Assembly: GCF_018873765.1 (NCBI RefSeq)
Contig: NC_057926.1
Location: 37,308,946-37,372,945, forward strand
Direction of reading: 5' to 3'
DNA: 64,000 nucleotides
DNA from: Telopea speciosissima
Lineage: Eukaryota; Streptophyta; Magnoliopsida; Proteales; Proteaceae
Part shown: positions 1-64,000 of the stretch, piece by piece
How the letters are laid out: each line of letters opens with the position of its first letter
How positions within the stretch are numbered: the first letter of the stretch is position 1
Notes under the pieces: model-generated
Seen by the model: only the letters and a program-made list of their open reading frames with translations
Databases searched by the model: none
Told to the model about the DNA's origin: nothing
Translations under genes and position numbers: made by a program

Positions 1-319
1 TTCCCATTCCTCCAAGGTTCGTCAAACCTCCCTTCCCTTTCCATCTTGACTCATCTCATCAATCTTCTTCTTCTTCTTCGTTCGTCTATCGTCATTGAAA
101 TTATTTGGGCAGACAACAATACGGTCTACCTAATTCCATCCACCCTGTCGTCATAACAATTATAGTAAATTATAATCTTCATTTTTGGATAGAATTGTAA
201 GAAGTTATCATTGGAATCTTAGTACTTCTCCACCTCCCTTCCCCCGGCACCCCCTCTCTTGTCTCCCTCTCCTAATCCCATCCTCCTTTCTTCTCTCAAA
301 CTGCACTGGAGTTGTCCCA

Positions 320-414
320 ATGGCCACAAGGCTCCCTGCAGGAATCCTCGTTGCTGTTCCTTTCATTCGTCTTCTCTTCTTCGTTTTGGTGTCCGCTTCC
401 CTACATAGCGGACG
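320..414 (+). CDS. Possible first exon of an unknown secreted or membrane protein
   Basis: An ATG at 320 opens 31 codons that begin MATRLPAGILVAVPFIRLLF and continue as a hydrophobic run ending near SASLHSGR. This is the profile of a cleavable signal peptide or a signal anchor. The frame runs into a plausible splice donor (GACG|GTATGA) at 415. The next sequence is a Mutator-like element starting at 476, so any second exon would have to lie beyond it, and I found none before the TRM-like gene. I do not recognise the family. It could be an orphaned first exon cut off by the transposon, or chance coding potential in a CT-rich leader. Confidence 0.3.
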
Positions 415-475
415 GTATGATTACTTCCTCTTTACATTTCTTCTTTTATGTATTCACTTATTCTTTTTTATTTTT

Positions 476-712
476 GGGAAATTTGCATATACCACCCTGA
501 GGTTTGACGAAAAGATATTTTCAACCCCAATTTTGAAAAAATTCTAGGTTTGTAAACGATAACAAATAAACCCATTCCGTCAGTTCATGATTAACACTAT
601 TAAAAATTAAACTTGAATTGATAAAATTACCCTTCTAAGAAGAACCAAAAAAACAAAAAAACAAAACTGGAACTCATCTTCCCCAAAATCGATTGAGGAA
701 AATGAGTTGCAG
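476..712 (+). repeat. Left terminal inverted repeat of the CSLC Pack-MULE
   Basis: This repeat of about 237 bp pairs with 1976-2222 on the opposite strand. Recognisable shared blocks are the TGAGGTTTGACGAAA box near the tip, the TAAACCCATTCCGTCAGTTC block, and the inner ACTCATCTTCCCC / ATCGATT block that ends in GAGTTGCAG. Confidence 0.8.
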
Positions 713-1193
713 GTATGGGGTTGGAAAATCTCAAAGACGTGTTGAGCTGTTCTCTTCTCTCTCTCTCTCTTGTGTACTTCTTTTCTCTTTCTCTCACTCT
801 TTCTCCGTTGTGCACGCTGGAACTGAATAAAAGAGTTTTGGACTCATCCACCAAGTCTTCTGGGACTGGGACCCTTTATAAAGTTTTAACATCCGATGCC
901 TCCATCAACTGGAGACGCTTGTTTCAACATCTCTCTTTCCCTAGCCATGTGTCTCTTGTTGCATACCCTCTCTATCTCTCTCTCTCTCTCTCCCCCTTAC
1001 TCTCTGCACTCTGCATTTCTTGTTTTTTTTTTGCTTCTCTCTTTTGAAGGTAAATTGTCATGTGGGTTTCGACATCTTCCGGAGCTAATCAGTCCCTGGA
1101 ACAAGGGGATCTTTGAGAGGTCGATATTGTGAGTGAGTTGGGTCTCTGGCATCACATTACAAAGGGAAAAGGGTAGAAAGAAAAAAACAAAAA

Positions 1194-1828
1194 ATGGCAC
1201 CGTCGTTAGTTTTCTGGGTGAAAAAGAACCACCGTGGAACGCCGGTGGTCGTGAAGATGGAGAACCCTAATTGGTCGATGGTTGAGTTAGAGGGTCCTTT
1301 AGAAGAAGACTTCCTCCTTGACGGAGGCGGGAGTGACAAGGTTAGAGGGAAGAATGCCAAACAGCTCACTCTGGTTCTTCTCCTCAGAGCTCATAGAGCT
1401 GCTGGTTGTCTCACCTCAATCGCTTCCGCAATGTTCGGTATCGCTGCCGCTGTAAGGCGCCGGTTGGCTTCAGGAAGGACGGATTCAGACATTGGGAGCG
1501 AGATCGAGAATGAGAATCCTAGAGTGAAGAGGCGAATCTATGCTTTTATCAAGGGTTAGGCATTTTGGGGCTCCCAACTTGCAACTGCAACGCGTATTGT
1601 TGACGTCGTTGAGGGTCCGTGGTATTTTCGATTGGTTCTATTCTAAATGATGCCGTCTGCAACTTAGATTGGCCGAGGTCGAATCTGATTATCCAAGTGT
1701 TGGACGATTCTGATGATCCCACAACCCAATTGTTGATCAAGGAGGAGGTTCAAAAATGGCAGCAGGAGGGTGCCCCTGTCATCTACAGGCATCGGGTCAT
1801 CAGAAATTGGTACAAAGCGGGCAATCTC
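1194..1828 (+). pseudogene. Captured, internally deleted fragment of a CSLC glucan synthase gene
   Basis: From the ATG at 1194 the translation follows the N terminus of CSLC (xyloglucan backbone glucan synthase, a Golgi GT2 enzyme, closest to the CSLC12 type). It shows FWVKKNHRGTPVVVKMENPN, then a QLTLVLLLRAHRAAGCLTS block and a VRRRLASGRTD block. At about 1556 it jumps across a missing stretch to a GWHFGAPNLQLQ-like segment and FDWFYSK. After a second jump, AVCNLDWPR runs into [21 protein letters not shown] and YRHRVIR..YKAGNL, the start of the catalytic GT-A region, and homology stops at about 1828. Roughly 25 and 80 residues are lost at the two joins. The rest of the enzyme, including most catalytic motifs and the transmembrane helices, is absent. 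The CT-rich leader at 715-1190 was probably captured with it. The fragment is not a functional enzyme gene. Confidence 0.85.
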
Positions 1829-1975
1829 GTCTTTGGTCGAGCTTGACCTGTCTATTGGTACTGAGGTCACGGATTCTACTGCAGCGGCTATAGCAGAGGC
1901 AAGGATTGATTTATGCCCATTTTGTTTGTTTACAGGTATCGATGATACATCTACACTGTAGGGAAATGGATAGTT

Positions 1976-2222
1976 GCAACTCATCTTCCCCAATCGATTA
2001 TGGGGAAGATTGGGTTGCAGGTTTTTTTTTTTTTTTTTTGGGTTCTTCTTATAAGGGCAATTTCGTCAATTCAAGTTTAATTTTTATCAGTGCTAATCAT
2101 GAACTGATGGAATGGGTTTATTTGTTACCGTTTGCAAACCTCATGGGTACATAGAATTTTCCAAAATTGGGGATAACAATATCCTTTCGTCAAACCTCAG
2201 GGGTGGTATGTGTAAATTTTCC
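1976..2222 (-). repeat. Right terminal inverted repeat of the CSLC Pack-MULE
   Basis: Inverted partner of 476-712. It contains an extra poly(T) run near 2022-2039 where the left copy has a run of A-rich CAAAAAAA units. Its outer end is followed directly by the 9-bp flank TTTACTTTT. Confidence 0.8.
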
Positions 2223-2231
2223 TTTACTTTT

Positions 2232-2861
2232 TTATTATTATTGGTTCATTCATACAATCATCCATCCCAACCCCGCACCTTCTACGAGTTAAAATAATGA
2301 AAAATTTCAAACAACATCGGTTTTGGATATTTTCTTAACCGCGTCTACAACTTACCCCCTAAACTTTTACCTGTGATTATGACATTTCATATCAATTTGA
2401 GGTCTATTAATATGTATAATTAGCGATTCCTGAAGCTTTTGGGTTTGATTCCAGCTCTGTTCTTGAGTTTGTGAAGAGTTTTTAGAATGTAGTATGGGGG
2501 CTTTTTTACTTCGCTGCTCTGCGTGTATTTTTTTTTTTTTTTTTCTTGTTTGTGGAGTTAGGCCTAGACCTTACTGCTTTTGTATTTGATGGGGTATTTG
2601 GGATTTGGCCCCTTCCTCCTTTCCTTTCTAATAAATTGCATCCTTAAAAAAGGAAATCCTGAACATACACTTGCTAAAATAAATATTAAAACCTCATGCA
2701 CTCATGATGCTACTGGTAGTTTATGTGTGTTGAATATGCATGTATATGTAAATGCCAGTGGGCAATTCATATTTCATAGAGGACTACCATATTTCTGATT
2801 AAATTTGTTGATCAGGTTTGACAATTTAGTAGCATTATTTGTTCCTGCTGTGTCGATTAAT
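2232..2861. other. Leader region of the TRM-like gene; no separate gene seen
   Basis: AT-rich sequence with a poly(T) run at about 2528-2544 and no convincing coding frame. A TTGATCAG|G acceptor-like site lies just upstream of the TRM-like start, so part of this stretch may be a 5' UTR intron. Confidence 0.4.
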
Positions 2862-5800
2862 ATGGGAAAGCAATTGCATTGCAAATCCTCCAGCCTCTCA
2901 TTCGAGGACCACAATCGGGGCTGCATGTCAGGTGTTTTTAATATCCTTGACTTCCATCAATGGTATAATGTCAAAAAGATGCTACCATACAAGAGGCATG
3001 GATGTGGAAGACATCCTGGGGGTAAGAAATCTATCTGAACTCACCTAGCTTCTTACACATTATGGATCATTCATGTTCAATTTCGTAGGTTCATGTATAG
3101 TGTAGATTGCCTTCACCAGCTCCAACTTTTTATCAACTCACTCAGCATGTTTTTTAATTTACACCCCCCCCACCCACCCACCCAACCTCTTTTCCAGTTC
3201 AGTTTCCTTATCTGTTAACAAACAAAAGAGAATGAAGCATCAAACCGCACTGGAAGTTTTGTGGGCTTGGAAAAGAAAGAACCAAGATGCCAATTTCAAT
3301 CTTAATACATAAGCAAATTCTGTTTCTGTCTCAGAGAATACAAAGGGATGTCTTATTTTCATTTTCTGTATTGCTCCCACACCACATGTCAAGTATATGA
3401 TCTTCCCGTCCACTGACAGCTCTCAATTTCTTATAGACTAGCTTTGCCAAGCGGCCCATTTGAGTGAAATGTATTCTTCTTCATTCTCAGTTAGGCATTT
3501 AATTATGAGGATCCATTCCTTTCCATTTCTTGGTCACTGACATACAGCACACATTTTCATTTTGAATAATTTTGGATAAACTTAAAAATCTGTCTATTTT
3601 TACCACTCACAAGTTCCTTTTCTGATTTGTCTTTTTCAATTTCTTATGAAACCAAAGCAGTCACTAGCTCTTGGATTTTGAGAAGACAATTTCACAGTTG
3701 TTGTACAATGCCATATATTTCCTGTGTCAAATAATCTTGTCATTCAGAGTGATTCTTCTACATCAAAACCAAATTATTCCAAAGATTTATAGGCCTCAAG
3801 AATATTATTATTATTTCTTAGTGCCATCTAATTTTCTTTTTAGGTTCTGCTTCCGCATACTCAGACCTGACAGTTTATTGTTTTCTAAAACTTCAAATTT
3901 TTTCCACTTCTCAAGTAAATGGTATCTGACAGTTGAAGGTAATAGCTGGATTAACAATCCAGAATTTTCAATATTGTCCATATTTCTTTAGTAGGGTGTG
4001 GTCTTTGTAACACTAAATGATTTTTAAACTTCACCTTGTCTTTCTAACATTGCGTACATGTGAATATTCTTCTGTTTCTGCATTGCGAGCTTGTATAGTT
4101 GTATTAACGTTAAACCCTAGAACTTTGGAACTCTGAGGAGCCTGAATTGGTATAGCTGAAATTGAAAACAAAGATTCAGGGTCTCATACAAAAACATAGC
4201 TAACCAAAAGGTAGATGTTGTTAACAATGGGATCACCTGTGAATTGTTCTGTATTTTTTTACTGTGAAATGTCTCAGATACCTATAAACAGGCTTAAAAA
4301 AAATGGTAAACGGTTGTTGTCACCCGGTAACTTGCTATCGGAGAAGGAATCATGGTGTATTTTAGATGTTAATATATGTAATGCAATTATCAGGAAAAAG
4401 AGGCAGGGTTGGGGATTTAGTTGTATCACACCAGGATATTTGGGGTGTCTGAATATGACACATATCAGACACAGAATTTTAGTCCATTTAAAGTTGCCCA
4501 TGCGACATTTCTGCTGAATTGTTTAGTTCACAATCCCCATGCTGAGAAGAACAAGTATACTTGTAGTGCAGACACGGGAATGTCTAGCAATGTAACACCA
4601 CATGATTCCTATTGCATACGTGCCTTATAATTCTTTTTAACTCTTTTGCCATTTTCCTTTTCTTTACCCAGCCCCTAAATATTCAAAAATGGATCAGGAT
4701 ATCCCCAATACCATTGCCGAAGAAGAATCCATGGATGCTGAAGTGAACAAATTGCTTGTAAGTAACATACAATGATCTTTGTAAACATTCTTCGAGTCTT
4801 TATTTAAGGCGAATATGGTATGTATGGCTCAACCTTTTAATGAAACAACTGACGATTCCTCCTTCCATTGTTTTTTGACCGTCTTACTCATCAAGATCTT
4901 TCCTTTCCATACGACGACAGGGAATCTGAATTTTACATTTTTCAGATAGAAGAAAAAATGACTGGGACGAGCCCAACCAACAAGAAATCCAGCAAAGCCC
5001 ACATCAAAACACTAATTGCTGAAGAAATGTCAAAAGAAGATGATCACGAATGCCAGACTTCAGCATTCCCTGCACAACTACAGCTAATGCGTACTGATTC
5101 CATCCATCATTTGGAACCTTCAAATGATGGTTGCTTTGAAGATATGAGAGTAAATGGCAAGAGTCCAAGAATTGATCCTAACCAATATAATGCTAGTTCG
5201 GTTGTGCAAGCAAGCTGGTCCCAGACATGCTAACGCCTCCTGAGACAGATTTCTGCAGTAAACATTGTGAGGTGTCTGGAACAATGAATGGTGTAAACAT
5301 TTTCGGGAGTATTCAAATTGATGAATTGAAGATGCGGCTAATTGAGAATCATTCACATTTTCAGGATAAGTTGGACGGGCATTCCAAGGAAGTACATGGA
5401 TGCTAAGGATCTCATAAGAGAAGCTTTATTCCCCCTGTCAAAAGAATTTTCGGATGTTCAGGAGATATTTCAGGCAAACAAGGAATTATTTTTAAAAATT
5501 CTGCAAGATCCAGACTCTTCTCTGGCATATCAGTTCCAGAACGTCCAAATATCCAGTGCTAAGAGGGAATTGACCAAGTCAGATTCGTTCCCTGTAGCTT
5601 ACTTGTCATGTAGAAATAATGTTAGGTCAAGCAAACTCAAACACAAGCTGAGGGAAATTAGTTCTTTTACAAAACCAGAGGGGCAGTTGCAAGCTAGGAG
5701 TTCGTCTGCAAAGTTGGCCACAACTGATTCTTCAGATGACACAGTCACACAGCCTTTCCCATTGATGACTGATGGTAATGAGAAAGAAAGGATGGGAACT

Positions 5801-8271
5801 GCTGAACCTGGTAATGTCTCAGGTTATTCTCTGGGCTCATCCCATGAATTGAAGAACCAAGTGGCTACAAATCGTTTAAAAAGTATTAAGCGGAGGATAA
5901 AACATGCAATCAGAGGTAGTGGAAAGGAACGTCACCGGATATCCATGGATGTCATCTTTCATAGAATCCCTTATGGCCGTAAGCATTCCAAGACTGGGAA
6001 GAAGGGGATGTCTGATCACTGGAAGGAGCTCACAACAGACAGTGATTATAAGGACAGCCCTATTTGTGCTCTTGGCAAGGGTGGACTCCGTCCCCTGAGA
6101 AGAACAGCCTCTCTTAGAGAATCACTGGATAGATACTCTCGATTGTTCGACTCTACTTTCAGCAAAGAAGCTAAGCAACATCTATCTTGCAGATTAAAGC
6201 TGACAAATGAAGATGCGGGATCCCCTGGTGGACCTGCCCCGAAAGCCTTGGGCAGGATTCTATCTCTACCCGAACTCAAGTCTTTTTGTTCTCTGCAAAG
6301 TGAGGTGTCTCATGATACTTCTTGTTTGGGGATGCCAAGTGGCACTCATATGGACAACCCTGCTAATATGGAAAGGTCCAGTCAAAAGCTTGCTGTTCTT
6401 TCTGTAGGTACAGAAAATGACAACGAGTCAGAGGCTTCTGCATTGAGTATCAGTCTAATTCAGGAAAGGTCACAGAGAAAAGCTTGCTGTTCTTCCTGTA
6501 GGTACAGAAAATGACAGCGAGTCAGAGGCTTCTGCATTGAGTATCAGTCTAATTCAGGAAAAGTCCAGTCAAAAGCTTGCTGTTCTTCCTATAGGTACAG
6601 AAAATGACAGCGAGTCAGAGGCTTCTGCAGAAAATGCAAGTCAAGAAATCTTGGTGGAAGTGAGTGAAAGTAGTCTAATTCAGGAGGATCAGGTGGAACT
6701 GATACTCAATGCAGATGAGGATAAATCAATTGATGATTTGGACAACCAGACAATGCTGGAGAATATATCTATTTCTCACTATCTACAGGAAGTTGAGCCT
6801 GCGCCAGATGTTTGTATTAAACAGGCACTACTAAGTCCAAACTCTGTTCTAGACTCTGACACTTCAGAATTTATCATCACAGAAGGTAACTTCCTTATGC
6901 CAATTATTTTCTTCCCCAGACACTAAAGCATTACTTCACACACTCTAATCATAATCCTAATTTTTTTAAAGTGTTTATTAACATAAGGCAAAAGTTTTAT
7001 GCACGGTCGGCATTAAATGACCACAACACCCCTTCCCCCTATTTGACGAATCGATGCACAGAATCTCCCGTGCACAAATCATTTCCCCCTTGACATAGTA
7101 TAGGCCCTTCTAAAAATATGGACTTTTTTTTTTAAAATATATATCCTACCGTTATCCTTCATCTACAGGGGAGAATTATCTTCTCTGGTAATGGCTCCTT
7201 TGAAATGGAAAACACAACCTTGTTATGAAGACTTAGTAAGATAGTGTACGGTGTACCTGACATGATATTTGTCAATTTGTCTATTAACTATTTTGTTTTG
7301 TAAGGGGAAAACAAAGGTCAAACTACTTCTATTTGATAACTAAAACATGTGAATATCAGTACTGATCTCAATGGCCTTGCACAAGACTGAGCTGTTGGCT
7401 TTCAACAACTAATATCACTATCTGTGGAATAAATATCGACAGAACTGATAGGTAGAAATATAATGGTTTGATGAAATTTAAGTTCTTGAGACTGCAAACT
7501 GTTTTTATAAAAAACTTTCGTGTGCACAGATATTTTGAAAGAAAACATTTTGGTGGCAGTATTTTTGATTTAATTAGATTATGTTTTCTGAAATGAATAT
7601 TGATGCTAATTGTGGCTATTCCATTTAAAACAGAAGCAGATTACGGGTTGAAACCCAGGCCTATTGATTTCAATGAGCTGGATTCTCCATATGCGAATAG
7701 GAGCACGATGGAGATTGAGAATGTGAAAAGTCTGAGCAAGCATTTTGATAGTGGCCTTCCCCATGTCCAGGTGGATAAAAAGGATGAATCCAACTTCAAT
7801 TATGTGAGGGAAGTGCTCAAGCTATCAGGCTTCAGTGGGAATGGGAACCTCGGTACAAGGCATTTACCAGACCAGCCAGTTGACCCTTCATTGTTTGAAG
7901 AAGTAGACTGTTCTGGACAGGAAACTGGCAGCAGTTTTGATCACCGGCTTTTGTTCGATGTAATTGGTGATACCTTAATAGATATCTATGAGAGATCATT
8001 CATGTACTGGCCAAGACCCTTGTCCATCAACTTGAACATCCGCCCAATGCCCGTGGGGTGCCATGTTCTTAAGGAGGTATGGACCAGTATTAGTTGGTTT
8101 CTAAGTTATCAACCCGAGATTGGTCAATCATTGGATTACATTGTGGCTCGTGATCTTGCTAAGGCTGATGGGTGGATGAACCTCCAGTTTGAAAGTGAGT
8201 GTGTTGGACTTGAACTTGAGGAGTGGATATGGGATGATCTTCTGGATGAACTTATCTTGAGCTTGAGGTGA
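2862..8271 (+). pseudogene. TRM/DUF4378 family gene (TON1-recruiting-motif type), four exons with frame breaks
   Basis: Exons read as 2862-3021, 4672-4757, 4946-6885 and 7634-8271, all with GT-AG borders and compatible phases. The product starts MGKQLHCKSSSL, has a GCMSGVFNILDFHQW segment typical of the family N terminus, then a HIKTLIAEEMSKE block, and FEDPN-free low-complexity middle regions. The last exon is a DUF4378-type C terminus: HRLLFDVIGDTLIDIYERSF, RPMPVGCHVLKEVW, RDLAKADGWMNLQFE, CVGLELEEWIWDDLLDEL. Relatives bind TON1 and phosphatase subunits and organise cortical microtubules; many are named TRM13-15-like. Three single-base-scale frame changes are visible: about 5206 (VVQASW where VVA.SKL is expected), about 5385 before YMDAKDLIREALF, and about 6470 inside a tandem repeat. 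The gene is either a young pseudogene or intact with assembly indels. Everything else, including the stop, is well preserved. Confidence 0.7.
6375..6630 (+). repeat. 93-bp coding tandem repeat inside TRM-like exon 3
   Basis: Two full units (6375-6467, 6468-6561) and a partial third (6562-6630) encode SSQKLAVLPIGTENDSESEA followed by SALSISLIQE. Unit 1 is 93 bp, a multiple of three. Unit 2 is 94 bp and shifts the reading frame, so the downstream exon is only readable in another frame. Confidence 0.85.
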
Positions 8272-8272
8272 C

Positions 8273-8430
8273 CTGAAGTACTCTATCTTAGGGTGCTTTC
8301 TTCTTTGTTTTCACTCATACATGAAGTTTTGTCTTCTTATTTATTGTCTAACTGAAGTACTCTATCTTAGGGTGCTTTCTTCTTTGTTTTCACTCATACA
8401 TGAAGTTTTGTCTTCTTATTTATTGTCTAA
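8273..8430 (+). repeat. Perfect 79-bp tandem duplication in the TRM-like 3' UTR
   Basis: Units 8273-8351 and 8352-8430 appear identical base for base, beginning CTGAAGTACTCTATC and ending TATTGTCTAA. The duplication starts one base after the stop codon. Identity this high means a very recent event or an assembly error. Confidence 0.9.
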
Positions 8431-10829
8431 CTAATAGGGTTTCTTTAGTTAAAACCTTGTATAGATATAGTTGAAGATAGGGGGAAAAAAAAAAATTTCT
8501 TGTCAAAATTCAAATACTTTGTACAGTTAATAAACTGTTCTAATTTTTGGATTATTCACTTGAATGCCGCAGACACCCAACCAGTTTTTTCTTTCAAAAA
8601 AGTAAAAGAAAAATATTGCCCAAACTTAATTCCAACATGATCAAATCATATTCACCCATATCATCTCTTTTAACGAGAGAGAGAGAGCGAGAGGGGGAGG
8701 GGGGGGGGGAGGAATCACTTTTAAGATTCAATCAAACCCAGACTTGAAGGTGATAGAATAATTTATGCGGAACATTCATGGAGATTAATGAGCATATAAG
8801 CATAATTATGGAGGTATGAACGACATACCTGAACCCATGGTTATGGAAGCCGAAACCGAATATTTTCTTTATGATCCTTGTAACACACAAAAGTCGGTCT
8901 GGTCTACCCTCTTCCACTTCACTTTAAGTTTTGTTAAGTTAGTCACTTGATGGGTCAGTGGCAACTATTTATAGTGGTGAGGGTAGGGACTAATCCTGCA
9001 TAGAAACTGAGGTTTCCTTCCCATTAAGGAAACAATACTTTAGGTCCACACATAGTAATTGGACTCATACCATTAAGGTAGCTCCTATCAACACAACTAA
9101 ATCGATTTTATTAAAATAAAAGTGGGATTATGTCAACCCACCTTATGAAAATCTTACAGAAGGTGCAAGGATCCTTTTCATTGACTAGAGAGGCCCAGTT
9201 ATAGAAAACAAAGAGGAGATGAGGCGGTGTGGGTCCCACTGTGGGACTTAGGCTCCTCTCCTTGTTTCCTCTCTTGGAACTCTCCAGTATACATGTAATT
9301 ACAAAATGGTATGGTTGGAAATTGGAATTGATGTACATTGGAGGGAGAGAGATTGATGCTCCAAGACATGTTACATGGAGCGATCTTGCTCATTCAATCG
9401 CAGACATAAACTTAGCTTCAAGACACTTCGCGAATGATGGAAGCATTCAATCACAAATGATGAATCAGGTTCCGTGATCCCATCATTACAGCTGCCAAGG
9501 AGGATTGGGCATGCCACCAACTTTTAGTAAGTTAATAGCATGGCTGGACACAAGAGAGCAATAAAATATTTTTCAAAGGAGAAAGAGAGAGGATGACATG
9601 GCTGGGCACCAGTCATTTCTCATGTGTACTTGAAAATTGCGCAGTACAACCCCTCTTGAGAATAACATAATGATAAATAAAGGGGGAAGTTTTTAAAACA
9701 CGGCCATGTAAGCATGCACAGGGACAATCAAAATAAGGTAAGCCAATAGCTTTATTGGTCTGGTTTCGATATGGTTTAGTATATGCAAAAAAATTAGGGA
9801 AAAAAAAACTGATTGAAACTAATAGACCAAATCGACCGTTTGACAACCCTAGTAAGTAGTGACCAAAACCTAGGAGACCAATGCACCAATCAACCATACA
9901 CTGTTCCCTCGAGATGAAGTCCAATCTGATCAATACAAGGTGTACGACCCACCATTGAGTCCAATCCTGGCGCCATTGGTGTGGAATTCAGATTTGGGTC
10001 TCCTTTCAACTTGCCATCTATTGATTTTACTAATGTCATGCCTAGAGGAATGTTTGGTTGGAGCCATTGTCCTATATAAGCAGGAGAATTCAATTTGGTA
10101 CATGTGAAGATAGCTTTGAGCAGTTATCTGCGAACAAAACTCAAATTCGGAATTTCAAGTTCAACACGAGTCCCAACCAGCCTCGAGTTGGATCCCATGT
10201 TTAGCTACCCCACCCGTCGAATCTAGCAAACAAAGACAACAAGCACAACCATCCACATCAAAGATGTTGAGGAGGATTGACCCTCTAACGACCGCCAAAT
10301 CTACATTAACCAATACTGTTTCCGTCGTCGATGATTGGATCGTTGACATCCAACGATAGGTGAAGCCCTCGTAAATCTCCATCTCAGTTGTATTGAAAGT
10401 GGTCTGCAATCCCATTCTTTTTTGCTAAAACTGGCCTGGAAACTTCTATTTTGTGCAAACGGATTCGGAGGTTACTTCATTCATCATCATGTTCTTCTTC
10501 TTCTTCTCCCATGCTTCTCTATATTTTCGTTCCCAAAAAACCGCGTGAAACTTGGGAAGAAGCCGTAATACATACTGTTTGTCCAAAATTGGTTTCACCC
10601 ATTTGAAATAGGAGAAGAAGCCCTAATTTGGACAATATAGCCGAAATTGTTTTCACACATTTTCTGATGTTGGTTTGATGAGTCAAAATTTCTCCTTTTC
10701 CTCCCTAATCTGCGAAGCACTTATTGTCGAAAGATGTAAGTATCTTCTTGGCTTTTGTAATGTTTTGGTAATTTCAATGATACTAGAGCTCTGTAACACC
10801 ATTGATTTTCTTTTTCTGTTCTGGAACCT
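8431..10829. other. Gene-poor stretch; GA-rich tract and possible old LTR-like scrap
   Basis: I see no supported gene. A GA/G-rich tract lies at about 8660-8712. The stretch 8750-9170 (ACATACCTGAACCCATGG, a CTATTTATAGTGG box, a short CCCATTAAGGAAA-type repeat) has the look of an old LTR remnant, but no second copy, coding region or target duplication supports it. Open frames on the minus strand at 9613-10415 match no family I know. Confidence 0.35.
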
Positions 10830-10950
10830 GTTATGGAACAGGTTTACCAAACAATCACTTGGAGGCAAAGAATCCACTTTCAGACAAAACAAGAAAAGAT
10901 GATCTTGCAAAAGAACAGCGTTCTCAGAACAAGAACGTTGCCAAACGCAG
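10830..10950. mobile_element. Terminal fragment of a Harbinger-related element abutting copy A
   Basis: The segment ends in AACGTTGCCAAACGCA, the reverse complement of a TGCGTTTGGCAACGTT terminus. It includes AGAACAGCGTTCTCAGAAC, the same subterminal GAACG motif found in the long Harbinger copies. It sits two bases from the head of copy A, in inverted orientation to it. Its far end is unclear; ACAGGTTTACCAAACAA at 10839-10855 may be another terminus. Confidence 0.5.
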
Positions 10951-11579
10951 AGTGCGTTTGGTAAATGGCTGAACAGCGTTCAGAACAGGTTTTTGTTCTT
11001 TAAGAACAAAAAAAGGTGAAATTGCGTTTGGCTTGACGATTCATATTTTTATTCTTTAAGAACGAACCAGAAGAATCTTTGAGGTAAAGAACGTTCTTTA
11101 CAGACCGTCTTGGAGACGGTCTGCAAAGAACAAAGAACGAAAGGTTCGCGATTGACGATCAAAATCGTGAGCAACCCTCGAAGACAACCAAAAACGCAGA
11201 AAACCCAAATCTGGGGAAAGGAAGAAAGAGGAGGAGGCGAACCAGCAAAAGGGTGATCTCCTGTCTCTCTCTCACTCTCTATCCCTATCTCTCTTGCTTC
11301 CTCTCTCTGCTCTCTCTACCTTTCACACTCTCCTTGTCCCGTTCTCTCCCTGTCTTGTTCTCTCTCTCTCTCGGTCATTTGTTGGGATGGATATCTAACT
11401 TTGCTGGTTTCTCCTTTGTCTCAGGATTTGGAGTAACATCCCACGCATTTGAAGGCTTCTTCTACAGTGGACCTCTCTAGCACGACCTTCTCTGCAACTG
11501 AAAATCACAACAACGAAGGTGACTCTCTCTCTCTCGCTCCCTCTCTCTGTAATTAGGTCTCTGTTCTTCTTTTTTCTCT

Positions 11580-11978
11580 GTGATTGCTGGCCCATTTTTT
11601 CTTGAAATTTGTAAAGTTTATCAGAAGTTCTTCTCCATATTTTTATTTTATGGAGATTTTCTACTGGCCGATTGTTGTGAGATATTCATCTTTGTCAACA
11701 GATCTGGTTACCGAACTTCTTCTCCACATTTTTATTTTATTTTTGATATGTATTTCTTCTCCATTTCCGTTCTGTGTACATATCCATCTATTGTTTTCAT
11801 ACCTAGAGATCCATTGCTCTTGGAGACAATAGCCCTGTTGGTTGCTGGGTTAGTTTGGGCTCTTATTATTCTGCCAAAGAGAAACATGAAGATTGATGGC
11901 TTGTTGGGAGCAGGGCTTTTAGCAATATACTTGTTATCTATTTCTTTGAGAGTTATCCAATCCATTGGATCTACCTAG
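11580..11978 (+). CDS. Conserved 132-codon open frame in the leader of Harbinger copy A
   Basis: The frame is open in both long Harbinger copies (partner 20831-21229) with about ten amino-acid differences, no indel and the same stop. Its C-terminal half (PLLLETIALLVAGLVWALII, KRNMKIDGLLGAGLLAIYLL, SLRVIQSIGST) predicts two membrane helices. The only start at the upstream edge is TTG; internal ATGs are at KRNM and FDMYF. It may be an exon of a spliced leader transcript or a captured host fragment. I do not recognise a family. Confidence 0.35.
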   Translation: MIAGPFFLEICKVYQKFFSIFLFYGDFLLADCCEIFIFVNRSGYRTSSPHFYFIFDMYFFSISVLCTYPSIVFIPRDPLLLETIALLVAGLVWALIILPKRNMKIDGLLGAGLLAIYLLSISLRVIQSIGST

Positions 11979-12829
11979 TTTCATCATTTTGTACAGTTAA
12001 CCATACGATATGTGAAATCAATGGATCAATTGTAGTTGATAGCCTAGGATTGAGAACAATGTGATGATTGACAATGAGATCTACTTCTGGTTTCTCTGTC
12101 TTCAAATCAGTTTTTTTTCCCCCTGTAGAAAGATGGGTTTGGCTACTCTATTACCTTTGCTTGATTGATGCTCATCCAGGGCTGTTGTATCTTATTTTCT
12201 TGCTCATCCAGGGCTGTAGAGGTAAATTAAAAAAATAGTTTAAGGAAATATTTAGCTGTTAAATATAGTGTAAGTTACAGTAAGAATTGTAAAGAGCCGC
12301 TGTACATGGTGCTGAATGATTGTGGTCCATACCATTCTTGAAGAATCTATATCTTCTTACTTTTTCTTTTCTTTTTCCTTTTGTTCCCTTTAGCTCTATA
12401 ACCATGGTGCTAAATGATAACTTGTCTTAATCGTATGTTTTATTATGTATTGATTTATCTAGTCATTTCAATGATTTTTTTTGAGTCCATGAGTTCTTAT
12501 TGAGTAAATAGGAGGGATTTAGGTGTTGGTGTGAGAAAACTCCACTGTCCATACTTCAATTATGGAAATCTTGCTTGTTAACTTTCTCATGCAAAGATTC
12601 ACTTCATTGCAACTCTCTTGATTATTTCTGTTTTAGACCTTTGGTCATTGCATTCCTCATGTAGAGATTCATGCTACTTTAATTTTTTTGTTATATTTCT
12701 GTTTTGCTTTCATACATCCCTTCCTTTGTTAGTCAACCTTGAGGTTGGTAATGGATCAGTAGAGCCTTGTGCATAGCATGTGTATGTCATCTTCTTTTTA
12801 ATATTGTTTGTTACCTATATTCAGATTTT

Positions 12830-13844
12830 ATGGCTACTGCATCAAAATTAAAAGGAAAAGCAAAAGTAGGGCCTGTCTCTTGGTCCAACAATGAGACTGC
12901 CATACTAGTTAGGTTCATGGTAGAGAATGTAAGGTCTGGCAATAAGTGTAGGACAACCTTTAATAAGAATGGGTGGGATGACATTCATACTCGGTTAGAA
13001 GCCACGCTTGGTAGGACTTTTGATAGGGAACAGATAAGGAACAAGTTCAACAAGCTGAGGATAGAGTACGAAAGTTTTAAATCATTGCTGCAAATGACGG
13101 GCTTTGGATGGAACTCAGTTACCAACACAGTTACCTTTGATGATGATAGCATTTGGGATAGAACTATAGCGGTAAATACTATATACTACTATTTTTCCTT
13201 GGTTGAATATAGACTATTATATTTGTATCGTATAATTTTAATATTTTATTTTATATCATATATAGGTCAATCCTGCATAGAAAAAATTTAGGCATCAAGG
13301 TTTGTCACATTGGCATGATCTCCAAATTATATTTGGAGATTCTTATGCCCGTGGGGATGGTGGAGTAGATCACACGCAAGACTGGGTGACAACTGGACTT
13401 GAAGATCTAGAAATTGAGGAAGAAATTACTTCACCACTCCACAACACTCCAACAAATGTAGATACTTTGAGAGACGATGAGGTTGAGGAAAGGATCCATA
13501 CTTCAACCCATAACCAAGATAGGACTCCAACAGCAAAACGAAGGCGCAGTGTCAGCAACAGTCTCTCAGGTGCTTTAGGATATGTGGGAAAGTTGTGTCA
13601 AATGAAGATAGAAAAGGCAACTGCAAGTACTGAAGCTATTTCTGCAGTTTCAGGCTTTGGCACATCAGCTTCCATCGACACTAGTATATTGGCATGCACA
13701 CATGTCCTTGACGAAATTCCTGATATAGGCAAGGACATGTATCTGAAGGCCTCAAAGCAAATTAGGGAGTCAACTGCGTGGAGGGAGTCATTCATTGGTT
13801 AAAGGCCCGATAGGAGGATGTGGCTGTTGGAAGAGTTAGAATAG
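12830..13844 (+). pseudogene. Harbinger ORF1 (Myb/SANT-like DNA-binding protein), copy A
   Basis: Exons 12830-13171 and 13266-13844 are separated by a short AT-rich GT-AG intron. The product starts MATASKLKGKAKVG and has a Myb/SANT-like trihelix fold typical of PIF/Harbinger ORF1: VSWSNNETAILVRFMVENV, GWDDIHTRLEATLGRTF, EQIRNKFNKLRIEYESFKS. The C-terminal half is acidic with a TAKRRRSVS basic patch. ORF1 proteins bind the terminal repeats and bring the transposase into the nucleus. Compared with copy B there are two in-frame stops, one at the start of exon 2 where copy B has AWKKFR, and one after ESFIG. The gene is therefore dead in this copy. Confidence 0.8.
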
Positions 13845-14099
13845 TGTGGTATTTTGATTGAACTTGAAACAATTATGTTTATTTGAATTTGTGGCTGTTA
13901 TGATGCTAGAACTTAGATGTTATTTGAGTCTGTTTGGTTTAATTTGGGTGGCATGTTGTTAGAACTTGAAACAATTATTTCTATGATTTCTGTTTGGAAC
14001 AATTTGTTACTACAATATATAAGTTTGTGATATTATATTATGTTTATGGTAGAAGCTGTTATTTAAAGTTTTTTATACTGTTGTGCAGTTGTAGTAGTT

Positions 14100-15506
14100 A
14101 TGGAACAAATATACCAATTCAGTTATGATTCATCAAGTGATGAGGATGATTTGATTATCATATCCACAATTTTAATTACGGCACAATCTTTATACACTAG
14201 AGAACCCTGTAGGGATGGTAAACATCCAGGATCCATAAAGGTCCATGAGGTTTTGATTGGTCATGCAAATCGCTGCTATGAAGAGTAATGTATGGAAAGA
14301 CGTGTTTCAAAATCTATGTACACTGATGATACACTAAAACTGGTTGAAAGACACTTGGTATTTAATGGTGGATGAACAAGTAGCCATGTTTATGCTGATA
14401 GTGGGTAAGGGTTTTTCTAATAGAAAAATTCAAGAGGATTTTCAATATTCTAGGGAGACCATTAGCCGTACATTCAAGAGAGTGTTAAGAGCTATGGGAA
14501 AATTGGCAAAAGAAAGGATCAGACCACCAGATGTCAAAAAAATTGAGCAGGATATGCGTGCAAAACCTAAGTGCTATCATTTTTTTAAGGTAATATGCAA
14601 TAAATACAAAAATTATAAATCAATTATTTATATTTATAGTATTCAAGTATGACAAGTTTTGGTGATTCTTCTCATTGTTTTTAGGATTGTATTGGAGCAA
14701 TTGATGGTAGTCATATTAGTGCCATAGTCCCAAAGGAAAACGCTACTCGTTATAAAAACCGCAAGGGCATTATCACAAAGAACGTGATGTGTATATGTGA
14801 TTTTGATATGCGATTCACGAATGTTTATGCGGATTGGGAAGACAGCGCTAATGATTGTCGTATATTTGAACAAGAAAGGAGGGATCTCGCGTTAGAGTTC
14901 CCACACCCGCCTAAAGGTAAAACCCATTGAATCGTACTGATAAAATAAATCAGTTCGTATGAAATATTTCAATTGCTAACTTGGGTTTTTCTTTACAATG
15001 GTTTATATGTAGGAAAATATTATGTTGTGGACTCTGGGTATGCAAATCAACTTGGATACCTAACTTCATTCCGTGGTGAGAAGTACCATATTTTCGACTA
15101 CCAGGGAGCTGGGAGAATCCCAAAGACCACTAAAGAGTTGTTCAACTACACACATTCCTCACTTAAGAATGTAATTGAGTGTACATTTGGGGTTTTGAAA
15201 AATAGATTCAAAATATTAAGAAATATGCCAGCTTATGCAGTCAAACTCCAGACCTACATTGTGATTGCATGTTGTGGATTGCATAATTATATCCGTGATG
15301 AACAAAGGGCAGACGCTGAATTTACTGCCTTAAGTGAGGATGACATAGTAGTCATAGATCGATTAAATCTTGACCCCGAGCCGTATGAAGGATCTATGCC
15401 TACTCTCAGTCAGAGAGACAGTGCAAGAATCATGAGTAATGTGCGGATACACATTGCACGTCATTTGGCCAAAAGTTGTAGGATGACAGAAACCGAATTT
15501 ACATGA
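14100..15506 (+). pseudogene. PIF/Harbinger DDE transposase, copy A
   Basis: Exons 14100-14589, 14685-14916 and 15013-15506. The N-terminal helix-turn-helix region is recognisable (MLIVGKGFSNRKIQEDFQYS, RTFKRVLRAMG). The DDE_Tnp_4 catalytic core follows: first Asp in CIGAIDGSHI, second Asp in the DWEDSANDCRIF segment, Glu in NVIECTFGVLKNRFKIL, and the family hallmark VDSGYANQLGYL. These enzymes excise and integrate the element and are the ancestors of plant ALP1. An in-frame stop after CYEE and a frame change near 14285-14345 break the N-terminal exon, so the protein is not made as one chain. The catalytic triad itself is preserved. Confidence 0.85.
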
Positions 15507-15712
15507 GTTTCTTTATGTGTTTGTGACCAAACTATGGAACTGTTTATGTAACTTATATTGAATTTGGTATGACAAACTTTTAGACGTTGATGGGTTATAT
15601 GCAGAATATTTTATTTTGAATCTGTTGTTATGATGTTAAATATAACTGTCCTATTATCTGACAATTTGCATCAAGTCATTGCAATTTAAGAACATTCATA
15701 TTCAATATCCAG

Positions 15713-16174
15713 ATGTCTACTAATGTGAATTTACATTCTGTCGCAAAATACGCGAAATGTGGAAGAGAATGCATGATATGGACATCTAGTTCTAAAAATA
15801 ATAGAGGAAGAGATTATTTTCGATGTCCTATAGGATGTTCATTTTTTCTTTGAGTGAATCAATTGAAATGGTGTCCATGTGCACAAGGACAATGTAAAGT
15901 TAGGACAGCGAAAACAGAAAAAAATTGTGATCGCTCATTTTGGTGCTGTCCAAATTCAACTGGGGTATGATCACCATGCAACCATTTTATTTTGTTTATT
16001 TTACATTATTTACCATTAATTTACATAATTATATATGATACTCATAACATATATGAATTTACAGAATGATAATCGTGGCTGTGGGTATTTCAAATGGATA
16101 GAAGAAGATATGACCTCATCATCTAGTCAACAAACTAATGTCTCAAGGGTTTGTCCTTCAGGGTCAACAGCTGT
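15713..16174 (+). pseudogene. GRF-type zinc-finger gene of Harbinger copy A, truncated
   Basis: Exon 1 (15713-15965) reads MSTNVNLHSV, CGRECMIWTSSSKNN, GRDYFRCPIGCSFF, the pattern of a GRF zinc finger. A second GRF-like motif begins NCDRSFWCCPNST and continues across an intron into exon 2 (from 16065) as NDNRGCGYFKWIEED. An in-frame stop replaces the Trp of the copy B sequence FLWVNQ. The last part of the gene is missing because the element is deleted between this point and its right terminus. Confidence 0.65.
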
Positions 16175-16487
16175 ATCGGTTAGAACGGCGTTCTGAGATA
16201 AAAAATGACTATTTGGTAACGGTTTCAAGAACGCCGTTCAGAACAGAAATCGTGTTTGGTAAAACCTGTTATGAACGGTGTTTGATATTAATTACAATAA
16301 TGTCATCCATAGAAGGAAATAAAATAAAATGTATCTTACATAACAAACTTAAATTAAAAATATCTTATAAAAACATATTAAAATAATTTTAAATATAAAA
16401 TCCATAACCAACCTTACCATAAATTAAAATATAGTATGTTATAGTTAATTAAAACAATTATTACAACTTTAACACTTAAAACTTGTA

Positions 16488-17085
16488 TTAATCTTCTTCT
16501 TTCTTCAGGTTTAGCTTAGTAAGACCTTCAAGGATGTCTTTGAACGTCTTGGCTTGATTTTCTGTCGATGTAATTGCACTCTTGCAATAACCTTTCAGAA
16601 ATTTCGATGAAGACGTAACCCATACAGCTATTGACCCTAAGGGATAAACCCTTGAGACATTAGTTTGTTGACTAGATGATGAAGTCGTATCTTCTTCTAT
16701 CCATTTGAAATACCCACAGCCTCGATTATCATTCTGTAAATTCATATATGTTATGAGTATTATATATAATTATGTAAATTAATGATAAATAATGTAAAAT
16801 AAACGAAATAAAATGGTTGCATGGTGATCGTACCCCAGTTGAATTTGGACAACACCAAAATGAGCGACCACAATTTTTTTTTGTTTTCGCTGTCCTAACT
16901 TTACATTGTCCTTGTGCACATGGACACCATTTCAATTGATTCACCCAGAGAAAAAATGAACATCCTATGGGACATCGAAAATAATCTCTTCCTTTATTAT
17001 TTTCAGAACTAGATGTCCATATCATGCATTCTCTTTCACATTTTTCGTATTTTACGACAAAATATAAATTCACATTAGTAGACAT
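16488..17085 (-). CDS. GRF-type zinc-finger protein encoded by Harbinger copy B
   Basis: Exons 16834-17085 and 16488-16733 (GT-AG intron) give a 165-residue protein with no stop. It begins MSTNVNLYFVVKYEKC. The first GRF-type finger runs ECMIWTSSSENN, GRDYFRCPIGCSFFLWVNQ. A second Cys-rich unit, CPCAQGQCKVRT..KKNCGRSFWCCP, crosses the intron and ends GCGYFKWIEED. The tail (KAITSTENQ-like, ILEGLTKLNLKKEED) is charged and helical. GRF fingers bind nucleic acid in topoisomerase III, APE2 and NEIL3 and are common in plant mobile elements. The gene lies just downstream of the transposase on the same strand in both Harbinger copies, so it is part of the element. Standard PIF/Harbinger elements are described with only ORF1 and transposase. 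Confidence 0.65.
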
Positions 17086-17291
17086 CTGCACATTGAATAT
17101 GAATGTTCTTAAATTGCAATGACTTGATGCAAATTGTCAGTTAATAGGACAGTTATATTAAACATCATAACAACAGATTCAAAATAAAATATTCTGCATA
17201 TAACCCATCAACGTCTATAAGTTTGTCATACCAAATTCAACATAAGTTATATAAACAGTTTCATAGTTTGATCACAAACACATAAAGAAAC

Positions 17292-18701
17292 TCATGTAAG
17301 TCCGATTTCTGTCATCCTACAACTTCTGACCAAATGACGTGCAATGTGTATCCGCACATTATTCATGATTCTTGCACTGTCTCTCTGACTGAGAGTAGGC
17401 ATAGATCCTTCATACGGCTCGGGGTCAGAATTTAATGGATCTATGACTACTGTGTCGTCCTCACTTAAGGCAGTAAATTCAGCATCCGTCATGTGTTCAT
17501 CACGGATATAATTATGCATTCCACAACATGCAATCACAATGTAGGTTTGGAGTTTGACTGCATAAGCTGACATATTTCTTAATATTTTGAATATATTTTT
17601 CAAAACCCCATATGTACGCTCAATTACATTCCTAAGTGAGGAATGTCTGTAGTTGAACTACTCTTTAGCAGTCTTTGGGGTTCTCTCAGCTCCCTGGTAG
17701 TTGGAAATATGGTACTTCTCACCACGGAATGGAATTAGGTATCCAAGTTGATTTGCATACCCAGAGTCCATAACATAATATTTTTCTACATACAAACCAT
17801 TGTAAAGAAAAACCCAAGTTAGCAATTGAAATATTTCATACGAACTGATTTATTTTATCAGTACGATTCAATGGGTTTTACCTTCAGGCGGGTGTGGGAA
17901 CTCTAACGCGGGATCCCTCCTTGTTTGTTCAAATATACGACAATCATTAATGTTGCCTTCCCAACCCGCATAAACGTACGTGAATCGCATATCAAAATCA
18001 CATATACACATCACGTTTTGTGTGATAATGCCCTTGCGATTTCTATAACGAGTAGCGTCTTCCTTTGGGACTATGGCACTAATATGACTACCATCAATTG
18101 CTCCAATACAATCCTAAAAACAATGAGAAGAATCACCAAAACTTATCATACTTGAATACTATAATATAAATAATTGATTTGCAATTTTTGTATTATTGCA
18201 TATTACCTTAAAGAAAGGATAGTACTTAGGTTTTGCACGCATATCATGCTCAATTTTTTTGACATCTGGTGGTCTGATCCTTTCTTTTGCCAATTTTTCC
18301 ATCGCTCTTAACACTCTCTTGAATGTACGGATAATGGTCTCCCCAGAATGTTGAAAATTCTCTTGAATTTTTCGATTAGATAAACCCTTACCCACTATCA
18401 GCATAAACATAATTACTTGTTCATCCACCCTTAAATATTGAGTGTCTTTCAATCACTTTCGGTGTACCATCAGTGTACATAGATTCTGAAACACATGTCT
18501 TTCCATGTAGTACTCTTCATAGCAGCGATTTGCATGACCAGTCAGAACCTCATGGACCTTTATGGATCCTGGATATCTACCATCCCTATAAGGTTCTCTA
18601 GTGTATAAAGATTGTGCCGCAATTAAAATTGTGGATATGATAATCAAATCATCATCATCACTTGATGAATCATAACTGAATTGGTGTATTTGTTCTATAG
18701 C
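17292..18701 (-). pseudogene. PIF/Harbinger DDE transposase, copy B
   Basis: Exons on the minus strand are 18207-18701, 17882-18113 and 17292-17785. The order of motifs matches copy A: MLIVGKGLSNRKIQENFQHS, CIGAIDGSHI (first Asp), NINDCRIFEQ (second Asp), VDSGYANQLGYL, NVIERTYGVLKN (Glu) and the RDSARIMNNVRIHIARHL tail. The expected start codon reads ATA. One in-frame stop lies between HRK and LKDTQYL, and another is in KE.FNYRHS where copy A has Leu. The enzyme is therefore inactive, though the acidic triad remains. Confidence 0.85.
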
Positions 18702-18953
18702 TGCTACAACAGCATAACAATATAAAAAACTTTAAATAACAGATTCTACCATAAACATAATATAATATCACAAACTTACATATTGTAGCAACAAATTGTT
18801 CCAAACAGAAATTCATAGAAATAAAGCACAAGTTCTAACAACATACCACCCAAATTAAACCAAACAGACTCAAATAACATATAAGTTCTAGCATCATAAC
18901 AACCACAAATTCAAAATAAATATAATTGTTTTAAGTTCAATCAAAACACCACA

Positions 18954-19968
18954 CTATTTTAACTCCTCCAACAGCCACATCCTCCTATCGGGCCTACAAC
19001 CAATGAATGATTCCCTCCACGCAGCTGACTCCCTAATTTGCTTTGAGGCCTTCAGATACATGTCATTGCCTATATTAGGAATTTCGTCAAGGACACGTGT
19101 GCATGCCAATATACTAGTATCGATGGAAGCTGATGTGCCAAAGCCTGAAATTGCAGAAATGGCTTCAGTACTTGCAGCTGCCTTTTCTATCTTCATTTGA
19201 CACAACTTTCCCACATATCCCAAAGCATCTGAGAGATTGTTGCTGACACTGCGCCTTCGTTTCACTGTTGGAGTCCTATCTTGGTTATGGGTTGAAGTAT
19301 GGATCCTTTCCTCAACCTCACCGTCTTTCAAAGTATCTACATTTGTTGGAGTGTTGTGGAGTGGTGTAGTAATTTTCTCCTCAACCTCTAGATCTTCAAG
19401 TCCAGTAGTCATCCAGTCTTGCGTGTGATCTACTCCACCATCTCCACGGGCATAAGAATCTTCAAATATAATTTGGAGATCATGCCAATGTGACAAGCCT
19501 TGATGCCTAAACTTTTTCCATGCAGGATTGACCTATATACGATATAAAATAAAATATTAGAATTATACGATACAAATATAATAGTCTATATTCAACCAAG
19601 AAAAAATAGTAGTATATAGTATTTACCGCTATAGCTTTATCCCAAATGTTGTCATCATCAACGGTAACTGTGTTGGTAACTGAGTTCCATCCAAAGCCCG
19701 TCATTTGAAGCAATGATTTAAAACTTTCGTACTCTATCCTCAGCTTGTTGAACTTGTTCCTTATCTGTTCCCTATCAAAAATCCTATCAAGCGTGGCTTC
19801 TAACCGAGTATGAATGTCATCCCATCCATTTCTATTAAAGGTTGCCACACTCTTGTTGCCAGACCTTACATTCTCTACCATGAACCTAACTAGTATGGCA
19901 GTCTCATTGTTGGACCAAGAGATAGACCCTACTTTTGCTTTTCCTTTTGATTTTGATGCAGTAGCCAT
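18954..19968 (-). CDS. Harbinger ORF1 (Myb/SANT-like), copy B, open reading frame
   Basis: Exons 19627-19968 and 18954-19532 join to 306 codons plus stop with no break. The N-terminal Myb/SANT-like domain has SISWSNNETAILVRFMVENV, GWDDIHTRLEATLDR and EQIRNKFNKLRIEYESFK. The second exon opens VNPAWKKFRHQGLSHWHDL, acidic and Ser/Thr-rich sequence follows, then KRRRSVSNN and a helical C terminus ending LLEELK. The start was chosen because MATAS follows an in-frame intron-like leader and is conserved in copy A. As the element's DNA-binding accessory protein it could still be translated, but with no working transposase here it could act only in trans. Confidence 0.75.
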
Positions 19969-20830
19969 AAAATCTGAATATAGATAACAAACAATATTAA
20001 AAAGAAGATGACATACACATGCTTTATACAAAGCTCTACTGATCCATTACCAACATCAAGTCTGACTAACAAAGGAAGGGATGTATGAAAGCAAAACAGA
20101 AATATAACAAAAAAATTAAAGTAGCATGAATCTCTACATAAGGAATGCAATGACCAAAGCTCTAAAACATAAATAAATCAAGAGAGTTGCAATGAAATGA
20201 ATCTTTGCATGAGAAAGTTAACAAGCAAGATTTCCATAATTGAAGTATGGACAGTGGAGTTTTCTCACACCAACATCTAAAGCCCTCCTATTTACTCAAT
20301 AAGAACTCATGGACTCAAAAAGAATCATTGAAATGACTAGATATATCAATATATAATAAAACATACGACTGAGACAAGTTATCATTCAGCACCATGGTTA
20401 TAGAGCTAAAGGGAACAAAAGGAAAAAGAAAAGAAAAAGTAAGAAGATATAGATTCTTCAAGAATGGTATGGCCCACAATCATTCAGCACCATGTACAGC
20501 GGCTCTTTGCAATTCTTATTGTAACTTACACTATATTTAACAGCTAAATATTTTCTTAAACTATTTTTTAATTTACCTCTTAGAAAAGGCTACCTGCTGA
20601 ACAAGAAAATAAAATACTACAGCCCAGCCCTGGATGAGCATCAATCAAGCAAAGGTAATAGAGCAGTCAAACCCATCTTTCTGCAGGGGAAAAAAAAACT
20701 GATTTGAAGACAGAGAAACCAGAAGTAGAACTCATTGTCAATCATCACATTGTTCACAATCCTAGGCTATTAACTACAATTGATCCATTGATTTCACATA
20801 TCGTATGGTTAACTGTACAAAATGATGAAA

Positions 20831-21229
20831 CTAGGTAGATCCAATGGATTGGATAACTCTCAAAGAAATAGATAACAAGTATATGGCTAAAAGCCCTGCT
20901 CCCAACAAGCCATCAATCTTCATGTTTCTCTTTGACAGAATAATAAGAGCCCAAACTAACCCAGCAACCAACAGGGCTATTGTCTCCAAGAGTAATGGAT
21001 CTTTAGGTATGAAAACAATAGATGGATATGTACACAGAACGGAAATGGAGAAGAAATACATATAAAAAATAAAATAAAAATATGGAGAAGAAGTTCGGTA
21101 ACCAGATCTGTTGACAGAGATGAAAATCTCACAACAATCGGCTAGTAGAAAATCTCTATAAAATAAAAATATGGAGAAGAACTTCTGATAAGCTTTACAA
21201 ATTTCAGGAAAAAATGGGCCAGCAATCAC
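20831..21229 (-). CDS. Conserved 132-codon open frame in the leader of Harbinger copy B
   Basis: Partner of the frame at 11580-11978, in the same place relative to the Harbinger terminus and with the same length and stop. Two predicted membrane helices (IALLVAGLVWALIIL, LLGAGLLAIYLLSISL) are unchanged. No ATG opens the conserved frame, so it may be a spliced exon or noncoding leader conserved by shared ancestry only. Confidence 0.35.
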   Translation of the reverse strand: MIAGPFFPEICKAYQKFFSIFLFYRDFLLADCCEIFISVNRSGYRTSSPYFYFIFYMYFFSISVLCTYPSIVFIPKDPLLLETIALLVAGLVWALIILSKRNMKIDGLLGAGLLAIYLLSISLRVIQSIGST

Positions 21230-21852
21230 AGAGAAAAACGAAGAACAGAGACCTAATTACAGAGAGAGGGAGCGAGAGAGAGAGAGTCACCTTCATTGTT
21301 GTGATTTTCAGTTGCAGAGAAGGTTGTGCTAGAGAGGTCCACTGTAGAAGAAACCTTCAAATGCGTGGGATGTTACTCCAAATCCTGCGACAAAGGAGAA
21401 ACCAGCAAAGTTAGATATCCATCCCAACAAACGACCGAGAGAGAGAGAGAACGAGACAGGGAGAGAACGAGACAGGTAGAGAGAGCAGAGAGAGAAAGTG
21501 AGAGAGATAGGGATAGAGAGCAAGAGAGAGATAGGAGATCACCCTTTTGCTGGTTCGCCTCCTCCTCTTTCTTCCTTTCCCTAGATTTGGGTTTTCTGTG
21601 TTTTTGATTGTCTTCGAGGGTTGCTCACGATTTTGATCGTCAATCGCGAGCCTTTCGTTCTTTGTTCTTTGCAGACCGTCTCTAAGACGGTTTGTAAAGA
21701 ACGTTCTTTACCTCAAAGATTCTTCCGATTCGTTCTTAAAGAACAAAAAAACGAACCGTCAAACCAAACGCAATTTCACGTTTTTTTGTTCTTAAAGAAC
21801 GAAAAACGTGCTCTGAACGCTGTTAAAACATTTACCAAACGCACTCCTAAAC

Positions 21853-22110
21853 TACGTTTGGTAAATGTCTGAACAGTGTTCAGCACTATTTTTGCGTTCT
21901 TTAAGAAGAAAAAAAGGTGAATTTGTGTTTGACTTGACGGTTCCTTTTTTGGTTCTTTAAGAACGAACAAAGAACGTTCTTTACAGACCGTCTCCGAGCA
22001 AAACCCGTGAAAAACAGTCCTGGGTTTTTAGAAAGTCTTGCGAAGAGGAGGGGAAGAGAAGGGGAAACGAAGGGGAAGAGAAGGATTCACAGCCACTTGA
22101 GACGCCAAAT
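21853..22110 (+). mobile_element. Terminal part of a third Harbinger-related element abutting copy B
   Basis: TACGTTTGGTAAATGTCTG, AACAGTGTTCAGCAC, GTGTTTGACTTGACGG and TTTAAGAACGAACAAAGAAC repeat the terminal and subterminal order of copies A and B in plus orientation, starting eight bases from the head of copy B. A CT-rich leader follows, as in the long copies. I see no related transposase after it and no right terminus, so this is a fragment or a diverged deletion derivative. Confidence 0.55.
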
Positions 22111-23394
22111 TGCAGGTGTGAAGCCCTCTATCTCTCTCTCGCTCTCTCTTCTTTTCTCTCTGTCGCTTCCTCTCTGTCTCTCTATCTCGCTATCTCTCTG
22201 TCTCTCTCTGTCTCGCTCTCTCTCCCTCTCTCACTCTCTATCTCGTTATTGAATACAGAAATTTACACAGAAGAAAATAGCCATTTCTGATTTCTGCCTT
22301 CCGGGTCGGGCCCTTTCCGAGTTCTGGAGTCTGCACTGCACCCTTTCTCATGCTAATGTCTTTCTTCAACGTTTCTTCGATGAATTTACACTGCTCGACA
22401 AGGCGAATTCCAAGCTGAATACTGTAAGACCTAAAATTCATGATTTCCTGGGTGTTATTGAGTAGATATGTTTACTTTCTACATTTTTATTCTTAGTTTT
22501 ATAAAATTTCGACCCTTATTTTTTAATCAAATGCACGACAAAAAATTTAACTTGTTTTACCACAAATTTCTTATTCTGCAACAGATGATTAGGGTTTCGT
22601 TTTTAATCAGACGTTTTACTCTGTTGATATACCGTACTGTGCATTCAACCCTTGAGAAGTACGGAACTATTATGCTTCTTCTTTATTGGTATCTTTCTAA
22701 CAATTTTGATCATATTATGTGTTTACGCTGAATTCAAGTCGATTCTCCTATATTAGATGAGAATGCAGATTTCAGAGAGCAAATGTTGGAAATATTGTGA
22801 TATATGTTTGCTTCCCCTCCCCCTCTACCCCTGTTGAGCGTTGGAAATATCTGAGTTCTGGTTTCTATCCCTCCACACGTCAATGGTTTGTATGCTCTTC
22901 GAATACTAGCATGCTGCTTTATTAAAGTGGATCGCTACATAATAATAGGTTCTGATTATGTGGTTAAGTTTTTGCCTATATATGTTCTTTGTGCATGGGT
23001 ATTGCCGGGGAAACCAAATGTTTTTTCTAGTCTGGTAGTTTGGGCTCGCTTAAACTCCAGTCAAGTAGCCAGAATTCCTTTAAGTTTGCCTCTACTTATT
23101 ATTAATATGCTATCATGAGGCAAAGGAGGTAGCACTCAGTGCATTTTAACAAGCTTTTTGGGTAAGCTGTCTGAAATGATACATTATCAGGAGACAAAAG
23201 AAGAGGGCATGCGAAGATTATATCGTAACAAGCTTATTAATGGATGCTCTGATTCAAGCCGATTTGAATTGGAATCCTCTCTGACCGGTTTTGTTTCCGA
23301 TTCCAAGTTTTAAAACCCTGACCGGAGGGGAAAGCCTTCAAAGTTGAAACACACAGCCGTCGCTACGGCCACTAGAGTAATCTCTGCCTCAAAA
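22111..23394. other. CT-rich leader and unassigned sequence upstream of the OBGM relic
   Basis: A CT microsatellite (about 22121-22250) is followed by AT-rich sequence with several unlinked open frames and no recognisable domain. The last 100 bases probably belong to the promoter and leader of the OBGM relic. Confidence 0.35.
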
Positions 23395-25852
23395 ATGTGA
23401 TTGCGACGTATAACAGTGGTTCCCTACTTCGGAGCCTGGAGGAGATCGCCCAGGTCTCAGTGTCTTCTCACTTCCGTCTATTCATACTCAGACGCTCCTT
23501 GCAAAAAGCTGAAGCTTGCTTCTTTACAGGTATCTTTCAAGCCTGGGTTTTTTTTTTTTTATCTAAATAAAAAATGTCTTCTCCACCACAATCTTCCACT
23601 TCTTCTTTGTTACCACATTTTTTTCATACGAGCTTTTATGTTATTGAAATGTAATTGAATATGTTCTTTGGTTTGTTTTACTTACCTTTCCATCCTGGGT
23701 TCTTTTGTGATTTTTCTGCAGGAGAGGAGAATGATTGATAAGTTCAGGCTGTGGGCTAAAGGAGGCCATGCCGGCAACGGGTGTTCCAGCTTTCGCCGCA
23801 GCTGATGTGATTGCCGGGGCAAACCCGATGGTGGCTTAGCTCTCTGTTTAATTTCCGTGTTCTCCTCCCCACCCCTCTCCCCCATTCTGTTTCTGGGTCA
23901 AGATTTATGTTGGAATTACTTAATTTTTTGTTTTTCTCTCCTCCGAATTACTTAATTTCTCCTTACCCCCAAAAAAAAAAAAAACAAAAAGAAGAAAGAG
24001 TTAACTACTGGAATTTGGGTGTTTGTTTTATTGAGTTTTATAATTGTTTCGTCATTAGTAATGATTTTCTTTTTCTTTTTCTTCAATTTGGGAATTAATG
24101 TAGGTGGGAATGGTGGAAGAGGTGGTGATGTGATTCTAGAATGTTCAGCCGCAGTCTGGGACTTCAGGAATCTGCAGCATCACTTGGTACCACACTCCCT
24201 TCCATTCAGTTCAGTCTTCTCCTTCATTCATGACTGACCATCATGAGTGATTGAAGCATGAATCCAATTCGTTATCTTCTTACTAGCTCATTGTGTTAAA
24301 CATTCACCATTATTAGTAACATATGGAATGTGTCGCAGAATGCAAAGAAAGGGGGGCATGGAGCCTCAAAGAATAAGATAGGAAGCTGAGGGGCAGACAA
24401 GGTTCTGATTTATAAGCTATTCTGTTATCCTTGTGAGGTCCCTTTATGTTATTATTTTCTTGTTAGCAATCATATGGTGGGAGAATACTGAAACTCGCTA
24501 ATAACATGATTTCATATGGTAGGTTGTGCAAGTACCTGTTGGCACTACAATTCATCTTCTTGAGGGTGAATTTCCATCTTTTATTGCGAAGTCTTCCTCA
24601 ACAGCTTTGGATCCTTGGGAGATCCCGGGTGAACTTGAGGGTAATGGGGGTAGTCTGTCTACATCCAATCGACAGAACACAATTTTGGATCCATGGGATA
24701 TCCCAGGTGAATTTGAGGGTAATGAGGATAGTTTGTCTACATCCAATCGACAGAACACAATTATCCCCAGTACAACGGAGGTATTGGAAAGAAAGGACTT
24801 TGATGTCTCATCTTCATGCATTGAAAGTTTCAACAACAAATCACCTAGCACCCTGCACGGAGTCCAGGGTTCATCAGATGGATTTCATGCTCGGTCTTCT
24901 CCATTCAGCAAACAATACAAAGCAGGTATTGATGAATCTGTCTCCCACTCTGAAGAAGGTGAGAGTGAGGATGAAGATGTAGAAATTGGTGACAGTATGT
25001 CGGGGGAATAATGGGAAGAGGATGAGGAAGAAGAAGTGGAAATTGTACAATATAATGTTGCTGAATTAAAAGAACCAGGTCAGCAAGTTGTCATTGCTCA
25101 GGGAGGAGAGGGTGGTCTTGGTAATGTCTCTTCTGCAAAGGTCTTTATGGCCCATAAACACATGAAGCATGGTAACCATAAGGATGGAGCCCCTGAACTT
25201 GAGTTATCAGAAGATGAAGATCAATCCTCGCCTAGTGTTGGTTCACCTGGTTCAGAAGCTGTCCTAATATTAGAACTAAAGAGTATAGCTGATGTGGGCC
25301 TAGTTGGGATGCCAAATGCTGGTAAAAGTACTCTTCTAGGGGCCATTTCAAGGGCTAAGCCTGCTGTGGGCCATTATGCCTTAACAACCTTGAGGCAAAA
25401 TATAGGAAATCTGAACTATGATGACTTCTCAATCACTGTGGCTGACATTCCAGGACTCATAAAGGGGGCACATGAGAATCGTGGACTTGGGCATGCATTT
25501 CTCCGGCCCATAGAATGAACAAAGGTGCTAGCCTTTGTGGTAGATTTGGCAGCAGGACTAGATGGAAGAAAGGGTATTCCGCCATGGGAACAGCTGAGAG
25601 ATCTGGTATTGGAGCTTGAATACCATCAAGAAGGTTTGACAGATAGACCCTCCTTAGTGGTAGCAAATAAGATTGATGAGGAGGGTACTGAGGATGTCTT
25701 TGAAGAATTAAAGAGCAGGGTTCAAGGTGTTACAATTTTTCCTATCTGTGCAGTGCTGGAGGAGGGATACCAGAGTTAAAGCTGGCCTTCGAATGCTCAT
25801 GGATGGGGTAGAGTCACAAAGGGTTGAATTAAATAGAATTATGCTTGACTAA
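23395..25852 (+). pseudogene. Decayed mitochondrial Obg-family GTPase gene (OBGM)
   Basis: Five exons with intact GT-AG borders: 23395-23529, 23722-23830, 24104-24186, 24339-24401 and 24523-25852. The product follows plant OBGM, a mitochondrial ribosome-assembly GTPase. The glycine-rich Obg fold reads DKFRLWAKGGHAGNGCSS, GGNGGRGGDVILEC and VPVGTTIHLLEGE. An acidic linker follows, then the GTPase core: GMPNAGKST (G1, about 25308), [17 protein letters not shown] (G3), VANKIDEEG (G4) and FPICAVLEEG (G5). It cannot be expressed as one chain. Codon 2 (Trp in relatives) is TGA, and further in-frame stops lie after FRRS, KNKIGS, SMSGE and RPIE, with one or two frame changes after VLEEG. Several stops are CGA-to-TGA or TGG-to-TGA, fitting methylated-CpG decay. 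Introns are kept, so this is a duplicated rather than a processed pseudogene. Confidence 0.88.
24607..24762 (+). repeat. 78-bp coding duplication in the OBGM linker
   Basis: Two consecutive units (24607-24684, 24685-24762) encode LDPWEIPGELEGNGGSLSTS and LDPWDIPGEFEGNEDSLSTS, each followed by NRQNTI. The unit is 26 codons, so the frame is kept. Arabidopsis OBGM has a single LDPWDLPG motif at this place. Confidence 0.85.
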
Positions 25853-28092
25853 GTCCTATGCTAATTAAGGCTGCAACATTTTTCATCACAAAGCTGCCTT
25901 GTTTTTGAATTCTTTGCATTAGTCTAAGACTGACTGACAGGTAAGGGAGGATGGCTAATTGGCTATAGAATGGATTGTGTATTATTTCCGACGATTAAAA
26001 CAAGAGCCCGTTTTCCAGAAATTCAGAAGCCTTTTGATACTCATGAGTATGATGAACTCCAAAGATCTCACTCAATAGTTGAGGACTTTTTTGCATGAGA
26101 GTATGAGACCATTGAGGTTTAAACCATGTTAATGATATTCAAGGTTGACAATAAGGGTTCCCTTGAATGTCAATTGCGAACATGCTTTGTGCACTTTAGG
26201 TGTGTCATATGTTTCTCCATTGCTCAAATTCTACAGTAAGGGGCTATCACCATTTTTTTTCTCTTTAATTATCAAAGTCAATGACCTTGCTGCAGAGATG
26301 GTTCTCAAAACAGGTTACACTATGTGATTCAAATTTGCCCGTTGCCTATGTCTTTTCTTGTCTTGCTAAAAGGAAAGGGATCTTATTGGTAAATAGAAGA
26401 GTGGTTGTAAGCTTGGTTTATGATTGGAAAACTGAAAGAAATGTAGGAAAGAACTGGGAGTGGACTTACCCACCAAACTTGTTTAATCTTGGATCTGGAA
26501 TTTGCTAGCGTATGCTGATACATGAGTTTCCATGTTAGAAGACCACTTTCACTGGAAATGTGTTAAAGATACCCTTGTCTATAACGTTTGTTGGCTTCAC
26601 CAGAGTTTCTCTTGGGAGCTTTGGGGCATTACTTCTATTGCATTTGCAGACCAGTGGTTGTTCTGCGAGGCTGAAATAGCACTGCATCACTATCTGCGGA
26701 TAGGACAATCCCAAAGATACCTTAGCTCCCATTGAGAAAAGCCCCTGTAATTGCTTCTGATTCTGAATGTATTGTATCTCGATTTTGATTCACAATCAGA
26801 CTAAAAGTTAGCCCTTTGATATTTATTATCATTTGCCTTCTATGTTTGCTTTATTTACACATCAGTTTGAATCAGTAGAGAGGCCTTTAATGTATACTTT
26901 ATATGTATATCATTTTGAATCAGTAGAGACCAATAACTACCTTTTTTGGTTGTAGATCTATAATTTGAATCAAGCTGAATATGTTTAGGCTCAGTTTGGA
27001 TCTTGAGAGTCCAAACTGTGGGGTATTGGTGTCTTTTTTATGTTTGATTAGTTAATGTGAGTAAGCATCCTGGGAATTAGATGTTCATTTCTACATTTAG
27101 GTCAAGTGATTGTAGTAATCAAAATCTCAACCAAACACATGGGGTTTTCAACTCCCAGAAACATGAGACTTGGCTATCAATTTTTTTTGGGTAACAAGAC
27201 TTGCCTATCATTGATGGAAACTAGACTGCAACCAAAATAAAATGTGGTGATAACTAGGATGCATACATACACCCAAAAATCATAGAGGTTAAAACTCCTA
27301 TTATCCAAACAAACACTATAGAAATTCCTAATGAACCATCAATGTTCATTTTAATATATTTAAAATAGGTATCAGGAGCAACTAAGAGCATTTTGTTTAA
27401 AAGTAGCTTCTTTCATGGACCTAGTAGGGCTCTGAGCCTCTGATCCTTTTTCCTTATTTATTTTCTTATTTTTTTATGCTCTGTGCTTTTCTATAGAAAG
27501 GCATACCCAGTGCACGAGGCTCCCGTCACTGTCGGGTCTGGGGAGGGTCATAAATGATTGAAGAAAAAGAGGCTCCACTTTTCTTATTTCCTCCCATCTT
27601 TCAGGCAATGATTCCTACGTTAGCACATTCAAATCATTGAATTTCTTAAATCCTGATAACAAAATGAGATTTAGAACCATAAATATTTGTCTTGAGAATG
27701 GTTGACTGAAGCATGAACAATGGTTCGATCAATATTATAAAGATTCACACAACCATTTCACCAGCCAATTTTTGAAATGAGTAGCAGTAAACCTCACCTT
27801 CCTCAATATCAAGCCATGTGGCAAATAAAGGTTCAAAGAGATTTTTTTTCTTCTTTCTTTGTTATCCAAATAATAGTTGAAAATTTTGATAAATGAACAT
27901 TCAAAATGCTTTTCTTAATAATACTAAACTAATAGGCCATACATAAGGTTTGTTGCTTTGTGTAATGCGAAACCTTTTTCTTTTCTTGGTAATGTGAAAA
28001 CTTACTGCTAGCTTGAAGATGCATATTCAAGTCTAAGGGCAGCCACTTTATGTCAAAAATGCTTAAAGATTAGAATTAACCCCAATCTACCC
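25853..28092. other. Unassigned sequence between the OBGM and ALG5 relics
   Basis: No supported gene. I looked for the missing last ALG5 exons (RWCFDVELVYLC, GYRTGMWKI) on the minus strand and did not find them. One SINE scrap lies at 27496-27555. The rest is AT-rich sequence without a clear element. Confidence 0.4.
27496..27555 (-). mobile_element. Truncated Au-type SINE fragment
   Basis: The plus strand reads AAAGGCATACCCAGTGCACG, then AGGCTCCCGTCACTG and TCTGGGGAGGGTCATAA. This is the reverse complement of the conserved 3' part of the plant Au SINE family. The Pol III promoter half is missing. Only about 60 bp remain. Confidence 0.6.
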
Positions 28093-29896
28093 TCAGCAGC
28101 TCTAGTGAACATCTTAAAGCCACACTGACAATCAACAAAAGAAACAAGAAAAGGGGTGAAACATGTACAAAAACTGTAAGTGATTAGCTTCAATTAAGGC
28201 TTAAGAAGGTGCTACTAGTGAGCACTAGTATTTTAACAACTACTGTCGTTTTTGGGGCAAAAAAACACCTGTGTATCTCGAATTCCTGGACCAGCAGTCA
28301 AGAGAACCACAATATGGAAACCCTTCATAAGGAAATTCCTGTACCACTTCCGCTGAAACATCAAGTAATAAGCTATAAGCAAGAGAAGTGAGGATATGTA
28401 AAAAATTACAAGTATAAAAAGGTGAACAAAATTAACAAGACTAAACTGTAGCCAGTGCCTTCTCCTCAAGATAAGCACGAGAACCAAATGCAGCAATTGG
28501 TATATCAGAAACTCTTGCACTCAAATCACTAGATGGTGCATCCCCCCAACTGGAGTTCCTTTCTAGCCACTGCACGTATCTGATAGGTGAAATGTCAATG
28601 TAATCTATACCACATTCATTATCCCACCTATTAACCAGAAACCTAAATCCTGAATCTCAGGTATGAGTCATACTACTAAATTATGAAAGAACAGAGCAAG
28701 TGCATCGAAAATGCAAATGGTTGCCAACCAAACCTGATTTTCAAGTTTAATTTTCTAGGTCATTAACCTTAGTTGCCCCATCAGCATCAAGCATTAGGAG
28801 TAGTTCACCACGTGAATGCAGCATTTCCTGTTTTACAATGCTTTCACAATATCAAAGAGCTTCAATCAATTCTTGTGATTTATACAATATAAAAAATAGA
28901 TATTGAGAATGAAGACTATCTCAGTTACAAGACAAGGAACAGTTTAGATAGACTCACTTTTCTGATAGCTTCTCCCTTGCCATGGTTTCTTCCAAGAAGA
29001 ATGACCCTAACAGTATCTATTGTGTGTCTCTTAACAAAGTCAAAAGCTACTCTGTTTGTCCCATCACCACTCCCATCATCAACTATTACCACCTGCTCAA
29101 GAACTCATCAATGGTTGGAGGAATTATTTGACATACAATAATATTACTACGTGACTTGGAAAAGATAACCAATTTATCATGTTCAATGTCATAAGATTTG
29201 ATTGGGAAAAGGCTGAGTAGTTGTTGTAATGTCATAAGATTTGAGAGACGAAAGGAGGCATTAGGAGGAAAGTTAATATGATTGGGCAAAACAAACTTAG
29301 AAACTAGAAATTATAATCTCCAAAGGAAAAGCTCTCAAGCCCGTCTTCTACAACCCAAAACCACCTGGCAAATAGGACTTGTTGTGGCCCCAGGTGCAAC
29401 ACATGCACCTGAAGGCGCTAAGCTTAAAACTGAAATAAAATGATCAATATGGCTGGGAAATCTATTTCAAATGATTTATTACAGTTAAAATTATACCTCA
29501 TAAGAAAAAGACTTGCCTTTCGCCGCACATTGTTGGAGATGACTACAATGCAAAATTCCAATAATTATAATCCAAATCTCTCCCTACAATATCATTTCTA
29601 TGACTGCTTAACAATAAGATTATGATAGCAAATGACTGGGTTACACAATAACTACAAAAGAAAAGTGAGAACATAAATATAAAATATTATGCCTGATTGA
29701 GATATATTGGATAAGAGATATCACAAGGCAAGTAAGTTTATTTGCAACCAAATCACTATATTTATCAGTACATGAAACAAACTTGTCGCATTCTACATGG
29801 TCTACGGGTAAGTACTATAATTGAAAGAGTAAATCATGGTATTTGGAAACTCTGCCAGTGTTTTATGCTTGCCGGTTCCAAGCTCAGATAAAGGAG

Positions 29897-32800
29897 ATTT
29901 TTTCTTTTATGACACCAAAATAGAACTAGAAATTAAAAGTTCAGAATCACGGCCAAATATCGTATCAGCAGTCTTAGTGGATCCAGCCTATTAGCTAGAA
30001 CATGTGCTAGCCAAATTACATCTCGAATAACCTTGTTTACAGTAGCTGATTCAAAAAACTCAAAAAAGAAATTATATTATAGAAAAGATGAAAAAGCTGC
30101 CAGGGCCATCTATGAAAGTTTTCTTTCTGCAGCCACTCAACCAGATGTGCAGAATCAGTCCAAATAGCTAGGCGCTTGATGCCTTGGTCTTTTGCTGTCC
30201 GGATACCTTGTTCAATTGCTTTCCCTTCTGCTTCATCTGCCGAATCTACGGAACCATAATCAAAGGAAAAAACATACAGCTCTTCATTAAGACATTAAGA
30301 TAGATGCCCAACCCCTTTCCTTAGTTGTAGGATGAAAACTCCCATCAGTAAGTAACAATGTGTGACCATTAGGATAACCGAAATTTTGAAGACAAACAGT
30401 TATAGAGGTTGGGGGAGGAGGAGATTCAGTAGTCTCTGGGGAGAGGTGGCACCAATTTGTGGGCTTGGGAAATTATGATTTAAAGTTGCACTCCATTGAT
30501 GAATATGGAAGAGAACACAATGGGGGTTTGGTCGATCCTGCTCATGAAAAGCATGTTTCCTTTCCGTCCAAATAAAGTATAACATGGATGAACCGATTTC
30601 CAAAACATGTTTAATTTCTCTTTTGGAAAACAAAGAGTTGAGAAGAGAAGAAGACAACGATGAAAAGGAAGAAACCGAAAGGGAAGAAATGCGTAAACCA
30701 AGAGGACTAGCAAACCAAATAATACGAGAAAAGGGGCATTCAAAGAATAGATGCCACAAATATTCCGCAGCATCAAGATACATTAAACAAGTGGTCTCTA
30801 TGGGAAAAAATTTATTAAGATAAGATCTGGTGAGTAGACCCTTATGACAGCGTTTCCAAAGAAATAGCTTGAATTTGGGGTGTACCTTTAATTTCCAAAT
30901 GTGATTCCAAATAGCAGGTTGAGAGGGGTGGGTGTCAAAGGAAATATTAGTACTGATTTTCGCAAGGCATGAGGCCGCAATTTTTGTGGAAAAGTGTCTA
31001 GTCTAGGAAAAGGGGAAAATAGTTCATCCCTTGTGACTGATGGTGAAAGCTTCACCTAAAGAATAGAAGGAGCTATATTCGGGGGGAAGATTCCATTCAC
31101 CATTGGGGTCCCTTAATTCCGCCACTTGAAAGTATGGAGGAGAGGTGGAAGGAGAATATGGAATAGCAAAGGAGGGTAGGGAAGGGATCCAAGGGTCTGA
31201 CCAGATCTTCACCAAATTGCCAGATCCAATTCGCCAACAGAGGAGTTCTTTTAGAGTGGGTCGAAGTTTTAAAATATCCCTCCAAAATTTAGAGCAACTC
31301 TTAGGGGTAGAAGCTACTAACAGTGAAGAATTGTGAAAGTATTTCGCTTTTAGAACGTAGGCCCAAAAAGAGGATGGGTTATTTATGAGACGCCAGCAGA
31401 AATTGAGTAGTAAAGCAAAATTATGATTTGTACTACTACGAAAACCCAGTCTCCCTATAGATTTGGGTTGGCACAATGCATTCCCTGAGATGGTATGGAT
31501 TTTCTTCTTTGAAGATGAGTGACCCCACCAGAAATCTCTTTGGATTGAATCAATTTTACGACAAATGAAAAATGGGGATCGGTAAAGGGCCATATTATAG
31601 GTTGGGTAAGCGGACAGAACAGACTTGATGAGCATGGTGCGTCCAGCCTGTGAAAGTAAATTCATTTTCCATCCAGCCAGTTTGCTCTCAAGTTTGTCAA
31701 ATATCCTGGAAGGAAGAAGATCCAGCCCGGGGCCATAATAATTTGGTACACAGATACAAGGAGTTGTTTGAAACCAAGAAGTCTAGACAGAGATTGGTGA
31801 GTTGAATCCGAACAGTTTGCACTAAAATGGATAAAACTCTTATCGAGGTTGACCTGTTGTCCCAACATGTCTTCGAAGAGATCAAGGACAGACTTTATAG
31901 CAAGGAAATCATCTTCAGTGGTACAACAAAAAAACAAAACAATCACCTGCAAAGAAGAGACGGGCTATGATCGGGGCTGAATGAGCCAACCTAATACCTC
32001 TGAAAAAGCCATCTTCTTGGGCTGCCATTATCATGCAGGACAATCCTTCCATTACAAGGAGAAAGAGGTAGGGTGAGAGAGGGTCACCCTGACGAAGTCC
32101 TTTGGATGGAGTGAAAAGAGAGAAAGCTGATCCGTTGAGTTTAATAGAATAAGAACAGGAGCACATGCATAAAGATACAAGGTTACACCATTAGTCGTTG
32201 AGACCTAACATTTTCATAATGGCACGCACACAAAACCCCATTCAGCTCGATCATAAGCTTTAGACATGTCAATCTTCAGGGTTAAAAACCTGATATTCCT
32301 TTTTTGTAACTCAAGAAATAGAAATTTTCTAGGGCCAAGATAAAATTGTCCGTGATCTGGCACTCCTTAACAAAAGCTATCTGGAGCGGAGAGATAAAAC
32401 GATGCAAGAATGGGTGTAGCCTATATGCCATCGGTTTAGGCCAAATTACAAAAGGCTGATGGGCCGAAAAAGATCCACACGATTAGCCCCTTTTTGCTTA
32501 GGAATGAGAGTGAGCAAAGTGTGATTTAATTCCCCGGGGGGGAAGGAGGAGGGGGGGGGGGGGGGAAGGGGAGAGGGGAGAAGCAGTTGGAGAAGAAATT
32601 ATAAACAAGTTTGTACAAATCAGGGGATACCAAATCTCAGCATTTCTGGTAGAAAAAGCCTGAAAGCCATCTGGTCCAGGTCCATGCTGAAAACCACTTC
32701 TTTGATATCATCAAGTGAAGGAATGCAGGTTAAGCCTTTATTGTCTTCAGCCAAGAAAGTGGGCTGAAATAAGTCTACCAGACAATTCAGGTCTAGAGGG

Positions 32801-33049
32801 CCGGAAGTTTTGAAAAAGGTTAGAAAAGAAATCAGTAAAAACAGAAGCAATCTCTGGGAGTGGGAGTGGGAGGGGGAGGGGGGGAGGGGGGGGGGAGGGG
32901 AGGAGAGGACAATACCTTCAGTACTTTGGATTGAAAGAATTCTATTAGAACACTGCCTGTTACAGGTAAAGGCATAAAAATAGCAGGTATTGCAGTCACC
33001 CAAACAGACATAGTTATCTCGATATTTTTGTTTCCAAAAAATTTCCTCT
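29897..33049 (-). mobile_element. L1-type LINE (5'-truncated) inserted in the RTE element
   Basis: The 13-bp target duplication TCAGATAAAGGAG flanks it (29884-29896 and 33050-33062) and splits the RTE leader. The A-rich 3' end appears as the T-rich run at 29897. On the minus strand the order is reverse transcriptase (GLRQGDPLSPYLFLLVMEGL at about 32110, a degenerate FFAGD box where YADD is expected, AGRTMLIKSVLSAYPTY), a zf-RVT-like segment (EYLWHLFFECPFSRIIW at about 30770) and RNase H (EAEGKAIEQGIRTAKDQGIK, IWTDSAHLVEWLQ at about 30140-30250). The endonuclease half is absent. Multiple frame breaks show it is dead. Long G runs at 32540-32580 and 32860-32910 lie in its 5' part. Confidence 0.85.
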
Positions 33050-34742
33050 TCAGATAAAGGAGGGTTGGTGAATCAGGTCGGCAGCCAACACTATAAAAAA
33101 CATTAGCCAAACCCTTTCGTATGGATCCTAAAACTTTATATTTTCAACCTTATGCAAGGGCATACCCCGGAAGCGACATGCTACACCTTGACCTGGGTGT
33201 AGTGAATAGTGAGCAAGGGCTGGCTAGGGTGTCCTCTGTAAGCGACACACCGCTTCGGTGCCTGGTTGCAGTGACAAGTAGGTCAAGGGTTCTCACACCA
33301 TGGACAAGTGCGAGTAAAGAAGTTAGTCCAAAAGCATAGGATTAGATTAGCATCTTGGAACATACGAGTTTTAACAGGAAAGAGTAGAATTGATAGATGT
33401 TACGAGGAGAAAAAGAATTAACATAGCTTGTATTAAACAAACTAGATGGAAGGGTAAAAAAGATAACGAATTAGATGACTATAATTTTGGTATACTGGAG
33501 ATAAAAGTAATAGAAGTGGGGTGGGAATAGTAATGGATAAAGATTTAAAAAATAATGTTGTGGATGTTAAAAGATTTGGTGATAGTAAGTTACGACTTTG
33601 GGAACACAAGGATGGATTAGCTCAAATATTTAGTCAACGAGAAAAGATTGTTATAGGGGGAGATCTAAATGGACATATTGAAAGAGATCGTAGAGATTAT
33701 GAAAGAGTTCATGGAGAACATTGGTATGGAAAAAGAAATTTGTTGTGGCTTATGATTTATCCATAGTAAAATATATTTTGAAAAGAGAGGAACATTTAGT
33801 AACCTTCATAAGTGATTAAAATAGTAGCCAAATGAATTTCTTTCTAACTAGAAGGGCCGATAGGTTCTTATGTAAAGATTGTAAGGTTATACTAGGGTAA
33901 AACCTAACCACACAACATAAATTAGTGGTCATAGATATGTGTCTTAATAAGCCAAATAATGAGAAAGGAGAGATTATTTTCCCTAGGATAAGATGGTGGA
34001 ACTTAAAAGGAGAAAACTTGAAAACATTTACTGATAAATTGGTCAAACAAGGAAGGTGGGACTTTGATGGAGACGCTAATATGATGCGGAACGAGATGAT
34101 TGTATTAAGAACAATGCTAAAGAAGTCCTAGGCGAATCTAAAGGAAAATGACATTCATCTAGGGAAACTTGGTGGTGGGATGATGAGGTTCAAGCAGCCA
34201 TTAAGGATAAGAAATCTAGTTTTAAGACATGGAAAAGGGCTAAGGATGAAGATGATTAAAAAGGTATAAATTTGCTAGAATGAAACCAAGAAGATTGTCG
34301 AAAAACAAGTACTAAGAAATATGCGGATCTTTATAACAATTTGAGCACAAAATAAGGGGAAAAAATATCTATAAAATAGCTAAAATGAGGGGAAGGAAGA
34401 GTAGAGAATTCAACCATGTTAGATGCATTAAAAGTGAAGATGATAAAGTATTAATAAGTAATGAGGATATTAAAGAGAGATGGAAAAAATATTTCTACAA
34501 CTTACTAAATAAAGACAATATGAGTAATAGTGTTCTAAAAGGTTGCAGTAACCATCCAGAAACTATATATATATATGAAAAATTAGGGTGCCTGAAATAA
34601 AAGAAGCTTTAAGGATGATGAAAATAGGTAAGGCAACAAATCTGGATGGGGTTCCAATAGAGGTGTGGAAAAATTAGGAATCTGTGGATTATCTTGGCTA
34701 ACTAAGTTGTTTAATAAGATTATGAACACAAGACAAATGCCA

Positions 34743-35585
34743 CCATATATGGAGGGAATGCAACAGAAGGAGGTTCGAAAACTTGAACAGAACAGCGTCC
34801 CAAATAGTAAGGATCTGCCTCATGGAAGCAAAGGAATGCACCCATCACATACAAGTCCGAGTGAAGACGGTAAACGAGCTCATGTTAGCAAGGCAGTTTC
34901 AATTAGCCATCAAGGCGCCGCCCACACAGAGAATACTGGAAGTGAGATGGAAAATGCCGCCACTAGAATGGTCGAAACTCAACACTGACGGGTCTTCACT
35001 GGGTAATCCGGGGCACTCGGGCGCTGGTGGGGTTATCAGGAATCAGTATGGTGCTGCCATAAGATGCTTTGCATCTTATGAGGGAGTAGGAACAAATTAT
35101 GAGGCGGAAATTGCAGCCTTCTTCGCAGGTATCAAGGAAGCAAGGGAGCTGCAGATTGGAAAATTATGGATCGAGTCGGATTCTGCAGCCGTGGTTAGCT
35201 CGGTTCTTACTGGAAGGATGCCATGGAGTTTTTTACAGCTATGGTGGTCGGTGGTTGATTACCTTGCTACAATTCAGTGGCGGATCATACACTGCTATTG
35301 GGAAGGTAACTCAGCTGCGGACGCACTAGCAAGCCATGCAGCGAAAACAAAAACAACGACAAGGTGGAATAGTACACCCTAGATCATAGCTAGAGTGATA
35401 GGCTGGGAGGCAATGAATCGCCCACATTACAGATTCGCTTAGGCGTCTTGGTTAGAGGACTTGGAGCTTTACTTGTAAGGATGAGAAGGGCATGCCACAG
35501 CTAGGCATCTATACAGTTGAATTGTAATTCTGTACCATCTGTTAATTTTATTATAATACATACGTTGCTGACTTTTAGCAAAGAA
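34743..35585 (+). mobile_element. 3' end of an L1-type LINE inserted in the RTE element
   Basis: A perfect 43-bp direct repeat (34700-34742 and 35586-35628) that is RTE sequence flanks it, so this is the target duplication. The insert encodes only an RNase H-like domain of the RVT_3 type: WSKLNTDGSSLGNPGHSGAG, GTNYEAEIAAFFAGIKEA, WIESDSAAVVSSVL and the terminal HCYWEGNSAADALASHAAK. This fragment keeps a long open frame (to 35382), but it is the tail of a 5'-truncated retroelement, not a host RNase H gene. Confidence 0.85.
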
Positions 35586-36175
35586 AACTAAGTTGTTTAA
35601 TAAGATTATGAACACAAGACAAATGCCAGATGAATGGAGGACAGCATTGTGGTTCTGTTTTATATAATAAAGGTAATAATGTAATATTCAAAGATGTAAT
35701 AACTAATTAACTATAGAGGCATAAAACTAATGAGTCATACTATGAGATTATGGGAGAGAGTACCTGAAACTCACAGGAGATAAGAAACTAATATTACGTA
35801 AAACCAATTTGTTTTATGCCAATAACTTCAACTACAAAAGCAATTTAAGTACTTAAAAGTGAACATCAGGCTGAACATGTGCAACGGAGGCCTTTAGATG
35901 CTTCAGTACAGGGGAGTGATTTGATTCATATTGAAGGAACTAAAAGAGCCATTGGTAGGCCTAAAATGACTCTAGGAGAAGTGGTGAAGAAAGACATGCA
36001 TAGCTTAGGCCTTGTAACAAGTATAGCGTTGAATAGAGCTGATTGGAGGGAAAGAATCCATGTAACCAACACCATTTAGTTGGGATAAGGCTGAGTTGAG
36101 TTGAGTTGTAAATCATAGTATTTGGCACTCACCACTGGGACAATGACCAAATCAAATAGGCTGCACAAATCCTTC

Positions 36176-37366
36176 TAATGTAGTCCTAGATAGGTAGGAG
36201 ACCTACTAGGAGCCAAACAACAGGACCAAACAGCCAAAGGGGTTGGTGGTTTGAATGGACAGCACTAGGATTTAGGTTAATTCTAGGGTTTAGGAGGGGA
36301 ATTTGGGAATGGGACTTATATAGTTTTAATATGCAGGTCTAGGAGGTTATTATGGGATAAAAATAATAGGATTTGGTTAAGTTTGAAAAATCTGCAGAAT
36401 TAGGGTTAGGGTTTCGAGTTTTAGGTTTCAGATTGTAGGCTGAAACTAGGGTTTTAAGATGGGAGTTTGGACTCAGGTTTCTGGTCGAGTTTTCCAATGA
36501 GGGGGAAGAACACTCGATCAGAATATGGAGGGGAATTGATGGGCAGAAGTGGCTGATATGGGAATCCTAGGGTTTTGGGGTTTTAGAGGGATGAGGGGAT
36601 TAGGGTTTAGAGTTGTAAGTTGGGGATGAGATGGCAGTCGAGTGGAGGGTCTGCTGTGAAGGGGTTGTGTTTAAAGTTTTAAAGGGCTTGACTGTCAAAT
36701 TTGGGCTGGACAGATTCTACATGGAGTTAGGGTTATGGGGGTCGACTAGGGTAAGCTGGAGGAAGAAGAAGAAGATTGTTAAATAGCAAAAACTTTAAAA
36801 TACTCACTGGGTTTTGTAGATCTGCAGCAACAATAGCTTGAAGAAGCTTGAATGAAGAAGAAGAAGAACCTCCCGGTACTGGACAGACGCAAGGAGTCGT
36901 GAGAGTCCACTCACCCTAGCACCTTGAGATCCACAAGGCAACACTCACACAAAGGGAGCAATGGCAGCAGCAGCAAAGGCAGCAAAGCAACGAAATATTT
37001 TTTCAAAATAAACTGTGGGGGAGCCTCTCCCACGATTCTCTTATATATAAGGGCCTAAGGGCCAAAAACAGAATACAATTCAATCTCTCCTTCATCAATC
37101 GTGGATGGGAGTAGCTAGATTAAAATAACTTAAACTTACAAGGAAAAGACTCATCAACCCCTAATAACTTAAGACAACTTAAAACAACTTAAATAAAAGA
37201 TACCCTAGGAACCAATAAGAATAAAACAATCTCAGCCAATAGGATTAAGTCCTCAAGGCTGCTAAAAAAACTAAGTATAGAACTGAAATAAACTATCCTA
37301 AGGCTCCTAATAAAATTCTAGGTTTAGGGTGGCTTCCTCAATTCGAGGAGGCTTGGATCTACATCA
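36176..37366 (-). mobile_element. Probable solo LTR of a retrotransposon
   Basis: On the minus strand the unit begins TGATGTAGATCC and ends in an inverted version of the same tip. The perfect 5-bp flank CCTTC occurs on both sides (36171-36175 and 37367-37371). A TATATAAGAG promoter-like box lies mid-element on the minus strand, followed by a region rich in CTTCTTCTTC. No internal coding region is attached, so this is a solo LTR left in ALG5 intron 3. Superfamily (Gypsy or Copia) cannot be told. Sharp ends suggest moderate age. Confidence 0.6.
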
Positions 37367-39150
37367 CCTTCAAGTTGTCAACCAAGAAATAAAGGACAAA
37401 AACCAATTTCTCCAAAGACTATTACACAAGGCCACCCAGTCCTAATACTGATCTAGATTCCCAATGATTTCTTTAATTTCTTCGGACAGTTCAGCCGATT
37501 TGTAGTTTATTTCAGTGTTTATCTATAAGTTACATGACTTGTACAACATAATCCCCAATTAGAAGCACAACAGAGAAACATCTCTTCAGTATTCAACTTG
37601 GAAAACATAGCACAAGATTATGGTGATATAAAATAGTGTCTCAACTAAAATTTTATTTCATTATTTATTTACTCAAGATCTCCATTCACTATTTATTAAT
37701 TGATGTTAGATTTTTATCAACTGCCACAAATAGTTGGCTGAGGCTTTTATAGTGAGATGAGCTGTGCTTGCTTTTGATGATACTGATGATAATAAAGACA
37801 GTAAAATGTCAGTATTGAATCTTGACAGCATCATTTATAATCTAATAATTTCCTATGATTTTATCATGTCACTGACCCTTCCCCCCCCCCCTCTCAGTTA
37901 TTAGACAAGTTTACATAGCCCATTACACAAACTGGATTTAGGGAGTACTTTTTTTTAACCCCCCCCCCCCTCAAAAAAAAAGAAAAAGAAAAGCCTGTAG
38001 GGAGTTCAGATATTTTTGAAATGTTGCAAGATGGGCATATGTAATTGCAAATCACCAAAGAAGTTTAACTGGCAGCATTTCCCAAAAAAATGCAAAACAA
38101 GGAGAAAAAAAGCAGCAGGTGAAATAAAAAAAAAAAAAAAAAAAGCAATGCTGGACCCTGGAGTCAACTATCTAGAGGACCCCACCAGGCCCCCAATGCA
38201 CTTGCACCGCATGGTAACTCCCTAATTCATTGCATCCTTTTCAGGGACTTTTGATTCCTTGAAGTCCAATCCTGTGTGGGGGTCCACTAGATGGCTGACC
38301 CTGGTGTCCACAAGACATTTCCCAAATCAAAACCAAAAATACAACTTCACACTAAATACTAGTGACAGAAGATTCAATACATTCTCAGAAAAAATATATT
38401 AGTGAAAAGGAAAAAGTACCTTGGACTTACTTTTTGGCATTTCATTTCCAACATGACAGCAAAGGTATTTTCTTTCTTTCTTTCTTTCTTTTTTTGGGTG
38501 GGAGGAAGAAGCACATAGATATTAATTATAATAATTTATCAAAATTAAAATTAGGACAATGGCGAGGACGATGGTGGGAAGTGAATGAACAAAGAGTAGA
38601 TGTGACCAACATAAACACTAATATGAATGCATCAGCTTACCTCATGGTCTCGTCGAGAGCTCCAGGAAGCCTGTGTTCTTCATTAAATGCAGGTATTATC
38701 AAAGATATGTACTTCTCTGCAGGATCAAATATCCAGGGGCATGGAACCTGGCACACATTGATCCATCATTATCAGTATTTTCCAAAACAATTTTAATGGT
38801 CTCAATGAACTGTACTTACAGAGCTTCATTATTCTCACATTTACCCAGCAGAATAATGTCAAATATCCATAATATAGTAGTGGTCATACCTCACAGACTT
38901 GGAAGCTCTCTTAGCTCAGAAGGCTCAAGAGTTAATTCAAGCCATGAGGTTGCAACACTTTTATTTCTTTTCAAAATTTTTAAAATAGGAAAAGAAAAGC
39001 ACTATAAGATAAATAAACGAATATTCAGATGCAGATGCTTTTTTTTTATTCTTTTTATATTTTCTGAACAGAAAATTGACATTAGGTGCGAATAATTTCA
39101 ATTTTGTACAAAATTTGAATTATTACTAACGGAAAATCAAAGCAGAAGAT

Positions 39151-39884
39151 TGATGCAGGGCATTCAGCCAGCCCACCAGGCCTAGCCTACCAGGCCCAGC
39201 CCAAGGCCAGATTTGTGCCTGCAGGACCAGCAAGACCAGCCCTAAAAGGCCCAGCCCATAGGTCAACACCCATGCTGGCCTGGGTGAATTAAACCCAGTG
39301 GTTCTGCCTTTTCATTTTCCTAGGCTAGTATTTACTCTTACTATGTATCTTTTCAGTTTCCTAGGTCTTTTGATACCCTTTATTGCTTTCTTTGGTACTG
39401 CTTGATTGCTTTAACAGAGAGAGAGAGAGAGAGAGATGGTTAAAATAAAGTTGAGAGTTGGGAAGGGAAGATAGAAACTAGAAAGTGAAGTTCTTTCCTA
39501 GGTGGAGTTATGAGATTGTTCAGGCTCCTGGGTATTACTTATTTGTCATTAAGAGTCTTTTAATTCTTCTAAGTCACTTTCTTGGTTGTAGTTCTCTATG
39601 TCTTGGGGATGTTATCTAAGTCTTGGTTTTAGTTTCTAGGTGTTGAAAATCCAAAAGTCTATTTAATGTAAGTTGATGTATCCTAAGGGCTTTTCATGCC
39701 TCCCCTCTATATAATGAAACCATGGGCTATTCTCTGGAACACCAGATTTTGAAGACAAAGTACTCTCTTGTGAGATTTAGCTTGTGGACTCAAGTGGGCT
39801 ATGGATTCAGCAATCATATCCAAGGTGGATCTCCTTGTTGAGGCTCTAGTGGACTGTAGCAGCCAAAACTATATACCTCCATCA
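39151..39884 (+). mobile_element. Possible second solo LTR
   Basis: The stretch starts TGATGCAGGGCATTC, has a CTATATAATGAAACC promoter-like box at about 39709 and ends near CCTCCATCA, giving imperfect inverted tips. A clean 5-bp target duplication is not visible and there is no internal region. A (GA)n run lies at 39416-39436. It sits in ALG5 intron 2. The family is unknown. Confidence 0.35.
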
Positions 39885-41099
39885 ATTATCATCATCATCA
39901 TCAACCACCATCATCCATCACCATCTTCATCATCAAACTAAAAGGTCCTCATCTAGTGGCTTATAAGTTGCCGGTTCCCAACCAGTTCATCCATCCTTCT
40001 TATTTTTTTTGCATCATTGTTTAATAACAAAGTCAAATTCTATCAATGTACCTTAATTATCAGAGTTACAATGACAGCGCATTTGTCAAAAACACACAAC
40101 CTCTTTCCAAAGAGATGCTTCAGCTTCAACACAAACTTGTTACCTCCCAACATCCTCAGTATCACAAACTATAAATCCTAAAATTAGTAAACACGACTCT
40201 TTGTCTGGTAAACTGACCTCAATAAGTCAATATAGCCTTGGATTGAGTGAGCTTACTCCTACACATTTGCATACCAATTCTTCTTGGGTGAATTCAAAAA
40301 TGGGGTTTTTATTTTTTTATTTTTTTTGGGGGTTTGGGTTTGGTTTGGAATTACTCAACTATAACACTAGCTTCATAAAATTCAATAATAGAAACTTAAA
40401 CTTATCTGAAAGGGGAGGAGGAAATCCGAAGAGGAAAAGAAAATCGTAGAGATATATGCTGCGACGAATTAAGTCTGATCTGTATGACTTTCAACGAAGT
40501 GACTTAATAGAAAGATGATTATGATATTGGTTTTCTTTCTCAATTTAATTATTACCAATTGAATACACCACCAAACAACCAAAAAACCTCAATGTACCAA
40601 AATTCTCATATCGTAATCGATCAAAGTTGCGTAAGTAGAACTGAAAGAATCACCAAAAAGAGAAAGCAGTTTACCCGTTTCAACGAATTTGGATCCTCGA
40701 AGACCGCTTGAGCATCGCCTTGACTGAAGAATAAATGGGAGAATTCAAGATTAGAGGAGGGGAGAAATCAGGCAATGAGATTAAAGATAATCGAGATCGA
40801 ATTGAAAAGAAAAAGACAAAAAGGGTCAAGAAAAAAGCCCTACTCTTGGTCGTGGTTGCATCTTCTCCAAAATGCCTGAAGGAAAATCGCTGATCCAACC
40901 CCTAAGATCAGAAGCAGAGCTAACAGAACAAAGAGTTCCGCGATTGTCCATACCCACCTGATGTTCGACACTGTACGCTAATTCCCTCTCAGGTCTCTCT
41001 AACTCTGAATAAGTCGAGAAACTCAGCAATGCTTTGGTCGACTCTACCTTTGTTTTTTATAATAATGAATATTTAGCATTTAACTACGTCAATACAAAA

Positions 41100-41172
41100 G
41101 CCCGTCTAGCTCAGTTGGTAGAGCGCAAGGCTCTTAACCTTGTGGTCGTGGGTTCGAGCCCCACGGTGGGCG
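41100..41172 (+). tRNA. tRNA-Lys (anticodon CTT)
   Basis: The 73-nt gene folds into a standard cloverleaf. The acceptor arm GCCCGTC pairs with GGTGGGC allowing G-T pairs, the anticodon loop is CTCTTAA with CTT at 41133-41135, and the T-loop is TTCGAGC. The A box (TAGCTCAGTTGG, 41107-41118) and B box (GGTTCGAGCC, 41151-41160) are perfect. CAA motifs lie just upstream (GTCAATACAAAA) and a T run at about 41229 can stop Pol III. There is no intron. It looks functional. Confidence 0.97.
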
Positions 41173-41708
41173 TAACATCAGGCCTCCTTATCTGAAGGAA
41201 ATTAACCTGTTTCCGTTTTGCTTTCGTGTTTTTTTATAAATATGTTAAATGACACATTTATCTACACTAACTACCATAATATCAACCACCTCTCCTGCTT
41301 TACCAACAAACTAATTACACACAGAGCCCTTCTTAGTGGGCAAACTCACCAACGACCTTGAAGAACATCCATTGCAACCTACCGTCTTCTGAAGAAGAGA
41401 TCTACTCCGGCCATCAAAACAGCCAGGCATAAATAGTATTATGTTTACTGTGTTATATTTTTGTTGATGATGTTGTTTTATAGTTAGGGGTTTCAGTTTT
41501 TTGCCGACTTCGCATTGTTTGAGAGCAATATATCCCAGGTTTTCAGTTATAATTGTTTGCATTAGTCTACAATTATGATGGTTCTACTCGATTTTAATGG
41601 GGTAAATGATTGGTTCTCTTAAATAACGAGCGACAAAATGGAATCACACAGAGCAGTTTTTTAGTTTGCAGATGCATGATACAACAAGCTGATAGATGGG
41701 AATTTCAT
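41173..41708. other. No feature recognised
   Basis: AT-rich sequence after the tRNA. The open frame 41311-41562 on the minus strand has no recognisable motif. Confidence 0.4.
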
Positions 41709-42110
41709 AGTTTTTTTGTTTTTTTGTTTTTTTGAAAAGGAAAGAATTTTGTATCTATATAAAGAGGGAGAAATAAAGGAGGATTTACATCCTTTGGTAA
41801 AATTGGCTCTTGGTCTCTCTATGAATGAGATTCCTAAGGGGTTGGGGTAAAGTGTCTATACAGATATCTATGTCCATGGGGGTTTGAGCAAAATTTGCTA
41901 GCCAATCTACAAAGTTTTGATAGTTCTTCCAATTGACTGATCTTGTGGTGATTCTAATTCCCATAAAATCTAGCAAAGACAAAATTGGGGAACAAATCGA
42001 AAAAGTGGGAAAGGAGAAGAGGGGGGAGGGGAGAACCCAATCCTGATCAACCCCCCAGCCAAGCGAGCGATGCATTGGCACCCACAAACTGTTATCATTT
42101 CCTACCTTTC
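41709..42110 (-). mobile_element. Short 3' tail of an L1-type LINE
   Basis: The plus strand starts with a T-rich run broken by G (41709-41734), which is a poly(A) tail on the minus strand. Upstream of it on that strand is a short frame ending WKNYQNFVDWLANFAQTPMD, like the end of an L1 RNase H domain (the ADWLAN motif). Only the last few hundred bases of the element are here. The 5' border is not sharp. Confidence 0.45.
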
Positions 42111-42126
42111 TCTATCAAGTGAGAGA

Positions 42127-42535
42127 TAGGGCTACAACAGGTTCGGGTTGGGCCGGGATTTTAAAACCCTAGGCCAACCCTGAGTCCCTTTAGTTGGGCC
42201 CAAGCTCGACTTGGCCCTGATTCAAGGCCTGAAAAAATCAAACTCTGACCCGCCCTCAAGGTCGGGCAGGGCTAACCCTGATTGGCCCTGATCATGGGGA
42301 GGGGGTACGGGAGATGCATGGGCTGGACTGGGCCGGGGAAAAAATTATCACATATTATATAAATATATATTTTATACCATAACTTCAAACAAGGTCGGGC
42401 CGGGCCAAGCTAGGCTCAATTGGAGGCCTCAACCCTAGCCTAACTCGACCCTAACTCAGGGTTAGAAATTTCCAACCCTGACCGCCCTCAGGGTCAAGGC
42501 GGGTTCGGACCAACAGAGGCAAAGCTACACACCTA
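42127..42535. mobile_element. Non-autonomous hAT-like element rich in GGCC/GGGC motifs
   Basis: The tips are TAGGGCTACAACAGG and, inverted, TAGGTGTGTAGC, and the same 8-bp flank GTGAGAGA stands on both sides (42119-42126 and 42536-42543). Eight-base duplications and TAGGG-type tips are the hAT hallmark. The inside is made of repeated CGGGTTGGGCC, CCCTGACCCGCC and AGGGTCGGGC motifs and codes for nothing. Confidence 0.65.
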
Positions 42536-42645
42536 GTGAGAGATAAGAAAGAGAGATTAGCAGAGTGGGGGAAAAAAAGAAAGAAAAAATAAAGGATAAG
42601 AATTGAAACCAACCCAGATAATGCAGAACTCCTTGGAAGCATCAA

Positions 42646-42900
42646 TCAAAAGCATAAAGTCGTTCTCTGGAAATCGTCACCGATGGCGTCAACATCAACT
42701 TCATCCAAGGGTAGGAGATTGAGATCGAAAGGCAAGGGTCTGCGGAAGGAGGAAGAGGCAATATCACCATCATCAATAACCGATGAAGATGAGTCACAGT
42801 CGTTGTGGCAGTCGCCAAGGAGAATAGGCGGTGAGGGAGGGTGCCGACGGTGGTGGTGTGACCTTACAACATCAACTGGAGTCGGAGTGGATGACAACAA
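42646..42900 (-). pseudogene. C-terminal fragment of a class II ERF repressor with EAR motif
   Basis: The minus-strand frame ends DCDSSSSVIDDGDIASSSFR, RPLPFDLNLLPLDEVDVD and DDFQRTTLCF. This is the C terminus of AP2/ERF repressors of the ERF3/ERF4/ERF8 kind. FDLN(L) is the EAR motif that recruits TOPLESS co-repressors, although the usual DLNLPP reads DLNLLPL here. The AP2 DNA-binding domain that should lie upstream (beyond 42900) is missing. The sequence there changes to AT-rich text resembling a MULE terminal repeat (TATTTTCGTCAA, TTAACACCGTTCAA). It is probably a captured or broken fragment with no activity of its own. Confidence 0.6.
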
Positions 42901-43772
42901 CTTAAGCGCGTTGAAGGAGTGACGACAAAGATTCTAATTGAAAATGGATTAAATTTAGTGAATCTGTTGCCTTTTTATGTTTTAGTGTAAAAGGTATTTT
43001 CGTCAAAGGAATTTCAGAAGTTAACACCGTTCAAAAATGGGTAATTGTTATATAAGCAAATGTCAAGAAGTGGCGCTGAAAATTAAAATTAGGGCAAATT
43101 TCACGGACACCCCCTATAACTATTCGAAAAGGTAAGTACACCCTAAATTTTGTCAAAATGTCAACCTTCCCCCTGACGTTAAGCAAGGTTACCCCCAAAA
43201 TTAAAATGTCGATTTTACCCTCTTAGTAATTTTTATTTAAATTACAAAGATTCCATCATCTTCCCAAATCGAACTGTGAAACCCATTTCCCCTTCTTCTC
43301 CTTCTTCTCCTTCTGTTGTTTCTTCCACCGCCGCCACCACCGCCACCCCCCTCCAGCCCTCCTTCTCTTGCTTCCCTGCAACCCCGCCACCACCGTCTCC
43401 AGTCTCCTCCACCTTTTTCCTTTGTTTCATTCTCTGCAACTATTTTTTCAAATATGCACTCTCTTCAAACATCTACACCCAGTTTTAAATAGATAACAAA
43501 ACAACGGATAATTAAACCCTTATGTGAACGGAGATAGGGTTCAAATTATGATGACGACGACCAGGAAAGTGTACACATCCAGGGACACAAATTGAATAAA
43601 AGAGGAAGTCGTTTTCCATTTGACTGTAAAACGAACCAAAAGCACAGAATAATTTTATATGACTTACCAAAAATCGATGGAGAAAAAGAAGAGGAAAGAG
43701 GAAAGGAGAGTTCAACCTAAACGCAAAAAATAAAAAAAATAAAACCTTTCTAGGAAAGAAGAGAGGAAATAC

Positions 43773-43838
43773 CTCGCCACAAACATCTTCACATATATCA
43801 TCCGTCTTCTTAGAACTATAATAACCTCCTTCAGGCAT
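43773..43838 (-). pseudogene. Captured first coding exon of a GT17 family glycosyltransferase gene
   Basis: The 22 codons MPEGGYYSSKKTDDICEDVC-GE end at a good splice donor (GGCGAG|GTATTT). They match the conserved N-terminal cytoplasmic tail of plant GT17 proteins (beta-1,4-mannosyl-glycoprotein beta-1,4-N-acetylglucosaminyltransferase-like, Golgi type II membrane proteins). The sequence on the 5' side, with a (CT)n run at 43921-43972, is probably the gene's 5' UTR and was carried along. The catalytic domain is absent, so only the start exon and the beginning of intron 1 were captured. It lies inside the MULE at 43092-44585. Confidence 0.75.
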
Positions 43839-43918
43839 CATGAACACCCAATTGAAGAGAAAACACAAAGTTCTGTGAATCAATACACACTTAATCAAAG
43901 ACCAATCTACCTCTCTAT

Positions 43919-43920
<2 letters not shown>

Positions 43921-43972
<52 letters not shown>
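43921..43972 (+). repeat. (CT)n microsatellite
   Basis: About 25 uninterrupted CT units inside the captured GT17 leader, likely length-variable between individuals. Confidence 0.95.
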
Positions 43973-43976
<4 letters not shown>

Positions 43977-44854
43977 CAAACTGAGAAGGTTGAAACTAGA
44001 TCAAAGTTGAAATCTCGCAAAAAAGTCAAGAACCAATACCTTTAATGATGATGAAATTGACTCAAGAATCGCTGCCAGAAGCCATGGAAACTCTCTGCAA
44101 CCTACTATAGAACTCGATCTACAGGGCTTTACTCATTGCTGTTACGATTCCCCTTTCTGTTCCTATTGAATCGATTCCTTGTAGTTCTTTGGTATTGAGA
44201 AGAAGATAAAGAAGCGATAAAGATTCGAGAACGAATCGATCTTCTGTAGTTCTTGAATTCAAAAGCTTTTGGTATAGGATTGTTAGGGTTAGAGAGGGCG
44301 GGTGAGGTTAGGGGGCGGTGCTACTGCTCACCGCCGGCGACGCTCTCTGGTTTGTATTTGGGATATTGGGGATTTAACCTTAAGGGTATAATGGGAAGTT
44401 CACCCTATGGTAAGGGTAATTTCACCATTATAAAAGAGTTTACAACCACTTATCTGCACAGACCTAACGGAGTGGATTAAGTTGAAATAAAAATATAAAA
44501 TAAAGGTAGTCTGTGATATTTTTGCAAAATTTAGGGTGTACTTGCCTTTTCGAATAGTTATAGGGGGTGTCCGTGAAATTTGCCCTTAAAATTATTAAGT
44601 AGATTTAGTGTCTTCATCATTGACGAGTACAATATACCATCACCCAATCGTGCAATAATGATGGTCGGCAAAAGATCGCAATCTGATCTTGTAGTACTGC
44701 ATGCACTATTGCGAGGGCCAATAAGAGTGTGTGTAGGAGTCTTTGACTGGATAAGATTTTTAGTTCATTGGGGTTGGGGGTGGGGGTATGTGAGCAGTAC
44801 ACAAGAACAACTACAATGCCTTTCCTTTTTGTCTCAATAGAGAGAACATTATTA

Positions 44855-44990
44855 CACTATTATGTACTATTCTATATGCACTATTTTTTATGCGTGCACC
44901 ATTCCATGTATACCAATCTCTGTGCAATTCTGTGTACTTGTGTTCTATGCACCATAGAGTGCTTCCAATACTCATCTCTCGATAAACAAG
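44855..44990 (+). repeat. Dispersed repeat, copy 1
   Basis: Blocks ATTCTATATGCACTATT, GTGCACCATTCCATGTATAC and ATAGAGTGCTT recur in the same order at 63585-63695. The element type is unknown; no termini are visible. Confidence 0.6.
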
Positions 44991-45308
44991 ACTACAAGAG
45001 AGAAAGATCACATCTTGCTTCTCGTCTGCTTTAAAAAAGATATCTCGACCGATACCCAAACCATAGTGATTGGTCATATTGAGCCAAATCAAATGGTTTA
45101 TAATAGTTTTGCCTTTAATTTAAACAATCCTTTCCATTTCTACCGAAAAAATGAACAATTCTTTCCATACAAATCAGACAAGACACCACCGATGCCGATA
45201 TAGATAAATCTAAACCTAATCAGATATCGTCTTTTAATCATTATCATCATCATCGCCAGTCATATGGCTCTCTCTTCTTAACTTTAATGATGAGGATACC
45301 CAACAGGA

Positions 45309-45472
45309 GGGACCTGGCTCTCCTCCAGCTGTGGGGAGCGTTCGAGGATTCAACCTAGCAAAATTAGGGGGTTATTTCAAGGGATACCGCTTGTGAAATA
45401 ACCTAAACATTCATGTTTTTGCTAAACTGGATCCTCCTGCTCCCACCACGGCTTGAGGAGAGCCGAATACCA
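45309..45472. mobile_element. Short foldback MITE (CTGGCTCTCCTC family)
   Basis: The left arm GGACCTGGCTCTCCTCCAGC pairs with an inverted right arm that reads GGTATTCGGCTCTCCTCAAG on the opposite strand. A relative stands at 50715-50912. Noncoding. Confidence 0.55.
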
Positions 45473-46248
45473 ATACGAGCACCCATTAAAAAGAAAAACC
45501 CAACAGATATATCAAATATATTATGATTTGGATCATTTCACATAACTCTGTATCACCCGTGTGTCAAGCAATGCACCATACGTGTCTAGGTAGCATTCTC
45601 TAAGCTGGGCTCAAGCTCACATCCGTTCAGATGGAAGCCACTCCATGAGAATCCCACATAGTAGATTCTATCTAAACGACTGTGAGCCGTTGTCATCCAT
45701 TCATATACATGAACGTGATCCTGGTTCGTATTCTCTTCCCTATAAGTTTTTTTTTTTCATGGCATCAACTCAGAGAACTTGCACAATAAAAAGTGCCCTC
45801 TCCCTGAGCTCTCTCTCCTCCTAAAGCCAGAAAAAAAAAATACAAAATACATGACTCCCACGATTACTGAAAATCATCCAAACCCACACCCTGAGATGAA
45901 ACAAGAAAACCCATTTCACAGGCCCAACGAATTAGAAATTAAAAATGAAGAAAGGGGTTAAGATTCTAACATTTTCATTAACAACCACTTTCATTGAAAG
46001 CAAATACACTAACAAAAGCAGCCATGAAACAACTGCAACACCCAACTAGTAGAACTTGCAATATCCACCAAAAAAACAAAGAAGAAAAAAACTACTTTAT
46101 TTAGAAGCTTCTCCAACAAAAGACTCCTAAGAAAAGCTTCACACCAGACAGACGACACAACACAGTGAGAACATACATTTATATATTATTTGGTTATAAA
46201 AACATCTTCTAGTAAGTCATCACTCTCCGATCCGATCCGATCCGATCC

Positions 46249-46722
46249 TCACTTACAGGTGCAAGGATCGCAGGTGCAGTTAGCTCCGCATTTGCAGCCA
46301 TCGTTCTCGGCCCCTACGCCCATCTCGGAAGCCTCGAAATACCTGTTCACAAGGATAGCAAGAACAATTAATGGTTAACGCATAATAATAGTAAAAATAA
46401 TTTCTTGATAGAAAATTGAAAAGGAATTTTTTCAATTTGGCGTGGGAAGAGGGGACTGGAACGATACATACGCTTTCCCAGGAGCGACCCCAACAATGAT
46501 GGTCTCTGTGCTTGTCGTCTCTCCAGAGATAGAGAAATCTGGGTACATCTTGCACCTGCAGATCGATCACCGCAACAAATAAACAAACTTAAACATCAAT
46601 TTTTAAAAGCCCCAAAACAGATTTCTGGGAAGATGAAAAGAGGAATTGATTTCATACCCTCCGCAGCCACTGCCGCACTTGCAGCCAGAACCGCATCCAC
46701 AGTTTCCTCCGCAGCAAGACAT
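46249..46722 (-). CDS. MT2: Type 2 metallothionein, intact three-exon gene
   Basis: Exons on the minus strand are 46658-46722, 46472-46555 and 46249-46342 with GT-AG introns and matching phases (243 bp, 80 residues). The protein has the two Cys-rich ends of plant type 2 metallothioneins. The N-terminal domain starts [20 protein letters not shown], with CC, CxC and CxxC motifs. The linker runs [19 protein letters not shown]. The C-terminal domain is [15 protein letters not shown]. It binds copper and zinc through thiolate clusters in the cytosol and helps with metal homeostasis and oxidative stress. Length and all cysteines fit the family and there is no defect. It is the only clearly intact protein gene in the window and stands between transposons. 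Confidence 0.95.
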
Positions 46723-46860
46723 TTTCTTTTACAAAAGAAGGAGAAACACAGATTAAGAAGAAGAAGGAGATAAAGATGGAGGAAATGGATAACAATAAAT
46801 AGAACTCCAGAAAACGCTCGAACCGACTCTGTTATGAATGGTATGAGGAACTTGGACTCC

Positions 46861-46868
46861 TATTTAAA
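46861..46868 (-). promoter_or_regulatory. Putative TATA box of the metallothionein gene
   Basis: On the minus strand the site reads TTTAAATA, about 140 bp upstream of the ATG, a normal distance for a plant gene with a leader of 80-110 bases. Confidence 0.5.
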
Positions 46869-47018
46869 GGAAGTTGGGGAGAGAGAAACCGATATTATCC
46901 ACCATACACTTGTCAACATCTGAGGCGAACCATAAATTCAGACGCATCCGTCCCACCAAAGGTCTAAGTGGCGACGTATTCGGAGAATGTGGCAAAGTGG
47001 AACCGATCAAGCAAGAAA

Positions 47019-47369
47019 CAAGGTTCGAGAACTCGCGAGATCTCGCCGAGATCTCGCCGAGTTTCTCGGATTTTTGAAATCTCGAGACGAGATTGCTTGG
47101 AGTCTCAAAAGTCATATCTCGAGATCTCGGATCTGTGGATCTCGTGGATCTCGGTTTCAACCCATTATTTAACCCACCTACCACTTAAATACCTTACCTA
47201 ATTGACAAAACTCGACATATCTCGCGAGATCTCGCGAGATCTCGAGATCTCGCGAGATCTCGGATCTCGGTCCGATCTTGGGATTGAGGCGAGTTGAAAA
47301 AAATGCACCAACTCGGCGAGATCTCGACTCGCTCGGTTTTCAAAGTCGAGTTCCGAGACGAGTTTACTT
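47019..47369. mobile_element. hAT-like MITE made of CTCGCGAGAT palindromes
   Basis: The perfect 8-bp duplication GCAAGAAA flanks it (47011-47018 and 47370-47377). The tips are CAAGGTTCGAGAACTCG and, inverted, CAAGTAAACTCG. The inside is packed with the self-complementary words TCTCGCGAGA and ATCTCGAGAT, mainly at 47035-47065 and 47218-47268. Noncoding. Confidence 0.7.
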
Positions 47370-47377
47370 GCAAGAAA

Positions 47378-48095
47378 GGGTGTCAAAGTGGAACCGAAAT
47401 TGATTGACGAATCGACTCTTTATGATCGAATCGAATCACATCGCATAAAAATGCCGCAATTCTGATTTCGTAGGTTCTATTATCAGTTTGATTTGATTCA
47501 AAATTGGTAAAATCATCGATTAACCGAATTGTATCAAAGTAGAAAACCGCAATTAGAAATATTCTTATTTGTTTAAGAATGGAATTAAGCACTCTAAAAT
47601 AATAGCTTCCTTACTAAGATCTTTTTTTAATTTCAATTTGAGTATCAAATTTATGAATGGACTGAAGGTTTTAGTACGAGTATGTCTGAGTGGATTTTGT
47701 TAATAAATTGAGTGGGGTATGGATAAGTGATGTCCTTAGGTTGGTTTCTCTGGCTGTACTTAGCAGCCTAGAGTAATCACTTAAAATTATCATTGCAATT
47801 AGCATATCTAAGTGAACTTTGCCTAGAGTTAGATGTGTATGAAACAATATAATTTCTCCCACATAACAAGATTATGGAAAATAAAACTAAAGGGTACAAA
47901 AGTAAAATCAATATTACAAATCGCATGTAAATCGGATAACGAAAATCGAATAAAAACCGTTAAAACCGCACCACATATAAAACGATTCAGAATTTGGGTG
48001 ATTCTTATTTGGTGCGGTTTTGATTTCTACTTTGCAAAATGTGCACCGAACCAGAACCGCAATGTAAAATCAAAACCAGACCGTTTGACACCCAA
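47378..48095. mobile_element. Non-autonomous hAT-like element (GGGTGTCAAA family)
   Basis: The left tip GGGTGTCAAAGTGGAACCG and right tip, inverted, GGGTGTCAAACGGTCTGG match the tips of the element at 51129-52223. The subterminal text GGTTCGGTGCACATTTTGC and AGAAATCAAAACCGCACC is shared with it too. It directly touches the CTCGCGAGAT element. A clean 8-bp duplication was not found, perhaps because that neighbour inserted at its edge. Confidence 0.6.
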
Positions 48096-48704
48096 TAAGC
48101 AACGATGTAAATGGACAGTCGAAACCGAATTTGATTCGTATCCATGGGTATCCGCATCCAAAGTTAGATAATTCAGAAAAAATCTCATCCGAATAGATGT
48201 CAATAAATATTGAAAAAATAAATAATTAATGATCTTGAGAGTTCTTAAAGATTTGGCAGTTTCTGAAAAAATTGAGGAAAATAGTTAAAGACAATTGAGA
48301 GACATGTACTAAGAACGAATCATATTTACAAGGAGGAAGAATATCTAAATTACACAAATTAAGGATGTAAATGGATAGTTGAAAATCTGAATTCAACTCG
48401 CATTTGTATCCATTTGGGGATATCCATATCTGGTTAAGAAATATTCAGATCCAATCACATCTAATCAGTATCCTACTTGTATTCAATCCATTTAGATCTC
48501 TAACCAACATCTAGGTTTTTAATGCCCATAATTGGACATAGAACTTCATCAATTCCAACTCTAATTGGATCGAAATCGATCTATTGGAATACTAAGTAAA
48601 TATTTCATATATCTTTAATTTTTTAGAGTTTTTATTTATTAAAAAACCTGGTACATTTTACTATTCTACTTAAGTTTCTTTAATTTTCTATGTAAAACAA
48701 TTTG

Positions 48705-49129
48705 GTGCCCGCTTGATAATCTTACGAGAAACAGTTTCTGGTTTTTGCAGAACGGAAAAACACCTAAAAATCGTTTGATAACAAAGTATTTTTTGTGACT
48801 GTTTTTGAAAACATAAATCAAAATTTATGCTCCTTGAAAGACTTTTGACAGAACATGTTGGACATGTTCTGTCATTTCCTGGCTGAAAATTGGAAAAGTG
48901 TATCCAATAAAAACTCCTATATTCGTTCACTATGCTCTTTTGTAAAATTAGAAAAGTGTGTCAAACATATCCTTTTGTTAATTTAAAAAAAAAGAAGGTT
49001 TTGCTTGTTTCCAAGAACAGGTTTACCAAACGGGTCAAAAACGGTTTCTCAGCACCGAAAATGAAAAAACTATTTTGCTGTTTCTCAACACATAACTAGA
49101 AACACCCGTAAGGTTATCAAGCGGGCACT
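48705..49129. mobile_element. MITE with GTGCCCGCTTGATAA termini
   Basis: The left tip GGTGCCCGCTTGATAATCTT and right tip, inverted, AGTGCCCGCTTGATAACCTT are nearly identical. Internal GAAACAG motifs and AACAGGTTTACCAAACGGG resemble Harbinger subterminal sequence. The target duplication is uncertain. A diverged direct repeat of about 55 bp flanks the unit (about 48636-48690 and 49163-49225). Confidence 0.6.
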
Positions 49130-49225
49130 TTATCATTTAAAACCTATTTTTTAGAGATTTTGATTAAAAAACCCTTGTGACTTTTACTATTTTGGTTAAG
49201 TTTCGTTGATTTTCTTATTTTACAA

Positions 49226-50714
49226 TACCCCGTAAGGTGTCAAATAATTGAAGTTTTACTTTTTGTCTTTTTAGTATAACACACTTGATTTGTTCAATTA
49301 AGACAAATCCCATAATTTCACTTGTGTATTAAAAAAATATACAGAGACAATGACAATTTTTGCTAATGATATAATAATAAATTAATTTCAAATTAATATG
49401 AAAATTCATTTTTAACCATGGTTTAAAAGCACTTTTAAGAATAAGTCAGACAATCAAAAGAAAGTTACAAGTTCTAAACATATGAGATGTCCATTAGATA
49501 GTCTTCTATTTAAATGACCAGAAGAGAAGAAATGGTCAAAAACTAATGATCCAAGTGCATTTATGGTCAATCTAAACCCAAAGGAAGCAATTCTTATGCG
49601 AAAACTAAGGTTATAGACCCACCATTTCCGTCGATTAACCTAGTAACAAAATAATGTTTTTGCCAAGGGGATACGTCATTAATTTTGACTCTAAAATTTA
49701 ACATGTGACAAATCCAAAAACCTACATTATTGGTTCATATATGACAAGTTTAGAAGCTTTTGGAATTTTATTTTGTTTATTTTGTTTACTTAATTGAATT
49801 TCTGACATGGAAATGTATATATCTTAAATTTGTATTTTTTTGATATATTATCTTTTTTGTGAGGAAAATCGAGATAGTGAGAGAGTGACCCTGAAAGCAT
49901 CCCTTGACTGAATAAAATAAAAAGATTCCATCCATTATTAACTTTCAATGAAAAACGACTATATATGCCCGTAGTGACTACTTGTCATTGCCTGAGATGG
50001 CGAAAGAGACAATGACGGTTATTACATATTGGCCGGGAAAATGAAATGTAGTGACAGAATCAGTTGGTTAGAGATTTACTTTATAGGGAGAGGGTTTCCA
50101 TGCTGCCAGTGTAAGAAAGAATCTTTATTATACATTAATGAGAGTAAAAAAATAGGTATCATCTACATGGGATTCTGATGGGTCCACACAGTTAAAATAA
50201 GAGAGAGTGTGTCAGTGTGAACCACATTGTTCATTATATGAGAGGATGTATGCTAGAATTTGCACTCTGGCTGGGTATGCTTCTTTTTCCCTATTTTATA
50301 TTTACAAGTAAGAAAAAAAGAAAAAAAGGAAAAAATGCACTATTTTTATTATCCAAAAAATATATGGATAAGAAACATGTATAAATATATATTATTTAGT
50401 AATTTTTGGGAGAGGGAGGGTTCCTCAAAAGGTTAGTTTGGGAAGGGATTTCCATGCCACACCAATGATGGCGCGGAGAATAGTATTATTTACATGAAGT
50501 CCACATATTCAGAATTGGAGAAATAAAACAATAAAGAACCAGCGCCCTTTTGAAAGAGAAATATACCGGGGAAAGATTCATTTCCTTCACTAAAAGAGGC
50601 GAAAATAATGGGCATTGCCCTTTTTCCTTGTTAGTAAGGGCAAGACAATAACCAAAAATGAAAACAACTCAAATCCTTAAAAGGAACCACTTGGCTATAA
50701 ATCTAGGAAAATTT
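49226..50714. other. No gene recognised
   Basis: AT-rich intergenic DNA with no long frame. TTCCATGC(TGCC/CACACC) motifs at about 50096 and 50449 hint at two old copies of one dispersed repeat. Confidence 0.4.
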
Positions 50715-50912
50715 GGATCTGGCTCTCCTCCAGCTGTGGCCGGAGCTAGAGAGTCCAGCACTCGAAAAACACCCCAAATACAGGGGGGGTTGGTCATTTC
50801 AAAGGTGGGGACCAAGTGGGATCCACCTGTGAAATGACCAGTCCACCCCTACTTTTGTTGTTGTTTTGCGGGGCTGGACCCTCTAGCTCCCGCCATGGCT
50901 TGAGGAAGTTCA
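50715..50912. mobile_element. Short foldback MITE, second member of the CTGGCTCTCCTC family
   Basis: The left arm GGATCTGGCTCTCCTCCAGC, then GGAGCTAGAGAGTCCAGC, pairs with a right arm that inverted reads AACTTCCTCAAGCCATGG, then GGGAGCTAGAGGGTCCAGC. The arms are about 45 bp. Related to 45309-45472. Confidence 0.6.
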
Positions 50913-51128
50913 TTTCTGAAAAACTTTCTCACATTGTCAAAATGATGTTTTCTTCTCACATGATTTCTTTTTTTTTTTTTTTTTGGGCAAGAGATTACTA
51001 CCTGATCACGTAGTGTCCTTGCACCAGCACGAGGACCAATGAAAGTGTTCACAGAGACATCAACACAGATGGAATTTTATATTTCATGGGTGTGGTGCGG
51101 TAATTTCATGTGCTCTTATGTCCGTGGG

Positions 51129-52223
51129 TAAGGGTGTCAAACGGTGCGGTTCCAGTTCGGTGCACATTTTGCAAGGTAGAAATCAAAACCGCACCGGATA
51201 AGAATCACCTAAAATCAAAATCGTTTTATATGCTGTGCGGTTTTCGCGGTTTCTATTCGGTTTTTATTATACGACTAACAACCGATTTACATGCGGTTTG
51301 CCATACCAATTCACATCTAGTTTCAACTTTGTATCTTTTAATTCTATCATCCATTTCCTTGTTATGTGGGAGAAATTGTATATTTCATAAGCAAATTAGA
51401 ATATAATTAACAAATCAGAATATCACTAACAAAACCTTATAATTAATACTCAACCTTCCACCTTTATACCCTTTAATTCAATTAGCAAATTTCATAAACA
51501 AATCAGAATATAAGCAATCAACATTGAACCCTATCAAAAATTAACACCAAACATTAAATAAAAGATCTTGATCTTGTTCAAAAGATGATTCCATAAGATT
51601 TCCGACACCACCAAAATCAAGCAAACAAAAGAAGTTCTAATCATCAAAATTATCCCCAAGGAAAAATGACTGAATAATCTAATATTCTATAATGTTATGC
51701 TTCCAAGCTCCATTCTCAATCCAACAGTCCATAATTAACCATAGACATTCTACAAAGATGCATCCACGTCACTTTAATTTGCATTCTTTACCTTCTTCTA
51801 AGAGTTCCAATGCAACAAAGATGAGCTTAGATGTTCCCGTCTCCACCCATTAGAATTTTCTGCTCTAGAGATTCCAACACCTCCCTGTTATGCAAAGTGA
51901 ATGTAAAATTTTCTTGTTAATTTCTTGAATGTAATAAAAGATAAATGAAGAAATCGTAAGTTGATACCTATACTGAACAAGCTAACCCTCCACGGGTATT
52001 TTACATTAGTTATGGACTCTTGGATTCTATCCGGTTCTATTCGGTTCAAAATTGGCAGTTAACCGACGGTTATCTGGTTCTAAACCGAACCGAACCGAAC
52101 CGAACCGGATAGAGAACATGTGAAATCATAATCACACCATTTTTTTGCAGTCCGATTCGGTTGAATCGTAAACGGTCGGTTCCGATTTGGATATTCGATT
52201 TCGGTTTCATTTTGACACCCTTA
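51129..52223. mobile_element. Non-autonomous hAT-like element (GGGTGTCAAA family), complete
   Basis: The tips are TAAGGGTGTCAAACGG and, inverted, TAAGGGTGTCAAAATG. The flanks TCCGTGGG (51121-51128) and TCCGGGGG (52224-52231) form an 8-bp duplication with one difference. The right part holds GAACCGAACCGAACC repeats. No transposase; about 1.1 kb. Confidence 0.7.
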
Positions 52224-52516
52224 TCCGGGGGTATTGTCCTTTTTCCCTCCCTAGCCTCTATTCCATAAACTAATGAAAAGGGCATTGCATTAGTAGGAAT
52301 AGACGTTCAATAGACTTAGAGTGCAAACGAGAGCTTCTCATGCCAGTCACACCTAGCAAGAAAATGTGCTCCCGTATCAAAGCATGTTAACGTGTCTTAG
52401 TAATAGATTGTGAGCTGATCGTAGAGCATCCTTTCTTCTTTGATCGTAGATCAGCTAGAACGAACCTTTACTCCACCCAGCCCAAGTGCTAGGTTGCATG
52501 GGGTGCGTATTAATAA

Positions 52517-54089
52517 GGGTAAAGTACACGTACCCCCCTATAATGCACCCAATATTCCTCGTACCCCCCTAAGCGGCTCAATATTCTACGTACCACCCTT
52601 CAATATTCCACGTACCACCCCTGCTTTACACCCCAAATGCCAGATAGGTCCAATCCGTTAATTACCACCGTTAGATGCCAAAATTTTGACCATTTTACCC
52701 TTTGCTCCATTTTCTTAAATCTGAAAAGACTTAATTACCCTCACTTATTTGTTGTCCTAAACTAATTAAAAATGACCATTTTACCCTTTGTTTTATTATT
52801 ATAAATGAAAAGACTTAATTGCCCTCATTTATGTATTACCCTAACCTAATTTGAAAAGACTATTTTATCCTTATATATTTGTTCTTAAAAACCCCAAAAT
52901 GCCCTCATCTTCCCCAAATCATCATCTTCTTTTACATACCCACCACCGCCACCACCACCACCACCATAGTTCAAACACCTGAACCGTCTTCAACCTCACG
53001 CTAATCTGTTCATCGTCGTTTGATTTGTGAAATTTCTCCGTTTCATCGATTTGCGTTTTGGATCCGATTTTACGGGATGCAATGATGGAGGATGTTGGTG
53101 TGAATCTCCTCTGGACTTGGATATATGGTCACCAATGTCGACTGACTCAATCTGAAAGCTTGAAGCTTTGTCTTTCTGAATTCCTTAGCTCCTCCTCAAG
53201 TTCAGAACTTGGGTTTTGTGTTGAGAGAAAGTGAAAAGAGAAGAATGGTTTGGCAGAGTTGTGTGAAATGTCACGAGACGTTCAATTTGACTAATTGTGG
53301 TGTTTTGTTTTTTTTAATTGCAGGTTCGAGTGAACTGGAAGAAGGCTAGTTTGAGACTCTCTGGAATAATTGAGGAGAGGGAAAAAGGGAGGAAAGAGGA
53401 GCGTGAAACCCACTTGATTAAGAGAGAGATTCACGCACAAGCTTTGCCTTTTTCTCCTATTACGTCTTATTTTTAGGGTTTTCTTCTTCTCAGCCCTTTT
53501 TGGAGTTCGAAAAGTTGAGGATTGGATTAAAGGTCGGTGCGACTTATTTACATTGGTCGCAACCAGGAGGTTCTCACTCCCCCTTTCCAGCTCAGACGCT
53601 AGCCTCTGCAACCATCATTTAGCGTGAGGTTGAAGACGGTTCAGGTGTTTGAACTGTGGTGGTGGTGGTGGTGGGTATGTAAAAGAAGATGATTTGGGGA
53701 AGATGAGGGCATTTTGGAGTTTTAAGGAACAAATATTTAGGGGTAAAATAGTCTTTTCAAATTTGATTAGGGTAATATATAAATGAGGGCAATTAGATCT
53801 TTTCCTTTATAAAAATAAAACAAGGGTAAAATGGTCATTTTTAATTAGTTTAGGGCAACAAATAAATGAGGACAATTAAGTCTTTTCAGATTTAAGATAA
53901 TGGAGCAAAGGGTAAAATGGTCAAAATTTTGGCATCTAATGGTGGTATTTAACGGATTGGACCTATCTGGCATTTGGGATGTAAAGCAGGGTTGGTACGT
54001 GGAATATTGAAGGGCAGTACGTGGAATATTAAGCCGCTTAGGGGGGTACGAGGAATATTGGGTGCATTATAGGGGGATACGTGTACCCC
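52517..54089. mobile_element. Non-autonomous MULE with terminal repeats of about 480 bp
   Basis: The perfect 9-bp duplication TATTAATAA flanks it (52508-52516 and 54090-54098). The left arm 52517-53004 pairs with 53619-54089. Shared blocks run from CCCCCTATAATGCACCCAAT at the tips to CACCACCACC and GTCTTCAACCTCACGCTAA at the inner ends. The central 614 bp hold a possible captured gene piece with an acceptor-like TTTTTAATTGCAG at about 53311-53323, but I recognise no protein. The long arms make the transcript a natural hairpin. Confidence 0.85.
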
Positions 54090-54164
54090 TATTAATAATA
54101 GCAAAATAATTGCCAAAGATGAAAACAACCCAAATCCCTATAAAGAATCATTGAGCCATAAATC

Positions 54165-54350
54165 TAGGAAAAAACTTCACCACAATGTCAGAGTGAAGTT
54201 TTCTTCAAACATGATATTTTTTTTTTTGGTGGGGGGGGGGGGGGAGTCAGATTGCGTGGTCCCTACATCAACACGTGGCCAATGAGAGTGCACAAAGGGG
54301 CATCAATACAGATGAGATATTTTATTTTATGCAAATAGAATGGTATTTTG
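54165..54350. repeat. Dispersed MITE-like repeat (GTGGTCCCTACAT family)
   Basis: The order AAACTTC-like text, poly(T)/G run, GTGGTCCCTACATC, ACACGTGGCCAATGAGAGTG, ACAGATG recurs in diverged form at 50930-51090 and partly at 54700-54800 and 61040-61110. No clear termini. Confidence 0.45.
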
Positions 54351-55304
54351 TGTTCATATATTTGGACGTAGGAACCACACAATCAAACACGAATTTTTTT
54401 TTTCTCATCTGAATATATGAATCCTATGTAAATAATATTTTTTTAAACAATCATTAATGTGGCATACCTCGCCAACTGGCAGCGTAGGTAATCCTTTCTC
54501 TCATATGTAATTTTCATGTGGACACATGGTAATTAGGTAATTTGGTATGATAGTACAATAATTGTGAAACTGATAGTACCAATTTATATTTCACCAAAAA
54601 AAATGATAGTACCACTTTATGTACAATTTGCTTCGCTGAATAATAGTACTAGCTGCAAGCACAATACAAAAAAAAAAAAAGTATAATCAATAATTTTGGA
54701 AAAAGAATACTACCTAGACGATATGATTTTCTCACCCCACATAACAGTAGAGTGTGCATTTTCATTGGCCCTACACTGGTGTAGGGACTACACGATTCGT
54801 TATCGTTTGCCCAATTCATTTGGGGCAATAATAATTGGATCAAGCAAAGGTTATTAAGAAGTTTATAGAAGGACGATAAAGCTCAATCCTATTTTATAGT
54901 ATTGTTGCATTCTAGAATCCAACCTTTCCCTCTCTCAAGTGTCAACCAACTCAAAATCAGATTATTCTGTTTTTTTTTCTCTAAATTAAATATCAGATTA
55001 TTCTATAGTATAAGGATAGTGTCAAATATCACATCGAAATTTTTATTTTTATTTTCTCATTCTAATAGGCAATAGTTGATCATAAGGGTGTCAATCAATC
55101 GGTTCATCTCAGTTTCGATTGAGGTTAAACCAGTTTTGGGCTGGTAATAGGTTAACCCAAAACCAAAACCAAATCATTATGCTAAAATTCGGTTTCGATC
55201 ATTTTGATTTCTTTTCAATCTAATTCAATTATACTGTATGTTAGCATCCTATGTGTCTATCTCTCTCTTCCTCTCTTTGAGGGATAAGAGAATCATTTCA
55301 CAGG

Positions 55305-55354
<50 letters not shown>

Positions 55355-56044
55355 AGATGCTAACATATGGTACACCGCTAGCATATCTATCCCTCTCCTA
55401 TATATAAATATAGGAAAAAGAATGTTACTGGATCAATGGTTCCTACACCTAAACATAGGGCCACATGAAATGATCGTAGTGCCCCATGAAAAGGCGAAAA
55501 TCTCTCATGGTGTTGGAGGGAACCGTCTCCCATATTTATAATTGCTCGCTTTTTTTTTCAATGTAATGGTTACACTCTCTATGTACCAGAGATGATTACA
55601 ATGAGACTATTCCCAAAGAGAAAAATGAACTCTCCTTTCCTCATCAGATAGAAAGAAAGAAAAGTTGATTTCGCTACTCACCATTCAATCTATTCAATGA
55701 AAAGAAAGAAAGAAAAGTTGATTTGCTTCAAAGCCTAAATAGTACTTTCAATAGAGAGAGAGAGAACCCCACAAAACATGATTCTCTTTGCAACTCTCAA
55801 TGGCTCCAAACAAAGGAACAAACATTGAGAGGTAAAGAGCAGTGGAATATTTAATAGTTTGTACTTTAGATTGACGGACGGGAAGGAACCCACCGGTGCC
55901 ACCACCCACATGGCTAAAGTAATAGTACTCATTTTGGCTTTGGGTAATGGTGGTCCCAGGTTTTGAGTGGCTTTCGTCCTTCCTTGGGGTCCTTCTGGTA
56001 GAGGAGTCACTTTTTGATGATTGAACCTTAGAAAAACACACGAT
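54351..56044. other. Intergenic DNA with simple repeats; no gene
   Basis: Contains a (GA)n run at about 55311-55348, a single hAT-like tip (AAGGGTGTCAATCAATCGG at 55085) without a partner, and minus-strand frames at 55735-56041 with no recognisable domain. Confidence 0.4.
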
Positions 56045-56302
56045 TAGGGTTGTAAACAGATCGGATTCGGCTCAGATAGTGTTATATCCGCATCCGCATT
56101 CGATTAGCTATTGAACGGACTTGGATAGTGCTAAACGGATACAAACACGAATGCAGATCGGATATTTTATCCGTTTACATGTAAATATAACTTTTCGGAT
56201 AGCTATAGTCTATCCATATCCGTATCCGTTTAGCTTTCAGACGGATCCGGATAGTTCTAAACGGATATAGACACGGATACGGAAACGGATTTTGGCTATT
56301 TA
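56045..56302. mobile_element. hAT-like MITE, complete
   Basis: The perfect 8-bp duplication CACACGAT stands at 56037-56044 and 56303-56310. The left tip is TAGGGTTGTAAACAGATCGG and the right tip, inverted, is TAAATAGCCAAAATCCG. The inside repeats ATCCGTATCCG and AACGGATA words on both strands. Noncoding. Confidence 0.75.
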
Positions 56303-56957
56303 CACACGATCCTTCCATTTGGGTTTTTAACTTCTCTTTCATCTTCCTTGCTACTAGCTAGTCGTCTGCTTCGATTTTCTAAAGTTATTTCTTCTTACTA
56401 AAACCATATTTGACTATTTGAGAGAGAGTTTTGTGAGCAAGCGGTATAGAGGAGTGCAGTAATGAGGTGTAATAAAACAATATTGATGATAGTACATCAT
56501 TTCATGCGAGTAAAATGAAAGACACAAAATGAGTTTTTTTTTTTTTTCTTTCCGGTGAAAGGTAGTTCTATTCAACATGAGTTTATGTTAAACTAAATGT
56601 TTTCCCCAAAAGAATGTTAAGCCCAATATCTTGTTTTAATATGAAACTAAATGTAGAAGTTATGAGGAGTTTTATTTCCCCCAATCCTTTGGCCAGTATA
56701 ATTTTGAAAAAGATCCTATCAATCCGGGCAGTGTGCAGCACCTGAAATGAGGCAGGTGCATTGACCACCTCACTTTTGCTCGGGCAAGGTGTTTGGGCAG
56801 GGGGTGGTAAATGCGCACCACCTCATCTCAGGTACTGCACATGCAGCACTGCTGCCTAGATTGACAGGAGGCGAGTCCGTATAATTCCGTGGGTTTCGCT
56901 AATAGTGAGGGAGCTGAAGGTTTAGATCAGGGTGGCATGTGGGTGTGGATTCGACTC

Positions 56958-57080
56958 CTCTACTTCCAAGGCGGGCAGTACTTCCGTGTGCCCAACTTTG
57001 CCCAGCATACAAGGCTTCCACCGCCTTGTATGTGGGGCAAAGTTGGGCACACGGAAGTACAACCCGCCTTGGAAGTAGAG
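56958..57080. repeat. Near-perfect inverted repeat (58-bp arms, 7-base loop)
   Basis: Arm 56958-57015 pairs with 57023-57080 at 54 of 58 positions; the loop is TTCCACC. Both arms carry ACTTCCGTGTGCCCAACTTT. A transcript would form a long miRNA-like or siRNA-producing hairpin. Both strands have short open frames here only because of the symmetry. Confidence 0.9.
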
Positions 57081-57229
57081 AAGTCTCTTTCCTGTGGGTG
57101 TTGGTGCTGGCCAATATCGTATGTGGGTACGGTGTAGGTGTCAGCCAATATCAAGTTTTTCAAAGTGGATAATTTGACATATTTTGTGGTTTTTTTTTTT
57201 TCTTTCTTGGATGATGTAGTAGGCAGATC

Positions 57230-57450
57230 ATGATGTGTAGTTTGCTTATATGCCGCTCCTCAATCCTCTCTTTGTGTTCATTGTTGGGAACCTTTGTCTA
57301 CTTACATCAGACTGGTTCATGATTTTTTTTGTTGTTATAGGGGATTTTAATGAAATTTTATCCGAACTCTGATAAATTGGGAGGAAGTTAGATTCTCTTT
57401 CCCAGTTTTCCCTGCAGCCCAAAGTCTATGGACTTTGACTTCTTTTTTTG
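57230..57450 (+). mobile_element. Scrap of an L1 endonuclease domain
   Basis: The translation near 57330-57380 reads VVIGDFNEILSEL, the GDFNE motif of L1-type AP endonucleases, followed by DKLGG-like text after a stop. No other L1 part is attached. Confidence 0.5.
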
Positions 57451-57554
57451 GTTTAGAAAATACTAGAGATGACACTTTACCTAATCTAAGATTGGAACAA
57501 TGACTTTCTGCTACCCAAGTGAAGGAAAATAATGTTTTCTGTTAAAACAGGAAT

Positions 57555-57857
57555 TTGCTTGAACCTTCAAGGCGCGTTACAGAGTCGCTTTCCTTAAGAC
57601 GAAATTCGTCCCTACTTCCAGATGCAAATAGGTTGCAGAGGAATTGTCTCCCAGGATATAATGAAGCCTCAAATTGTGTTGATTATCCTGGCTGCGTATT
57701 GCACAAACGAAGCATAGAAATGGTTTCAGAAACCCTTTTGAAAACAAGAAAGCCAGTAGCAGAGAAATCTGTTTCCTGCAGCAAAACAAACTCTCTGCAA
57801 GATCACTCTGAGAATGAGGAAAAGAAGAGAACGTTTTTGGGATCTATACAAATTTGA
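57555..57857 (+). CDS. Unrecognised open frame of 100 codons
   Basis: It starts TTG in the track frame, with SLSLRRNSSLLPDANRLQRN, then VDYPGCVLHKRSIEMVSETL and a Lys/Glu-rich end. The preceding GTTAAAACAG looks like a splice acceptor, so it might be a captured or relic exon. Serine/arginine-rich, no membrane segment. I know no family and it may be chance. Confidence 0.2.
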   Translation: MLEPSRRVTESLSLRRNSSLLPDANRLQRNCLPGYNEASNCVDYPGCVLHKRSIEMVSETLLKTRKPVAEKSVSCSKTNSLQDHSENEEKKRTFLGSIQI

Positions 57858-58701
57858 AAATCCTCTGAATATTAATAAGCCACTTGGCACTGCTCCCAAT
57901 CGATGGATTCTTCCATCTTTGAATCTGGGCCGTTAGATCGTGAATCGCACGATCTAAACCATCCAAACACATAACAGCATGATCAATTTGAACCTAGTCG
58001 TTGATCAATTTTGAACCTAGTAACATCCGTTGATTCATCGATTCAAATCGACCACTTGATCAAAACCGGTCAGAAATATAAGCATCATAAGCTGCAATTG
58101 ATCACTAACGCCTGCCCACTACGCTGCGCGTGCGTGCTCACGGACGAAAGACCTCGCCATACACAGCTCGACATACACCGTAGCATCCTTTTGTTTAATA
58201 ACTTAAACTATAGATAGGGCTATATTAAATATACCAAAGTATATACTCCTACGTTTCCAATGTGGGACTATTCCCAACACCATTATGTTGAGAATCTCCA
58301 ACATTTTCAACATGTATGAAAGCTAACATCTAGTTATTACAGGGATTTAGATCAGGGGATGGATGTTGAATGGCAGGTCTGATTGGATGGACCCTAATAC
58401 GGGTGGTTTCCTTAATGAATAATGAGTTCCAGTTCAGAGCCTTAAAGTATAAAATATAAAGTAAGCTTATTTACAGTTGGACCTTATTATGAGAGAGATT
58501 CAATTATACTTTGTTTTAGTGTTACTCTTTACTCCCCCATCTATATAAAAGAAGCAATGTTTATCATTGACAAATTGTGTTTGATGCAATGGCATTGGAT
58601 CAAACGACTGAGATGCGTTACGTTCCATCCGATTATAATTATACCTAGCTATAAGATTTGATTATACCTTTTTTTTTTTTTGATAAGTTGATTAGATTAT
58701 A
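57858..58701. other. No gene; possible old LTR-like scrap
   Basis: The text TACGTTTCCAATGTGGGACT at about 58250 resembles LTR-type sequence, but there is no partner copy or border. Otherwise AT-rich. Confidence 0.3.
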
Positions 58702-59109
58702 GGGAAAATTACATGATTAGCTACTTTTGGGTTTTCATTTATAAAACTGTTCACCCTATATTTGAGTTAACAAAAATAGACAAAAATAGGTTAAGGTTTA
58801 CAAAACTGGATAAAATAGTGTCTCTCCCTCAAATATTTTTACCCCTGTCATTGCCTTCTCGCCCAGGCATCCTTCGTTCTATGCAACCCTACCCTTGTCC
58901 TAGCCACCATTCTCTGTTACCCCAAATAACAGAGGAAAAAAAAAAAAAAAGAGATTTTTTCAGAGGGGATCTGCCGAGGAAGGAAGAAGAGTCACTATTT
59001 TGTCTAATTTTGTAAAACTAATTGTTTTTGTTTATTTTTGTTAACTCAAACATAGGGTGAATAATTTGATAAATAAAAACTCAAAAATAACTAATCATGT
59101 AATTTTCCC
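58702..59109. mobile_element. Small MULE-type MITE
   Basis: The tips are GGGAAAATTACATGATTAG on both strands, with arms of about 100 bp (shared TTGAGTTAACAAAAATA). The 9-bp flanks are TAGATTATA (58693-58701) and TGGATTATA (59110-59118), eight of nine identical. Noncoding core with an A-run. Confidence 0.75.
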
Positions 59110-61726
59110 TGGATTATACCTGGTTAGAGTGAACATCATTTTCCCTGTAATATAACATCCAATGATAACCCTTTGACTCAATCTCCATCTTAGGAAAAGA
59201 CAAGAAGTCCACTACATGGTGAGTTGGCGTTCATGGAAAGCAAATAATGGATATGATTTCTACCCGGAGAAAAAAAACAAAAGGGGGATATGATCTTTTT
59301 ATTTTTTCTGTCAAGGGATGCTTCTCAGGTCCCACTTCCCACATCATCTTCACTATTTTCCTCATGCCTTTCCAATTTCAATGTCAGAAAATTAATTAAT
59401 AAATAAATAAAAGGAAAAAAAATTCCAAATTAAGTAAGCTTGATGTAAGTCATGGGCTAGGGTTTTCCTTTCCAAAAAATCAAATAAATCGTTATTAAAG
59501 GATTTCAAATAATGAAAAAAAGAGAGCCATTTATTAAATGGTTATACAGTTCCTCAAGATTTTCATAAACAATGTCATACCAAAAAACCTATTTTTATAA
59601 CAAAAAATCATAAATAATTATTTAATATAAATATATTATGGGGCGATGTTCTCTACTTGAGAGTGCACAAGGGCATAGGAAAAATTTTTGGAATAGAAAA
59701 TTTTGTTCCAAGGCAGAAGAATAGCTTGGTTGACTCTTTAACAAAGAAGGCTCTATCGGTAATGTGTACAATGGTGTGGTCCATTTCTGATCCATGACTT
59801 CTTGAGTTATGTATTTTCTAGTCACGAACTTACATGTTAGAAATAAATAAAATTCATCTTATTAAACAAAAAAAAACTTTTTTGAATAAGACGATATTAA
59901 CACAGGGTTGGACTAGGGAGTGGATGGATAGAATAAGATAGCAGGGTTTAAAAATACGGATTCGGGATCCATAACCCTAGATTTCATTTTTAGGATTTGT
60001 CAAAAATAATATATGTTCTCTCTTTGTTATGTCGTTGGTCTGGTGTGAAGCTTTTCTTCTTAGGAGTACACTTTCTGGGAAAAGCTTCCAAACAAAGTAG
60101 TCTTTTATGGTTGCTTTTGTTTAGCGTATTTGCTTTGAAAGAAAGAGGTTGTTAATGAAAATGAGCGAATCTTAACCCCTTTCTATGGTTTAAGTTTCTT
60201 CTAATTCCTTGGCTTACGATTTTCAGTAATCGTCGCTTACATTCTTGTTTTTTTTCCGGCTTTAGGGTTCCCCTCATCGGTGGATCTGGTCGCCTTCCTC
60301 ATTTCCCACTTCTTCCCCTGTCACAACTCGCAAGCAACTAATACGAATTTGGAATCCGGCTTAAGAGTTTGTGAGTATGATCGTCTGAGAAGTCCGTATC
60401 ATCAATAAATTTTTTTTCTTTGGATCATCATCATCATCATCATCATCATCTATTTGGGAGGTTGGGTCCTTTGGGAAATGCAAACTTTGGATATGGATGA
60501 CATGGACGACATTGACATTTTGTGAACACGTAACAGTCTTAAAGAATTTAACTAAATAAAAAGGAAAAATCCACCTAAAGGGTTGTGCAAATGTTAGTAT
60601 TAAGACTATTAAGTATTGGAAGGGAAAAATAAACATATGTAAATGTGTTTGGGATATAAACATATATGTAGATGCTTAGGATTTTATACAAAGCCCTTGA
60701 ACTTGTTAATTAATTATGGGGTTTTTTAATTGTCAAATAATTTAATTTTGGTAATAACACAAAGGCACAATTAAAAGGTGTCGATTAATATGTGTATTAA
60801 AATCCTTTAGTGTCCTTTATATTAAACAAATTTTGAGAAAAATATAGGGGTATTACCCCCAAAAAAAAAAAAAAACAAGGGGCAATGTTCCCTATCCAGG
60901 TGTGTACGAGGATGCAGATTTCGCCTAGACACATTGGGGGACAGGGAAGTTATTTCGGTGATTTAGGGGGGGGGGGGGGCGGTCATTTCGCCCACCACAT
61001 GTGTCTGACGTATCCAACGTTCTCGGTGTAGAGAACATTTTTTTGAGGGAGCGCAGGGACCACGTGTGTGTGACAGCCAATGAGAACACACACTGACTTT
61101 TTAGGCGGGTGGCGAGATTTTCGCTTTTCATGGGGAGGATCATTTCACCCTTTCTGGGTGTCCCCTGTGTCTCCCACAAAATATTTTTCTCTTTAATTAT
61201 ATTTAAAAGATGTGATGTCTTAAATGTACTAATATCAAGATTTTTTTAAGCATCATAACATACCTTAAAAATGTATAAGGGATAAAAGGTTGCAGAACGT
61301 GGTTAAAAATTAGTTTACCGGACGTGGTCTCAGTCATTGAAGTCTGAACTCTGAACATAATGGTCTGAGTGTAAAATAAGATAAAAAAATTCATGATAAT
61401 AATTAAATAATTAAGAAAAGAGATAGTTATCCATGTAACAAACTTGAATAATTTTTTTAAATTCTAAACCATTTGTTCTCACTCAAAGTTGGGAGAGTGC
61501 ACCGTAATTTCTAGACTATACATGGTATATATATGATTGAATTAGACTTTGAAATTTGACAAGTAGCTAATCTAGAATATGTCCTCTCTATCCAACGGTG
61601 GGAATAGACATATCATCTATCCACATGGCAAAATAGATACCTTCTGGTGTGTAAAAAATAACAAGCCATTGTAACAATAATAATTCGCCTTAAAAAAACG
61701 ACTTGCATGTTGTTGTTAGTGCTTGC

Positions 61727-61762
<36 letters not shown>

Positions 61763-62997
61763 CCTCATTCCTCTCTAACCATGTGGCTCCCTTGTATACA
61801 AACTGGAATACACTTCTTCTCGTGTGTCCATTGACATGGCAGGTGAGATTCCAAAACACCAATAGCATGTCAATCCCTCCCCCAAATAATACAAAATATA
61901 ATAATCAAGTATAAAAATGGAAATAATGCAAGATAATTATGTTTGGGATTTTCTTATTGACATCCTGTCGGATGTCAAAAATTTGTAACTTTACTTTTTT
62001 TGCCCTGGTAATTTAACACATTTTTATATTGTCATTTCACATAAAAAGCACATTAAATATTGCAGAAATTAAAATGACTTTCAGTTGTTTACCCAAAAAA
62101 AACAAAGACATTCAGTATATTGATAACTTTTTTTGTTTACATTTGCATTAAATACTATATTAAATAACTTTTGAAAATAAGACACGAGGCAATGAAAAGG
62201 AGACGTCAAGTTCTAAACACAACTATAGAACCATAGAGGTGTCACTCATACACTCCCATTATACCGGAAAAAAAAAAAAAAAAAACTCATACACTCCCTT
62301 TATATAGGAGCAATGTAAGAAAGAATTTACACACTACAACCAATGAGGGGTTGGGAAATGATATCACCCATATAAGGCTCACATGCATGATCAGAATAAG
62401 AGTATGAAATGTAGTTTATAGTATCATTCCCTGGTGATATCGATCGTATCAAGATCAATACATCATTTATTTAAAATCAGAGACATAGCTAAGTACTGCA
62501 CCCATCGACTAATCTCCAAATAAGTCATGAATGCTTTGTGAGAGTGTCATAAAGTTTTTATTTTTCCATTCTATACTCTATTACTGTTTTTATTTTTATT
62601 TTTTTCGATTTTAAATTCTACAACTTGATGTTCTAGTCTTACTAAAATATTGTGTGGTACCAATTAAGTCTCTTAAACAACTTTGTAAGTGCTTTATTAA
62701 AAGTTGTTAAGTAGCAGGTTTAGAGTCATCATCACTCATATCAGTCATATGGATAGAATACCATCACCCAAGCCAGGAATATATAATGATAATATGTAAG
62801 AATTCCTTATGTCCAAAGGTCAAAAAACCTACAAAGCTGTTCAAGTAGGCTTCTTAGTAGTTTGTTTAAAAGAGATATGCCTAAAGGGAAAATGCTAGCC
62901 TGAGGATCGTCCGCATCCCAATCATTGGATTAGAAGGACCACCTGCAGATGTGGGGATCCACTGACTCTAACCTAACGAAATCTCTGTTATAATTAA
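59110..62997. other. Long intergenic stretch without a supported gene
   Basis: AT-rich DNA. A frame near 60060-60120 reads FWEKLPNKVVFYGCF, faintly like an L1 zf-RVT segment, too weak to call. An (ATC)n run is at 60423-60450, a G run at 60967-60979, and C-run plus (CT)n at 61726-61763. A diverged copy of the GTGGTCCCTACAT repeat lies at about 61040-61110. Confidence 0.4.
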
Positions 62998-63174
62998 GGG
63001 AGAAAGTTCTCTGTCCGGGAGTGTGGTCTACGCCAGCACTCACATGAGTCTATCTCTTTCCTCCCCATATGAAAAGATACTTTTGCCTTTTTGTTTTGAT
63101 GAGGAGAGAGATAGAGACATGTGAGTACGTAATTGCATAGGCTACACTCTCGGATGGAAAACGTACTACTTTCC
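62998..63174. mobile_element. Foldback MITE, copy 1 of a pair
   Basis: The left arm GGGAGAAAGTTCTCTGTCCG, then GGAGTGTGGTCTACGCCAGC, pairs with a right arm whose inverse reads GGAAAGTAGTACGTTTTCC and GAGAGTGTAGCCTATGC. The flanks TATAATTAA and ATCAATTAA match at seven of nine bases. Confidence 0.55.
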
Positions 63175-63262
63175 ATCAATTAATAATAAGAATACATATC
63201 TTCTCTAGACAATGGTAGAGGCTATAGAGATGAAGAACAATAATAATCCTTCTTAGGTAACA

Positions 63263-63432
63263 GGGAAGTAGTTTTCTGCCCGGGAGTATGGCCTACGCCA
63301 GCACTCCCATGTGTTTATCTCTCTCCTCCTCAAAACATGGGGGCAAAAATGTCTTTTCAAATGAGGAGGAGTGAGATAGACTCATAGGAGTGCTGGCATA
63401 GGCCACACTCCCGAAGAGAGAACTTTCTCCCC
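63263..63432. mobile_element. Foldback MITE, copy 2 of a pair
   Basis: The left arm GGGAAGTAGTTTTCTGCCCG, then GGAGTATGGCCTACGCCAGC, pairs with an inverted right arm GGGGAGAAAGTTCTCTCTTC, then GGGAGTGTGGCCTATGCC. Same family as 62998-63174, in the same orientation, 88 bp away. Confidence 0.6.
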
Positions 63433-63579
63433 AAAATAATTCTCACTTCTTTATAAGGTTGATTCACAATGTAAAATTCTCTCAACTCAATACAGAACAC
63501 GGATCAGACAAACATAGGAAGAACTGCAAGCTGTACAACTCTAGCCACTAACTAAAGTCAACAAAGAACACCACCTCTC

Positions 63580-63695
63580 TGAGTATGTACCATTCTATAT
63601 GCACTATTCTCTGCACGTGCACCATTCCATGTATACTAATATCTGTACAATATTTTGCACCAAATAGTGCTTCTTGTGCTACATCTCTCATAAAG
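63580..63695 (+). repeat. Dispersed repeat, copy 2
   Basis: Shares ATTCTATATGCACTATTC, GTGCACCATTCCATGTATAC and AATAGTGCTTC with 44855-44990. The remaining sequence to the window end is AG-rich (TCTTCAAG repeats at 63880-63960) and codes for nothing I recognise. Confidence 0.55.
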
Positions 63696-64000
63696 CACCC
63701 TCTTTGTACGTGTTGGGTTTTGTGTCTTTTATCTAAATTGATTGATGGGTTTAATCAACGGTCTAATGGGTTATTTATTAGGGTCTTCTAATGGGGAGGT
63801 AGAGAAATACTAAAGTACAGAAGAGTGGAAGAGGTAAGAGTCTTCCAAGCTTGTTGAAATCTTTAAGCGAAATAGAGTCGTCAAGAGTGGAGTCTTCAAG
63901 AGAATGGAGGAGATGAATTCTTCAAGAAAGTGTTTCTTCCAAGGGATGAAGTCTTTCAAGGATGGAAGATGAATCCTACTAAAAGAGAGAGCTATCTACC

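Follow-up and report, generated by a model that had tools for sequence, protein, structure and literature searches.

Neighbouring PIF/Harbinger transposons, probably stacked at one another's target site duplications, and a giant inverted repeat in Telopea speciosissima

The stretch of DNA analyzed here (the window, 64,000 bp of the Telopea speciosissima genome, C11:37308946-37372945) was compared with itself and with a genome assembly of 1287 contigs totalling 822.9 Mb. Its features are collected in Table 1. Two long PIF/Harbinger copies lie in opposite orientation, fragments of related elements adjoin them on the outside, and two ORFs with DUF3741 and DUF4378 profile matches precede the array.

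Table 1. Features of the window (coordinates relative to its first base)
Feature	Position	Strand	Remarks
DUF3741 ORF	5342-6514	+	profile match
DUF4378 ORF	7600-8271	+	profile match
Element 0, tail (~155 bp), older related element	10795..10949	+	loci C1:27027352..27033359, C3:51123492..51128456
Left outer join	10941..10961	.	element 0 tail terminal repeat against copy 1 head terminal repeat; CCAAACG-7 nt-CGTTTGG
Copy 1	10950..16182	+	PIF/Harbinger element; head kept, right end (~507 bp relative to L041) gone
Myb/SANT domain, ORF1-type, copy 1	12827..13138	+	PF12776, E 3.4e-19
Transposase remnant, copy 1	14973..15506	+	DDE_Tnp_4, PF13359, E 2.7e-12
Central join	16180..16182	.	interior of copy 1 abuts subterminal part of copy 2; TTA common to both sides
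Copy 2	16180..21846	-	PIF/Harbinger element, inverted; head kept, last 71-75 bp of right end missing relative to L041
Unpaired 'loop', 433 nt	16183..16615	-	right-end portion of copy 2; counterpart absent from copy 1
ORF with two GRF zinc-finger stretches, copy 2	16729..17091	-	PF06839, E 3.9e-13; on copy 2 coding strand
Right outer join	21835..21861	.	copy 2 head against element 3 head; CCAAACG-CACTCCTAAACTA-CGTTTGG, spacer 13 nt
Element 3, head fragment (~397 bp), third related element	21852..22249	+	head faces that of copy 2
Stretch of ~1 kb, 95-98% like C2:15.43 Mb	22246..23252	+	meets C1-like DNA at ~23249 via few shared bases

Copy 1 covers 5.2 kb and copy 2 covers 5.7 kb; both retain gene remnants, and together they form a giant inverted repeat. 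The self-comparison that the sequence-only reading had proposed as a check gave a single pair of long arms (10950-16182 and 16616-21846; 93.97% identity over 5253 columns, with 42 gap positions) with 433 nt between them. The repeat is real and far beyond chance, and its span of 10,897 bp, with arms 94.0% identical, bears out the earlier claim of about 10.9 kb.

Several features place the copies in the PIF/Harbinger superfamily. Copy 1 has the remnant of an IS5-like DDE transposase (PF13359) and, as a second gene, a Myb/SANT-like ORF1 (PF12776). The counterpart of the transposase remnant in copy 2 is homologous, with an in-frame stop inside. The GRF zinc-finger ORF, which has a homologue in copy 1, is located close to copy 2's right end. 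Elsewhere in the genome, the transposase stretch (14700-15700) has matches of 93-94% identity at four other loci and of 90% at one locus. The terminal-repeat criterion for membership was drawn from a report on PIF/Harbinger elements of Medicago truncatula, which gives terminal inverted repeats (TIRs) with G(N)5GTT and TTA/TAA duplications (PMC2213677). In the terminal repeats of the present family (GGCTACGTTTGG/GAGTGCGTTTGG), the 21-mer following the initial five bases fits both ends of two relatives (L039 and L041) with at most one mismatch. The 3-bp TTA or TAA target site duplication was found in three of the four relatives for which both ends were read (TTA/TTA in L039, TAA/TAA in L042 and in L043; L041 has TAA/TAG). 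In the window, TAA remains on the head side of copy 2 only, and copy 1 now has no target duplication at either end.

Element termini were defined from five relatives (L039-L043). The L041 element is 5708 bp long and extends from GAGTGCGTTTGGTAAATG, directly after TAA, to CATTTACCAAACG plus 5 nt. In all five relatives, homology to the right end of copy 2 stops at window position 16180 and the element extends further; the right terminal repeat lies 71 bp beyond the equivalent of 16180 in four relatives and 47 bp beyond it in L040. As copy 2 stops before this repeat, its right end must be incomplete, as listed in Table 1. The shortfall of copy 1 was obtained from BLAST coordinates (window 16177 corresponds to L041 position 6330, and the element ends at L041 position 6843). 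MAFFT placed the last base of copy 1 at position 5708 on L041, a result that we set aside because the join sequence had been aligned to the terminus.

According to the sequence-only reading, the two copies abut at 16207/16208 via their right termini. This can be ruled out, as the motif at 16208 corresponds to a subterminal motif of the five relatives, which starts 96 bp (72 bp in L040) inside the terminal one. The copies really join at 16180-16182, and neither right terminal repeat is present there by comparison with the ends of the five relatives. Of the 41 matches to the stretch 16100-16320, 40 start at 16176 or later and cross 16207/16208 (40 of 583 first-look candidates were scored). Since both right terminal repeats are absent, the centre reads as a deletion join, and the recombination at terminal repeats that had been suggested is not shown by it. 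At least ~580 bp appear to have been deleted there, with 3 bp of overlap at the join; a single event that took both tails would explain both losses.

Two other accounts of the centre were weighed. An assembly artefact, either a misjoin of two elements or a fold-back read chimera, would agree with the fact that only the window itself, among the scored matches, fits the whole stretch 16100-16320 (221 bp) end to end. However, near-identical arms and mirrored flanks would be expected from a fold-back chimera, and we observe a 6% difference between the arms, flanks that are unlike, and no N bases in the window. A fold-back read artefact thus appears unlikely, and we give artefacts of either kind very little credence. 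The TTA exactly at 16180-16182 could also suggest a nested insertion, of copy 2 into an internal TTA of copy 1 via a cryptic inner end (GAACGGCGTTC). In that case a matching target duplication and a remainder of copy 1 should adjoin the head of copy 2. Neither does: the other side of copy 2 has TAA instead of a TTA repeat, followed by the head of another element, and a comparison of 10000-23500 with the window detected no additional right end of the element. We rejected this explanation, the least probable of those considered.

Related termini adjoin both outer heads, as the sequence-only reading had stated, and they differ in spacing (Table 1). On the left, the tail of element 0 faces the head of copy 1. 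The DNA preceding position 10795 is separated from the element 0 tail by ~5.6 kb at the C1 locus and by 4.6 kb at the C3 locus; because of this larger separation, element 0 in the window looks internally deleted. The join itself corresponds to the expected ...GCAG-CCTTAG-AGTG... minus CCTTAG, and is thus 6 bp short.

The C1 and C3 loci show the site next to element 0 in an unfilled and a filled state. At C1 (27.03 Mb), the tail is followed by its target duplication and then by other DNA (CCAAACGCAGCC-TTA-GATTCC), and the homologue of window position 23249 starts 17 nt past the TTA. At C3 (51.128 Mb), the site is filled (CCAAACGCAGCC-TTA-GGGCGAGTTTGG), tail and TTA being directly followed by a head (GGGCGAGTTTGGTAATG) that belongs to another subfamily. 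Of the three loci examined, two (window and C3) thus have the TTA duplication of element 0 occupied, and at C1 it is empty. The element 0 tails of the window and C3 are 93% alike, whereas the heads next to them are ~76-78% alike when compared with family heads of the window, an argument for different insertions at the two loci.

At the right outer join, the heads of copy 2 and element 3 face each other. The TAA between them (21848-21850) lies one base away from the exact centre, and was counted as one mismatch in the genome-wide search described below. For element 3, a search of the window for tail terminal repeats within 6 mismatches gave nothing beyond the three listed and two weak matches.

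We consider it probable that the locus is a stack of PIF/Harbinger transposons, in which the outer joins arose by insertion of elements into a neighbour's TWA duplication and the centre by a later deletion. The order of events that we infer is as follows. Element 0, the older element, would have left a TTA target duplication at its own right end, and copy 1 would have entered this TTA, with the 6-bp loss of CCTTAG coming later. Copy 2 would have inserted nearby in inverted orientation; the TAA common to the heads of copy 2 and element 3 suggests that one of them landed in the target duplication of the other. The two long copies would then originally have stood tail to tail. The deletion, with its TTA overlap, would have removed the final ~507 bp of copy 1, anything between the copies, and the final 71-75 bp of copy 2. 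The outcome would be an inverted repeat with an off-centre loop of 433 nt and without either right terminal repeat. Of this scheme, the sequence itself shows the termini, the outer joins, the loss of both right ends and the spacing of joins across the genome.

The arms could alternatively stem from a local inverted duplication early in the burst of the family, by fold-back replication, sister-chromatid fusion or transposase-driven alternative transposition, with subsequent deletion of the centre. The arms are 94.5% alike over their aligned length and each is 94.2% like L041, so that the distance between them is about the same as that to copies on other chromosomes (identities to L039, 92.3-92.6%, were not relied on, because L039 aligns badly at columns 1200-2100). 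Trees were star-like. Copies 1 and 2 came out as sisters with support of 77/79 or 80.6/60, and another tree gave no resolution. Informative sites among four copies joined the two arms in 22 of 49 cases, versus 14 and 13 for the alternatives. This weak sister signal would fit a local duplication, and so would the GAGTG head variant in both copies; however, L041 on C5 also bears GAGTG. All six arrangements compared were retained by the AU test (p 0.059 to 0.69), and bp-RELL and c-ELW excluded one arrangement with the arms apart. Against a local duplication, the branch shared by the arms would amount to ~0.0028 changes per site, followed by 0.030-0.035 after their split. Separate insertions of the two arms are favoured because the outer flanks are not mirror images and each head terminal repeat is bounded by a different neighbour. 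We therefore regard a local duplication as unlikely, but as the most serious competitor of stacking by separate insertions.

Joins of the proposed kind are not restricted to the window. Facing repeats with 5+TWA+5 between them were found at 15 sites in the genome with at most one mismatch, 10 of them with zero mismatches, and at none in a reversed control. The right outer join of the window, head against head, is one of the five one-mismatch TIR-TWA-TIR sites. When any spacing from 0 to 30 was allowed, facing exact cores occurred at 14 sites, 11 of them at 13 nt and the others at 8, 10 and 18 (binomial 1.3e-14 for one named spacing of 31). Together with the empty site at C1 and the filled site at C3, these 15 joins support the earlier suggestion of repeated insertion into terminal repeats for the outer joins; for the centre, lacking the right repeats, the suggestion fails.

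The 14 TWA joins found elsewhere in the genome were retrieved as 13 loci. Eight are tail-head, one is tail-tail, one sets a tail against an element 0-like tail, three have one unassigned side, and L063 was not matched by the orientation pattern. A further, more diverged tail-to-tail join with a single TTA is present at L005. In 13 joins the two sides were compared over ~600 bases each. None contained a near-identical long inverted repeat within this distance, and the longest likeness covered 197 columns at 84.8% (L056). It is possible that some of the joins are not independent: the same 27-nt core recurs in four of the eight tail-head joins, and a fifth has it with one base changed. When the two sides of these joins were compared, their similarities were discordant for several pairs (88% and 95% for L053-L061, 96% and 87% for L053-L054), an argument against repeated copying of a single dimer.

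We also asked how far target choice accounts for the joins. Exact ends of the form TWA-N5-CGTTTGGTAA number 1046 genome-wide, versus 88 in the reversed control; a stricter 29-base form with up to 2 mismatches gave 463 ends, with 0 in the control. A C at position -1 before the TWA was present at 606 of the 1046 ends (control 16/88), and an A at -4 plus C at -1 at 322 (control 3/88). Among the TWA sites of the window, 17.7% have C at -1 and 5.7% have A at -4 plus C at -1. The counts for the 1046 ends still include ends that take part in joins. A sample of 27 'solo' ends was left out, since two of them (L005, L063) adjoin another terminus.

Viewed from the opposite side, the common terminal repeats (GGCT.., GAGT..) present A..C, and the edge of an element hence fits the preferred TWA flank of the family. 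Stacking may have been aided by this resemblance of the outer bases G..T to the flank, through which each inserted element would offer attractive target sites at its own borders. Assuming independent insertions and leaving regional hotspots aside, one would expect ~0.006 joins if TWA sites were hit evenly, and 0.083 with the measured flank preference. In fact, 10 zero-mismatch joins were observed, ~120-fold above the flank-preference prediction. Flank preference alone is too weak for this number, and something is missing from the mechanism, with local hopping, shared hotspots and direct recognition of termini as candidates. Tentatively, one may go further and suppose that the family targets its own edges: the terminal repeats would mimic the A..C-TWA flank and attract copies ~120 times as often as predicted, stacks would be a built-in by-product, and some would occasionally turn into giant inverted repeats able to make silencing hairpins.

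The locus is an instructive example of the known Harbinger/MITE multimer type, with a geometry like that of Mu killer. Multimers of MITE/Tourist elements were reportedly described by Jiang and Wessler in 2001 (in Plant Cell 13:2553; cited in PMC5907723) and explained by insertion preference. As in these, PIF/Harbinger-related elements have inserted beside or within one another, and adjacent insertion of related elements exceeds chance. In contrast to short non-autonomous multimer members, the two copies here measure 5.2 and 5.7 kb and contain transposase and ORF1 sequence with gene remnants; the joins are adjacent and not nested, and the join of the central pair is gone. In the accessible part of the Medicago truncatula report, mosaic and nested elements share the superfamily, the TTA/TAA duplications and the formation of composites by repeated insertion, but nested insertions and mosaics are described there and not TIR-TSD-TIR stacks or a giant inverted repeat (PMC2213677). 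The modular, non-nested gSaTar/MULE arrays of guayule and rice likewise are linear series of uninterrupted elements that arise through target choice; those elements are Mutator-like and target microsatellites, whereas the target here is the TWA duplication at an existing terminus (PMC5907723). No description of the present locus was found in the open-access literature on Tourist multimers, Harbinger target sites, Mu killer, long inverted repeats, palindrome deletions and the species. Its paralogous empty and filled sites show full-size DNA transposons stacking at one another's target duplications, and it also shows the fate of the centre of the resulting inverted repeat.

Exact 24-mers are common to both arms in 1380 of 5210 cases, so that hairpin RNA is possible if the arms are transcribed. 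Mu killer of maize, a Mutator derivative described as a partial inverted duplication of mudrA, has been shown to cause silencing (PMC3440606). The likeness lies in the inverted, transposase-bearing DNA-transposon sequence with the potential for a long hairpin RNA, and in a flanking gene that may read toward the inverted arrangement. The present arms differ in that they are 94% alike and probably separate insertions. If transcribed, they would be a natural candidate for starting family-wide silencing, as Mu killer does in maize. The DUF3741 and DUF4378 ORFs are directed toward the inverted repeat and end 2.7 kb short of it; read-through RNA from their side could hypothetically fold, as proposed for Mu killer (PMC3440606).

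A further ORF of the Harbinger copies (first row of the table) also had a tblastn match in copy 1, the left arm of the inverted repeat, and was present in 12 of the 15 other genomic loci searched with tblastn, but not found in L027-L029. At L017, L018, L021, L039 and L043 it was in pieces or spread over several frames. Outside the repeat, the ORFs with DUF3741 and DUF4378 are probably a single host gene, and the RNase H-like ORF is probably a retrotransposon remnant.

ORFs in the window
Feature	Position	Strand	Remark
Two GRF zinc-finger stretches (PF06839)	16729-17091	-	near right end of Harbinger copies
DUF3741 and DUF4378	5342-8271	+	toward inverted repeat
RNase H-like (RVT_3, PF13456)	34783-35382	+	

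Elsewhere in the genome, L053 (C1:9021090-9025650), with two terminus-to-terminus joins spaced ~3.2 kb, is a second chain of stacked elements. At about 6800-7110 of L042 (C4:34490700-34498700), two right ends face each other across ~310 bp, possibly a tail-to-tail pair with spacer, of which the second element looks internally deleted.

At C3:51.12 Mb (L045), close to a relative of the older element 0, the segments that match window 9260-10795 and 7941-9262 have changed places compared with the window. A stretch of ~1 kb (22246-23252), bordered by the head fragment of element 3 on one side and by C1-like DNA on the other, is 95-98% similar to C2:15.43 Mb, with a few bases common to both sides where it is joined.
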